In this document: in pieces, positions 1 through 45,527 of the stretch
How positions within the stretch are numbered: position 1 is the first letter of the stretch
Layout: the number at the start of each line of letters is the position of its first letter
Assembly (NCBI GenBank): GCA_013298165.1
Contig: JAAFJU010000024.1
Span: 1 to 45,527 of the forward strand
Direction: 5' to 3'
Length of the DNA: 45,527 nucleotides
Origin: Synechococcales cyanobacterium bin31.maxbin.ball.101
GTDB taxonomy: Bacteria > Cyanobacteriota > Cyanobacteriia > Leptolyngbyales > Leptolyngbyaceae
Position numbers and translations under genes: made by a program
The notes under the pieces: model-generated
Database searches by the model: none
What the model saw: only the letters and a program-made list of their open reading frames with translations
What the model was told of the DNA's origin: nothing

Positions 1-1
1 T

Positions 2-1666
2 ATGACAACCTTGACCAAAGTTCCCAATGACGCCAATCAGGGCGACGATCGTAAAAAGCCGGAATGGCGAAAATATTTCAGCTTTAGCCAGGATCACAAA
101 GTCATTGGGATTCAATACCTTGTTACGTCGTTTTTCTTCTATCTGATTGGCGGCGGCCTAGCGGCGGCAGTCCGGACAGAGCTAGCGACCCCAGCGTCGG
201 ACTTCGTCAGTCCGGAGCTATATAACAGCCTCTTTACGCTCCACGGTACGGTGATGATCTTCCTGTGGATCGTGCCCTCTACGGCGGGGTTTATTAATTA
301 CCTGGTGCCCTTGATGATCGGGGCGCGAGATATGGCCTTCCCTCGGTTGAATGCTGTGGCCTTTTGGATGTTGCCACCGTCGGGACTGTTGCTGATGAGC
401 AGCTTTTTCGTCGGACCTGCTTCATCCGGCTGGACTTCCTATCCGCCGCTTAGCACCATGGGTCCGGTGGCGGGTGAGTTGATTTGGATTCTCAGCGTTT
501 TGCTGTTGGGAACCTCGTCGATTTTGGGGGCAATTAATTTTATCGTCACCATTTGGAAGATGCGGGTGCCGCAGATGGGCTGGAATGATATGCCACTCTT
601 CTGCTGGGCATCCCTCGCAACGGGTATTTTGGCCTTGGTCTCGACTCCGGTTTTGGCGGGCGCATTGATTTTGCTCTCATTTGACTTGGTCGTAGGAACC
701 TCGTTCTTTAATCCCACGGGCGGTGGGGATCCGATCGTCTACCAGCATATGTTCTGGTTCTATTCCCACCCGGCGGTCTATATCATGATCTTGCCTGTGT
801 TCGGGATGATTTCAGATATTATTCCGGTGCATTCACGCAAACCAATCTTTGGCTATCGGGCGATCGCTTACTCCAGTATTGCCATTTGCTTCTTGGGTTT
901 GATTGTCTGGGCACACCACATGTTCACCAGCGGCACACCTCCCTGGTTACGTCTGTTCTTCATGTTCGCCACGATGGTGATTGCGGTGCCGACGGGGATT
1001 AAGGTCTTCAGTTGGATTGCGACGATGTGGGGTGGGAAGATTCAGTTTAATAGCGCAATGCTCTTTGCGATAGGTTTCGTATCCATGTTTGTGGTCGGTG
1101 GGATTAGCGGCGTCATGATGGCGGCTGTTCCTTTTGACATTCATGTGCATGATACGTACTTTGTAGTAGCCCATTTCCACTATGTATTGTTCGGTGGGAG
1201 CGTCTTCGGGTTGTATGCCGGGATGTATCACTGGTTCCCGAAAATTACAGGTCGAATGCTGAATGAGAAACTCGGTAAGATTCACTTCGCGCTGAATTTC
1301 ATTGGGTTTAACCTGACGTTCTTGCCAATGCACAAGCTGGGTCTGGATGGCATGAACCGTCGGATTGCGGAATACGATCCGAAGTATGCAGCGATTAATT
1401 TGCTCTGCTCGATCGGCACGCTATTGTTGGCGGTTTCGACGGTGCCGTTCTTGATCAATGCGGTTCGCAGTTGGTTCTGGGGCGAGAAGGCCGTGGCGAA
1501 TCCTTGGAATGGCTTGACGTTGGAATGGACGGTGAGTTCGCCTCCTCCTGAAGAGAATTTCTACGTCGATCCGATTCCAGCTTGCCACCCGTACGCCTAC
1601 GGTAAGCGTCCAGCCTCAATGATGGCTCCGACCAATTCACCACCGCCTGCTTCGGCGACTTCGTAG
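2..1666 (+). CDS. ctaD: Cytochrome c oxidase subunit I
   Basis: This is the catalytic subunit of the aa3-type terminal oxidase, a membrane protein that reduces oxygen and pumps protons in respiration. It is 554 aa, the usual length. All metal ligands are visible: H81 (heme a, in LHGTVMIF), H256 with Y260 of the HPAVY motif (CuB and the cross-linked Tyr), H305-H306 (CuB), and H391 and H393 (heme a3 and heme a, in HDTYFVVAHFHY). The sequence before the CuB His is FYSHPAVY, so a Tyr-Ser pair stands where A1-type oxidases have GHPEVY; in the usual classification that is the A2 type of D-channel. The start lies at base 2, so no upstream signals can be judged. The cytochrome c-binding subunit gene (ctaC) is expected just upstream, outside the window. 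ctaE follows after a repeat-bearing gap of 187 bases. Confidence 0.97.
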   Translation: MTTLTKVPNDANQGDDRKKPEWRKYFSFSQDHKVIGIQYLVTSFFFYLIGGGLAAAVRTELATPASDFVSPELYNSLFTLHGTVMIFLWIVPSTAGFINYLVPLMIGARDMAFPRLNAVAFWMLPPSGLLLMSSFFVGPASSGWTSYPPLSTMGPVAGELIWILSVLLLGTSSILGAINFIVTIWKMRVPQMGWNDMPLFCWASLATGILALVSTPVLAGALILLSFDLVVGTSFFNPTGGGDPIVYQHMFWFYSHPAVYIMILPVFGMISDIIPVHSRKPIFGYRAIAYSSIAICFLGLIVWAHHMFTSGTPPWLRLFFMFATMVIAVPTGIKVFSWIATMWGGKIQFNSAMLFAIGFVSMFVVGGISGVMMAAVPFDIHVHDTYFVVAHFHYVLFGGSVFGLYAGMYHWFPKITGRMLNEKLGKIHFALNFIGFNLTFLPMHKLGLDGMNRRIAEYDPKYAAINLLCSIGTLLLAVSTVPFLINAVRSWFWGEKAVANPWNGLTLEWTVSSPPPEENFYVDPIPACHPYAYGKRPASMMAPTNSPPPASATS

Positions 1667-1704
1667 GAGTTGTTTAGATGGCCTTTTCGTTGATTTCACA
1701 GACC

Positions 1705-1785
1705 CGATCCCCCTAAATCCCCCTTTTTAAGGGGGACTATGAAAAGAGTTCTTGTTCCCCCTTTTTAAGGGGGTTAGGGGGATCG
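1705..1785. repeat. Palindromic GGGGGATC-type intergenic repeat
   Basis: The gap between ctaD and ctaE holds a long imperfect inverted repeat. It opens with CGATCCCCCTAAATCCCCC and closes with GGGGGTTAGGGGGATCG. Each half also contains the smaller palindrome CCCCCTTTTTAAGGGGG. Such C-rich/G-rich palindromes are common dispersed elements between cyanobacterial genes. Here it lies inside what should be one operon, so it may affect mRNA stability or partial termination; that role is inferred. Confidence 0.75.
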
Positions 1786-1853
1786 AGACTACGACAAAGA
1801 CGATCGGTTTTCTCAGCACCGCTTTTAAATGCCCTTTTATTTCTGAATCCATC

Positions 1854-2459
1854 ATGACAACCACCACACCCGCTCAAGTTTCTCAAGTTAAAGTCCATCT
1901 GGATAAGCATGGTCATCCCCATCCGGATCACCGGATTTTGGGACTTTATATGTTCTTGATCGCAGAGGGCATGATTTTCGTCGGTCTCTTTGTGGCTTAC
2001 TTCACCTTCCGAGCGGTTGCGCCAGGGATGCAGGGAGAATTGCCTAAGCTCGAACTGATGCTGCCGGGGATTAACACGATCATCTTGGTCAGCAGTAGCT
2101 TCGTGATGAACCGAGGTCAAGCGGCGATTCAGAAAAATGATGTGAAAGGGCTGCGGTTCTGGTTTGGATTAACCGCGTTGATGGGTGCGGTGTTCTTGGC
2201 GGGACAGATGTATGAGTACTTCCATTTGGAATTTGGACTGAAATCTAGTCTATTTGCTAGTACCTTTTATGTACTAACTGGATTCCACGGATTGCATGTG
2301 TGCTTTGGATTGATTTTGACTTTGGCGGTGCTTTGGCGATCGTTTAAGCCTGGTCACTACAGCGATCATGAACATTTCGGCGTTGAAGCAGCAGAAATCT
2401 ATTGGCACTTTGTCGATGTGATTTGGATTGTGCTGTTTCTCATCTTGTACTTGCTGTAA
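1854..2459 (+). CDS. ctaE: Cytochrome c oxidase subunit III
   Basis: This is subunit III of the aa3 oxidase, a structural membrane subunit without redox metals that stabilises subunit I. The frame is open from an ATG at 1752, but the first 34 codons fall in the palindromic repeat and read like no protein. The ATG at 1854 gives MTTTTPAQVSQVKVHLDKHG, a normal hydrophilic N-terminus for the family, and 201 aa, the expected size. Five membrane segments are seen, starting with ILGLYMFLIAEGMIFVGLF. The family signatures GFHGLHVCFGL (around residue 145) and YWHFVDVIWIVLF near the C-terminus are intact. It lies directly downstream of ctaD and ends before a strong hairpin, so it is the last gene of the cta operon. 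Confidence 0.95.
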   Translation: MTTTTPAQVSQVKVHLDKHGHPHPDHRILGLYMFLIAEGMIFVGLFVAYFTFRAVAPGMQGELPKLELMLPGINTIILVSSSFVMNRGQAAIQKNDVKGLRFWFGLTALMGAVFLAGQMYEYFHLEFGLKSSLFASTFYVLTGFHGLHVCFGLILTLAVLWRSFKPGHYSDHEHFGVEAAEIYWHFVDVIWIVLFLILYLL

Positions 2460-2476
2460 GTCTTCCTTTAGACTCT

Positions 2477-2516
2477 GGCGAACCGCCCCCCAACCCCCAA
2501 TTCTGAAGGAGCCGGA
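2477..2516. repeat. Dispersed repeat, copy 1 (GAACCGCCCCCCAACCCCC)
   Basis: The stretch starts GGCGAACCGCCCCCCAA and runs through CCCCCAATTCTG to GAGCCGGA. Near-identical copies occur at 14626-14670 and 16709-16749, and a shorter relative at 5354-5380. In this copy a second, inverted half follows and makes the hairpin at 2494-2547. Confidence 0.8.
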
Positions 2517-2547
2517 TTTTTCTAGCTCCTCCAGAATTGGGGGTTTT
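2494..2547 (+). terminator. Hairpin terminator after ctaE
   Basis: A 19-base left arm (2494-2512) pairs with 2525-2543 with one A-C mismatch, around a 12-base loop, and TTTT follows. It lies 34 bases after the ctaE stop. It is built from the dispersed C-rich repeat, so the repeat seems to have been co-opted as, or to mimic, a terminator. The T-run is short, so efficiency is uncertain. Confidence 0.65.
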
Positions 2548-2667
2548 CATGTAAAAAATCCGGTCAAATGTGTGCTGTTTTTTGTCCTTGTGGTAAATTG
2601 TCGATATTTGTGATCGTAGTCCCTGTTTTGTCTGCTCTAGCCCGCCGCACTCTACCAGCCCCTCGCC

Positions 2668-4521
2668 ATGAATTTACCGTTTATTCTGAACGTCCTAATC
2701 AGCGTTGTCTTTATCTATTTGATCTTGAGTCTTCTCGCTTCTGAAATTCAAGAACTCATCACAACCTTGCTGCAATGGCGGGCAAAACATCTTAAGGACT
2801 CGATCGAAAGCCTGCTCTCGGGCGGAAGTTCCCAGGAGTCGCGCAAAGTGAAGGCGTTGATGAATAGCATTTATAACGATCCTCTGATTAAAAATATCAA
2901 TCAAGAAGCCCATGGACTGGTAGCAACGGGGTTCCGATCGTTAACCCGCATCATCTTCCCCGGCAATCGCAAAGGCGCATTCGGCTCTAATCAATCCACG
3001 GGTCCGTCTTATATCGAGCCTGAAACCTTCTCCACAGTGATACTTGACTGCATGGGCGTCAATCACCTCACGGATAAACTCGTTGAAATTCGTCTCGAAA
3101 AATTTGCGCGACGGATTATCGGTGATGTCGTCATCGTGGGCGATCGCATCGAGGCCACCCCCAATCCAACCGTCAATACAGATACTCCCAGCACAACTGC
3201 CGGGGATATCTGGAGTCGAGCCATGGGTCTTGGAATTGATCTGGGCAGCGACGATCGGTTTTATCACCTAGTCGAAAGCTTTGAAAGCATTCAAAGCGAC
3301 TACCGCAACCGCCTTGCAAAACTCTCCACCAGCATCGAGCGCATGGGGGAGAGTCTCGACTATTTTCTATCGTCCTATCCTGAGAATAGCGACGATCGGG
3401 TCCGCACCTTTGTCGATCGGGTCAAGCGCGATAAGCTCAGCCTCTTCGGACAAAACAATGAACGGGCTTGGATTACCGGGGGACTAGAACCGACGGTTTC
3501 AGATATTGCGTCGCTGGTGGACAAGGGCAGCACCTTGCACCGTGAAGTCAAGTCGCGATACGACAATCTTCGCTCGGATGGGGAAATGCTCCAAGCCCGC
3601 ATCCTCAGCCGAAAAGCCACCTATCTGCAGCAATGCTCCGGACTCACAGCAGACTCGCTTGCCAAACATCAGCCCAGTGAAGAAGAAGAGCAAACCTGTC
3701 TGGGTTCTGCGCTCAATGAATTGACTCCGGAAGAGTTTCGGATTTATCAAGACTATCAAATCTATCAACGAGTCGATCGGACATTAGACCATCTACCAAA
3801 ATCTCTCAAAGAAAGCCTCGGAATCTTAGCCCGACGCGCTCAAAGCAAAACCAATGAAGCAGGAAGCACGGTTCAGCATTTTCAAACGGAGGTTTCGACT
3901 TGGTTCGATCGATCCATGGGTCGCACTTCTGGCGTTTACAAACGCAATGCAAAAGGGGTTGCGCTAATCATTGGATTAGTAATTGCTATGTTTACCAACT
4001 CTGATACCTTTCATATTTTCAGTCGTGTATCGAGTGATGATAGTTTGCGTAAGGTCATTACCGATCGGGCTAGCCAGATTGTTCCCGCTAATGAACCTGG
4101 CGGTAGCAATGTCATTCGTCGTGATCTCAATAATCTTAAAGAGCAAACTCAAGAAGTTCTCTCGGACATTCCCCTTCCCATTACCTGGAACCCCCGCAAC
4201 TTGAGTCAGCAGCTTGATTGCCCCTATGAGCCAAAGACGGATGATCTCAAAGCAGGTCAAGATAAGATTTATAGCTTGCTGACTGAGGACCAATGGAATG
4301 ATCTATATCGCGCTTGTCTCGGGGTTCAAAGCATTCCTGAAAATACACCGCTTCCGATGCAAATTGTACAGATGATCGGGGCCAAACCCTTGGGATTCCT
4401 GCGGATGCTGTCGGGTTGGTGGATTAGTGGAGTGGCGATCGCCATGGGTGCGCCATTTTGGTTCGATTTATTGGGTAAAATAGTCAATGTCCGCAACGCA
4501 GGCACTAAACCCAAAAGCTAA
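2668..4521 (+). CDS. Conserved membrane protein of unknown function
   Basis: A 617-aa protein that I cannot assign to a named family. Residues 1-24 form one membrane segment (FILNVLISVVFIYLILSLLA), followed by a charged stretch (EIQELITTLLQWRAKHLKDS). A long hydrophilic, mostly helical middle (about 25-430) is followed by a second hydrophobic segment near 432-448 (GVALIIGLVIAMF). After a loop of about 130 residues comes a third one near 585-603 (WWISGVAIAMGAPFWFDLLG). The C-terminal GAPFWFDLLGKIVNVRN pattern looks like a conserved family signature. No catalytic motif is evident. The next gene starts six bases after its stop, so both are probably co-transcribed. Confidence 0.85.
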   Translation: MNLPFILNVLISVVFIYLILSLLASEIQELITTLLQWRAKHLKDSIESLLSGGSSQESRKVKALMNSIYNDPLIKNINQEAHGLVATGFRSLTRIIFPGNRKGAFGSNQSTGPSYIEPETFSTVILDCMGVNHLTDKLVEIRLEKFARRIIGDVVIVGDRIEATPNPTVNTDTPSTTAGDIWSRAMGLGIDLGSDDRFYHLVESFESIQSDYRNRLAKLSTSIERMGESLDYFLSSYPENSDDRVRTFVDRVKRDKLSLFGQNNERAWITGGLEPTVSDIASLVDKGSTLHREVKSRYDNLRSDGEMLQARILSRKATYLQQCSGLTADSLAKHQPSEEEEQTCLGSALNELTPEEFRIYQDYQIYQRVDRTLDHLPKSLKESLGILARRAQSKTNEAGSTVQHFQTEVSTWFDRSMGRTSGVYKRNAKGVALIIGLVIAMFTNSDTFHIFSRVSSDDSLRKVITDRASQIVPANEPGGSNVIRRDLNNLKEQTQEVLSDIPLPITWNPRNLSQQLDCPYEPKTDDLKAGQDKIYSLLTEDQWNDLYRACLGVQSIPENTPLPMQIVQMIGAKPLGFLRMLSGWWISGVAIAMGAPFWFDLLGKIVNVRNAGTKPKS

Positions 4522-4527
4522 ATCCCT

Positions 4528-5343
4528 ATGACCGAACCCCAACTCCCTCAAGATTTACTCCAACGTGAGCAAGACTTCCATGATCAATGGGCCAGCACGA
4601 TCGATGTCGATGGCATTCGCGTGCTGGACTATTTTGAAGCCTGCACGGCACCGGAAAATCGCTTTATTCTCAAGCATTTGGGGGATGTGCGGGGAAAATA
4701 TCTGCTCGACTTGGGCTGTGGTGCAGGGGAAAACAGCGTCTATTTTTCCAAGCTAGGAGCGCGGTGCGTCGCATCAGACTACTCTCCCGGCATGGTGGAA
4801 GTGGCGCTGAAACTGGCGGAGAAAAACGGAGTGGTCGTAGAAGGTCAAGTCGTCAATGCCATGGCGATCGACTATCCAGACAATACCTTCGACATTGTCT
4901 ATGCGGCGAATCTACTGCACCATATTCCTGACCCTAGCGTAACAATTCGGGAGATGCATCGTGTGCTGAAACCCGGTGGCAAGATGTGTTTCTGGGATCC
5001 GTTGCGCCATAATCCTGTGATCAATGTCTACCGCAAAATGGCGATGGAGGTGCGGACTGAAGATGAAATGCCCTTGCACATCAATCTTGTCAAAGAGGTT
5101 CAACGGCAGTTTTCATCGACGAAGTTTGATACTTTTTGGCTGGCAACCTTATGGATCTTTTTACAGTTTTATCTGATTGAAAAGGTCAATCCCAACAAAG
5201 AACGTTATTGGAAAAAGATCATTCTGGAACAGGATCGATTACATCCAATGTATCGCCGACTAGAATCGATCGATCGCGCTCTAAAACACATTCCTGGAAT
5301 GCGACGCCTCGCCTGGAACCTTGCCGTAGTCGCAACAAAATAG
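4528..5343 (+). CDS. Class I SAM-dependent methyltransferase
   Basis: A 271-aa soluble methyltransferase of the Methyltransf_11 type. Motif I, binding S-adenosylmethionine, is LLDLGCGAGENSVYF around residues 59-73. The acidic residue after beta-2 is in ASDYSPGMVEVA. Motif for the third strand is FDIVYAANLLHHIPDP, followed by MHRVLKPGGKMCFWDP, the usual post-I and post-III pattern. The C-terminal 100 residues are specific and suggest a lipid or small-molecule substrate, but the substrate cannot be read from the sequence. It starts six bases after the unknown membrane protein, which suggests a shared membrane-related task. Confidence 0.9.
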   Translation: MTEPQLPQDLLQREQDFHDQWASTIDVDGIRVLDYFEACTAPENRFILKHLGDVRGKYLLDLGCGAGENSVYFSKLGARCVASDYSPGMVEVALKLAEKNGVVVEGQVVNAMAIDYPDNTFDIVYAANLLHHIPDPSVTIREMHRVLKPGGKMCFWDPLRHNPVINVYRKMAMEVRTEDEMPLHINLVKEVQRQFSSTKFDTFWLATLWIFLQFYLIEKVNPNKERYWKKIILEQDRLHPMYRRLESIDRALKHIPGMRRLAWNLAVVATK

Positions 5344-5353
5344 CAGCATTCAA

Positions 5354-5380
5354 GGCCCCCAGAATTGGGGGTTTGGGGGC
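5354..5380. repeat. Short C-rich/G-rich palindrome
   Basis: GGCCCCCAGAATTGGGGG followed by TTTGGGGGC, a partial relative of the dispersed repeat at 2477-2516. It lies between the convergent ends of the methyltransferase and the amidase remnant and could act as a two-way terminator. Confidence 0.55.
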
Positions 5381-5399
5381 TTAAGGCGATGTTAGAACC

Positions 5400-5891
5400 C
5401 TAGACCAAAAGACTCGGTGACTGACCTGCACTTTTCAATACAATCTCGATATCACTCTCGGTCAATGCAAAAATGGCCGATCGGAGTCCAGAGGTCTCCT
5501 GCCCTAATGCAAAATTGACAAATTCAAATCGGACGAGTTTAGCCTGCGTTTTGCCCAGGGGAATGGCTCCTGCGGCCAGCAGGTTTTTTACCGTTTTGGC
5601 CGATCGATCGGATGAGTTTGTCCATTCAGACTGCGATCGATTCGTACAACCCCAATCGATCGGATCGTCTATGGCAAAGGGAATGCCGTAGAGCGGCAGC
5701 GATTTGCTGAATTCTTGGGTGAGGTCAGTCACACGCTGCAACGTGTCTTCTAGTGGCACGAGATAGCTCCACAGCGTCCCATCGTGGCATTGCTCAATGC
5801 GATCGTAGATATCCTGAATATATCGTTGTGGTGTCACGTCACCCGATCGATAACGACGGAGCAATGCGTTGATGCCGGGGCTTGGAATCAT
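5400..5891 (-). pseudogene. Truncated, degenerate amidase-signature fragment
   Basis: The 163-aa product resembles only the N-terminal part of amidase-signature enzymes or allophanate hydrolases: a helical start (LLRRYRSGDVTPQRYIQDIYDRI), then LPLYGIPFAIDDPIDWGCTN, then KNLLAAGAIPLGKTQAKLVRFEFV. The catalytic Lys expected in GIPFAVKDNID is replaced by Asp (FAIDDPID). The Gly/Ser-rich region with the cis-Ser and nucleophilic Ser is missing, and the reading frame ends in unrelated sequence. Family members are usually 450-600 aa, so about two thirds are lost. The frame extends upstream to 6008, but that would overlap the HAD gene; ATG 5891 is preferred. It cannot be an active amidase. A retained non-enzymatic role is possible but unsupported. 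Confidence 0.65.
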
Positions 5892-5982
5892 ATTGCCGTA
5901 ATTTTGAGAGTATAAAGGAGAAACCCTCCGACATTGTACAGGAATTTTCAAGATTGGCAGGTGGGGAATTAACCGATCGCCG

Positions 5983-6576
5983 TTAACCGATCGCTTTCGT
6001 GAGTTCATCCAAATGCGTTACACAGAAATCCGCATGTTCCGGCCAAGCAAAGACCCCATTCACATCCAAATGCACGGTCGCTGTCCCAGCGTTGCGTCCC
6101 GACAGCAAGTCAAACACATAATCCCCGACCATGACGGCTCGATCGGGTTTTGAATTCCATTTTTTTAATAGATGATGAATGCCATCCGGGCTAGGTTTTG
6201 GCGTACAGCAATCACGACTTAGAATGACATTGGATTCAAAAAATACATCAAGTCCACAGGCGGCTAAGGTCCGATCGGCGACGGGTTTTGCATTGCGGGT
6301 GAGGATGGCGAGGCGTTTGTTTTGCGATCGGAGTTTTGAGAGTAATTCAATGGCTCCGGGTTGGGCTTTGGAATGTTGAGCAATGTCGAGTTCGATTTGT
6401 TCGAGTTTTTTCCGACATTGAGCGGCTTCGTCGTCGGGCATTTCCGCGATGCCTTCTAGAATGTTTTTGTTATCTGGAATGCCAAGTTCTCGACAAATAG
6501 CCGCAAAGTCATGGGCTTCGATCGTCAAGGTCCCATCCATATCAAAAATCCAGCAATCGCGATTTGAAAAATCCAT
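5983..6576 (-). CDS. HAD-superfamily hydrolase (phosphatase, subfamily IA-like)
   Basis: A 197-aa phosphoglycolate-phosphatase/beta-phosphoglucomutase-like enzyme. Motif I is FDMDGTL with nucleophile D12 and acid/base D14. Motif II is LAILTRNAK, with Thr in place of the more usual Ser. Motif III and the region after it are CTPKPSPDGIHHLL, and motif IV is MVGDYVFDLLSGRNAGTATV. The cap domain is small and helical. The substrate cannot be read directly; small phosphorylated metabolites are likely. The minus-strand start at 6576 is the only ATG near the conserved N-terminus. It is followed on the same strand by the amidase remnant. Confidence 0.9.
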   Translation of the reverse strand: MDFSNRDCWIFDMDGTLTIEAHDFAAICRELGIPDNKNILEGIAEMPDDEAAQCRKKLEQIELDIAQHSKAQPGAIELLSKLRSQNKRLAILTRNAKPVADRTLAACGLDVFFESNVILSRDCCTPKPSPDGIHHLLKKWNSKPDRAVMVGDYVFDLLSGRNAGTATVHLDVNGVFAWPEHADFCVTHLDELTKAIG

Positions 6577-6651
6577 GACTCAATTCCATGCTTCAGTATT
6601 CCAATTCGGAATCATAGCACCCGATCGTTTCAGAATTCAGCAGTCTCGTTT

Positions 6652-6660
6652 TGCTATAAT
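6652..6660 (+). promoter_or_regulatory. Extended -10 promoter ahead of hicAB
   Basis: TGC followed by a perfect TATAAT (6655-6660) is an extended -10 box. No good -35 is seen, as expected for extended -10 promoters. It lies 34 bases before a 29-codon ORF and about 140 bases before hicA, and transcription would start near 6667. The palindrome AGAATTC lies upstream near 6633. Confidence 0.5.
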
Positions 6661-6693
6661 GACACCAAGCGTTTTCTCAAGAGGTATCCCACC

Positions 6694-6783
6694 ATGACCC
6701 AGGAAGAACTCTACACCTTAATCGATCGCGATCGATTGGTGACAAAGTGGGGAGAGATGGGGCAAAATGCAGTAAGTTTGTAA
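6694..6783 (+). CDS. Possible 29-aa leader peptide or gene remnant
   Basis: ATG to TAA encodes MTQEELYTLIDRD..., 29 residues. GAGG at 6681-6684 gives a Shine-Dalgarno sequence about nine bases ahead. It follows the extended -10 box and ends 19 bases before hicA. It has no recognisable domain. It may be a leader ORF, a third small component of the hicAB unit, or the surviving start of a lost gene. Its reality rests only on its good start signals. Confidence 0.35.
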   Translation: MTQEELYTLIDRDRLVTKWGEMGQNAVSL

Positions 6784-6802
6784 CAGTACGCCGATCGATA
6801 TC

Positions 6803-7030
6803 ATGCCCAAGAAAATCCGAGAACTCAAGCAGATCGCGACTAAGGCGGGCTATGTCTTACAAAAGAAACGCGGCAAGGGAAGCCATAGTTACTGGGTCCA
6901 TCCGCTAATCCCATCCATGCCATTAACGATTCCAGGAAAAGATGGTGATGACGCCCCAAAATATCTGGAAATGCAGATTGCGAAAGCCTTAGAAACACTC
7001 GATAAACTGGAGGGCAACTCAAATGACTAA
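6803..7030 (+). CDS. hicA: HicA-type mRNA interferase toxin
   Basis: A 75-aa protein with the small dsRBD-like fold of HicA toxins, which cleave mRNA in a ribosome-independent way. The diagnostic pattern is a helix (IRELKQIATKAGY), a basic strand (VLQKKRGKGSHSYWVHP) carrying the catalytic His (H28 in GKGSH), then LTIPGKDGDDAPKYLEMQIAKALE. Length is typical for the type II branch. The stop overlaps the hicB start by eight bases, giving the toxin-first order normal for hicAB and tight translational coupling. Confidence 0.9.
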   Translation: MPKKIRELKQIATKAGYVLQKKRGKGSHSYWVHPLIPSMPLTIPGKDGDDAPKYLEMQIAKALETLDKLEGNSND

Positions 7031-7250
7031 TCTGAGATATACCATGATCATTCAATGGTCAGAGGAGGACCAGCTTTATCTGGTTCACTATCCCGACTTC
7101 CCTTGGCAGCACTTTATCACCCACGGCAGAACCTACCAAGAAGCGGCAGACAATGGACAAGAGGCACTTGAAGGATTAATTGCTGTTCTTAAAGACCAAA
7201 ATCAGCCGATCCCTCAGCCCTCGATCGTACCCATCCTCCAAACCGCCTAA
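7023..7250 (+). CDS. hicB: HicB-type antitoxin
   Basis: A 75-aa antitoxin with the partial RNase H-like fold of HicB: YTMIIQWSEEDQLYLVHYPDFPW, then THGRTYQEAADNGQEALEGLI. It neutralises HicA by direct binding. No DNA-binding HTH or ribbon-helix-helix segment follows the fold, so autoregulation by this protein alone is doubtful. The gene overlaps hicA by eight bases. The C-terminus is rich in Pro (QNQPIPQPSIVPILQTA), as is common in short HicB proteins. Confidence 0.9.
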   Translation: MTNLRYTMIIQWSEEDQLYLVHYPDFPWQHFITHGRTYQEAADNGQEALEGLIAVLKDQNQPIPQPSIVPILQTA

Positions 7251-7428
7251 GTCTCTCATCAGATCGCTAATTTGGAATACGATCGCCCACCCAGTCCAAC
7301 GATCGGTCCATCAGTCTTGGCAACGGCGATTCTCATGGGAGGCTTAGGGTGAAGCAATCGGTTTTGTGAAACGGGCGAGCTTTTTCTCTGCTAGAATTGA
7401 AGGAGTTGAGAGGAATGGAGACAACGAT

Positions 7429-8247
7429 ATGGAGCGATCGGAAATACTGACCATCATAGAAGAAGTGAAACTAGGTGGTTATACAATGCTTGACTTGTCT
7501 CGTAATGACATCAAGGAACTTCCTGAAGCAATCGGAGAACTCACTCATCTCACATCCCTGAACCTCAATCATAATCAACTGACGGAATTACCTGAATCGA
7601 TCGGACAATTAACTAACTTGGACTCTCTCCACCTCAGATATAACCAACTGACGGCATTGCCGAACTGGATTGGTCAATTAACTAAATTGGTATATCTTGA
7701 CCTTGCGCGAAACCAATTCGTCACATTACCAGAATCAATCGGATATCTAGCAGATCTCATATCACTTCGGGTTGAGTATAACCGACTTCGAATGCTGCCA
7801 GAATCAATTGGCATGTTAAAGAATCTCAGGAATCTAATGGCATTTAACAATCAAATTGAATATCTGCCAGAATCAATCGGTGATTTCACGAAAATTAATA
7901 CAATAACATTCGGAGATAATAATCTTCATGAGTTGCCGGAATCCATCGGTAAACTCAGTAGCCTTGTCAATCTTGTTTTGTCCAATAATAAGATTAATCA
8001 ATTACCAAAATCGATCGGGGCGTTAAAAAATCTGACCCAACTCCGCCTCAATTGCAACAGATTAACAGAACTACCAGAGTCGATCGATCAATTAAGTCGC
8101 TTGGAAGATCTAGAGGTTCGGGGCAACCTATTTGCAGGGGATATTCCTCATAAGACGATCGACCAAGGTGGATTCGCCATTCGCGCTTATTATCGCCAAC
8201 GTGCAGAAAAGCAAATGAGTGATCTTCACAAAGCTGACCAGGAATAG
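7429..8247 (+). CDS. Leucine-rich repeat protein
   Basis: A 272-aa protein made almost wholly of about nine tandem 23-residue leucine-rich repeats of the pattern LxLxxNxLxxLPESIGxLxxL (for example LNLNHNQLTELPESIGQL). A short N-terminal helix (MERSEILTIIEEVKLGG) caps it, and a basic C-terminal helix (RAYYRQRAEKQMSDLH) closes it. There is no Roc/COR GTPase or kinase domain, so it is a solitary LRR, probably a protein-interaction scaffold in the cytoplasm. There is no signal peptide. A GTG at 7366 in frame would add 21 residues, but ATG 7429 fits the family start better and has a purine-rich region (GGAGACAACG) ahead. Partners are unknown. Confidence 0.88.
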   Translation: MERSEILTIIEEVKLGGYTMLDLSRNDIKELPEAIGELTHLTSLNLNHNQLTELPESIGQLTNLDSLHLRYNQLTALPNWIGQLTKLVYLDLARNQFVTLPESIGYLADLISLRVEYNRLRMLPESIGMLKNLRNLMAFNNQIEYLPESIGDFTKINTITFGDNNLHELPESIGKLSSLVNLVLSNNKINQLPKSIGALKNLTQLRLNCNRLTELPESIDQLSRLEDLEVRGNLFAGDIPHKTIDQGGFAIRAYYRQRAEKQMSDLHKADQE

Positions 8248-8326
8248 AAGGCATCACCAAACCCATAAGGACGCGCCGAAGTCATCTAAGCAAACAACCA
8301 AAGAGAATTTCTAAAATAACATATAG

Positions 8327-9700
8327 TCATCGCGCAACCTTACGATCGATCACTTCACGTACGGTTTTATAGGCTTCGTTGAAGGTTCGGAAGGACTCTT
8401 GGGAAATGCCTTCGCTGACGAGTTCGACGGCGACCTGTTGGAAGATGCCATCAATTTTGGACAGGGCATCTTGAGGTGACATGGCTGCAATTTGGCAGGC
8501 GTTCATTACATCAATCACCTGTTCAATGTAATTGTCTGCAATGTCTTTACGTCGGCGTTCCATCCAGTTTTTCAGTTCCCACATCCAGGAACAGAGCAAT
8601 AGGCAAAGGGTCAAAATCAAACCTAGGTATTCCGCATTTTTTTGGAAGAAGTTGGGTTCATCACGATCGTAGTAGGACTGCGCACCTGCATGGACAGGAA
8701 TCCCTGTGCCACCTGTTGTATCGGGGCGTCGGAGGCTGGATACCAAGGGCGCGGCATTGCTGACTTCTTTTGGGATCAGCGCTTGGATCTCGCGACGGTT
8801 TTCGTTGAGGGTTTGGGTGAGTTGCTTGATGATCTCTGGATCAATGCGATCGTCTGCCAGTAAGAGTCGCTGCACTGAAATAGTGGAAAGATCCTCCGAT
8901 GGAACCACCGGATCATTTCCCTTGTAGGAGCCTTTGGGAATCTTGGCGGATTCAAAGGCGGGATGCTTTAGGCGCATGGCTTCCGCTTGTTCGATCGGAA
9001 TTAAGCGGGCATTGTGGTTTTTGATGAGATCCGCAATTTGCGTATTGCCGATCGCCCGGACGCGGAAGGTAGCATCCACTTGTTTTTGTTGGAATGCAAT
9101 CTCCGTGGACTTATCATCATCCCCAACAAAAATAAAATCCTTCTCCGTTAATCCAAAATGCTCGGCAATTTGTTTAAATGAGTCGTACTGTCCACCTTTT
9201 TGGGGGAGACCAATGCGTTTGCCTTTGAGGTCGGTGAAGGTTTTAAAGGGAGATGCGCCTTGGACGACGAGTTGGAAATTGTCGGAATAGACGATCGCTA
9301 CGGTGCGGGCATTGTTCGCGGCTGGGACATCGGCTTGGGCCATGGCAAGGGCGACTTCGTGTTTCTCTAGCTTTTCTAGATTTTCAGTGGTGCCTTTGGT
9401 TTCCTGGACTTCGATTTGGAGACGGGGGGATTGTTTTTCCACGACTTTTTCAATCGCCTTGGCCAAAATATAACTCTCCCCCGTCTTGCTGCCTGCGGCT
9501 AGGACCAGGCGATGCGATCGGTTGCGGCCCCAAAGCTCAGCCGCAGACCAGCCGATGGCACCTACACTCAAAGTCAGCAATCCAATGCTGATAGCCTTTG
9601 TGCCCAGGTCAAGGGTTTTAAAAATCTGCAAAAATCCAGGTTTAGCGTGTGGTTTTGCCATAAAGTTGAGGCGGGTGATCCGATTCGATCGAGGTTTCAT
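8327..9700 (-). CDS. Membrane-tethered TAXI-family solute-binding protein
   Basis: A 457-aa protein of the TRAP-transporter-associated extracytoplasmic immunogenic (TAXI) family. After a hydrophobic N-terminal segment (about 35-52, AISIGLLTLSVGAIGWSAA) comes the binding fold: RLVLAAGSKTGESYILAKAI, VALAMAQADVPAANN, then LKGKRIGLPQKGGQYDSFK and TEIAFQQKQVDATFRV. Near residues 362-380 there is a second membrane segment (YLGLILTLCLLLCSWMW) followed by about 75 charged residues with a helical pattern. The C-terminal membrane segment is not part of ordinary TAXI proteins. No TRAP permease gene is near, so it may be a sensor or import partner for a distant permease. A second in-frame ATG lies at 9661. 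Confidence 0.85.
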   Translation of the reverse strand: MKPRSNRITRLNFMAKPHAKPGFLQIFKTLDLGTKAISIGLLTLSVGAIGWSAAELWGRNRSHRLVLAAGSKTGESYILAKAIEKVVEKQSPRLQIEVQETKGTTENLEKLEKHEVALAMAQADVPAANNARTVAIVYSDNFQLVVQGASPFKTFTDLKGKRIGLPQKGGQYDSFKQIAEHFGLTEKDFIFVGDDDKSTEIAFQQKQVDATFRVRAIGNTQIADLIKNHNARLIPIEQAEAMRLKHPAFESAKIPKGSYKGNDPVVPSEDLSTISVQRLLLADDRIDPEIIKQLTQTLNENRREIQALIPKEVSNAAPLVSSLRRPDTTGGTGIPVHAGAQSYYDRDEPNFFQKNAEYLGLILTLCLLLCSWMWELKNWMERRRKDIADNYIEQVIDVMNACQIAAMSPQDALSKIDGIFQQVAVELVSEGISQESFRTFNEAYKTVREVIDRKVAR

Positions 9701-9803
9701 TCACTGTAGCGAACTGAGATTAAGGACCGCTTAAGCTTCGTTTTAGCCTTTCAAAGGAGGGATTATCCCGGTATGATGAGCTTGTGGTTTGTTTAGAGAT
9801 TGT

Positions 9804-10589
9804 ATGATGACGCCCAGCTATTCCACCTTTGAATCCCTGCAACGCCTACGGGTCAGCGATGGCACGATCGCTCCTGTCCTGTCCAATGTGACAAAACGGG
9901 TGTTGGTCTTGGTCTGGTCGCAGTTGGGGGATTTTGATAGTGTGGAATATGCGATTTGGTTGAAACGGGAAGCCGAATGGATTGCCCAACAGAATTTAGA
10001 TATTCGGGCGATCGGGATTGGAAATTTGGAATCGGGCAAAACGTTCTGCGAGTACACCGGGTTTCCAGAAGCGAATTTATTTTTGGATCCCACGGCTGAG
10101 ATTCATCGGGAATTAGGGTTGTATCCGGGGCTGACGGTCAAGGTTCCCGGCGTTTCGGAAACGGGAAATGCATGGGTCAATTTATTTCTCATGTGTGCAG
10201 GAATTGGTAGTCCTGGAACGCTAAAAGAAGTGTTTCGGGGATATCTGGGCGATCGCAGCGCTCCTCAACTGATTGCACCGGATGAAATCGTTCAAGCCAC
10301 GCCTTTGCCTGCGATTAAGGGATCATTTTTCGATCGGGCAGGCGGTAGCGGCTTCCAACGGCCCTTCGAGTTAGCCACCGTACGTCTCAAGAACATGACC
10401 GAAGTGCTTGGCAAATGGAAAACCTACGTCCCCGATGCCAAATATATGACCCAACGAGGCGGGACGTTTTTGTTTGAGATGGATCGGAGTTTAAGCTATG
10501 AACATCGCGATCGGGGCATTCTCGGCTTTGCTGAAAACATGAGTCGTCCGTTATCATTTTTGGAGCGGGTGGACGATCGGGATTGTTAG
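9804..10589 (+). CDS. Peroxiredoxin-like (AhpC/TSA, thioredoxin-fold) protein
   Basis: A 261-aa protein similar to the cyanobacterial AhpC/TSA-family proteins related to PRXL2. The thioredoxin-like fold begins with RVLVLVWSQLGDFDSVEYAIWL; the segment where the CxxC would be reads WSQLGDFDS, so the redox Cys pair is absent. The later pattern FPEANLFLDPTAEIHRELGL is typical for the family. A C-terminal tail of about 80 residues (KWKTYVPDAKYMTQRGGTFLFE and onward) completes the family length. Oxidoreductase activity is therefore doubtful. Starts are possible at TTG 9789, ATG 9804 or ATG 9807; ATG 9804 is chosen. Confidence 0.75.
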   Translation: MMTPSYSTFESLQRLRVSDGTIAPVLSNVTKRVLVLVWSQLGDFDSVEYAIWLKREAEWIAQQNLDIRAIGIGNLESGKTFCEYTGFPEANLFLDPTAEIHRELGLYPGLTVKVPGVSETGNAWVNLFLMCAGIGSPGTLKEVFRGYLGDRSAPQLIAPDEIVQATPLPAIKGSFFDRAGGSGFQRPFELATVRLKNMTEVLGKWKTYVPDAKYMTQRGGTFLFEMDRSLSYEHRDRGILGFAENMSRPLSFLERVDDRDC

Positions 10590-10605
10590 CGCTGGAATAA
10601 ATTCC

Positions 10606-10713
10606 GCGCTCTTAGGGCGAAGTCCGTTGAAACGGACTGAAGAACCCTCAATGACTCTTCTAGTCTACGTCGAGTAGACTTCGCACTCTAGAGCGCCGAC
10701 TTTTAGTCCGGCG
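10606..10713. repeat. Cloverleaf-like dispersed repeat
   Basis: The gap after the peroxiredoxin-like gene folds into nested hairpins. An outer stem pairs GCGCTCT (10606-10612) with AGAGCGC (10690-10696), and GCGAAGTC (10617-10624) pairs with GACTTCGC (10677-10684). Inside lie AGTCCGT-TGAA-ACGGACT (10621-10638) and AGTCTAC-GTCGA-GTAGACT (10662-10680). A third hairpin, CGCCGAC...GTCCGGCG, follows at 10694-10713. Similar palindromic units occur as intergenic dispersed repeats in many filamentous cyanobacteria. Confidence 0.7.
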
Positions 10714-10769
10714 TGGATGAATGCAACAAACGAAAAAATGTGTCAGTCAATCAACAGATGGAATGACAC

Positions 10770-11057
10770 ATGACTGAACTAAAGCTCATTTCAAAACAAG
10801 ATGGCTCCTTGCAAACCCTGATTGAAGGGGTGATTGCGGATGCGTTGCGATCGACGGAAACGGGGATTGCACGGACGGAAGCGCGATTGCGATCGTTTGA
10901 GCAACAGTATCAACTTTCGACGGCTGAGTTTCTAGAACGGTACGGCAATGATGAGTTTCAAGAGACGCTAGAACTGGATGAATGGATTGGTGAATCCCGA
11001 ATGCTGAAGTGGCTTCAGGAGAAGGTTGAACAGTTGAGAGGCGTTGAATCTATCTGA
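10770..11057 (+). CDS. Small conserved protein, antitoxin-like
   Basis: A 95-aa acidic, helical protein. After a start TELKLISKQDGSLQTLIEG it has FEQQYQLSTAEFLERYGNDEF, then LDEWIGESRMLKWLQEKVEQL. This pattern resembles the antitoxin partners (TumA-like) of small cyanobacterial toxin-antitoxin modules. No TumE-like toxin lies next to it; the following gene is a DUF6745-type protein. It is therefore either an orphan antitoxin or an unrelated small protein. The assignment is by pattern memory only. Confidence 0.6.
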   Translation: MTELKLISKQDGSLQTLIEGVIADALRSTETGIARTEARLRSFEQQYQLSTAEFLERYGNDEFQETLELDEWIGESRMLKWLQEKVEQLRGVESI

Positions 11058-11139
11058 AGTCGGTTCCCCGTTAGATATGTGATTGGGAAAGGCATATTAA
11101 TTGAGAATCTTGAAATAGGCTGAGTGAGTAGGGAAGAAA

Positions 11140-11961
11140 ATGAATCGAATTTCTACGTTAACCGCAGAACAAGACGCCTTAATCGAAACCTACAAAACAA
11201 AGTGGTACTTGAAATCGCTTTCATCAACACCGATCGACAAACAAAAGGCAATCAAAGCGATTGAGGCAGTCTATGAGCATATCTCTAAGGTAGAAGGATT
11301 TGACGTGTATTTCTTTGATAGTCCCTATGGAGTCGCCAATTTAAGTTTTCTCGATCGACTTTATCCTAATGAAAATTGGCAAAATCCTCGAAAGCTTAAT
11401 AATCTCATTAGACGAGTCAGAACTGATCTATTTAGACAGTGCTACATGGGCAGCAGCCTTTTTGAACATATCACTGTTCCTCTACTTGAGGACGTCGGGC
11501 AACAACTTGAGATTGAACTTTGGAACAAGATTAGCGAAAGAATGCACTTCTGGTCTCCCATGTCAGTCATTTTAGAAGGACTACAAGATAGTGAAAAAAA
11601 ATCACCGATTTGGCAATCCGCGAAAGCAAGTCAAAGAGATACGCTGAATGGATTATGGGGGGTCTTAGCCGCAGGACTCTCTAGTCCTGATAGGATTTGT
11701 TGGACCTGCTCTACACTAGATTATTGTATTAATGAGCTAAATTGCTCCGTTCCCGAAGACCTTTGGGATGTTCTAACAACGTTTGTTGAGAATTGTGGTT
11801 GGACATTTTTATTTCAAGATTTTTGCTTTGCTTGCGATCGACCTCGCACCCTATTACTAGACGAAAATAATAAGCCCCATTCGGAGCAGGAAGCGGCAGT
11901 TCAATTTTCAGATGGGTTTGCAGTATTTGCCAATCATGGAGAGTTTATCACTCATGTCTAG
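11140..11961 (+). CDS. DUF6745-like protein, apparently shortened
   Basis: A 273-aa cytoplasmic protein of unknown function. The start LTAEQDALIETYKTKWYLKSLSSTPIDKQKAIKAI and the late segment FCFACDRPRTLLLDENNKPHSEQEAAVQFSDGF match the N-terminal and central parts of DUF6745 proteins, which are frequent in filamentous cyanobacteria. Those usually continue after the ADGYxLYAxHG block for another 100 or more residues; here the protein stops 8 residues after FANHGEF. It thus seems to lack the C-terminal half. Base composition is more AT-rich than in neighbours. The nearest neighbours are toxin-antitoxin-like fragments. Confidence 0.65.
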   Translation: MNRISTLTAEQDALIETYKTKWYLKSLSSTPIDKQKAIKAIEAVYEHISKVEGFDVYFFDSPYGVANLSFLDRLYPNENWQNPRKLNNLIRRVRTDLFRQCYMGSSLFEHITVPLLEDVGQQLEIELWNKISERMHFWSPMSVILEGLQDSEKKSPIWQSAKASQRDTLNGLWGVLAAGLSSPDRICWTCSTLDYCINELNCSVPEDLWDVLTTFVENCGWTFLFQDFCFACDRPRTLLLDENNKPHSEQEAAVQFSDGFAVFANHGEFITHV

Positions 11962-11980
11962 GGACGTAGACGATCGCCCC

Positions 11981-12229
11981 TCATCCTAAATCTGTCCGTA
12001 AGGCGATCGCTCGCTCATCTTCCGTCATCTCAAACGGAGGCTCATTCCGCTCTTCATAGTCATAGATCAACAAGCCCAGCAGCTTTAAATAATCCCGTTC
12101 ATCTTTCCCGACCAATCCACCATCTAAAACGCGATTAACTTGCTGTTGCATCAATGCCAGATCGTCATCACAAGCGATCGGACGAGGGGGAAACGCCAAC
12201 ATCAGTTCGAGATACCGATCGCCACTCAT
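11981..12229 (-). CDS. HigA-like antitoxin fragment without HTH
   Basis: An 82-aa product. The segment YLELMLAFPPRPIACDDDLALM, with VNRVLDGGLVGKDERDYLKLLGLLIYDYEER, matches the N-terminal helical part of HigA-type antitoxins/regulators. Those proteins continue into a helix-turn-helix, but this one ends after FEMTEDERAIALRTDLG. Its start overlaps the stop of the phosphatase gene by four bases (ATGA), so the two are translationally coupled on the minus strand. It could still bind a partner, but could not bind DNA by itself. No HigB toxin lies next to it. Confidence 0.6.
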   Translation of the reverse strand: MSGDRYLELMLAFPPRPIACDDDLALMQQQVNRVLDGGLVGKDERDYLKLLGLLIYDYEERNEPPFEMTEDERAIALRTDLG

Positions 12230-12822
12230 TGGTCCAATTCTCCTACGTCAGCCCCCCCTCGCAAGATAAACTCCGCCCACACCCCAAACGGGACCCAAAT
12301 CTGATGCAAATCCCGCTGAGCGATCGCCAGAGACTCCCCTAACACCTGAGTCCGATAGCGAAACAGAAACGCAGACACGCGCATATTCGCCGCACAGTGA
12401 ACAAACACCTTCGTCTCCCCCGTCTGCCCCATCACCCGACAAAACTCCTGATAGTCCGCTTCCGTCGGGTTCTTAAAATCAACGGGAATGTGAACGTAGC
12501 TCAGACCCAAACCCGTCACCACCGATCGCTCATCCGGAAGCGCATTTTCCACCCCATGAGGTGCCAGATTAATCACCGATCGAAACCCCGCCCGTTCGAT
12601 CGCCGCAAACTGTTTTTCGTTGGGCTGTCCAGCGGTGGCAAGGATATCGGACAGGGGAAGATAATTGAAGATAGACGCTAGCGAACTCGATCGCCATCTC
12701 TCCGGCAACCCACGCGCCAATTGTGTTTGGAGAAACCCGATCGAAGATTTCACCGTACTCAGCCACGGAGCGATACCCTTCGGAGTCATGACCCAATCCT
12801 TCATTGAATTGTAAGATTTCAT
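12226..12822 (-). CDS. Protein-tyrosine-phosphatase-like protein (DSP fold)
   Basis: A 198-aa phosphatase-like protein. The P-loop HCAANMR (C143, R148) in VFVHCAANMRVSAF is the HCX5R signature of Cys-based phosphatases. The preceding region (LSDILATAGQPNEKQFAAIERAGFRSVINL) is that of the small bacterial DSP/DUF442-like families, where the substrate is usually unknown. The general acid Asp could be D115 in the segment HIPVDFKNP. The N-terminal 50 residues are not part of the domain, and the true start may be M7 or M12. It is coupled by a 4-base overlap to the HigA-like fragment downstream. Confidence 0.8.
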   Translation of the reverse strand: MKSYNSMKDWVMTPKGIAPWLSTVKSSIGFLQTQLARGLPERWRSSSLASIFNYLPLSDILATAGQPNEKQFAAIERAGFRSVINLAPHGVENALPDERSVVTGLGLSYVHIPVDFKNPTEADYQEFCRVMGQTGETKVFVHCAANMRVSAFLFRYRTQVLGESLAIAQRDLHQIWVPFGVWAEFILRGGADVGELDQ

Positions 12823-12966
12823 TATAGGAGCGCATTCTTCATGATGATCGCCCCAGATGAATGCTCAATCAGTGGAATACTGAAGTCGTCCACGGTCATT
12901 TCTAGAGCGAGATTGTTCAGTTCGATCGGTAAACGCTTAGAATGGAGACCATCCAGGAGGTAAGGT

Positions 12967-13293
12967 ATGACGATTCAAGAACTCCAAACCCAACTGCTAT
13001 CCCTCACCCCGATCGAAAAAACAACGCTCATCCAATTCCTTTCCCATAGCCTAGAAAGCCCTTGGCAAGGCATTTGTCGAACGCCGGGAGTCATGGGTGG
13101 TGAGGCTTGCATTAGAGATACCCGTATTCCTGTTTGGCTTCTGGTTAGCTATTCTCGTTTGGGTCTTAGTGAAGCGAAGCTACTCGATAACTATCCAACA
13201 CTGACTGCCATGGATCTAGTCAACGCTTGGAGCTATGCTAGCGCCCATGGTGAGGAGATCGATCGGGCGATCGCGAGACAAGAAGAGGACTAG
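12967..13293 (+). CDS. DUF433 antitoxin
   Basis: A 108-aa DUF433 protein. The helical N-terminus (MTIQELQTQLLSLTPIEKTTLIQFL) precedes the domain core PGVMGGEACIRDTRIPVWLLV and LDNYPTLTAMDLVNAWSYA, which folds as a winged HTH-like module. DUF433 proteins act as antitoxins and autorepressors next to DUF5615 PIN-like toxins. A perfect Shine-Dalgarno AGGAGG lies at 12955-12960, six bases before the ATG. The toxin gene starts three bases after its stop. Confidence 0.92.
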   Translation: MTIQELQTQLLSLTPIEKTTLIQFLSHSLESPWQGICRTPGVMGGEACIRDTRIPVWLLVSYSRLGLSEAKLLDNYPTLTAMDLVNAWSYASAHGEEIDRAIARQEED

Positions 13294-13296
13294 AGG

Positions 13297-13635
13297 ATGG
13301 CAAAACTGTATGCTGATGAGCAATTCCCAAGAGATGTCACCTTGGGTTTGCGAGCATTAGGCTATGACGTTTTGACGGTTCAGGAAGCAGGAAAAGCCAA
13401 TCAAAAGATTCCAGATGATCAGGTTTTGAGATTTGCAACGGATTGCAATCGAGCAGTGCTGACGCTCAATCGTTCTGATTTTATCCAACTCCATCGACAG
13501 GATTCTAATCATGCAGGCATTATTGCTTGTACAGCAAACCCGGATTTCGATCGTCTAGCGACAAAGATTCATGAGGCTATTTCTACCCTAGACTCCTTAC
13601 AGGATCAGCTTATTCGAATTTATCGCGACTCATAA
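13297..13635 (+). CDS. DUF5615 PIN-like toxin
   Basis: A 112-aa PIN-like nuclease toxin of the DUF5615 family. The N-terminal acidic residues are in LYADEQFPRDVTLGLRALGYDV (D7, E8). The second acidic pattern is KIPDDQVLRFATDCNRAVLTLNRSDF, and HAGIIACTAN forms the last core strand. Such proteins are predicted RNases held inactive by DUF433. The gene follows the antitoxin with a three-base gap. Confidence 0.92.
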   Translation: MAKLYADEQFPRDVTLGLRALGYDVLTVQEAGKANQKIPDDQVLRFATDCNRAVLTLNRSDFIQLHRQDSNHAGIIACTANPDFDRLATKIHEAISTLDSLQDQLIRIYRDS

Positions 13636-13646
13636 AAGAGTTGAAG

Positions 13647-14576
13647 TTACCGATCGGCTCCTTCAATCGATCGAATCCAGTCTATCAAAACCGGGTTCAC
13701 CATTTCTGGCGCTTCGTCTTGAGGACAATGGCCCAGACCGGGTAATTCCACAAACTTCGTCACGGCTGGATAGTTGGCAAACTCGCGACCCAGGGCGATC
13801 GGTTCCCAGGGATCTTCAGTGCCCCACAGGACGATCGCAGGGCATTGCAATTTAGGAAACAAGTCCTCCGGCAAAGGTCCTTGAGAATAAGCTGTAAAGG
13901 CCAAAAATACATCCGCCGCTTTGGGATCTTGAGCAGGTTCTAGAAGATAATCCACCAATTCATCGGTGACAGCTTCTGGCCGCTTGTACGCTTGCAATAA
14001 TACTTTTTTAACCGTTTTTGCTTGGGCGATTTGTTGAAAGAACCAATAGCCGATCGGCTTATATTGCAATACATTCTGCAACAGCGGCGCAAACTGTTTA
14101 TAAAATGGCTGAGTCGCACGTTTACGATCGTGCAGCAGTCGCAGTGAACAATTCAATAAGGCCACGCCCTGCACCCACTCAGACCCATCCACCGCCGCCT
14201 GCATCGCCGCAATACAACCGATCGAATTTCCCACTAAGAGCGCAGGGCCGCCCACCACCTCGCGACAAAAATCAAGAATTTGTTGTCCCCAGGTTTCAAA
14301 GGTATAGTCTGCTTCTGCTTGAGGAGTCGGCTTATCAGACTGACCAAAACCCAGTAGATCGATCGCATAGACCTGCGATTCCACCGCCAAATCCGGCATA
14401 TTCTTACGCCAATGAAAGCTCCCCGCCCCAAAGCCATGGATCAAGATCACCGGAATCCCGCTGCTGCCCTGCTTCTGATACGCGATCGTAAAACTCTGAC
14501 GATCGCTCATCTTCCAAGTCCAGCGGTGATGGACGATCGGGGTAGTCGGCAAAGGAGTGGCAGTCATGAGTTCCAT
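13647..14576 (-). CDS. Alpha/beta-fold hydrolase
   Basis: A 309-aa alpha/beta hydrolase with a complete catalytic triad: nucleophile S118 in VGNSIG, acid D255 in WGTEDPWEP, and H283 in GLGHCPQ. The oxyanion motif is HGFGAGSFHW. The cap region (about 145-225) is helical. This is the widespread cyanobacterial/plastid type of soluble hydrolase; the substrate is not readable, and esters or lipid/pigment side chains are possibilities by family. A tandem repeat of ATTGTAACAG (14601-14620) lies just ahead of its start. It is preceded on the same strand by the PF09818 ATPase. Confidence 0.9.
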   Translation of the reverse strand: MELMTATPLPTTPIVHHRWTWKMSDRQSFTIAYQKQGSSGIPVILIHGFGAGSFHWRKNMPDLAVESQVYAIDLLGFGQSDKPTPQAEADYTFETWGQQILDFCREVVGGPALLVGNSIGCIAAMQAAVDGSEWVQGVALLNCSLRLLHDRKRATQPFYKQFAPLLQNVLQYKPIGYWFFQQIAQAKTVKKVLLQAYKRPEAVTDELVDYLLEPAQDPKAADVFLAFTAYSQGPLPEDLFPKLQCPAIVLWGTEDPWEPIALGREFANYPAVTKFVELPGLGHCPQDEAPEMVNPVLIDWIRSIEGADR

Positions 14577-14600
14577 TTAGGAGGAGAAATCAACTTTTTA

Positions 14601-14620
14601 ATTGTAACAGATTGTAACAG
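14601..14620. repeat. Tandem 10-bp repeat (two copies)
   Basis: ATTGTAACAG occurs twice head to tail, 25 bases upstream of the alpha/beta hydrolase start. It could be a regulator site or slippage. Confidence 0.6.
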
Positions 14621-14625
14621 ATTCC

Positions 14626-14670
14626 GGGCAAACCGCCCCCCAGCCCCCAATTCTGGGGGAGCCGGAGTTT
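14626..14670. repeat. Dispersed repeat, copy 2
   Basis: The sequence starts GGGCAAACCGCCCCCCAGC and contains CCCCCAATTCTGGGGG, then GAGCCGGAGTTT. It matches the copies at 2477 and 16709 with few changes and lies between two minus-strand genes. Confidence 0.8.
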
Positions 14671-14681
14671 AGATAGGATTT

Positions 14682-16355
14682 TTAGTCATAGCGCAGCCGA
14701 TCGATCGTCGCGGCCAATTCAAGACTGCGAACCCGCACCAGATCGCCCTGCGGCCTATCCGTTAAAGCGTCAAACTGCTCCCTACTCCAGGCTTCAAGCT
14801 GAAGCTGCAACGCATCACGAACATTGACGTGACGATCGAGTTGCGTCAAAATCGCGGCAATGGTTTTGAGTTGGCCGGATTCTTCAAACTGCTCAATCTG
14901 GGAGAGATCGATTTTGCAATAGCCAATGGAAAGCTCATCCGTTCCATCGACACGGATTTTACGCCGATCGCTGCGATCGATTTGGTCTAAAAATCCTGGT
15001 TTGAGAACCCGGAGATGGTCGTAGGTGAAGGCATCTGTGATTTCTAGAGTGCGATCGTTCTTGTAGGTCATCGCAATCTCTTTTGCGATCGTCGTCACAT
15101 CACTCGCCTGAAACGAATCCATTGCAATCACCGTATCCGCCACATCCAAATAATCCCCACAGCCTCCCATAACTAGAATGGTCGAAATCCCGCGCTCGTC
15201 GTACAATTGGCGGACCCGATCGAGAAAGGGCGTAATGGGTTCCTTGGCTTTTGCAATTAATTGCTGCATTCGACGATCGCGAATCATAAAATTGGTCGCA
15301 CAGGTATCCTCATCCAACAGCAACACCTCCGCCCCGGAAACAATGGCTTCTAAAATATTGGCCGCTTGGGAGGTACTGCCACTGGCATTATTGGTGGAAA
15401 ACTGTTCAGTGGACCGATCGAAGGGCAAATGATTAATAAATGGGGATAGATCTAAATTCGTAATTGCACGGCCTTCTTCAGCCCGAATCCGAACAGCAGT
15501 AGAGTTTGTAACAATCCGATCGCGACCATCTCCTGGAACATGATCATAAATGCCCCGTTCAATGCTGTGAAGTAAGGTTGACTTTCCATGAAAACCACCC
15601 CCCACAATCAGCGTAATGCCCTTGGGAATGCCCATGCCTGTGACTTTTCCCGCGTGGGGACAGGTAAACTCGACCTCCAATGACGGAGGAGATTGGAACG
15701 GAATGGCTGATGTTTTGAGAGGCCGATCGTCTACGCCACTGTGACGCGGCAAAATCGATTGATTGGCAATAAAGGCAACGAGATTTCGATCGGCTAATTG
15801 TTTGCGTAGATAGTCCGAATCTTCAACGGTATTTAAATGCATTTGAATCGCCTTAGCATCCAAGTTTTGATAATTCAAAACCCGATCGACCAAGTCTGGC
15901 AAATCTTCGCAAAGCAATCCCACCGCCTCTCGGCCCGCAATCCGACGACCATAGGCTGGCAGCCCCACCAGAAACCTCAACTCCACCGCTTCAGCATTAA
16001 TCCAAGCCGCCGATCGTTCCAGAACGGACTGACTGGTCGCCACAATGCTGATCCGACCGCTATTGCCACTGCCTCGCTTGGATTGCAGGCTTTGGGTTTG
16101 GTGATGAAATTCGCGAACTAGATAGTCTCGCAGGGCAATTTCACGCACTGGATTTGAAAATAAATCGGTTGGAAATTTTGCGATCGTATTTTTAACAACC
16201 ACCCGACAATGACTGGGAGACGCAAAAGGATCGCCTTGAATCCGATCGAAAATTAAGGTAAACCGCTCAAACTCATGCGCCCCCCGGAGATCGTTATAGG
16301 CTTTGTAGCTGGCACCATCAAGACGTTGAAGTAGAGCGCGTAAAGGCAAAGACAT
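14682..16355 (-). CDS. ABC-ATPase domain protein (PF09818 type)
   Basis: A 557-aa predicted P-loop ATPase. The Walker A loop is GGGFHGKST (residues 252-260). An ABC-like signature stretch lies at SGSTSQAANI (325-334), and Walker B is EVLLLDEDTCATNFM (343-357). The N-terminal region (about 1-240) and C-terminal region (about 420-557) are family-specific. The eukaryotic relative is MRB1590, linked to RNA editing, so an RNA role is possible by analogy only. It is soluble with no membrane partner. The 15-bp tandem repeats at 16359-16397 abut its start, so it has no evident Shine-Dalgarno. Confidence 0.85.
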   Translation of the reverse strand: MSLPLRALLQRLDGASYKAYNDLRGAHEFERFTLIFDRIQGDPFASPSHCRVVVKNTIAKFPTDLFSNPVREIALRDYLVREFHHQTQSLQSKRGSGNSGRISIVATSQSVLERSAAWINAEAVELRFLVGLPAYGRRIAGREAVGLLCEDLPDLVDRVLNYQNLDAKAIQMHLNTVEDSDYLRKQLADRNLVAFIANQSILPRHSGVDDRPLKTSAIPFQSPPSLEVEFTCPHAGKVTGMGIPKGITLIVGGGFHGKSTLLHSIERGIYDHVPGDGRDRIVTNSTAVRIRAEEGRAITNLDLSPFINHLPFDRSTEQFSTNNASGSTSQAANILEAIVSGAEVLLLDEDTCATNFMIRDRRMQQLIAKAKEPITPFLDRVRQLYDERGISTILVMGGCGDYLDVADTVIAMDSFQASDVTTIAKEIAMTYKNDRTLEITDAFTYDHLRVLKPGFLDQIDRSDRRKIRVDGTDELSIGYCKIDLSQIEQFEESGQLKTIAAILTQLDRHVNVRDALQLQLEAWSREQFDALTDRPQGDLVRVRSLELAATIDRLRYD

Positions 16356-16358
16356 GCT

Positions 16359-16397
16359 GGTTTTGTGGGGCTAGGTTTTGTGGGGCTAGGTTTTGTG
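16359..16397. repeat. 15-bp tandem repeat upstream of the ATPase start
   Basis: GGTTTTGTGGGGCTA occurs at 16359-16373 and 16374-16388, followed by a partial copy (GGTTTTGTG). It separates two divergent genes, the ATPase and the S4 protein. Copy number may vary between strains. Confidence 0.75.
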
Positions 16398-16425
16398 CAA
16401 AAATAGGATACCAGTATTGTAAGAG

Positions 16426-16689
16426 ATGGTGCGATCGATGATGGATTCAATGCAGGAAGCGGGTGATGACGCCGTTGTCAATGACTATATTAAACTCGAC
16501 CAGTTTTTAAAAGTGGTGGGACTGGTGACGACGGGGGGTCAAGCCAAGGTGATGATTCAGGCAGGCAATATTCGCGTCAATGGCACGATCGAAACCCGGC
16601 GCGGCTGCAAACTCCGCAATGGCGATGTGGTAGAAGCCTTTGGGGAAGGATTTACGGTGGAACTGGTGGGCGATGATGCTTGGGCTTAA
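16426..16689 (+). CDS. S4-domain RNA-binding protein
   Basis: An 87-aa S4-domain protein of the YaaA/YbcJ type. The pattern is IKLDQFLKVVGLVTTGGQAK, then VMIQAGNIRVNGTIETRRGCKL, then NGDVVEAFGEGF. S4 domains bind structured RNA, usually rRNA. Only the domain plus a short N-terminus is present, which is normal. Several in-frame ATGs (16426, 16438, 16441, 16450) precede the domain; 16426 is used but a later start is possible. It is followed after a dispersed repeat by the cysteine desulfurase. Confidence 0.88.
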   Translation: MVRSMMDSMQEAGDDAVVNDYIKLDQFLKVVGLVTTGGQAKVMIQAGNIRVNGTIETRRGCKLRNGDVVEAFGEGFTVELVGDDAWA

Positions 16690-16708
16690 ATAGAATTCAC
16701 ATAAATCC

Positions 16709-16749
16709 TGGCGAACCGCCCCCCAACCCCCAATTCTGGGGGAGCCGAA
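16709..16749. repeat. Dispersed repeat, copy 3
   Basis: It starts TGGCGAACCGCCCCCCAA, continues with CCCCCAATTCTGGGGG and ends GAGCCGAAC. It is the most compact full copy of the family and lies between the S4 gene and the cysteine desulfurase. Confidence 0.8.
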
Positions 16750-16762
16750 CCGATCAAATCTT

Positions 16763-17914
16763 ATGAATTCACCGATTTATTTAGATCACCATGCCACGAC
16801 GCCGATCGCTCCTGAGGTTTTGGCGGCGATGATGCCGTTTTTGACCGAGCAGTTTGGGAATGCGGGGAGTCCTCATCAGTATGGCTGGGTGGCGGATGCG
16901 GCGATTAAAAGCGCTAGAGCAACGATCGCCCAGGCCATCAACGCCAGTCCCGAAGAAATCATTTTCACCAGTGGCGCAACAGAAGCAAATAATCTCGCGA
17001 TTAAAGGCGTCGCCGAAGCCTATTTTAGCCAAGGGAAACATTTGGTGACGATCGCCACGGAACATAGTGCGGTGCTGGGTCCTTGTCGTTATTTGGAAAG
17101 TTTGGGATTTGAGGTGACGATCGTTCCAGTCAAACCCGATGGATTGGTCGATTTGAACGTTTTGGAACAGGCATTGAGATCGGACACCATTTTAGTATCG
17201 GTCATGGTGGCCAATAATGAAATCGGCGTTCTGCAACCCATTGCACGCATTGGAAAACTCTGCCACGATCGTCAAATCCTCTTCCATAGCGACGCCGCCC
17301 AAGCCCTGGGGTATGTGCCATTGGATGTTCAGGCCATGCAGATTGATCTGATGTCTTTAACTGCGCACAAAGTCTACGGACCGAAGGGCATTGGAGCCTT
17401 GTATGTGCGGCGGCGCAATCCCCGAGTGCAGCTTGCATCGCAGTTACAGGGCGGAGATCAAGAACGATCGCTCCGATCGGGAACCCTCAGCCCATTTCAA
17501 ATTGTCGGATTTGCAAAAGCAGTGGAACTTGCAATCGCCGAACTCCCACAGGAATCAAAACGATTGGCAGAATTGCGCGATCAACTGTTAGCAGGACTAT
17601 CCCAAAATTTAGGCCAAGACCGATTCGTCATCAATGGCAGTCTTAATCGCCGCCTTTCTAAAAACCTCAACATTAGCATTCCCAATATCGATGCTGCGGC
17701 CTTAACGTTAGCATTGGGCCAGTCGATCGCCATATCATCCGGCTCCGCCTGCACCAGCCAATCCCTCAAGCCGTCTCACGTGCTACAGGCGATCGGTCTT
17801 TCGCCGGAATTAGCGTTGGCCTCCATCCGATTTGGGTTAGGACGGGGAACGACGGCGGCGGACATTGAACGGACGATCGAAGTCGTTGTGGAAGCGGTAA
17901 GAGTCTTAGGGTGA
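16763..17914 (+). CDS. Cysteine desulfurase (NifS/IscS-like)
   Basis: A 383-aa PLP-dependent cysteine desulfurase, supplying sulfur for Fe-S clusters and thiolation. N-terminal IYLDHHATTPI, SGATEANNLAI and HSDAAQALGYVPLDV are family blocks. The PLP lysine is K203 in TAHKVYGPKG, and the catalytic Cys is C330 in SGSACTSQS, in a mobile loop of group I (NifS/IscS) type. Length is normal. A single gene without iscU or iscA neighbours is typical for cyanobacteria, which carry several desulfurases; which one this is cannot be decided here. Confidence 0.93.
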   Translation: MNSPIYLDHHATTPIAPEVLAAMMPFLTEQFGNAGSPHQYGWVADAAIKSARATIAQAINASPEEIIFTSGATEANNLAIKGVAEAYFSQGKHLVTIATEHSAVLGPCRYLESLGFEVTIVPVKPDGLVDLNVLEQALRSDTILVSVMVANNEIGVLQPIARIGKLCHDRQILFHSDAAQALGYVPLDVQAMQIDLMSLTAHKVYGPKGIGALYVRRRNPRVQLASQLQGGDQERSLRSGTLSPFQIVGFAKAVELAIAELPQESKRLAELRDQLLAGLSQNLGQDRFVINGSLNRRLSKNLNISIPNIDAAALTLALGQSIAISSGSACTSQSLKPSHVLQAIGLSPELALASIRFGLGRGTTAADIERTIEVVVEAVRVLG

Positions 17915-17924
17915 TGGGTCGAGG

Positions 17925-17954
17925 TTGGGTGAAGTCAGCCTAATCTGCTATAGT
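17925..17954 (+). promoter_or_regulatory. Putative promoter of the MAPEG gene
   Basis: TGC followed by TATAGT (17949-17954) forms an extended -10, and TTGGGT at 17925-17930 is a weak -35 with an 18-base spacer. The MAPEG ATG follows at 17995 with GAGGAAAG ahead. Confidence 0.4.
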
Positions 17955-17994
17955 GCGAAGCTAATGGATTTATGTTAAATCGAGGAAAGACCGT

Positions 17995-18390
17995 ATGATG
18001 AGCTGGGTCATGTTAGTGACAGTGTTAGCATTGATTGTCTTCTCTGTTGTCACCATTAATGTCGGTCGTGCCAGAGTCAAGTCGGGGATTCAAGCGCCCC
18101 AAATGTCTGGGGAACCCGCTTTTGAACGAGCGCTCAGAGTTCAACAAAATACTCTGGAACAATTAGTTCCCTTTTTACCTGCACTGTGGATTTTTGCGAC
18201 GGTGGTGAGCTACACCTTTGCAACAGTGCTTGGGATGACCTGGGTCGTTGGACGCATCCTCTATGCTTGGGGCTACTATCAGGCCGCTGAGAAGCGCGGA
18301 TTGGGGTTTGGCATCAGCTTTATGTCATCGGCGGTTTTAACTCTGGGATCGTTGGTGGGTGTGCTACTGCAAATTGCAAAGGGAGGCTAA
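17995..18390 (+). CDS. MAPEG-family membrane protein
   Basis: A 131-aa integral membrane protein with four hydrophobic helices, starting WVMLVTVLALIVFSVVTI. The MAPEG signature is GEPAFERALRVQQNTLEQLVPFLPALW with FERALRVQQNTLEQL, followed by GRILYAWGYYQAAEKRGLGF. MAPEG proteins include glutathione-dependent membrane transferases; in cyanobacteria the exact role is mostly unassigned. GAGGAAAG nine bases before the ATG is a good ribosome-binding site. Confidence 0.9.
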   Translation: MMSWVMLVTVLALIVFSVVTINVGRARVKSGIQAPQMSGEPAFERALRVQQNTLEQLVPFLPALWIFATVVSYTFATVLGMTWVVGRILYAWGYYQAAEKRGLGFGISFMSSAVLTLGSLVGVLLQIAKGG

Positions 18391-18438
18391 CGATCGGCCA
18401 ACATATCAGCTCACGCGCCCTCCCATAGTCCTCCAAAT

Positions 18439-18471
18439 CACTGACGATTCACTGACGATTCACTGACGATT
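18439..18471. repeat. 11-bp tandem repeat (three copies)
   Basis: CACTGACGATT is repeated three times without spacer between the convergent ends of the MAPEG gene and the secreted-protein gene. It lies outside coding sequence. Confidence 0.8.
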
Positions 18472-18474
18472 CAA

Positions 18475-19248
18475 TTATTTAACTGAAACGTTAATCGTCG
18501 TACTGTCTAATCCCGCAACACCGATCGCACTGAGAATGGGGCTGCTGGGATTGGACGGGTCAAGCAGGAAGGGCTTGTTGACGAGACGCACTTCTAAACG
18601 GTAGACTCCCGGTTTTTTAAAGGCTCCGATAATATTTTTAGAAAAAGTTTGGCAGGTGCCGCCATTGACGCGAAAGTCGCCAAACTGCAAGACTTTATTG
18701 GTATTAATGTTACGCACCGCTAGACGCATTCTGGCTCCTTGCGAATTGCCCTGGAACGCATAGCGAAAACTAACTTTCACCTCCTTTAATCGATCGATCT
18801 GTGCCGCACTGAGATTGGGAGAAATATTGGAGGCAATCACGCCAACGATCGGTTGATTGACCGTTGGAAGGGAGACCTGATAGGGCGATCGGGTCCCGAG
18901 GACACTGTAGGTATTGCTGAGACAAGAGTTGAAATAGATCTCGTTAATCCCAGGGATTCCAGGTTTAGTTTCTACTAATGTACTCTCACCGCCGTAGGCA
19001 TAGTCTCTTGCACTTAGGGTAATCGGTGGACGGACCGGGAGTGTTTTACGAGCCGTTCCTACATCACTAAAGCCCTCAACCAAACTGCCAAACTGCTGCT
19101 GTGCCGCTGTCTCAGGAGCCGTAATCGATTGGCTGAGGGATTCTTCTAAGGCCGTGGTATCAGTGATGGCTTGGGCTGGGGCCATGGGCGCAGCCGCAAC
19201 GATCGCCACGATCGCTGCAAGGGGAGCAAAACGCTGAGAAATATTCAT
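18475..19248 (-). CDS. Secreted protein of unknown function
   Basis: A 257-aa protein with a clear signal peptide (MNISQRFAPLAAIVAIVAAA, ending near APAQA). The frame opens ten codons earlier at 19278, but ATG 19248 places the signal peptide correctly. The mature part shows a beta-rich pattern with two Cys (NSCLSNTY and NGGTCQTFSK), possibly a disulfide. LKEVKVSFRYAFQGNSQGARMRLAV and GVYRLEVRLVNKPFLL look like beta-sandwich strands. I do not recognise the family. It is probably periplasmic or extracellular. Confidence 0.75.
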   Translation of the reverse strand: MNISQRFAPLAAIVAIVAAAPMAPAQAITDTTALEESLSQSITAPETAAQQQFGSLVEGFSDVGTARKTLPVRPPITLSARDYAYGGESTLVETKPGIPGINEIYFNSCLSNTYSVLGTRSPYQVSLPTVNQPIVGVIASNISPNLSAAQIDRLKEVKVSFRYAFQGNSQGARMRLAVRNINTNKVLQFGDFRVNGGTCQTFSKNIIGAFKKPGVYRLEVRLVNKPFLLDPSNPSSPILSAIGVAGLDSTTINVSVK

Positions 19249-19473
19249 AGGTTTCAAAAGTCTATGGTGAGGGGGCAAAGACTGCCGGGGGTGGCAAGTC
19301 CTGGTTTATACCTCCCCAACGATGGCCAATTTCAACGCCCACTGTCGTCCCTCGATCGACGGAGCCAACGCCATCTTAAGAATGAACTCCCCTGAGCCTA
19401 AATCTCCCTATTTAGACACAGCACAGAACCTATGACTGGGTTATCACGATTGGTCTGGGGATTATTCTGGGAA

Positions 19474-19713
19474 TTATTCTGGGGATTGCTCTGCCATTTC
19501 CCTCACCAAACGGGGCATCACTCCGAGAAAAAACCACCACCACAATCCAATCCCCCCACTCACCGGAATTGTTACCCAAAGTCGATGCAAAAGGAGCCAA
19601 CTTCCTGCAATAATTACAACCCCTGTTAGTACGATCGTCCAAGGTTGACACCAGAAGGGTTTATGACTCCACATATCCCCAGCGTCTGCTGTTGATGTTC
19701 CGGTCGGTTCCAT
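19474..19713 (-). CDS. Small membrane protein (DUF6737-like)
   Basis: A 79-aa protein with two hydrophobic helices: WTIVLTGVVIIAGSWLLL and VSGGIGLWWWFFLGVM. The pattern HKPFWCQPWTIVLTG resembles a small family of cyanobacterial membrane proteins (DUF6737). Function is unknown. It has no operon partner. Confidence 0.7.
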   Translation of the reverse strand: MEPTGTSTADAGDMWSHKPFWCQPWTIVLTGVVIIAGSWLLLHRLWVTIPVSGGIGLWWWFFLGVMPRLVREMAEQSPE

Positions 19714-19876
19714 ACAGGTCTCTCTAGAAAGGGGTTTGAATCTTGATTTTAACTTAGGTCAATGCGAATTCACAGCAACCGATCGGGAATCCTAGTGATA
19801 TTGCAAAATTTGCGAAATTTCCCCAATTCTGTACCACTCCGAATAGATCAAATTACAACATCAATTTACAACGTCA

Positions 19877-22795
19877 ATGTGCATGTCCAATCCGATCGGC
19901 CTTCTTAAACTAATCAATGGATTCTGGGTCGGAGTGATCTTAATGAATTCAGGTCAGGCCGTGGCGCAGGCAATTAAGGCAGATAATACCCTGGGAACCA
20001 ATGTTCAATCCCTGAATCCCCTAGACTTTAGCATCACAGGCGGCAAAACTTCGGGGGCGAATCTCTTTCATAGCTTCCAACAATTTTCTATCCCCAGCAC
20101 GGGCCGTGCAACGTTTGATTTGTCAGGAACGACAGGGATCACCTCCGTCTTTAGCCGCGTCACTGGAAATACCAGTTCTAATCTCGATGGCATCCTGGCT
20201 GCGACTAATCATAGTGGTCGGATTAGTCTATTCCTGATGAATCCAAACGGCATTGTTTTTGGTCCCAATGCACGATTGAATATTAATGGGTCATTCCTTG
20301 CAACTACGGCGTCTAGTATTCAGTTTAGAGATGGTCTGCAATTTGAAGCCAGTGCTAGTCCCACCGTGCCTTTGTTGAGCGTCAATGTGCCGATCGGTCT
20401 ACAGTTTGGCGCGACGCCAGGGCCGATCGTCAACCAAGCTCAATTGGAGGTTGCACCGGGATTGGGCACCTCCATTGGATTGATTGGGAGTGGAGTGACG
20501 GTGGACGGTGGACAATTGATTTCCTATGAAGGTCATGTCGAAGTGGGCAGCGTTGGAGCGGGAAGTTTTATCGGGTTGAGTCAAGGTAACGGGAACTATG
20601 ACCCAATGACGGGAAGTTTTGTCAATTTAAATCGACTTAAAGCAAACTACGATCGCGTGACAGACTTTCAAGATATCAAACTCACCAATGCCGCTCTCCT
20701 CGATACCAGCGGCACAGGTCCCGGGTCCATGCAACTGCAGGGCCGCCAAATCACCATTGACGGCTATTCCCGCGTCCTATCCCAAACCTGGGGGGCAGGA
20801 GTGCGCGATGCAGCCATGATTTTGCGAGCCTCAGACCGCATTCTCATCAAAGATGCCGACGGCGATCGATCGCTCCAAACCATCGTAGGAACTCAAATTG
20901 CCCCAGAGTCAAAGGGCAATGCACCCACTATCATTGTCGAAACCCCTATTTTAGACATTCAAGGCGGCGCACAGATTCAGGCCAAGAACTTTGGTGCCGG
21001 ACAGGGGAGTAATATCAATCTGCGGGTGGGGCAACTGCGGGCGATCGGAGAATCCGCCGATACCAGCTACATCAGCGGTATTGCCAACCGATCGGAACGG
21101 GGGGCAACGGGTCCTGCGGGAACGACGACGATCGAGGCACAGACCGTAACGCTGCAAGATGGCGCGCAAATTCGCACCTCAACCTTTGGCGGAGGACGAG
21201 GCGGAGACTTGTTTTTGACGGCGCAGACTCTCACTTTGTCAGGCCGATCGCAGGATCTCAGCGTCATCACAGGCATCACCGCGAGTTCTAAATCCAATTC
21301 CACGGCGAGAGGTGGAGATATTTATGTCGTGGTAGATCAACTCAAAATTTTAGATAGTTCTGGAATTCGGACCACCAGTGAAGGCAAAGGCGACTCTGGA
21401 GATATCTACATCACTGCCAACGATATTCTCATGGCCAGTCCACCCACCGCGCCCTATCGGGGCTGGAATGATATTAGTTACATTGGAGCCTCGACACGAG
21501 GAAATAAGCCCGGTGCGGGTAAAGGCGGAAATATTACGATCGTCACCCAAAACTTCAACCTGGAAGATGGCGCAAGTGTCCTGTCAGAAAGCTATGGGCC
21601 AGGGATTGGGGGCCACATTAACGTCACTGCCGATCGCATCACGGCCTCCGGATCATATGTGGACGGGGACCCCACCAGTCAAGATTTTTCTGGGTTTAAT
21701 CCAGCGGGCTTTTCGACGGCAACCTATCGTTCTGGACAGGGGGGTGATATCCGTCTCAATGCTAAGCAGATTCAATTTTCTAAAGGAGCGGAAGCCCTTT
21801 CTGCGACCTTTGGATCGGGAAATGCAGGGAATATCTTTGTCTCATCAGAGATGATTGATCTCACAGGTCAATGGACAGATCCCAGAATCACAGAACCCTA
21901 TCTTAATCTTAAATCTGGCTTCATTGCAGGATCGGGAGCTTCTGGAAATGCAGGCAATATTGAAATTTTAACCCAGACGCTTAATCTTTCAGATACCGCG
22001 ATCATTTCGATCGGGAGCGATAAAACCGGAGATTCCGGAAATTTAACAATTAAGGCCGATCGGATCAATCTGAATACAGGCTCAATGATTGACTCAGACC
22101 TATTGTTTGGAAATCAGGGCAACATTAACCTCAGCGCTAAGGTCATTGAATTGAGACAGGGTAGCTCCATCACGACGAATTCTGGTTCTAATGCAACTGG
22201 TGGCAATATTAAGTTGAATTCAGATCTTTTGATTGGGTTGGAGAACAGTGATATTTCAGCCAATGCTTTTCAGGGACGTGGCGGGACGATCGATATTACG
22301 GCCTCCACGGTGTTGGGATTACGATATCGCGATCGACTCACCCCCGACAATGACATTACCGCTAGCTCTCAAATTGGACTCAATGGTACCGTTAGTCTCA
22401 ATTCGCTGAACCTCGATCCAACCCGTGGCATCAATAGCTTACCGACCAATCTAGTGGATTCCTCCCTACAAATTAGCAACAGTTGTAACCCTCAAGCTCA
22501 ATCCAGTCGATTTATTATTACTGGACAGGGGGGCGTTGCTGAAAATCCGATCGACCATATCGTTCGAATGAATCCCTGGGGCGATATTCGTCCCCCAAAG
22601 ACCACTACAAGTTTGATCACTGAAAACAATCCCGTCAATCCAGGGGTTAAGACGCCATTGGTTGAAGCGACTGCGCTAAGAATGACTCAAAATACCAATG
22701 GTTTGCCCGAACTCGAACTCACGGGTCCTCAACCGAAAGCCTTATCGGGAGCCGTTGCCACCTGCGGCAGCGAAACCCGATCGCCCAAAATATAA
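19877..22795 (+). CDS. Filamentous-haemagglutinin-type exoprotein (TpsA-like)
   Basis: A 972-aa secreted protein. A signal peptide (ending near VAQA, residue 32) is followed by the haemagglutination-activity/TPS domain: SITGGKTSGANLFHSFQQFSI and the NPNGI motif (residues 122-126) in LMNPNGIVFGPNARLN. The rest is repetitive parallel-beta sequence rich in GGDI / GNAGNI turns (for example GGDIYVVVDQL, GNAGNIFVSSE). The C-terminal block (SCNPQAQSSRFIITGQGGV, then MNPWGDIRPP) is the usual end of this cyanobacterial family. In two-partner secretion such proteins cross the outer membrane through a TpsB pore; no TpsB gene is in the window. The final 67 bases overlap guanine deaminase on the opposite strand. 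Confidence 0.92.
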   Translation: MCMSNPIGLLKLINGFWVGVILMNSGQAVAQAIKADNTLGTNVQSLNPLDFSITGGKTSGANLFHSFQQFSIPSTGRATFDLSGTTGITSVFSRVTGNTSSNLDGILAATNHSGRISLFLMNPNGIVFGPNARLNINGSFLATTASSIQFRDGLQFEASASPTVPLLSVNVPIGLQFGATPGPIVNQAQLEVAPGLGTSIGLIGSGVTVDGGQLISYEGHVEVGSVGAGSFIGLSQGNGNYDPMTGSFVNLNRLKANYDRVTDFQDIKLTNAALLDTSGTGPGSMQLQGRQITIDGYSRVLSQTWGAGVRDAAMILRASDRILIKDADGDRSLQTIVGTQIAPESKGNAPTIIVETPILDIQGGAQIQAKNFGAGQGSNINLRVGQLRAIGESADTSYISGIANRSERGATGPAGTTTIEAQTVTLQDGAQIRTSTFGGGRGGDLFLTAQTLTLSGRSQDLSVITGITASSKSNSTARGGDIYVVVDQLKILDSSGIRTTSEGKGDSGDIYITANDILMASPPTAPYRGWNDISYIGASTRGNKPGAGKGGNITIVTQNFNLEDGASVLSESYGPGIGGHINVTADRITASGSYVDGDPTSQDFSGFNPAGFSTATYRSGQGGDIRLNAKQIQFSKGAEALSATFGSGNAGNIFVSSEMIDLTGQWTDPRITEPYLNLKSGFIAGSGASGNAGNIEILTQTLNLSDTAIISIGSDKTGDSGNLTIKADRINLNTGSMIDSDLLFGNQGNINLSAKVIELRQGSSITTNSGSNATGGNIKLNSDLLIGLENSDISANAFQGRGGTIDITASTVLGLRYRDRLTPDNDITASSQIGLNGTVSLNSLNLDPTRGINSLPTNLVDSSLQISNSCNPQAQSSRFIITGQGGVAENPIDHIVRMNPWGDIRPPKTTTSLITENNPVNPGVKTPLVEATALRMTQNTNGLPELELTGPQPKALSGAVATCGSETRSPKI

Positions 22796-24105
22796 ACACA
22801 ATCCACACTCCGATCGTCCCCCATCATCAATAAACTAAAGAGCCGATCGTTCAAATCCTCCCAAGTTTGGATCTCAGCACGATTGCGAAAATCCATAATT
22901 GGGGTCGATCGGCAATTCCACACGACAAAATCCGCTTCTTTCCCCGGTTCAAAATTACCAATAGCATGATCTAACGACAGCGATCGTGCCCCACCCAAGG
23001 TTAATAAAAACAGCATCTGCACCGCTGACAGCGTTTGGTTCTGCAATTGCGAAACCTTATAGGCTTCACTGGCGGTTTGCAACAGTGAAAAACTCGTGCC
23101 GCCACCAATATCGGTTGCAAGTCCCACGGCGATCGGTCTTTCAGGCGCTTTGGCTTCATGTAATTTAAACAGTCCGCTACCCAAAAATAAATTAGAGGTG
23201 GGACAAAACGCCAAGGTCGCCCCTGCTGATGCAAGCCTTGCAAATTCTGATTCACTCAAATGAATGCCATGGGCAAAGACTGAGCGATCGTGAACAAGAC
23301 CAAATCGTTCATAGACGGCTAAATAATCCCGATCGTCCGGGAACAATTCTTTCACCCAAGCCAGTTCCCCGAGGTTTTCTGACAAATGCGTTTGTAAATA
23401 CACCGAAGGAAATTCTGATTGTAATTGTTGGGTAATTTGCAATTGCTCCGGCGTACTGGTCGGTGCAAATCTTGGAGTCAAAGCATAGGACAACCGATCC
23501 CGATCGTGCCATTGTTCAATCAACGATCGGCTCTGACGATAGGCGGTTTCTGCGGTGTCCAGCAAATAGTCTGGCGCATTGCGATCCATCATGATCTTGC
23601 CAGCAATCAATCTCAGATTGCGTCGTTGTGCAGCTTGAAACAGCGCTTCTGTAGACTCAGGAAACACCGTCGTCCAGACCATGGCAGTCGTCGTGCCATT
23701 GCGAAGTAACTCATCTAAAAAGATCTCCGCCACCCCAGCCGCATACTCAAAATCCTGGAATTTCCGCTCTTCAGGAAACGTGTACAGTTCCAGCCATTCT
23801 AAAAGCTGCTTCCCATAGGAGGCCACGATCGCCGTCTGAGGAAAATGCACATGGGTATCAATCAATCCCGGCGTGATAATCCGATCGGGATAATGGGTAA
23901 TTTTCAAACCGGGATAGCTTTCAATGAGTTGTTCGTAATTCCCACAGGCCAAGATTTTACCCGACTGAATCACCAACAACCCATCCAAAAACCACCGCAC
24001 CGCCCGATAGTCTGAGATCAAAAACGGATCCTCTAGGCAATCAATCAAACAGCCTCGAATTCCAGTGAGTGACGAATCAGACGATCGGTTCATAGGATTA
24101 AGCAC
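22729..24105 (-). CDS. guaD: Guanine deaminase
   Basis: A 458-aa amidohydrolase converting guanine to xanthine in purine salvage. Zinc-site motifs are ITPGLIDTHVHFPQT (metal His pair), YLQTHLSENLGE, SVFAHGIHLSE and GLATDIGGGTSFS (metal Asp). CPTSNLFLGSGLF is a characteristic guanine-deaminase block. Length is normal and no residues are missing. The stop lies inside the 3' end of the haemagglutinin gene, giving a 67-base convergent overlap. Confidence 0.93.
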   Translation of the reverse strand: MLNPMNRSSDSSLTGIRGCLIDCLEDPFLISDYRAVRWFLDGLLVIQSGKILACGNYEQLIESYPGLKITHYPDRIITPGLIDTHVHFPQTAIVASYGKQLLEWLELYTFPEERKFQDFEYAAGVAEIFLDELLRNGTTTAMVWTTVFPESTEALFQAAQRRNLRLIAGKIMMDRNAPDYLLDTAETAYRQSRSLIEQWHDRDRLSYALTPRFAPTSTPEQLQITQQLQSEFPSVYLQTHLSENLGELAWVKELFPDDRDYLAVYERFGLVHDRSVFAHGIHLSESEFARLASAGATLAFCPTSNLFLGSGLFKLHEAKAPERPIAVGLATDIGGGTSFSLLQTASEAYKVSQLQNQTLSAVQMLFLLTLGGARSLSLDHAIGNFEPGKEADFVVWNCRSTPIMDFRNRAEIQTWEDLNDRLFSLLMMGDDRSVDCVYILGDRVSLPQVATAPDKAFG

Positions 24106-24128
24106 AGAAAAACTGCACTCATCTTAAC

Positions 24129-25571
24129 TTAATACACCTTCAAGACACCCAAGTAAGCATCCCGAACGGCATCGGCTTCCGGATTAAACGGTTGCGGGGC
24201 GATCGCATTGGGCAGTGTAATCAGTCCCCCAAAGGTCACGGTCCCAAAAATCGCCACTTTACCATTTCGAGCCGCGATCGCATTAGGCACTCCACCCCCC
24301 TTCGGCAACGCTGCAAAACTCGTCCAACGCAGGCGCTGCTTGAAGTCTGGCGTCACCATCATGAACGTAAAATCATCTCCCGTATAGGGCGCGACGGGCT
24401 GTCCAGAAATCACGTTTTGATTGCGGCTTGCAATTTGGTACGCAGATAAACTGCTGATATAGACATTGCCTCTCCCATCCACATCAATGCCACAGTCCTT
24501 AGCCCGAATCGTATTGGCTTGATTGTTTTTAGTATCATTGCGCGGGATGGCATATTGGCCTGCTAGCACCTTACCCGTGGCAATATCAATCTTGGCAAAG
24601 TACACCATGTGGTTGGATTTTGAATTGTAGGTGTCGCTGAACATATCCAGCTTCACTCTCGTCTCCGTGCTCAAGTCTGCCCCATTCCAGCGGAAGACAG
24701 AGTTCCCACCTGCACTCTCACCCAGGACGATCGGTTCGCCCTTAGGACCGAGAACCACGCGATACATCCGACTATCGGCCATATCTTTACCTAAGGTCGC
24801 CGGATTAAAGTCCCAAGTCCGCCAAGACTCTTGCAGGGTATCTCGATTTAGAGCATAGAGAAAGGGAACTTGAACGGGAACACCTGCGTTTTTACGATTA
24901 CTAAAGCCCGTGACATAAACGCGATTTGTAGCTTTATCAATTGCGACATCATTCACAAACGTCCGATCGATCTTCACCGAAGCCAAAGCTTGTCCATCGG
25001 GTGCAAAGGTTTGAACCACTCCAGCCCGCAAGACCACCACGCGCCAAGATCCATCGATCGCCACCCGCGTCTGTCCACCATCGGGCGATCCGTCTCCTAC
25101 GGGCAGTCCAGTCAACGGTTTTTGCCACAGAACTTTCAGCGTTGCCGGATCAAGCATTGCAATTCCAAAGTCCCCACTCACCACCAATCGATTGCCACCG
25201 GGCGTAATGCTCATGTCATCAACACGATTACCCAGGGTGGTTTCGATCGTGACCTTCCCCTCATTGTTCAGCCGCATCACTTTTCCCGGCTGAGCTACAG
25301 CCGTCCCCGGTGCCAATTGGCGCACCTGCCCCATCGTTTGTAAATTTACGAAATTCCCGGCAACGATCGGCTCCCCGGTTGCACTAAACACAACACCCCT
25401 AGCTTGATCATCACCATTCCCGCCTAAGTATGTTCCCGTCGTCAATGTATGATTTGTTTCAGCGACGAAAGGGGCTTTAACTTGGGCGATCGTGGGCCGA
25501 GACAAGCCAAAACTCAATGCTGCAAGTGATAAAGAGATACTTAGCTGGGAGATGAATGAGATTAATTTCAT
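24129..25571 (-). CDS. Secreted beta-propeller-like protein
   Basis: A 480-aa protein with a signal peptide (MKLISFISQLSISLSLAALS, ending near TIAQ). The mature protein has repeated beta blade patterns, such as YLGGNGDDQARGVVFSATGEPIVAGN, VNDVAIDKATNRVYVTGFS, and CGIDVDGRGNVYISS. This is like SBBP/PQQ-type propellers. No catalytic motif is visible. It is likely periplasmic or cell-surface. The precise family and ligand cannot be named. Confidence 0.75.
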   Translation of the reverse strand: MKLISFISQLSISLSLAALSFGLSRPTIAQVKAPFVAETNHTLTTGTYLGGNGDDQARGVVFSATGEPIVAGNFVNLQTMGQVRQLAPGTAVAQPGKVMRLNNEGKVTIETTLGNRVDDMSITPGGNRLVVSGDFGIAMLDPATLKVLWQKPLTGLPVGDGSPDGGQTRVAIDGSWRVVVLRAGVVQTFAPDGQALASVKIDRTFVNDVAIDKATNRVYVTGFSNRKNAGVPVQVPFLYALNRDTLQESWRTWDFNPATLGKDMADSRMYRVVLGPKGEPIVLGESAGGNSVFRWNGADLSTETRVKLDMFSDTYNSKSNHMVYFAKIDIATGKVLAGQYAIPRNDTKNNQANTIRAKDCGIDVDGRGNVYISSLSAYQIASRNQNVISGQPVAPYTGDDFTFMMVTPDFKQRLRWTSFAALPKGGGVPNAIAARNGKVAIFGTVTFGGLITLPNAIAPQPFNPEADAVRDAYLGVLKVY

Positions 25572-25847
25572 AAGTAAATATACAGTTATGTTGAATCGTT
25601 TATGAACTCAGTATTACGTAGATTTCTTGATTTGGAAAGAGGTGGTCTACGTCTTTAGGTCAGTCAGTAATCAATCCAAGGAGGTAGGTTGCTGATATGT
25701 AAAGCTAACTTGATAAAGTTCTGATATGGCTTGCGTGTAATGACTTAGATTTTTTCGGTCAAGCGATGGAATTGGCAGCTAGTTGAGGAAAACTAACGAA
25801 AAACTGAGGCAAGATAGAAGAGCGCGGCTCAGTTTTATGGCGATACC

Positions 25848-26966
25848 ATGACGTTTGAAATGGCTATTTCACCGATCCTTTCACCGATCCTTTCCTTGAC
25901 CGTTGGAAGTTTATTTTTCTATCTTGGGATGAAGATTGGACGCATGATGTTGTTGAAAGGGGCAACGGCGAACGATTTATTTCGGGGTAAGGAGTGGATG
26001 GCGATCGGATTTATTGCCTTCTACCTATTGTTATTACTAGTCGCTGTCAACTTGCCGCAATACCAAAATTTTCCCCTGCAATGGCGAGTCTATGGAATGC
26101 AGGGCAGTTGGATTTTGATTCGGAGTTTATTTTTAGGGGCGATCGGCTGTGCGGTGATGATTGGCTGGCGGACGGCGCGGGTGCAATTGGGAATGATTGC
26201 AGTGGTGGGTGCGATCGGATTGTTTTGCTTTACCGCCGCAGAAGGCTATTTTCTATCGCCCATTTACAAAGACCTGAGCAATAATCTTCAACTCAATCGC
26301 ATTTTTAAACAAACCTCCTCCAGTAGCTGTGCGCCTGCGGCTCTAGCCACGCTTCTACAGCGCTGGGGCTTAAAAAATGCCACGGAGTCCACTGTCGCCA
26401 AAGCCGCAGGGACGAGCCTGATGGGAACAACGATGCCTCAGGTGATTCAGGCAGCGCAGTCGTTTGGGTTAACGGGATTGGAACTCAAACCAACCTGGGA
26501 ACAGATGCAGCGAATCAATCGACCGGGAATTTTAGCAGTGTGGCAAATCACGACAACTGGACGCAAACTGCCCCATGCGATCGCCCTCATGGCCCTCGAC
26601 GAGAAGAATGCAGTCATTGCCGACCCAGCCACAGGTCGATATGATCTGATGAGTCGAGCAGAGTTTAAAACCATATGGCGCGATGAATATGTTCCGATTT
26701 TCCGATCGACTGAACTGGCCTTTTCTGAGCAGCAGGCGATCGACTATTTCACAAAGCTCAAGTACATCGGCAGCTTCAAAGAGCGCGTCAAAACCTTTCA
26801 AGCCGACATGGGGCTAAAGCAAACAGGCAGTCTTGATCCGCAAACAACGCTGATGCTGATGGGGAAATTTTTACAGGATTCTCCGACGTTAGACATTGCC
26901 ACCTTCAATCGAGAAACCGAAAAATATATGAACTGTGAAAACAATCCCGATCGTTGCGTCTGGTAA
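25848..26966 (+). CDS. Membrane-anchored C39-type cysteine peptidase
   Basis: A 372-aa protein. Residues 1-140 hold four or five hydrophobic helices (for example WMAIGFIAFYLLLLLVAVNL). A C39 papain-like domain follows: C161 in TSSSSCAPAALATLL, H243 in PHAIALMAL, and D259 in IADPATGRYD. C39 domains usually cleave double-glycine leader peptides inside ABC exporters; here there is no ABC ATPase or exporter domain. The C-terminal helices (YIGSFKERVKTFQADMGLKQTGSLDPQTTLMLM) resemble a peptidoglycan-binding-like domain. The ATG at 25848 is used; M5 is an alternative. The substrate is unknown. Confidence 0.85.
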   Translation: MTFEMAISPILSPILSLTVGSLFFYLGMKIGRMMLLKGATANDLFRGKEWMAIGFIAFYLLLLLVAVNLPQYQNFPLQWRVYGMQGSWILIRSLFLGAIGCAVMIGWRTARVQLGMIAVVGAIGLFCFTAAEGYFLSPIYKDLSNNLQLNRIFKQTSSSSCAPAALATLLQRWGLKNATESTVAKAAGTSLMGTTMPQVIQAAQSFGLTGLELKPTWEQMQRINRPGILAVWQITTTGRKLPHAIALMALDEKNAVIADPATGRYDLMSRAEFKTIWRDEYVPIFRSTELAFSEQQAIDYFTKLKYIGSFKERVKTFQADMGLKQTGSLDPQTTLMLMGKFLQDSPTLDIATFNRETEKYMNCENNPDRCVW

Positions 26967-27034
26967 ATCATGAAACTTGATCCCATCAGTTCGAGATATA
27001 ATTCACTCTAGTTGACGTTGCAGGCGATCGTCCC

Positions 27035-27523
27035 ATGGTCCAATCTCAAGAAACGTTTACTTTACGAGGTGATGGAAAACATAGTGCGATTCTATCTGAA
27101 CTGGCGACAATGCTTAATACAGGATTAAGACGGTCGAAAATTGCTCGACCTTTTATGAGATTAGACTGTCAGTTTGGTGATCGACTTATTATTCCTGATA
27201 TTGCGGTCTTCACCTGGGATCACATTGCACGAGATAGTTCTGGCGAAGTTGCTAACGTGTTCACAAGAGCACCGGATTGGACAATTGAAATCTTGTCTCC
27301 CGATCAAAGCCAAACTAAAGTGGTTAAAAATATTATTCATTGCCTTAAGCATGACACTCAAATGGGGTGGATGATTGATCCAGACGATCGTACCGTCCTT
27401 GTCTATCAACCCAATCAAGAAATTGCCATTTTTGATGAGGCTGAAGCCCTGTTGCCCATGCCTGAATTTGCGAACAGTCTGCAATTGACGATCGGAGAAC
27501 TCTTTAGCTGGTTGGCAGATTGA
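27035..27523 (+). CDS. Uma2-family (DUF820) nuclease-like protein
   Basis: A 162-aa Uma2/DUF820 protein, a PD-(D/E)XK-fold family greatly expanded in cyanobacteria. Core motifs: IIPDIAVFTWDHI, WTIEILSPDQSQTKVVKNI and GWMIDPDDRTVLVYQ. It is a little shorter than usual (about 190) at the N-terminus, where the leading helix is reduced to KHSAILSELATMLN. Activity is unproven for the family in general. No operon partner is apparent. Confidence 0.88.
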   Translation: MVQSQETFTLRGDGKHSAILSELATMLNTGLRRSKIARPFMRLDCQFGDRLIIPDIAVFTWDHIARDSSGEVANVFTRAPDWTIEILSPDQSQTKVVKNIIHCLKHDTQMGWMIDPDDRTVLVYQPNQEIAIFDEAEALLPMPEFANSLQLTIGELFSWLAD

Positions 27524-27621
27524 GTCGTAGAACCGTTACCAGAGGTTTCTAGATTTCCGTCCTCCCAATTCTTAAATTGGCTCTTTATAATTGAGGCAAC
27601 CTCTAACTGGAGAACTAAACA

Positions 27622-27852
27622 ATGCACTTAGAACTCACCCCGATCGTTGTCCTCGGTCTTCTCGCCTTTGGACTCTACCAAGCCGCCAAAGATGTCAAAA
27701 ACACCCATAATCAGGTCACTTCTCCCCCAGACCTGATCCAAGACAATATCAATGCAGGAGCGGCTGAAGTCGTCCTTGAAGGTGCTTGCGAGAAGGCCAT
27801 TCCAACGATCGTCCATGTGGCTGAAGCGATCGCACATCATGCTAATTTCTAA
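27622..27852 (+). CDS. Small single-span membrane protein
   Basis: A 76-aa protein with one N-terminal hydrophobic helix (LTPIVVLGLLAFGLYQAA), then a short linker with HNQVTSPPDLIQD and an amphipathic tail (VLEGACEKAIPTIVHVAEAIA). AACTGGAG about 10 bases before the ATG is a reasonable ribosome-binding site. The Rpn gene starts 24 bases after the stop, so it may be its leader partner. Family unknown. Confidence 0.55.
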   Translation: MHLELTPIVVLGLLAFGLYQAAKDVKNTHNQVTSPPDLIQDNINAGAAEVVLEGACEKAIPTIVHVAEAIAHHANF

Positions 27853-27876
27853 AGCGTTGTTACTCAATCTGCACCC

Positions 27877-28770
27877 ATGACACGGACGATGCACGACAGT
27901 TTTGCCAAGGAATGGATGCAGGAAGTCCTGGCCGACTTTGGTGACGTAGAAATCGAAAAACAAATTGCGGGAGAGGTTCGAAAAATCGACCTCTACTTCT
28001 GTCCTAATCCCGATGCCTTGGAGGCTTTGAAAGACCTGGGATTACTCGGTCGCATGGTTTCAAAACCTGCGCTCCTCGAACCCTATCGTAACGCTGTGTC
28101 ACGGCGAAATATTCGGAACAGTCGAGACAAAGGCTTTCAATTTGAGGAAGAACTCGAACGGGAGGCAAAACGGGCCAAACGGAAACTTCGATCGAAAGAT
28201 TATCCGTTCATCTGGATTTTGACCCCAACACTATCACCCAGACTCCAAAAGATGTCAAAAGGCGAGGAAAAACGAGGTTGGGGACCGGGGATCTATTTTT
28301 TGGCAGAAATTGACCAGACGATCGTGATTGCCATTCATCAGTTACCTAAGACGATCGACACCCTATTTTTAAGGTTGTTGGGACGGGATAACGTTCAAAG
28401 GGAAGCTGTCACAGAGCTGTTGGCCCTGCCTCCAGATCATCCCTACCGAGGAGAAACCCTGCGGCATATTTCAAGGTTGCAAATCAATCTCAAACTACGG
28501 CACAATAAAACCAAGGATTTACGGGAGGTCATCATGAACTTAGCGCCAGCCTATGACAAGTGGTTAGAGGAGACCCTAACGCAAGGCCGGAAAGAAGGCC
28601 GGAAAGAAGGCCGGAAAGAAGGCCGTGAAGAAGGGCATGAGGAAGGGAGTAAGGAAACAGGGATAACGATCGCACGTCGAATGTTACAAATCAATCTTCC
28701 GATCGAGACGATCGTCCAAGTCACAGGACTGTCCATCGAAGTCGTCCAATCCCTCCAATCAAACGACTAA
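27877..28770 (+). CDS. Rpn-family nuclease/transposase-like protein
   Basis: A 297-aa protein of the Rpn/PD-(D/E)XK (transposase-31-related) group. N-terminal MHDSFAKEWMQEVLADFGDVEIEKQIAGEVRKIDLYF holds the core with an ERIxL-like pattern. The C-terminal half has the charged repeat ending (GRKEGRKEGRKEGREEG) and a helical tail that reads GITIARRMLQINLPIETIVQVTGLS, as in many Rpn proteins. The first ATG at 27877 or M5 (27889) may be used. The gene belongs with Uma2 in a short nuclease-rich stretch. No inverted repeats or transposase partner flank it. Confidence 0.82.
   Translation: MTRTMHDSFAKEWMQEVLADFGDVEIEKQIAGEVRKIDLYFCPNPDALEALKDLGLLGRMVSKPALLEPYRNAVSRRNIRNSRDKGFQFEEELEREAKRAKRKLRSKDYPFIWILTPTLSPRLQKMSKGEEKRGWGPGIYFLAEIDQTIVIAIHQLPKTIDTLFLRLLGRDNVQREAVTELLALPPDHPYRGETLRHISRLQINLKLRHNKTKDLREVIMNLAPAYDKWLEETLTQGRKEGRKEGRKEGREEGHEEGSKETGITIARRMLQINLPIETIVQVTGLSIEVVQSLQSND
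28587..28625. repeat. 12-bp tandem repeat inside the Rpn gene
   Basis: GGCCGGAAAGAA is repeated three times in phase with the reading frame, followed by a diverged fourth copy. It encodes the GRKE repeats. Because the unit is 12 bases, copy-number change keeps the frame. Confidence 0.85.
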
Positions 28771-28834
28771 TGCAGCACGGCTAATGCAGCATGGCTGATA
28801 CAATAAGCCTTACTCCCGGCTAGCTAGATCTACC

Positions 28835-30223
28835 ATGTCCCAAACCTCGATCGTCCCCAGCGCTATTCCCGACAACGCCCCGGCTGACGCCCCTTGTCGA
28901 GGGTTTGATGCGTTTAGTCCGCCCAGTGACAAGCTGATCGATGCCTGTGTCCATTGCGGCTTTTGTCTGTCCACATGCCCGAGCTACCGTGTCCTCGGCA
29001 CCGAAACAGACTCTCCCCGTGGCCGGATTTACCTGATGGATGGCATTAACGAAGGCACCATTCCCTTCTCCCCTGCGACGATCGAGCATTTTGATACCTG
29101 TCTCGGCTGTCTCGCCTGCGTCACCACCTGCCCGTCCGGTGTGCAATACGACAAACTGATCGAATCCACCCGCGCCCAAGTCACGCGCAACGTCGATCGT
29201 CCGCCCGTGGAAAAACTCTTGCGAAGCCTGGTTTTTAATCTCTTTCCCTATCCCGATCGGCTTCGGCTTCTCCTGCGCCCCATCACCCTCTACCAAAAAA
29301 TGGGACTGCAAACCTGGGTCCGATCGATGGGATTTTTGAAACTTATTTCGCCGCAGTTATCCGCGATGGAAGGCATGTTGCCGAAATTGCCTGCGGGAGC
29401 CTTTGAGGATACATTACCCGAAATTGTCGAATCCCAAACGCCTCAGCGCTATCGCGTGGGAATGCTCCTAGGCTGTGTGCAGAGACTCTTTAATCCTGCG
29501 GTGAATGATGCCACCATGCGAGTCTTGACGGCCAATGGTTGCCAAGTGGTGATTCCCAAAAGCCAAGGCTGCTGCGGGGCTTTATCCCACCACCAGGGTG
29601 AAGAAGCGCAAGCGCGATCGTTCGCAAAGCAAATGATCGATATCTTTGAAGCGCAAAACGTTGACTATGTATTGATCAATGCTTCAGGCTGTGGTCATAC
29701 CATGAAGGAGTATGGGCATTTGCTGAAGGACGATGCAGAGTATGCCGATCGAGCCGCGCAGTTTGTGTTGAAAGTGCGAGATGTTCAGGAATTTCTGGCA
29801 GAAGTGGGACTGACGGCCAAACTTTCGAGCTTGCAGGACGAGCCGTTGTCCATCGTCTATCAAGATGCCTGTCACATGATCCATGGCCAAAAAATCACCG
29901 CCCAACCCCGAAAGCTCTTACGTCAAATCCCTGGCGTGACGCTCAAGGAACCGATCGACGCTGCTCTATGCTGCGGCAGTGCGGGCGTTTACAACATTTT
30001 TCAGCCTGAGATCGCAGCGGAACTCGGACAGCAAAAAGTAACCAATCTGACGCGCACCGGAGCGACGGCGATCGCCAGTGCCAACATTGGCTGCTACGTC
30101 CAAATTTCCAAGCATCTTGGGATTCAGGGAAAAGCGGTTCCCGTTCTACATCCCATGCAATTGTTGGACTACTCTATTCGGGGCGTTCAACTGGCAGACC
30201 ACCCGATGGAGACGATGGAGTAA
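28835..30223 (+). CDS. glcF: Glycolate oxidase iron-sulfur subunit
   Basis: A 462-aa Fe-S subunit of glycolate dehydrogenase (photorespiratory glycolate to glyoxylate, cytoplasmic face of the membrane). Two ferredoxin-type 4Fe-4S motifs are complete: C38, C41, C44, C48 (CVHCGFCLSTCP) and C89, C92, C95, C99 (CLGCLACVTTCP). Two CCG domains follow, with LGCVQRLFNPAVND, GCCGALSHHQGEEA, then DACHMIHGQ and LCCGSAGVYNIFQPEIA. GlcD and GlcE subunits are not in the window. The end overlaps the minus-strand histidine kinase by 50 bases. Confidence 0.93.
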   Translation: MSQTSIVPSAIPDNAPADAPCRGFDAFSPPSDKLIDACVHCGFCLSTCPSYRVLGTETDSPRGRIYLMDGINEGTIPFSPATIEHFDTCLGCLACVTTCPSGVQYDKLIESTRAQVTRNVDRPPVEKLLRSLVFNLFPYPDRLRLLLRPITLYQKMGLQTWVRSMGFLKLISPQLSAMEGMLPKLPAGAFEDTLPEIVESQTPQRYRVGMLLGCVQRLFNPAVNDATMRVLTANGCQVVIPKSQGCCGALSHHQGEEAQARSFAKQMIDIFEAQNVDYVLINASGCGHTMKEYGHLLKDDAEYADRAAQFVLKVRDVQEFLAEVGLTAKLSSLQDEPLSIVYQDACHMIHGQKITAQPRKLLRQIPGVTLKEPIDAALCCGSAGVYNIFQPEIAAELGQQKVTNLTRTGATAIASANIGCYVQISKHLGIQGKAVPVLHPMQLLDYSIRGVQLADHPMETME

Positions 30224-32120
30224 CCAAGGCCGTCGTCGGCGTCACCCAAGATTGCTTGAGAGGAATGCGTAGATAAAAGGTCGTGCCCTGGCCCTGTTCA
30301 GACTCATAGCCCAGCTTGCCACCGTGTTTGTCCACAATGATTCGGTGGCTGATGGGTAAGCCGAGACCTTGACCCTGGCCGATCGGCTTCGTGGTGAAAA
30401 ATGGATTAAACATTTTCGATCGGACCTCCATGGCAATGGGCGGCCCATCATTCCAAATCTGAACTTCTACATCATCTTGGAGTTGTTGAGTCGTAATTCG
30501 AATCAAGGGCCGAGCGACTTTATTGACTTCCAAACTATCGATCGCATTGTTCAGCAAATGCAAAAAGACCTGATTCAGCTCGTCAGCATAACATTCAACT
30601 TCGGGAAGATCACCGTAGGATTTGAGGAGTTCAATGGAATGACTGGCATTCAATTGACTGAGCCGATAATTCAAAACAAATAGCGTACTTTCTAAGCCCT
30701 CATGGAGATTGACCTGTTTTAATCCACCCTCATCCAAACGACTAAAATTGCGTAACGTCAAAATCAACTGACGAATTCGATCGGCTCCGTTTTGCATGGA
30801 ATCTAGAACCTTTGGAAAATCTTCCCGGATATAATCCAGCTCTAGATCTTCGATAATGTCGTCGAGTATCGGATTGGGTTGAGGATATTGGGCTTGATAA
30901 GCCGCAACTAGGGTGAACAGATCTCGGAGATACTCTTGGGCGTGGTTAAGATTGCCGTAGATAAAACTGACTGGATTGTTAATCTCATGGGCTAACCCCG
31001 CAACCAATTGCCCGAGGCTACTCATTTTTTCGGTTTGAACCAGTTGGGTTTGGGCTTGCTGAAGTTCTAGCAAAATACATTCCAAGGCATCCGTCCGATC
31101 GCGCACCCGCATTTCTAAACTTTCATTGACTAGGGCTAAGTCTTGCTGAGTTTTGCGTTTCTCAGAAATCATCGCCAGCATTAACAACGTCGTCAATGTA
31201 ATCGTTGCCATGAAGCTTTGCAGTAGCATCAGAGAGTCATTCAAAGACGATCGTAAAAAGGGTCCCCGCCCCATAGCCGTAGCCAATACAGTCATTAAAG
31301 TAACGAGAACAATGCCTAACGTCGCACCACTATCGCCCAGACGGATCGCGGCCCACAGCAATCCTGGCAACACTAAATACTGAAGGGGATAATCCGTCAA
31401 AAAAGTCACCCCCGTCAACAGCCCAAACCCCAGCATCAAAACCAAGATTTCCCAGGTCCGATTCCAGACCAAGTGACTCCATCGAAACCGTCGCAAACTC
31501 ACCAGCATCGGCATCCCGATAATCACACTCAGGGCATCTCCAATCCACCAAGTCTTCCAAATCTCTCCATAGGCAGACCAAGGAATCACCTGCCCAATAC
31601 CCATCGATATTAGCGAAAACGTCGGCGTAATTGCGGGAATGCTTAATCCAATCAAAGCAAAGACCGCAACATTTCGAACCCGATCGAGAATGCGTCCCAC
31701 AAAGCACTTTCGCAACAAACTCGTCCCGATCACCGTACTGCCAATACTAAATAGGCTTTGCAATGCCGCTAATGTGACGGCTTTCTCTAGACTTTGCGTC
31801 TGCGTGAACGTGAAAAAATTATTCACAAAATTAGCAATAGCAATCCCAGGGATGAGGTGATTTCCTCCTAGGTAGAGCGTTGCCCAAGCGATCGGAGCAG
31901 GGATCCAAATCGGCGTAATATGGGGAGAATTGGGAAGTGCAAGGCCCATGGAAAGATGAGCTGCATAATAATAGGCAACCCCCGTCACGATTAGTAAAAC
32001 CCAAGTGAACGGATGAGAATAGGGGTTTAAGCTATCACGATTGGGGCGAGACCTAAACATAGTGGGCATGATGTGAGCACAGTAGCAATCTGTTCCTTCC
32101 CAGTATGCCCATTTGATCAA
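30174..32120 (-). CDS. Sensor histidine kinase with MASE1 membrane domain
   Basis: A 648-aa kinase (from the longest start; M18, at 32069, is more likely the true start). The first 320 residues form a MASE1 integral membrane sensor with about eight helices. A short coiled segment (SEKRKTQQDLALVNESLEMRV) leads to HisKA with H378 in LVAGLAHEINNPV, then the HATPase: N box LLNNAIDSLE, G box GQGQGLGLPISHRI and the final GQGTTFYLRI. No PAS, HAMP or response regulator is present, so it is an orphan kinase. The 3' end overlaps glcF on the other strand by 50 bases. Confidence 0.92.
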   Translation of the reverse strand: MIKWAYWEGTDCYCAHIMPTMFRSRPNRDSLNPYSHPFTWVLLIVTGVAYYYAAHLSMGLALPNSPHITPIWIPAPIAWATLYLGGNHLIPGIAIANFVNNFFTFTQTQSLEKAVTLAALQSLFSIGSTVIGTSLLRKCFVGRILDRVRNVAVFALIGLSIPAITPTFSLISMGIGQVIPWSAYGEIWKTWWIGDALSVIIGMPMLVSLRRFRWSHLVWNRTWEILVLMLGFGLLTGVTFLTDYPLQYLVLPGLLWAAIRLGDSGATLGIVLVTLMTVLATAMGRGPFLRSSLNDSLMLLQSFMATITLTTLLMLAMISEKRKTQQDLALVNESLEMRVRDRTDALECILLELQQAQTQLVQTEKMSSLGQLVAGLAHEINNPVSFIYGNLNHAQEYLRDLFTLVAAYQAQYPQPNPILDDIIEDLELDYIREDFPKVLDSMQNGADRIRQLILTLRNFSRLDEGGLKQVNLHEGLESTLFVLNYRLSQLNASHSIELLKSYGDLPEVECYADELNQVFLHLLNNAIDSLEVNKVARPLIRITTQQLQDDVEVQIWNDGPPIAMEVRSKMFNPFFTTKPIGQGQGLGLPISHRIIVDKHGGKLGYESEQGQGTTFYLRIPLKQSWVTPTTALVTPSSPSGGLPVERPE

Positions 32121-32185
32121 CCACTTAAGACGCTTAAGATGTGGATTTGGCTTAGATCTACCCTGAGAATGAAGAAATAGTAGCC

Positions 32186-32869
32186 CTAAGACAGAGAAGA
32201 AGGACTATCAACCCATAAACTCCAACTAGCCCTGGGATCGATCGTCAACGGCTGTCCCATGACGACTAAAAAATCCCGTTCACAAAGTAAGGCATAACGA
32301 TAATTGGAAAACTGTTGGCTGTCGATACTCATATACCGATTGAGTAAGCTTTCTAGAAGCTCAACAATCTGTCCTGACTTTTGGCTCCCTGCGCTCAAGA
32401 CCCAATCCGCATAAGCATGACGGGGTAAACCCAAAGAAATTAAGGACTGACCTAAAAAATGCAAGAGTCGAAAGCGAGGAACGATCGACGCTAAGATCAG
32501 CCCAAGTTCATCATTCCAAGCTGTGGAAATCAAAAAATCGGTATATCGCTGAATCACCGGATGAGGCGTCAACGGCATGGGAGAATCTCCCCATTTAGCC
32601 GCGATTTGGTGACGAACTCGGAGACTAGAGACGCTTTCACTCATCAACTGATGAAGTGCCGAAAACCCCTCCCAGTCAGGAGTTTTGGCAGCAGCAACGC
32701 CATAGGCTCTAGCACAGGCTTCCTGACAAAAAGACTCTTGACGCAAATATTGAATAAACTGATCCCTCGGTAAGGAACCGCCACTCAAATGTTGAATAAA
32801 AACACTGTTCAAACAAGCCTGGGTCAGATCCTCATTTGCGTACCATAGTTCTTCTGATCTCAGCAGCAT
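32186..32869 (-). CDS. TenA-family protein
   Basis: A 227-aa helical protein of the TenA/THI-4 family (thiamin salvage: aminopyrimidine aminohydrolase in the classical members). LLRSEELWYANEDLTQACLNSVFIQHL and the helix-rich FIQYLRQESFCQEACARAYG match the family. At the position where classical TenA has the substrate Asp (YLxQDYxY) it has Glu (YLRQESFC), so the enzyme may belong to a divergent branch. ATG 32869 is taken rather than 32890. The gene overlaps the FAD hydroxylase upstream on the same strand (stop at 32832), so both are likely coupled in translation. Confidence 0.75.
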   Translation of the reverse strand: MLLRSEELWYANEDLTQACLNSVFIQHLSGGSLPRDQFIQYLRQESFCQEACARAYGVAAAKTPDWEGFSALHQLMSESVSSLRVRHQIAAKWGDSPMPLTPHPVIQRYTDFLISTAWNDELGLILASIVPRFRLLHFLGQSLISLGLPRHAYADWVLSAGSQKSGQIVELLESLLNRYMSIDSQQFSNYRYALLCERDFLVVMGQPLTIDPRASWSLWVDSPSSLS

Positions 32870-34172
32870 CCTGTTTCTCCTGAATGGCAACAGAGCCGTA
32901 CCGCATAATGCGAGGCGATCGTCCTGTCAGTCCTTGCATCAGCCGCAGCACCCTCGATCGAATCGGCGCGACATGGTGCAAAACCCACAGAGAACTTCGT
33001 CTTAAAATTACAATGGGTAAGATTCGATTAGAGAAAACACGAGTTAAGGTGTCTGTTAATGCTAGCACTAGCAGATTCTCCCACATCCTCCACCGCTCAT
33101 ACTGTTTTAAAACCGACAAACTCCCAAGGTCTGCATGAGTTTCGTTCGATTTTTGCATGACATTTTGCAGGACATTGACTAAGGCTGCTGCATCCCGGAT
33201 TCCAAGGTTGATCCCTTGGCCGCCGACGGGATGACAACAATGGGCCGCATCACCAATCAACGCCAGTCCCGGCTGCACATATCTCGTACTGTGCAATAGT
33301 CGCACCGGAAAGACGGAAGGTTCTCCCACTAAGGTCAACTGGCCCATGTGATCGCCATATCGATTGCGCAATTCTGCCATAAAGTCCGACGGACTGAGAT
33401 TCAAAATTCGATCGGTGTCGGAGCTGAGGGCTGTCCAGACAATCCGACAGAGTCCATTGGGCAAGGGTAAAATCGCAAAGGGACCATCGGCCTGAAAGCG
33501 TTCGTAGGCGATTTGGTCATGGGGATATTCGGGCTGGATGAAGGCCACAACACAAGATTGCCAGTATTTCCAGCCGATGGTTTTAATCTGAGCGGCGGTG
33601 CGGAGGGGGGATTGGTGTCCGTCTGCGGCGATGACGAGGGCCGTCTTGAGTTGACGAGTTTGGCCGTCTTGATCGATCGTCACCAGAGTTTGGTGATTTA
33701 AGCGAACAGTTTCCAGTACCCGCGCTGGGCAGATCCAATCTACGTTGGGGAGTTGATGCAATTTTCCTTGAAGCGCGTCTAACAAAACCCGATGCTCTGC
33801 AACATAGCCGATCGTCTCTGCACCTAGATCTTCCGGCAAAAATTTGACAATCTTCCCATAGTTGCCATCGGAGAGTTGGACCGATCGGTAGGTCTCCACT
33901 TGAGGTCTGATGCTCTCCCATAATCCCAGATCGTCAAAGACTCGGGCCGAGAGAAGATTGATTGAGTAAGCTTGTCCGCGACTCACGGCAAAGGAGTTGG
34001 ATGCAGCTTCGACGATCGCCACCCTTAAGCCTGTTTGCCCTAGACCACAAGCTGCAACAGCCCCCACAATGCCCCCGCCCACGACGACGACATCATAATT
34101 AGGACAGCGGGTTTCAGCCTCGGAGCTTGGAACGTTCTGGTCAGTGAGTCGGTGGGTCGGGGTAAAAGTCAT
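32832..34172 (-). CDS. UbiH/VisC-type FAD-dependent hydroxylase
   Basis: A 446-aa flavoprotein monooxygenase. The Rossmann FAD motif is VVVVGGGIVGAVAACGLGQTG followed by LRVAIVEA. The second FAD motif is LALIGDAAHCCHPVGGQGIN, with GDAAH intact. The DG-type motif is VIAADGHQSPLR. Cyanobacterial members are relatives of UbiH/UbiF/VisC and may act in quinone biosynthesis (plastoquinone); substrate is not readable. Its 3' end overlaps the TenA-like gene by about 38 bases. Confidence 0.88.
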   Translation of the reverse strand: MTFTPTHRLTDQNVPSSEAETRCPNYDVVVVGGGIVGAVAACGLGQTGLRVAIVEAASNSFAVSRGQAYSINLLSARVFDDLGLWESIRPQVETYRSVQLSDGNYGKIVKFLPEDLGAETIGYVAEHRVLLDALQGKLHQLPNVDWICPARVLETVRLNHQTLVTIDQDGQTRQLKTALVIAADGHQSPLRTAAQIKTIGWKYWQSCVVAFIQPEYPHDQIAYERFQADGPFAILPLPNGLCRIVWTALSSDTDRILNLSPSDFMAELRNRYGDHMGQLTLVGEPSVFPVRLLHSTRYVQPGLALIGDAAHCCHPVGGQGINLGIRDAAALVNVLQNVMQKSNETHADLGSLSVLKQYERWRMWENLLVLALTDTLTRVFSNRILPIVILRRSSLWVLHHVAPIRSRVLRLMQGLTGRSPRIMRYGSVAIQEKQDAAEIRRTMVRK

Positions 34173-34367
34173 TGAGGTGATTCTATGGGGAGATTATTAA
34201 AATTATTTACATATCTTATTCTGTTCTGATTAGCAATGGAACGCAAGGGCTGAAATACGATCGGGCAGTTTTCCAATAATCCTTCTACGGGATGAGGGAA
34301 AGATCGCCCGATCGGATGACCACGCTAGGGGAAGGTGCCTGCTGAAACAACGGCTATTCTTAAGGGG

Positions 34368-34651
34368 TATAGAGCACAACTTAGACCTCGGGACACAGTG
34401 GATGGGCATTCCAATGAGTCTTGAGGTTTTTCACTTTAAAGGATTTAGTCAAGAGGTCAACCACCGATTCCCCTTGAAGTTAAAATCTAAAATCTTGTCT
34501 TCACCCGATCGGGTGAACTTACTGGGTGAAAAGCATCTACCTGAGTAGATGAAGTCCATTGGTAGAGTCAGCGTCTATCGTTATCAACGTATAGAGCACA
34601 GGCTTCGGATTAACAAGGGTGGGGGCATCCTTGTCAGTCCGAAGTTTTTTT
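34368..34651 (+). ncRNA. Candidate structured non-coding RNA
   Basis: The plus strand shows successive hairpins: the palindrome TTCACCCGATCGGGTGAA (34500-34517), CATCTAC-CTGA-GTAGATG (34534-34551) and CTAT-CGTT-ATC-AACG-T-ATAG near 34576, then an intrinsic terminator at 34603-34651. The 12-base direct repeat brackets the middle. It carries no features of tmRNA, RNase P RNA or SRP RNA that I can recognise, and 6S RNA could not be confirmed. The 5' end is not known; 34368 is a guess. Orientation is fixed by the terminator. Confidence 0.4.
34603..34651 (+). terminator. Strong intrinsic terminator
   Basis: CTTCGGATTAACAAGG (34603-34618) pairs with CCTTGTCAGTCCGAAG (34629-34644) over 16 positions with one G-U and one mismatch, and TTTTTTT follows (34645-34651). 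The T-run places it on the plus strand, where no protein gene ends, so it should end an RNA gene. The loop is ten bases and G-rich. Confidence 0.8.
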
Positions 34652-34663
34652 ATGGAATGCTAG

Positions 34664-35905
34664 CTACCAATCTCCCAAGTCATCGTCAGTCTCTTCTTCG
34701 ATCGGGTCGATTTTTTCAACTTTTTTTGATTTACGATCGGCTTTAGCTTTGGCTTGATTAATGGGAATAGCAGGCACTTCGATCGCGGGGGTTTCGAGAC
34801 TGTTAGATAATCCTGGATTCATTTCTGAGGATTCTTCAATGGTCAATCGAATGGTGCGGGAGAAGCCTTCACCATTTGGATCGCCGATTGTGATGTCGAT
34901 GGTGTCGCCGCAGAGTCGATCGAGGTGGGAAAGCAAGCCGCGCAGATGGGGTGTACTAGCTCCAGTATCGACGTAAAGGCGTTCTGAAAGCTGGTTCATT
35001 TTGCGCCAGGAATTGTGGAGTTTTGCGATCGTGTTTTCCAGAATTCCGGCTTGATTGACGAGTTCTGCGGCGGTGTTGAGGACGCCGAGACGCAGGGCTT
35101 CTTCGAGGGCGAGTTCTAGATCAATATTGGATTCCGTTAATGATTGAACTTGGTTTGCCCCTTCGAGATAACGGGCCAGATATTTGGCTTCGGCGGTGAC
35201 TTGCTTGAGGGTGTCGAGGTCAGGGCTTTCGGCCATGGCTTCGCGAATGGTGTCCTGGTGGATCTCCGGCAGGCGTTCCATTTGCTTGACGAGGGGAGCG
35301 ATGTAGCGCGGCGGGATGGTTTGGTCGGCGGCTTTCGATCGCAGTTCTTCAGGCAGTAAATCCGAGGTCATGGCGGTCCATTCGTCGGAGAGTTGTTTGA
35401 CTTCGCGGCGGGTGATTTTATGACCTTGTTTGGCGGAGTCGGCGATGACTTGCTGGACTTCGGGGGAGGATTGGGCCGTTTCGACAAAGGCGCGCTTGGT
35501 AAATTGATTGACATCTTCGGCTTCGAGGTAGCCGTCCCCGAGCAGTTGATCGGCGCTGTTGGCCAGTTCAATGAGGTTATAGGCGTGACTTTTACTGATT
35601 TCGCGATCTTTGAGCCAGTTCAGAAATCCAATGCTGCGAGTTTCACCTGCGACTTTTTCCCGATCGCGCACAGTTCGCAAGATTTTGCCGCGCCAAATGT
35701 CGGTTTGGAGGTCAAGCCGATCGCAGACTTGCCATGCGATTTCGATTTGTTGTTGAAAGTCGTAGGCACTCAGGGTTTCATCCTCTGGATCCGGAATCGG
35801 AAGTCCCAAGTCAAACGTGAAGTCGCCCTCAGCAAAATTCGAGAGGTTGATTTCGTTTTTTTTGGACGGGACGCTGTTCTTGGGTCGATCGATTGCCTGA
35901 ACCAT
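34664..35905 (-). CDS. Conserved protein of unknown function with HTH-like segment
   Basis: A 413-aa soluble protein that I do not recognise by name. Residues 90-120 (SIGFLNWLKDREISKSHAYNLIELA) read like a helix-turn-helix as found in DUF3102 or phage-derived regulators. RREVKQLSDEW and PPRYIAPLVKQMERLPEIHQ are further helical blocks. A coiled region (about 255-320) is followed by a beta-like part (CGDTIDITIGDPNGEGFSRTI). The last 50 residues are basic then acidic (KADRKSKKVEKID and EEETDDDLGDW), a typical disordered tail. It probably is a DNA-binding or chromosome-associated protein, but this is inference. Confidence 0.75.
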   Translation of the reverse strand: MVQAIDRPKNSVPSKKNEINLSNFAEGDFTFDLGLPIPDPEDETLSAYDFQQQIEIAWQVCDRLDLQTDIWRGKILRTVRDREKVAGETRSIGFLNWLKDREISKSHAYNLIELANSADQLLGDGYLEAEDVNQFTKRAFVETAQSSPEVQQVIADSAKQGHKITRREVKQLSDEWTAMTSDLLPEELRSKAADQTIPPRYIAPLVKQMERLPEIHQDTIREAMAESPDLDTLKQVTAEAKYLARYLEGANQVQSLTESNIDLELALEEALRLGVLNTAAELVNQAGILENTIAKLHNSWRKMNQLSERLYVDTGASTPHLRGLLSHLDRLCGDTIDITIGDPNGEGFSRTIRLTIEESSEMNPGLSNSLETPAIEVPAIPINQAKAKADRKSKKVEKIDPIEEETDDDLGDW

Positions 35906-36032
35906 ACCTAAACTTGCCTTACTACATGCTCAAACCGCGATCCATTATTACATGACTCGTCAACGGTACCTGCCCAAATCTAAATCATGAAATTGCTCTA
36001 GAATGAAGGAGTGTTCAATCGGTCATTTTCCT

Positions 36033-36788
36033 ATGCTGAACCCCTTCCCTGGAATGAATCCTTATCTTGAGAATTCTGAGCTTTGGCATCAGGTTCACAG
36101 TCATTTGATGGTTGGTATTTCCGATTTTATCGCAAATCAAATTGCACCACAGTATCGAGTTTCGATTGAACAGCGGTGTTATCAAAGCTTTGATGATCCT
36201 CAAAGTTTAGTGGGAATTAAGACGGATGATGGGTCAGCCGATCGAAGGCTTGAAACATCGGGTGCTGTGAGTACGTTAATCAAACCGCAACAGGTTCAAA
36301 TTCCGATTCCTTGGGAAGTAAAGGAACAATATTTAGAAGTGCGTGAGGTGGCAACTAAAGAATTAATTACAGTAATCGAGATTTTGTCACCTGCAAATAA
36401 ACGATCGGGCGAGGGACGATCGTTGTACGAAGCCAAACGAGTGAAGATTTTGACGACGCTAACGAATTTGATCGAAATTGATTTATTACGATCGGGACAG
36501 CCCATGGCGATGATGGGGGCGGGGAAATCAGACTATCGGATTTTGGTGAGTCAATCGGGCGATCGGCCCCATGCGGATTTATTTCGGTTTGATTTGCAGC
36601 AGGCAATTCCTGATTTTCCACTTCCGCTGCGTCCAGAGTCGGCTGAGGTGACGGTTGATTTACAATCTGTATTGAATGATGTTTATCAGCGGGGACGATT
36701 GGATCTATCGATCGATTACGCGCAAGATCCCTGGCCAGAATTGGGCGCGGACGATTTGGTTTGGGTGCGAGAATTGCTTAAACCTTGA
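36033..36788 (+). CDS. DUF4058-family protein
   Basis: A 251-aa DUF4058 protein, common and often multi-copy in cyanobacteria and related bacteria. The N-terminal MNPYLENSELWHQVHSHLMV and the core VATKELITVIEILSPANKRS with EAKRVKILTTLTNLIEIDLLR are family hallmarks; the ExxSPANK block resembles a PD-(D/E)XK-type fold seen in Uma2. The start is taken at ATG 36033 (MLNPFPGMNP), where the family begins; the frame is open ten codons further up. Function unknown. Confidence 0.88.
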   Translation: MLNPFPGMNPYLENSELWHQVHSHLMVGISDFIANQIAPQYRVSIEQRCYQSFDDPQSLVGIKTDDGSADRRLETSGAVSTLIKPQQVQIPIPWEVKEQYLEVREVATKELITVIEILSPANKRSGEGRSLYEAKRVKILTTLTNLIEIDLLRSGQPMAMMGAGKSDYRILVSQSGDRPHADLFRFDLQQAIPDFPLPLRPESAEVTVDLQSVLNDVYQRGRLDLSIDYAQDPWPELGADDLVWVRELLKP

Positions 36789-36831
36789 ATCTTTCTAGTC
36801 CTGATCCATTGCTATTAGTGTCATATCTTCT

Positions 36832-37449
36832 ATGTCTATTCAACGTCGAATTCTCAATCCGGACCAGTCTTACACGTTCCACAGTTATTTTAAAATGCGG
36901 TTTTCCATTACGGATATTCTGCAAGAGCTAGGGGTGACGTATCGAAAAGCATCGCTGCAAATTCCTCGTCATGAGGGGTTTTCGGCTATTGGTGATTTGT
37001 CAAACCGAATCGATCGGGGACGACGGCGCGTGTTGTTGACGAGTGAAATGGCACGACGGGAAATATTGATTTCGCCGATTTTGGTAGAGGTGGCGGATTG
37101 GGTGGATGCGACGATCGAGATTGAGTATGGCGTTGATGTGAATCAATATCTAAAAGGGGAATTGGATTATTACTTACGCAGTGCGAGTCAGCTTTTAGTG
37201 GTGGAGGCGAAGCAATCGGACTTAACCCATGGCTTTGTGCAGTTGGCGGCGGAGATGATCGCCTTGGACCAATGGACAGAACTCCCAACTTCAATTTTGT
37301 ATGGGGCCGTGACGACGGGGGAGTCGTGGATCTTTGGGGCGTTCGATCGGACGGCACGATCGGTGACAGAGGATTTGAAAATTTATCGCGTTCCTGAGGA
37401 TTTGGAGCAATTAGTGAGTATTCTCGCTGGAATTCTAACAGTCGTTTAA
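36832..37449 (+). CDS. PD-(D/E)XK-like nuclease-fold protein
   Basis: A 205-aa cyanobacterial protein of unknown function. The stretch IEIEYGVDVNQYLKGELDYYL, then LLVVEAKQSDLTHGFVQLAAEM, shows the acidic residue plus E-x-K core of the PD-(D/E)XK fold (D in GELDYYL; E and K in VEAKQ). The following helix is also normal for such domains. It starts 43 bases after the DUF4058 gene and may be co-transcribed. Nuclease activity is inferred from motif only. Confidence 0.7.
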   Translation: MSIQRRILNPDQSYTFHSYFKMRFSITDILQELGVTYRKASLQIPRHEGFSAIGDLSNRIDRGRRRVLLTSEMARREILISPILVEVADWVDATIEIEYGVDVNQYLKGELDYYLRSASQLLVVEAKQSDLTHGFVQLAAEMIALDQWTELPTSILYGAVTTGESWIFGAFDRTARSVTEDLKIYRVPEDLEQLVSILAGILTVV

Positions 37450-37458
37450 GCTATCGGT

Positions 37459-38412
37459 TTAGTCATGTTTGATTTGGCTGATGAGTAGTCCCGAAAGCAG
37501 GACTAGAGCACCTAAGATTTGTCCGAAACTCGGGACTTCTGACAAAATCCAGTAGGCAAAAACCATTCCTGCGATCGGGCTAAAACAAGAGACGATCGCG
37601 GACACTGAGACAGGCGTTTCCCGAAATCCTTTGGCCCAGAAGGATTGCCCAATCACAATAATCACACCACCATAAACCACCATCCACTTCCATAGAAAGG
37701 GTGAAAAAATTTCACCAAAGTGACTAGGGCCAAATAGCACGTTGGCCACCATGAAGAAAACCAAGGTGCCTACGCCTAGCCTGACAACATGGGCAATGCC
37801 TAATGGAATATGGGATAGGTATTTTTTATTAATTAAGCTTGAAGTCGCAATTAAAATAGAAGAAATAACCGTTAAAATTTCACCTTTACCTAAACTAAAG
37901 GAAGAAGTCGATGACATGGAGCCATTGCCTAATACAGCAATGAGAATTCCAGTCAAAACAACGATCGCTCCCATGATTTGATAGCGGTTAAATCTCTCTT
38001 TTAATAGAACGATCGAGGCAATGAGGACGATCGGAAGTTCGATACGGGCGAGTAGGACAATGCTATTCACTGGGGCAGCAGCTAATGCCAGAAAGATCAT
38101 CGCGGGAATAATTGCCCCGGACAAAACAGCCGAAAGCAGCAGCATTTGCCATTCCGATCGCGTCACTTTTTTGAATTCCGATCGTGTCAAGTGTGGACGA
38201 TAGAAGACCAGCATCACCGCCAGCGCACAGAGGTTCCCAGCAAACAGCACATTGCAAAATGAGACAGGATTATGGCCATCCATAAAATTTTGGGCACCAA
38301 TCTCCGTCAGCTTCCGAATCACGGAACTCGAAGAGGCCAAAATCGGGACTGCAAGCCATAGATAAACCTGTCCTGGGATTTTAGCCGTGGTTTTAGAGAG
38401 GTAACGCATCAT
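37459..38412 (-). CDS. EamA/DMT-family transporter
   Basis: A 317-aa integral membrane protein with ten hydrophobic helices in two repeats, the DMT (drug/metabolite transporter) architecture. The EamA-type segments include VNSIVLLARIELPIVLIASIV with LKERFNRYQIMGAIVVLTGI, and near the C-terminus SVSAIVSCFSPIAGMVFAY with GQILGALVLLSGLLIS. The substrate is unknown (metabolite export is typical). It converges with the PD-(D/E)XK-like gene, leaving only nine bases between stops. Confidence 0.9.
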   Translation of the reverse strand: MMRYLSKTTAKIPGQVYLWLAVPILASSSSVIRKLTEIGAQNFMDGHNPVSFCNVLFAGNLCALAVMLVFYRPHLTRSEFKKVTRSEWQMLLLSAVLSGAIIPAMIFLALAAAPVNSIVLLARIELPIVLIASIVLLKERFNRYQIMGAIVVLTGILIAVLGNGSMSSTSSFSLGKGEILTVISSILIATSSLINKKYLSHIPLGIAHVVRLGVGTLVFFMVANVLFGPSHFGEIFSPFLWKWMVVYGGVIIVIGQSFWAKGFRETPVSVSAIVSCFSPIAGMVFAYWILSEVPSFGQILGALVLLSGLLISQIKHD

Positions 38413-38588
38413 TGAAAAGCCTGGTACAACGAGTTGAGTTAAGGCCCATGAATTTACTACACCAGCCTTAACTGAATTTAAGCTGAGAATCGTCTAAACT
38501 CTAGCTGAGATTCATTTTTTTCGGGTATTTTTCCCATACACTAAAGGTTCCCAGAATTTAATCAAATCATTCTGATGATGCAATCCAG

Positions 38589-40037
38589 ATGAGTAACGTC
38601 TTTAAAAAATTATGGCCGAAACGTAGCTCTGTGGATTGGTCGTCGCTGAATGTTCGGTTGACGATCGAAGCCTCGCTTTTGGTGATCGTGGGACTGGGGA
38701 GTGTGGCGATCTGGACGGGCTTGCGGATGCAGCAGATTTTGCTCACCAGCCATACTCAGAACATTGCCTATATCGCCGATCGGTTTCCCCGTGATGTAGT
38801 GGCGAATAGTGACATGATGCCCGTTGAGTCGGGGATTCAGAAGACGATCGATGCGGTGGCCTTACCAGGAATGTCGATGTGGGTGAAAGCACCCGATGGA
38901 CGCTTTATTGCCCAATCCGTGGGTTTTGATCCAAAGGCATCTCAAACCATGGATTTAATTGATTTAGCCGAAATGCCGCTACAACCGCAGATCTATCAAT
39001 TGGGCGATCGGTCGTTAGTTCTCTATCAGAGCACGGTCAATGTCAAAGGTCAAAATTTAGGTCGGGTCTATATTGTTCAAGATGTCACCAATGACCAGCA
39101 GGCACTCATTTCAGCATTGCAGGGATTGGTTACGATTTGCATTATTGTGATGATTGCAATTTTATTGCTCTTACGGTTTCGGGTCGATCGCTTGCTGCAG
39201 CCTCTGGAGGAAATCAGTCAACTCGCAGGCGAGATCTCTGCCGATGACCTAAGTGCCGTGCAGTTGCAATTCGATCGTGCCCCCAGTGAGGTGAAAAACC
39301 TGGCGCAGGCATTCAATCTACTCCTCTCTCGTCTCTCAGCGTCCTGGGAACGACAGCGACAATTTGTAGGCGATGCGTCCCACGAGTTGCGTACGCCCTT
39401 AACGATCGTCCAAGGCTATCTCCAAAGCCTTCTCCGTCGCAGCCAAAACCTCACCGATACGCAACGGGATGCCCTAGAAACCGCTACGTCAGAGACGGAA
39501 CGGACCGTGCGATTATTGCAGGATTTATTAGATTTAGCGCGGGCGGATAACGGACAGGTTCGGTTTCGGTTGGAGCCGTTGGTGGTGAATGAGTTGGTGG
39601 ATGAAGTGGTAACAATGGCAAAGAAAGTAGACGATCGGACCATCACCATTCAAGCCGAAACGCTAGTAGAAGCACAAGCCGATCGCGATCGATTAAAGCA
39701 GGTCCTGATTAATTTAATCGATAATGCTCTGCATTATTCCCCGATCGATCGACCGATCGTGATTCGATTGACAACGCTGAATCAGAAAGCCCAGATTCAA
39801 GTTATAGACCAAGGGGTAGGAATTGCCTTGGTGGATCAGTCACGAGTCTTTGAGCGGTTTTATCGGGTGGATGAGGCCCGATCGCGATCGACGGGTGGAA
39901 CGGGATTGGGATTGGCCATTGTGAAAAGTCTGGTGGATGGCATGGGTGGGGACCTATCGCTGCAATCAAAGCCTGGTGAGGGCAGTACTTTTAGCATTAG
40001 TCTTCCGATTGCAAAAATGACGATCGGCGATGGATAA
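38589..40037 (+). CDS. Sensor histidine kinase (TM-HAMP-HisKA-HATPase)
   Basis: A 482-aa classical sensor kinase. Two membrane helices (about 24-45 and 179-196) frame an extracytoplasmic sensor of about 130 residues. HAMP follows (RVDRLLQPLEEISQLAGEI), then HisKA with H265 in GDASHELRTPL, N box LINLIDNALHYSP, and G boxes GVGIALVDQS, GGTGLGLAIV and GEGSTFSISL. All catalytic motifs are intact. No response-regulator gene is adjacent, so the partner is encoded elsewhere. It starts in a 176-base gap shared with the divergent EamA gene. Confidence 0.92.
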   Translation: MSNVFKKLWPKRSSVDWSSLNVRLTIEASLLVIVGLGSVAIWTGLRMQQILLTSHTQNIAYIADRFPRDVVANSDMMPVESGIQKTIDAVALPGMSMWVKAPDGRFIAQSVGFDPKASQTMDLIDLAEMPLQPQIYQLGDRSLVLYQSTVNVKGQNLGRVYIVQDVTNDQQALISALQGLVTICIIVMIAILLLLRFRVDRLLQPLEEISQLAGEISADDLSAVQLQFDRAPSEVKNLAQAFNLLLSRLSASWERQRQFVGDASHELRTPLTIVQGYLQSLLRRSQNLTDTQRDALETATSETERTVRLLQDLLDLARADNGQVRFRLEPLVVNELVDEVVTMAKKVDDRTITIQAETLVEAQADRDRLKQVLINLIDNALHYSPIDRPIVIRLTTLNQKAQIQVIDQGVGIALVDQSRVFERFYRVDEARSRSTGGTGLGLAIVKSLVDGMGGDLSLQSKPGEGSTFSISLPIAKMTIGDG

Positions 40038-40058
40038 TGTTTAACCTTCTAATGATTG

Positions 40059-41270
40059 CTAGCGACCTCGAAAAATCCAAAATGTCGTTTCCCAACAAAA
40101 GAACGAAGTTCCCGCATAACCTGCCGATCGTACAGCTTCTATTTCCTGTTTAATTTGTTTTTTCGCCTTTGCACCTTTGAACGGTCCAGTATATAAACCA
40201 ATACTGAGTGGAACAGTCTTAGCCACATTTTTCAAACTAGGATCGGCTAATTCAGTTTGCAAGGAGGTTAGATTAGGGCGATAAAGCTGCACAATAACTT
40301 CATCTAATAATCCCATTTTGACCCACCGGGGCCAGTCCTGGAGGGACTTACGATAGGCATAGTCGGCGGCATTAGGGGAGAGGGAAACGATCGCGTCGGA
40401 ACGAACCGATTTAACCGCTTTGTGAATCTGAACCATCAATTCCGTGAACCGATCGGCCCGCCATCGCATCCATTCGGGATCATTAATCTTTTTGGGTAAT
40501 TGTCCTGAATGTTCGGCTCGATAAAGATTGAGTGTATAGGGATCATAGCCATATTCGATCGGCAGTGCAAAGTGATCATCAAGCTGAATTCCTGCAACCG
40601 GATAGTCTTTTACCACTTCGGCAATCATCTCTGTGAGAAATGCTTGAACCTCTGGATGGAAGGGATTGAGCCATCCCTGTTCCTGACCAATGATGGATTG
40701 ACGGAGTGATGCGATCGGGTGGGGAAAGGGATTTTTAACCGTGGGCCGATCGGTTTTTTGGCCGTTTTGCTGTTGCGTTAACCAATTGGGATGGCGCTTT
40801 GCAATTTCCGAATCCAACGGAATCATCAATCCATATTCAAACCAAGGAATCAATCGAATAGTTTGCCGATCGGCCTGCGTCACTAATCCCCCAAAGGCAT
40901 CACTGAATGGAATGGCTAAATTCACCCATGGGTTCCGATCGCTCCCCCCAGCACGCTTCACCACGTCACTGCGAAACAGCGTATGCCCATGGTTCCAGAC
41001 AGCGGGGTATAGGGTATTGATTTTGTGCTTGGCGAGGTCGGCGATCGTGTCATCCAGTCTGCTGCTGTGATACATCAAGGACACCCCCAAATGAGTCATC
41101 CAAGTGCCTCGCAAGCCTTGACTATTGGATGACTTGACCACCGGAGCTTGCCACAAAATGACGACTAGCACAAAGGTCACGATCGACAAAATCCAAGGCT
41201 TTTTTCGGATCTTCTGCCAAACGATTTGCCAATATTTTTGCCATTGCTGCTGCGATCGTAACGCCTTCAT
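40059..41270 (-). CDS. Family 10-like glycosyl hydrolase (GHL10), membrane-anchored
   Basis: A 403-aa protein with an N-terminal membrane anchor (WILSIVTFVLVVILW, about 26-40). The domain begins at RGTWMTHLGVSLMYHS and includes INTLYPAVWNHGHTLF, then IRLIPWFEYGLMIP, WLNPFHPEVQAFLTEMI and GIQLDDHFALP. These are the TIM-barrel strands of the glycosyl-hydrolase-like 10 family (DUF187), which act on envelope or capsule polysaccharides. The anchor points to the periplasmic face. The gene converges with the histidine kinase with a gap of 21 bases. Confidence 0.88.
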   Translation of the reverse strand: MKALRSQQQWQKYWQIVWQKIRKKPWILSIVTFVLVVILWQAPVVKSSNSQGLRGTWMTHLGVSLMYHSSRLDDTIADLAKHKINTLYPAVWNHGHTLFRSDVVKRAGGSDRNPWVNLAIPFSDAFGGLVTQADRQTIRLIPWFEYGLMIPLDSEIAKRHPNWLTQQQNGQKTDRPTVKNPFPHPIASLRQSIIGQEQGWLNPFHPEVQAFLTEMIAEVVKDYPVAGIQLDDHFALPIEYGYDPYTLNLYRAEHSGQLPKKINDPEWMRWRADRFTELMVQIHKAVKSVRSDAIVSLSPNAADYAYRKSLQDWPRWVKMGLLDEVIVQLYRPNLTSLQTELADPSLKNVAKTVPLSIGLYTGPFKGAKAKKQIKQEIEAVRSAGYAGTSFFCWETTFWIFRGR

Positions 41271-41506
41271 ATCCGTTTGCTCATCAGGGTCTTGTTAGCT
41301 ATTTCTGGGTGACGCTCAAGTTATGCGATCGGTCATCAAAAACCATGGCTTTTGTCACCTATTCAGTGCATAAGTTCAGCTATGGTGGGTATACTCGATT
41401 TTAATTCCTAGATAGTAACGGTTCAAAACCGATCGATCGTGATTCAGTGATTTGAATCGAGACTCTACTTCCACTCCGCTATCCCCAAGCCGCCAGAGAG
41501 TTTGCC
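41271..41506. promoter_or_regulatory. Divergent promoter region
   Basis: The 236-base gap between the GHL10 gene and the POTRA-TPR-CHAT gene holds no ORF. A TATACT box at 41390-41395 is a possible -10 for the plus-strand gene, but a matching -35 is weak. No further features are apparent. Confidence 0.3.
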
Positions 41507-44500
41507 ATGTCAGCCAATCATTATACCAAACAATTTCAACGCTATCGCCGTGCTATGAAGCGATTTCTTTGGTTTGTGATGTCCTGCTGTCTGTCATTGC
41601 TCTTGTCACAGCCTTGGTTCCCGCTGTTAAAGCTGTCAATTCATGAGATCGACCAATTGATCGTACTGGGCGAATCCAAGGCGATCGCCGCTACACCGAT
41701 CGCCCAAGCCCCACCAACCAAACCTGAACCCAAGGTAAAAGTCGAAGAAGTTGTCGTCGAGGGCGTTACGGGTGAATTACAAGACATTGCCTACAAAACA
41801 TTGACACTAAAACCGGGAGGCATTACCACAAAATCAGAACTTCAAACTGAAATCAATACTCTTTTTGCGACGGGCTGGTTTAGCAATGTGCAAGCCGAAC
41901 CCAAAGATACCCCCAAAGGTGTGCGTGTCACCTTCATCGTCAAGCCGAATCCTGTGCTGAAACAGGTGAGTGTCATCGCGGACGATCGTAAAGCCATTAT
42001 TCCTGAGACAATTGTAAATGATATTTTCCGATCGCAATACGGTAAAGTCCTGAATTATAAAACCCTTCAATCCGGTGTTGTAAAAATCAATGAATGGTAT
42101 CGATCGAAAGATTATACCCTGGCCAATATCTCAGATCTTCCTAAAGTTAGTGAAGATGGAACGGTTACTTTAAAAATCAATGAAGGGGTCATTGAATCAA
42201 TTCGAGTGCGCTTTAAAGATTCGGAAGGGAAGATTCTTAAAGAAGGTAAGACACCCACTTCACTTATTTTAAAAGCTATTAAGATAAAGCCTGGAATGGT
42301 CGTTCAAAGTAGTCAGCTTCTTGCTGATGTCCAGCAAGTTTTTGCCTTAGGAATATTTCAAGACACCAAAATTAGTTTAGACCCCGGTAACGATCCTGCA
42401 AAGGCGATCGTTTACTTTGATGTTATTGAGAACAATAGTAAGAAAGAGAAGTTAATCCGTACCGCAGAGGCAGTGAATCAGGCAGAAGTTGAATTACAAC
42501 AAGCTCGTCAGAAAAAAGATCCAATCTCAGAAGCAAGAGCTTTACGGACTCTAGGTGGCATTCAATATGATGCAGACAAGTACAAAATGGCGCTAAAACT
42601 TTCTCAAGGCGCAAGCGATCGCTTCGGAGAAGCAGAAGCTCATCGAGGTATAGCCATCGTCCATTACTCAACTATAAAATCGGATGAAAAAGACGAGATT
42701 AAAAAAGAGAAGCGCAAGAAGGCGATCGCTAGTTATCAGACTGCGCTCAAAATCTATGAAGAACTCAAAAATGACCAACTAATGGCCATCGTCTTACGGA
42801 ATATAGGCTTTCTACATCAAGAATCAGAAGATTATTCAGAATCGATCGAGGTTTATAAACAAGCATTACCTATACTCGAAAAACTCAATCGACCTTTCTG
42901 GCAAGCACTAACATTAAGTAATTTAGGAGCTAGCTATCGAGAAGTCGAGGAGATGGATCAGTCTTTGATCGCACATCAACGAGCATTGAGACTGCTTCAA
43001 ACGATCAATAAAACGCCCAGACAATTGGAAAATATTTCATTAATCAGTACAGCAGATGAAATAACTTACTCACCTTTCAGCAGTTTTGTGGCGGGGTTAA
43101 AATATTCTAGTAGATCAGGAACTCAAGGGGTTATTAATTTTTATACGGAAGCAGATGATTTTAAGAAGGAAGGTTTGTTTGATGCACAAAAACTACAGGC
43201 CATCACTTTAATTAATATTGCGGGAATCTATCAGGGTGTTGGAGATTATCAACAAGCCTTATACACCTTTAAAGATGCTTTTCCACTACTAAATATCTCT
43301 CCTGATAATATTAAAATACTTAAAAAGATGGGTTTGACGGCATCCCAGAGAGATATAGGGATAATCAACGAAGGATTAGACCTATGTGAATCATTTATAA
43401 TGAGTAGAATTTATTCAGATATTGGCAACAGCAAGCTTTCAAACGCATACTTAGAGAAGACCGTTGCGCAGGGAAATCGTTTGGTTGATAGTTATGCAAG
43501 TTACGTGAGTTCCGACAATCCTGGAGACAATATTTCATTTTCAAATTTCCTACCTGTTTTAAGCTCGTTCTTTTCAATGCTAGGGATCGATTTTGACAAT
43601 AGCTTCAATGATAATTCTGAGAACAGAAATAACGAGCTGATTTATAATTGGCTTAAAAGTAGTCTTCCTACACTTCGAAAATTTATCGATCGGAATCCAC
43701 AGTGGAAATCTCAAGTTCAGGCTTATATTCCATTAATTGATATAGTAGATAATTACTTCGCTGGAGAAGTTCTATCTAAAAACAACAAATATCCACAGGC
43801 GATCGAGGCTTATCAAAAAGCTTTAGCACAATGGAAAAGTATTCCTTGGGAAACACTCCTCTCAATCCCACGTCAAGGCAGCGGAAATAATTCTTCCGTT
43901 CAAGCCTCTGATAAAGCCTCTGATACAACTGCAAGTGTGGGCCTCAAGGTCAGCGGGAACAGTTCCTCTCTTCAAGTCTCCGATACGATCGCAACCATAC
44001 TCGACCTCATTGATCAACTTCAAGAAGTCTATTACGCTAAAACCCATACAGGTCTGAGTACATCACTTCTAGCGATAGGAAAAGTTCAAGAAGCGCTTTC
44101 AGTCCAGCAGCAAGCGCTACAAATCTTGGAAACTCACCAATCAAAGCCGCGTTCTAAACGTCCCAAGTCAACATCGGTATGGTCAGAGTTCGCAGACAAA
44201 ATACCAGATACAGCGATGGCTGAAGCCCTACATCAGCTTGGAAAATCCTATGTCGCTAATCAACAGTATGACCTTGCGCTAAAAAGCTTAGGCAGAGCCT
44301 TGCCTGTCTGGGAAAAAGTAAAAGAAATTATCAAACAAGCGGATACGGAATGGGAAATGGCGATCGTCCAACGCAAACAAGGAAACCTGATTCAATCTAA
44401 AGCTCAAATTGAAACGGCGATCGATCGGATTGAATCTAAAGAAGCACAACTCGAACAGCAGCAGAAAAAAGAAGGAGATGAGAAGAAAAAGAATATCAAA

Positions 44501-45527
44501 TCTACCGCCTACAAATCCTACTTAAAGCTAGCGGACTACCTCGCATCCAAGCATGACTACTATGCGTTTTATATTGATCTATTAATGGCACTGCATCAAC
44601 AATCTCCTGGTAGTGGCTATGAAGAACTCGCATTCCAGGCCAGCGAACGCTCCCACGCCCGCAGCCTCCGCGCCATGCTCAACCGTTCCAATCAAAAGGC
44701 AACTACCACCGCATCAGACAAGCCTCAAGGGATTCAACTCGCCCAACCCTTATCCTTAAAAGACATTCAACAGCAACTTCTAGATGACAAAACCCTCCTC
44801 TTAGAATATTCACTAGGCCAAGACAAGAGTTACCTCTGGGCCGTCACTAAAACCGGACTCAAGACGTATATTTTACCAAAACAAGCGGATATCGAAATTG
44901 CAGCTCGTCAAATGATTGGCTTATTGAAATCGCGAGACTATCAATTTGGCGATCGCGAACCCCTTCAAGAGGTGGCGAATTCTGGCAACACCGATGTTGC
45001 AACCTACCTGAGTAAAATGCTCCTGGGACAAGTCGCAGACCAATTAGAAAACAAGCGACTCCTAATTGTTTCCGATGGGATTTTACATTATTTACCCTTC
45101 GCCGCCTTGCCGAAACCGGGGAAAGAAACCGCTCCTCTATTAATGGATCATGAAATCATCGGATTGCCATCTGCTTCGATCGGAGCCGGGTTTCAAAAGC
45201 GCAGAACGAGTCCCAAGTCCTTCTCGCAAGAGGTGATCATCCTCGCTGATCCCATTTTCACCTGGGATGACGATCGGCTCCCCAATCGAAATACCACCGA
45301 CATTGAAAAACTCTACAAACGCCTAGAAGGAACCCGCGTAGAAGCGACTAAAATCGCCACCCTCAGCCCCGGAAAAAACCTAATCAAACTCGATGGGGAA
45401 GCCAGTCGCCAACTCATCATGACCACCGATTTAAATCCCTATCGCATTGTTCATCTGGCCACCCACGGCATTCTCAATAGCCAAAACCCGGCGCGATCGG
45501 GCATGATTCTCTCCACCGTTGACACGC
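41507..45527 (+). CDS. POTRA-TPR-CHAT fusion protein (partial, 3' end outside window)
   Basis: The frame stays open from ATG 41507 to the last base, giving at least 1340 residues with no stop. Residues 18-41 are hydrophobic (RFLWFVMSCCLSLLLSQPW), with a possible cleavage site near AAT-PIAQA (about 62-70). Residues 77-150, 151-225 and 226-308 read as three POTRA domains of the cyanobacterial Omp85/Toc75 type: TTKSELQTEINTLFATGWF, SNVQAEPKDTPKGVRVTFIV, INEWYRSKDYTLANI, and later FALGIFQDTKISLDPG. From about 315 to 1050 the protein is TPR-rich (RTLGGIQYDADKY, LRNIGFLHQESEDYSESI, ALTLSNLGASYREVEEMDQS). From about 1095 a CHAT (caspase-like) domain starts (LLLEYSLGQDKSYLWAV, LLIVSDGILHYLPFAALP), with the catalytic His in HLATHGILNSQNPARSG (around residue 1318). 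The catalytic Cys should follow just beyond the window. No beta-barrel is seen so far. Confidence 0.9.
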   Translation, partial: MSANHYTKQFQRYRRAMKRFLWFVMSCCLSLLLSQPWFPLLKLSIHEIDQLIVLGESKAIAATPIAQAPPTKPEPKVKVEEVVVEGVTGELQDIAYKTLTLKPGGITTKSELQTEINTLFATGWFSNVQAEPKDTPKGVRVTFIVKPNPVLKQVSVIADDRKAIIPETIVNDIFRSQYGKVLNYKTLQSGVVKINEWYRSKDYTLANISDLPKVSEDGTVTLKINEGVIESIRVRFKDSEGKILKEGKTPTSLILKAIKIKPGMVVQSSQLLADVQQVFALGIFQDTKISLDPGNDPAKAIVYFDVIENNSKKEKLIRTAEAVNQAEVELQQARQKKDPISEARALRTLGGIQYDADKYKMALKLSQGASDRFGEAEAHRGIAIVHYSTIKSDEKDEIKKEKRKKAIASYQTALKIYEELKNDQLMAIVLRNIGFLHQESEDYSESIEVYKQALPILEKLNRPFWQALTLSNLGASYREVEEMDQSLIAHQRALRLLQTINKTPRQLENISLISTADEITYSPFSSFVAGLKYSSRSGTQGVINFYTEADDFKKEGLFDAQKLQAITLINIAGIYQGVGDYQQALYTFKDAFPLLNISPDNIKILKKMGLTASQRDIGIINEGLDLCESFIMSRIYSDIGNSKLSNAYLEKTVAQGNRLVDSYASYVSSDNPGDNISFSNFLPVLSSFFSMLGIDFDNSFNDNSENRNNELIYNWLKSSLPTLRKFIDRNPQWKSQVQAYIPLIDIVDNYFAGEVLSKNNKYPQAIEAYQKALAQWKSIPWETLLSIPRQGSGNNSSVQASDKASDTTASVGLKVSGNSSSLQVSDTIATILDLIDQLQEVYYAKTHTGLSTSLLAIGKVQEALSVQQQALQILETHQSKPRSKRPKSTSVWSEFADKIPDTAMAEALHQLGKSYVANQQYDLALKSLGRALPVWEKVKEIIKQADTEWEMAIVQRKQGNLIQSKAQIETAIDRIESKEAQLEQQQKKEGDEKKKNIKSTAYKSYLKLADYLASKHDYYAFYIDLLMALHQQSPGSGYEELAFQASERSHARSLRAMLNRSNQKATTTASDKPQGIQLAQPLSLKDIQQQLLDDKTLLLEYSLGQDKSYLWAVTKTGLKTYILPKQADIEIAARQMIGLLKSRDYQFGDREPLQEVANSGNTDVATYLSKMLLGQVADQLENKRLLIVSDGILHYLPFAALPKPGKETAPLLMDHEIIGLPSASIGAGFQKRRTSPKSFSQEVIILADPIFTWDDDRLPNRNTTDIEKLYKRLEGTRVEATKIATLSPGKNLIKLDGEASRQLIMTTDLNPYRIVHLATHGILNSQNPARSGMILSTVDT

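Follow-up and report, generated by a model that had tools for sequence, protein, structure and literature searches.

What is encoded in the 491-base gap at positions 34173-34663 of the 45,527-nucleotide stretch of Leptolyngbyaceae DNA analysed here (contig JAAFJU010000024.1; hereafter 'the window')? The gap holds no convincing protein gene, since only mechanical ORFs of 59 and 65 amino acids overlap it, and the sequence-only reading, which had likewise seen no plus-strand protein gene end there, proposed instead one independent, structured plus-strand RNA. Judged by comparison with related genomes, the gap appears to hold two side-by-side plus-strand genes for short regulatory RNAs, each with its own predicted promoter, operator and terminator. 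The features are as follows.

32832-34172, minus strand: UbiH-type FAD-dependent hydroxylase, 446 amino acids, divergent neighbour (NF005612, E 1.6e-168)
34173-34663, plus strand: the 491-base gap, candidate RNA region
34299-34335, plus strand: predicted operator for gene 1, AAAGATCGCCCGATCGGATGACCACGCTAGGGGAAGG, in the position usual for the family (alignment of 34 promoters)
34355-34360, plus strand: predicted -10 box of gene 1, TATTCT
34367-34431, plus strand: predicted sRNA 1, about 65 nt, 5' GUAUAGAGCACA then terminator hairpin (covariance model match 34311-34433, E 1.4e-20, this copy being in the training set; fold z = -3.35)
34383-34431, plus strand: terminator of sRNA 1 (stem 34383-34429, T5 34427-34431)
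34500-34532, no strand assigned: predicted extra upstream operator of gene 2, the palindrome TTCACCCGATCGGGTGAA (34500-34517) plus a GGGTGAA repeat
34534-34555, plus strand: predicted promoter-proximal operator box of gene 2, CATCTACCTGAGTAGATGAAGT
34576-34581, plus strand: predicted -10 box of gene 2, TATCGT, 7 nt before the motif
34589-34651, plus strand: predicted sRNA 2, about 63 nt, 5' GUAUAGAGCACA then terminator hairpin (covariance model match 34531-34652, E 4.1e-25, this copy also being in the training set; fold z = -7.05)
34600-34651, plus strand: terminator of sRNA 2 (stem 34600-34647, T7 34645-34651)
34664-35905, minus strand: 413-amino-acid ORF, convergent neighbour, without Pfam or NCBIfam match

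One layout, found twice

The window repeats one layout twice: the 12-mer GTATAGAGCACA, then a terminator hairpin. The two 12-mers, already noticed as a direct repeat, lie at 34367-34378 and 34589-34600, with a start-to-start spacing of 222 rather than the 221 given earlier; dinucleotide shuffling produced such a repeat in 15 of 2000 sequences and a palindrome of 18 bp, like the one reported and found again at 34500-34517, in 2 of 2000, so both exceed chance. The T7 terminator described before is real (arms 34603-34621 and 34626-34644, complementary at 16 of 19 positions or 84%, then T7 at 34645-34651), but it belongs to the second gene only, the first having a terminator of its own. This additional terminator, directly 3' of the first 12-mer, had escaped the sequence-only reading, as had a TANNNT box ahead of each 12-mer. 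A simple terminator scan did not list the terminator of sRNA 2; mismatches within the stem are the probable reason. The 413-amino-acid ORF ends 12 bp from this terminator. By sequence evidence, each copy has its own predicted promoter and its own Rho-independent terminator in an intergenic gap, as expected of a trans-encoded sRNA gene.

Searches against Rfam 15, 6S RNA included, gave no match at the gathering threshold anywhere in the window, all matches in the gap being sub-threshold, and none of the loci from 19 relatives reached that threshold either. The earlier view that the RNA fits no known class therefore stands. Conservation, covariation, an autonomous gene context and the absence of Rfam matches speak for an independent RNA gene, with the correction that there are two tandem genes, not one. 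As a separate observation, CGATCG occurs 290 times in the window against about 11 expected at equal base frequencies, which we take to be HIP1-like cyanobacterial bias.

Distribution of the RNA family

Recognition of the family started from a DNA search of 58 genomes. In one of these relatives (G026) both window flanks of the 12-mers match one contiguous place, where GTATAGAGCACA is directly followed by a terminator hairpin. The pattern of 12-mer plus T-run matched in 8 of 388 genomes of the class (reversed control: 1 genome), and the motif is followed by clear hairpins with unrelated stems in four genomes of the same family (G000, G010, G013 and G026). The other four matching genomes, G085, G151, G158 and G223, come from outside the family and were not counted among its members. 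Neither were the exact 12-mers of G000:C172 and G000:C346, which lack a clear terminator, and G010:C70 (L009) was dropped as a copy because its promoter does not fit.

Eight copies yielded an alignment (A3) and a covariance model (R1), which matched at E<=1 in 30 of the 42 family genomes; alignments of 33 and 35 matches followed, and from these a second model (R2). At E<=0.001 across the 388 class genomes, R2 found the RNA in 29 of the 42 genomes of the host family and in 0 of 346 other cyanobacteria; among the 13 family genomes lacking a match at this threshold are the three remaining genomes of the genus to which the window belongs. An RNA-only sequence profile that takes no account of base pairs (R3, built from 29 of the 35 rows) drew the same family border, its best outside match being partial (E 0.0015). 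The filters applied in both searches were on the strict side and could have let weak, distant relatives escape. A more stringent pattern run over named genome records matched at six loci, five of them from four cyanobacteria (Leptolyngbyaceae CSU_1_3, Leptolyngbya Prado105, Myxacorys almedinensis and Pseudanabaenaceae LEGE 13415), thus mostly Leptolyngbyaceae, and one from Chitinophaga, which is taken as a chance match; a single pattern for a viral copy gave no matches. The RNA family appears to be absent from Rfam and present in most of the host-family genomes searched, and no description of the RNA or its operator turned up in the titles and abstracts of open-licence PMC articles, figures lying outside such a text search.

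Tandem copies occur in G000 (2), G010 (2 and 3) and G019 (2), relatives being mostly single-copy. Two of the three tandem copies in G010 (L053:5580-5886, minus strand) have a near-identical promoter and motif and different hairpins, which suggests recent duplication with hairpin turnover. For the counts that follow, locus L074 duplicates G273: 34 of the 35 rows are distinct in the covariation count, and L074 was left out of the gene-context, operator-profile, far-upstream, operator-alignment and single-fold counts. L046, whose alignment row stops inside the hairpin, was left out of the unpaired-probability and single-fold counts.

A conserved predicted hairpin with a mostly unpaired 5' arm

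In the 35-row alignment all 14 modelled stem pairs show double, compensatory changes. Stem cells are paired in 80.7% of cases as compared to 61.8% after shuffling, sliding the partners by one base lowers the figure to 53.5-57.8%, and stem covariation is 0.480 against 0.214 in shuffled alignments, a value reached in 0 of 500. Since this alignment was fitted to the model and so favours its structure, we also folded 33 copies singly: z fell below -2 for 32 of the 33 RNAs and for 3 of 33 equal-length stretches further upstream. The 12-nt 5' arm has a mean unpaired probability of 0.74 (at least 0.5 in 30/33), and each RNA is predicted to begin with GTATAGAGCACA as a conserved and largely unpaired stretch. 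The consensus reads G(U/A)(A/G)UAGAGCACA, then a stem with the apex GGAUGGGGGCAUCC, then a U-run, with the motif variant UAGAGUACA in a sub-group.

What would such an arm do? Pairing with mRNA is, in our judgement, its probable role. The complement of the 5' motif, sought in 11 genomes, was found at 30 loci, of which 18 were read (the rest were sRNA loci), and no orthologous site near a start codon recurred among the 18. The pattern TGTGCTCTA-N0-30-ATG gave 155 counted matches in 14 genomes against 55 for the reversed control; by eye, the shared sites among the matches listed are tRNA-Thr antisense or coding-like sequence. Codon bias could explain the excess, and we therefore claim no target.

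This lack of a conserved antisense target, together with the conserved G-rich apex, would also suit an RNA that binds or titrates a protein, as a 6S-like or tRNA-like decoy, instead of pairing with mRNAs. The 5' core TAGAGCACA is indeed identical over nine bases to part of the tRNA-Thr(GGU) D-arm in the three genomes examined (L174, L175 and L176). The sub-group sequence TAGAGTACA breaks this likeness, however, nothing in the predicted RNA could serve as the second strand of a D-stem, and 6S RNA gave no match; we regard the decoy as unlikely and the D-arm likeness as a probable coincidence. A more far-reaching proposal, to which we give still less weight, is that the main output of a dedicated Leptolyngbyaceae regulator is a set of tandem sibling sRNAs, a lineage-specific Qrr-like RNA regulon, and that a 5' arm copying the tRNA-Thr(GGU) D-arm may both compete for a tRNA-binding protein and pair with mRNAs.

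Predicted promoter and operator

Upstream of the mRNA-pairing sRNAs that we favour, the family shares a fixed promoter layout. TANNNT precedes the motif in 34/35 aligned rows, at a distance of 7 nt in 24/35. Further upstream lies the full operator consensus, AAATTCACCC-n4-GGRTGA-nCC-n3-TGGATGAAGT, whose GAAG is separated from the -10 box by 21 nt in 26/35 promoters and by 20 nt in 9/35; the bases in between are unconserved, as one would expect of promoter DNA. No TTGACA-like -35 element is present (the best site has at least 4 mismatches in 30/35), which suggests an activator; that the genes are transcribed, and activated rather than repressed, we infer. A possible RNA hairpin (CUAUUC/GAAUAG) in the stretch from the -10 box to the motif was rejected, as no covariation supports it.

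An operator profile built from 32 relatives' boxes, without the window's rows, places four of its top five window matches in the gap. Of the 91,012 window positions scored, 34498-34519 and 34511-34532 in the extra operator of gene 2 rank first and fourth, the operator of gene 1 (34314-34335) ranks second, and the promoter-proximal box of gene 2 ranks fifth, its GAAG (34551-34554) standing exactly 21 nt before the -10 box. Compared with most relatives, gene 2 has its palindrome about 22 bp farther upstream, and a further box occupies the standard place; extra far-upstream operator sites are enriched across the family (18 vs 0.32 expected). The palindrome and the other upstream 'hairpins', earlier counted as parts of the RNA, fall outside the predicted transcripts, and TTCACCCGATCGGGTGAA behaves as promoter operator DNA, a predicted operator and not an RNA hairpin.

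These results bear on the reading of the gap as one long structured RNA, as first drawn from the sequence, in which the palindrome would form an RNA hairpin and the 12-mers would be repeats within the transcript. Folded as a whole, the 491-nt plus strand does reach z = -4.48, and one terminator only is obvious to the eye. Yet a strong terminator with its own U-run parts the halves, most relatives carry a single copy, the palindrome is the window's best position for the relatives' promoter operator, and the operator stands at a fixed distance from the -10 box while the 21 bases separating them are unconserved, all of which makes a single long RNA very improbable.

A search for a wider regulon returned 25 matches, two of them sRNA loci, against 26 for the reversed control, and we accordingly claim none. 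A version of the operator pattern with one base too many in a spacer (four N instead of the three of the consensus) gave 13 matches vs 1 in the control, none at an sRNA locus, and is uninformative; an earlier pattern, which matched in 2 of 7 genomes only, was too narrow.

Genomic context

A convergent yebC lies close by in 19/31 loci and a divergent UbiH-type hydroxylase in 9/31. The upstream flanking gene is on the same strand in 12/31 loci and on the opposite strand in 19/31; the RNA can therefore not be a fixed leader or 3' UTR, and the variety of neighbours indicates that the sRNA unit moves independently of them. In the window the convergent place is occupied by the 413-amino-acid ORF of no known family; an ORF of the same similarity cluster lies near one sRNA locus of G010. 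At E<=1e-20 yebC was found in none of the four genomes of the window's genus (G000-G003) and in 25 of 26 other cyanobacterial genomes searched, pointing to a possible genus-level loss. A total of 25 yebC loci from hit-less or outside-family genomes gave no match to the RNA nearby. Close to the sRNA of G027, a manganese riboswitch match at L044:1823-1951 (plus strand) is sub-threshold, at 31.7 bits against a gathering score of 45.

Terminators of convergent genes are common, and the frequent convergent yebC could suggest that the element acts in cis, serving a neighbouring gene as its terminator, attenuator or leader. A terminator, however, needs no conserved promoter, operator or 5' 12-mer, the RNA persists beside unrelated upstream genes on either strand, and with downstream genes convergent in 24/31 loci there is nothing to attenuate; we find a cis-acting element highly implausible. 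An insertion with a 12-bp target-site duplication, a transposon-like 210-bp element splitting one RNA gene, was considered because the contiguous match in G026 first suggested an empty site, and was dropped with hardly any probability left to it, given that each 12-mer has its own promoter and terminator, that the 12-mer alone is conserved at single-copy loci in many genomes, that G010 and G019 also carry tandem copies, and that no terminal inverted repeats were seen by eye at the edges.

Relation to known sRNAs

Autonomous sRNA genes remain the preferred reading. The Yfr1 motif, which we take to be ACTCCTCACAC with the core CTCCTCAC, set as ACUCCUCACAC between two hairpins, is found in 0/35 aligned copies; the Yfr2 loop motif, presumably GGAAACA, is absent from 35/35; and the NtcA box, assumed here to be GTAN8TAC, occurs in 0/35 promoters. 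By these features the RNA is not a member of Yfr1, Yfr2 or NsiR4. Yfr2-5 and the Qrr sRNAs of Vibrio are multi-copy siblings, a trait that the window family shares through its tandem arrays; we know of no sequence relation between them.

The closest likenesses are of form. Yfr1 is 65 nt long in one strain (PMC6202907) and pairs with mRNAs through a strictly conserved motif (PMC6974561); the window family resembles it as a short, autonomous gene with a conserved motif, but Yfr1 is reported from all cyanobacteria and the window family was found in one family only. The iron-stress sRNA IsaR1, given as 68 nt (PMC6202907), is similar in size and reported as conserved in cyanobacteria, in contrast to the 0/346 genomes outside the host family here; this comparison, like that with PsrR1, is an indirect one, by distribution at E<=0.001. 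NsiR4 is an sRNA under a specific transcription factor, NtcA (PMC9196836), whereas the window family carries a different operator and no NtcA box. By size and layout, the best analogy would be with trans-acting, mRNA-pairing sRNAs of the Yfr1 or NsiR4 type (PMC6202907, PMC6974561, PMC9196836).

A model for the locus, and its meaning

From comparative evidence we consider it likely that two sibling trans-acting sRNAs are encoded in tandem in the gap, and that they belong to an RNA family which the searches made place only within the host's family. The predicted RNA genes, their ends, the promoter geometry, the operator and the family are well supported by comparison. In the model that we propose, a putative DNA-binding regulator would bind the consensus operator, which ends beside the -35 region, and this one regulator would switch both sibling RNAs. 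RNA polymerase would start at the G of GTATAGAGCACA (or GAATAGAGCACA), about 7 nt past the TANNNT -10 box, and the hairpin and U-run would stop transcription. The product would be an RNA of 55-77 nt whose 5' arm, 12 nt long and unpaired, precedes a hairpin with a conserved G-rich apex, and this arm would pair with target mRNAs.

We found no sRNA study of this cyanobacterial group in the open-licence PMC literature. The locus adds to the group a well-delimited RNA family with a predicted start, end, promoter and operator. Recurrent tandem duplication combined with a long conserved operator points to a directly testable regulatory circuit, in which one operator could fish out the regulator and one 12-nt arm could find the targets.

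Follow-up and report, generated by a model that had tools for sequence, protein, structure and literature searches.

Introduction

CHAT domains, which are related to separases and caspases, are known chiefly from regulation and defence in the cytosol. POTRA domains act as reading heads when the outer membrane is assembled; in Omp85 they are periplasmic and bind substrates. Several described systems come close to a protein that would carry both. The TPR-CHAT protein Csx29 cleaves the anti-sigma factor Csx30, a pair that its authors liken to DegS/RseA (PMC10028731). HetF from Anabaena (CHAT-TM-TPR), whose active site is required (PMC8406250), is also a cyanobacterial membrane-linked protein with CHAT and TPR, although it differs from the protein described here in lacking POTRAs, in its domain order and in its CHAT class. 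On the Omp85 side, Anabaena Alr2269 has been reported not to be needed for the insertion of barrels and to function in the uptake of Ca2+ (PMC12548389).

In this work we describe a gene found in a window of 45,527 nucleotides, which is a whole contig from a cyanobacterial genome of the Leptolyngbyaceae. The 3' end of the window is the 5' part of an exported-looking POTRA-TPR-CHAT fusion gene, the frame of which stays open for 1340 codons with no stop. In the open full-text literature (subscription papers were outside the search) we found no paper describing the POTRA and CHAT layout, nor any that joins 'CHAT domain' with POTRA or CHASE2, and the single paper containing POTRA, CHAT and cyanobacteria was unrelated. 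The view of an earlier note on this DNA, that the layout is undescribed, stands to that extent; on the other hand, exported TPR-CHATs are themselves not odd in cyanobacteria, a signal-bearing TPR-CHAT gene adjoining the homologue in genome G004. Going beyond the earlier note, our survey of the relatives uncovered a conserved set of partner genes and a repeated acquisition of POTRAs from Omp85. The reading that we tentatively prefer, with a probability of roughly 0.4, is that of an exported TPR-CHAT sensor-protease, in which an Omp85 POTRA arm would serve as a sensor or docking head instead of being followed by a barrel.

Results and Discussion

The fusion frame in the window

The frame lies on the forward strand and runs off the 3' end of the contig; a second possible start is the ATG at codon 17. 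Its parts are the following:

41507..45526, + strand: POTRA-TPR-CHAT fusion gene, 5' part (1340 aa, 3' open at the contig end)
41726..42439, + strand: three POTRA domains of the cyanobacterial Omp85/Toc75 type, residues 74-311 (Pfam, sequence and structure matches)
41507..41725, + strand: N-terminal export-signal-like region and Pro/Lys linker (sequence, hydrophobicity scan)
42458..44656, + strand: TPR/helical repeat region, about residues 318-1050 (Pfam, AlphaFold model)
44762..45526, + strand: CHAT region, residues 1086-1340, the contig ending before the Cys (Pfam, relatives, structure search)
45464..45466, + strand: invariant His H1320 (HLATHG), presumed catalytic (alignment of relatives)

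The claim that one frame joins three Omp85-type POTRAs to TPRs and a CHAT domain was borne out by Pfam, which assigned POTRA (PF07244) with 61.5 bits in three stretches (cut-off 21.3 bits), several TPR families (TPR_12 with 111 bits) and CHAT (PF12770) with 74.6 bits at residues 1163-1339 (cut-off 24 bits), covering positions 2-170 of the 289 in the profile. The His is present in the window copy and the Cys lies beyond the contig end. The missing end of the CHAT, with its Cys, was not found elsewhere in the same assembly. The start of C354, from the same genome, holds a CHAT C-terminus (CETALTG...) but was rejected as belonging to another CHAT type, being 30% identical to the end of the G004 homologue versus 54% to another CHAT of the same genome; no overlap was found between it and the end of the window contig. 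For the CHAT end and the downstream neighbours of the window protein, the relatives serve here as stand-ins.

A signal-like N-terminus followed by Omp85 POTRAs

A hydrophobicity scan found a signal-like N-terminus in all 14 members scanned, with AxA-like sites in nine; in the window protein this region has a KRFLWFVMSCCLSLLL core and an AxA-like site near residue 60. Because of these N-termini, and because POTRAs are periplasmic in Omp85, the fusion protein is predicted to be exported to the periplasm, in agreement with the envelope location suggested in the earlier note.

By sequence, the closest solved structures to the POTRA region are the POTRAs of Anabaena Alr2269 (3mc8, E 3.6e-63) and of Thermosynechococcus Omp85 (2x8x), and the NCBIfam model for chloroplast Toc75 matches residues 67-313 (E 3e-43, under the full-length cut-off of that model). 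Residues 68-480 were modelled with AlphaFold (mean pLDDT 87); the model fits 3mc8 with a Z of 22.9 across 243 residues, and TPR proteins match its second half. At the level of this predicted model, the window POTRAs are confirmed as Omp85 POTRA1-3, so that the structural comparison, by which the first assignment might have fallen, leaves it in place.

Compared with the cyanobacterial Omp85/Toc75 proteins (Alr2269, Alr4893; 3mc8, 2x8x), the fusion protein has the same three POTRAs in the same order, 40-49% identical, and the junction lies directly after POTRA3; it differs in carrying TPR-CHAT instead of the beta-barrel, and its gene is an extra one besides the cell's real Omp85. In most complete relatives, TPR follows POTRA3 directly, where the barrel of Omp85 would begin. 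Neither a TM helix after the CHAT nor a C-terminal 16-stranded beta-barrel was found in the complete relatives, which stop a few residues past the CHAT (the window's own 3' end is missing), and a barrel query matched Omp85 frames only. The feature of the Omp85/TpsB superfamily that the protein does possess is thus the POTRA arm. Since the CHAT sequence and fold and the POTRAs are present and the Omp85 barrel is absent, we class the fusion with the exported TPR-CHAT proteins, as a variant of these and not as an Omp85. A long POTRA frame of 1238 aa in G294 proved to be a normal Omp85 whose N-terminus is long and repetitive.

The CHAT region

A structure search with the AlphaFold model of the C. 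brevissima CHAT region (pTM 0.80) retrieved Csx29/Craspase at Z 31.1, separase at Z 26.1, DdvA at Z 21.6 and gingipains at Z 18; for the predicted structure, this confirms a fold of the caspase/separase/Csx29 type. Csx29 and the separases superpose on this region across roughly 370-400 residues (Z 31 and 26, predicted model) and have the His/Cys dyad too; the fusion protein differs from them in being POTRA-headed, predicted to be exported and without a CRISPR link, and its protease activity is putative. The His of HFATHG/HLATHG is invariant in 13 aligned members, window included, and all 12 aligned complete ones have the Cys of LSGC. The earlier note had proposed looking beyond the contig end for this Cys and for a barrel; both points can be answered for the 12 complete relatives (SGC present, barrel absent), with the window's own end missing from the assembly.

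The dyad is kept in 12/12 complete members although overall identity is only about 30-45%, and the CHAT of the fusion protein may act as a protease. It could also be a pseudo-protease: in such a case the CHAT would have lost its protease function and the protein would be a non-catalytic scaffold, bridging the outer-membrane machinery and the CHASE2 receptor encoded beside it (see below). The precedent for this is DdvA, a transmembrane anti-sigma factor from Myxococcus (8rw5, 8rot) and a non-protease regulator, of which a CHAT-like fold forms part: residues 654-991 of the solved chain match the predicted CHAT with Z 21.6 and 20% identity. DdvA is, however, a single transmembrane anti-sigma chain, whereas the fusion protein has no TM helix after its N-terminus and the putative receptor is here a separate CHASE2 protein. 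Given the retained His/Cys pair, we regard a scaffold role as distinctly improbable, and as less favoured than the sensor-protease.

Distribution of the fusion

Searches that included an alignment-based scan of genome contigs gave at least 16 further fusion loci in other cyanobacteria (17 with the window), 13 of them complete open frames of 1300-1639 aa. The layout occurs on two Calothrix plasmids, on the finished chromosome of Nostocales HT-58-2, in a Leptolyngbyaceae MAG (HOT.MB2.61), in Stenomitos rutilans, Pseudanabaena frigida, Mastigocoleus testarum and three Nostoc strains, and in genomes G034, G442 and G424; the G004 copy is split across contigs, and broken copies were found in L199/L141 and L120. 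The fusion was found in 6 of the 42 genomes from the family of the window (one as a truncated copy) and in at least 9 of 390 genomes drawn from across the class; the latter count is a lower bound, only two candidates having been scored in each genome. Acidobacterial matches cover TPR-CHAT only, with no POTRA. L106 and L101 seem to lack POTRAs, but in both the frame comes near the end of its contig; L107, at first taken as POTRA-less, shows POTRAs once its frame is extended (L195).

This recurrence bears on the simplest alternative, namely that a frame or assembly error fused an Omp85 fragment to a TPR-CHAT gene. The window frame does run off the contig end, as an artefact might, but the fused frame is intact in the 13 complete loci, finished replicons included, and the joining of two genes by error, which the earlier note had named as a danger to its claim, is refuted.

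Neighbouring genes and a putative signalling chain

Genes for a DUF928 protein and a CHASE2 protein adjoin the fusion gene in 11 of the 17 loci and, in most of these, converge on its 3' end (the window's downstream side lies beyond the contig end). Two loci are incomplete, with DUF928 followed up to the contig end in G442 and broken CHASE2 pieces in L199. Three closely related Nostoc loci are without both genes and have a purple-acid-phosphatase-like gene instead. In the CHASE2 protein, hydrophobic segments flank CHASE2 on both sides; it is fused to an N-terminal CHAT, which would be cytosolic, in four loci (three of these four CHATs keep recognisable His and Cys motifs) and to an HK-type ATPase in one. 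The CHAT-CHASE2 neighbour in HT-58-2 matches the HetF model weakly.

DUF928 and CHASE2 genes also stand beside POTRA-less exported TPR-CHAT genes, this genome included; the latter have the same TPR-CHAT core and differ from the fusion gene in having no POTRA head. The partner set therefore goes with the TPR-CHAT core, and what is new is the POTRA head; by the same token, these neighbours do not explain the POTRAs.

For the preferred sensor-protease, we infer the ligand, the substrate and the direction of signalling as follows. Next to the cell's real Omp85, or in competition with it, the POTRAs would bind Omp85 clients or partners; this binding would be relayed to the CHAT through the TPR scaffold; and the activated CHAT would cleave an envelope partner, the likeliest candidates being the DUF928 protein, itself exported, and the CHASE2 domain on the periplasmic side of the adjoining receptor. 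The CHASE2 receptor might then pass the event inside, where its cytosolic part (CHAT or histidine kinase) or an adjoining TIR-CHAT would give the cell response. Overall, the protein would work like a DegS-type sensor of outer-membrane-assembly stress, the nearest working analogies being DegS/RseA, Csx29/Csx30 and DdvA (a stretch of which shares the fold). Points against this model are the three Nostoc loci without either neighbour, the occurrence of both neighbours beside POTRA-less genes, and the reports that Alr2269 is not needed for barrel insertion and serves Ca2+ uptake. The partner genes, DUF928 and CHASE2-CHAT, give a signalling chain that can be tested.

An alternative function, raised in the earlier note, is that of a maturation factor, in which the POTRAs dock clients of Omp85 or TpsB and the CHAT trims outer-membrane or secreted proteins. 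This would be in keeping with substrate binding by POTRAs in Omp85 and with the gene for a secreted S8-type/Ca-binding protein that adjoins the G004 homologue. No neighbouring substrate gene recurs, however, the neighbours being receptor-like, and the patchy spread (6/42 family genomes, at least 9/390 in the class) speaks against a housekeeping role; we consider this function improbable and, like the scaffold, rank it below the sensor-protease. The link to two-partner secretion drawn in the earlier note was likewise not upheld: the window does contain a TPS-domain gene, but 19 kb from the fusion gene, and it is DUF928 and CHASE2 that recur as neighbours, in place of TpsA or Omp85.

Origin of the POTRA arm

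By their CHAT regions, the fused proteins group together in one clade (support 100/99). For their POTRAs, a single clade is rejected (lnL difference 179, AU p = 4e-40) when the hosts' own Omp85s are included in the tree; before these were added the AU test was weak (p 0.015 with L118, the P. frigida member, and 0.10 without it). The P. frigida POTRAs are sister to those of its own Omp85 (100/100, 76% identity), and this fusion can be aligned with Omp85 past POTRA3, as far as what remains of the first barrel strands; the G424 fusion (L195) similarly aligns about 55 residues into the barrel, with first-strand remnants. In HT-58-2, the POTRAs are 73% identical to those of the cell's own Omp85 and group with Nostocales Omp85s, and the CHAT is sister to that of Mastigocoleus. 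In both P. frigida and HT-58-2, Omp85 homologues persist as separate genes. The position of the L113 POTRAs shifts between trees, and we therefore claim separate acquisition for P. frigida and HT-58-2 only.

Judging from these trees and alignments, a single lineage of proteases has received Omp85-type arms on more than one occasion; where the case is clearest, the donor was the Omp85 of the same cell. Either repeated fusion or exchange of POTRAs by recombination with the resident Omp85 would account for this, and the exchange might reflect gene conversion, occurring passively wherever stretches are alike, instead of selection for a match to the host Omp85.

The main rival to the sensor-protease explains these acquisitions equally well. 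It treats the protein as an immune sensor with an integrated decoy, the POTRAs being bait copied from the host Omp85 that traps phage proteins, bacteriocins or inhibitors attacking Omp85; binding would release the CHAT, and CHASE2-CHAT or TIR-CHAT partners would execute a conflict response. Besides the repeated gain of POTRAs, it draws on conflict-type neighbours in a minority of loci (Trypco2 genes in three, and in L012 a TIR-CHAT gene matching the PADLOC ThsB TIR model) and on the two members located on mobilizable plasmids; published work interprets a Trypco2 locus that has a CHAT-TIR target as a conflict system (PMC10907252). Against it, most loci lie on ordinary contigs or chromosomes, and among the PADLOC defence models the fusion protein matches generic TPR ones only, with none for CHASE2 or DUF928. 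On balance we find this rival unlikely. Quite unlikely, too, is its more specific form, an exported caspase-like immune or stress protein whose copy of the host Omp85 POTRAs is renewed as the resident Omp85 evolves, and which signals via the CHASE2 receptor to a second, cytosolic CHAT; if true, it would amount to a caspase-to-caspase relay across the envelope.

The combination, in an exported protein, of a single CHAT lineage and POTRAs that have more than one origin points, under the sensor-protease reading, to an uncharacterised means by which cyanobacteria might watch the outer membrane. The CHAT clade of the fused proteins also includes two other members, whose frames end near contig ends.

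CHAT-CHASE2 receptors and their paralogues

Receptors that fuse CHAT to CHASE2 are encoded at four loci in other cyanobacteria, and in these a caspase-like domain in the cytosol and CHASE2 in the periplasm are predicted to be carried by one membrane protein:

12757-15477, CHAT-CHASE2 fusion receptor (L110, Nostocales HT-58-2)
12923-15514, CHAT-CHASE2 fusion receptor (L118, Pseudanabaena frigida)
4569-7187, CHAT-CHASE2 fusion receptor (L136)
14186-16285, CHAT-CHASE2 fusion receptor (L073)

In the open full-text literature, no paper was found that contains both CHAT and CHASE2. At a further locus (L012), the CHASE2 gene is adjoined by that of a small protein, whose TIR domain matches the PADLOC model of Thoeris ThsB (211 bits):

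16045-17181, CHAT-TIR protein (L012)

In the genome from which the window comes, whole-genome matches numbered 34 for CHAT, 14 for CHASE2 and 9 for DUF928, with CHAT-CHASE2 adjoining DUF928 on several contigs (C270, C125, C105); these genes are a large, uncharacterised signalling set of paralogues.

Other genes in the window and elsewhere

Upstream of the fusion gene, and divergent from it, lies:

40062-41294, glycosyl hydrolase-like family 10 (GHL10) protein (window)

In HT-58-2, too, a homologue is encoded upstream of the fusion gene (L110, 4328-5596), perhaps by coincidence. At its N-terminus, the product of window gene 19847-22792 has a TPS secretion domain (PF05860, 155 bits); judged by sequence, it is a two-partner-secretion type exoprotein. 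The gene lies 19 kb from the fusion gene, with no connection seen between them.

In the ordinary Omp85 of genome G294 (L071, 6446-10159), several near-identical repeats (EKIAQFPTPVPEKIAIAEINNFSNLGIILNKAE...) make up a long N-terminus. In Mastigocoleus testarum, the fusion gene is present on both of two near-identical contigs (L113 and L114); on each of them a second Omp85-like frame, 652 aa long, lies about 14 kb away from it.
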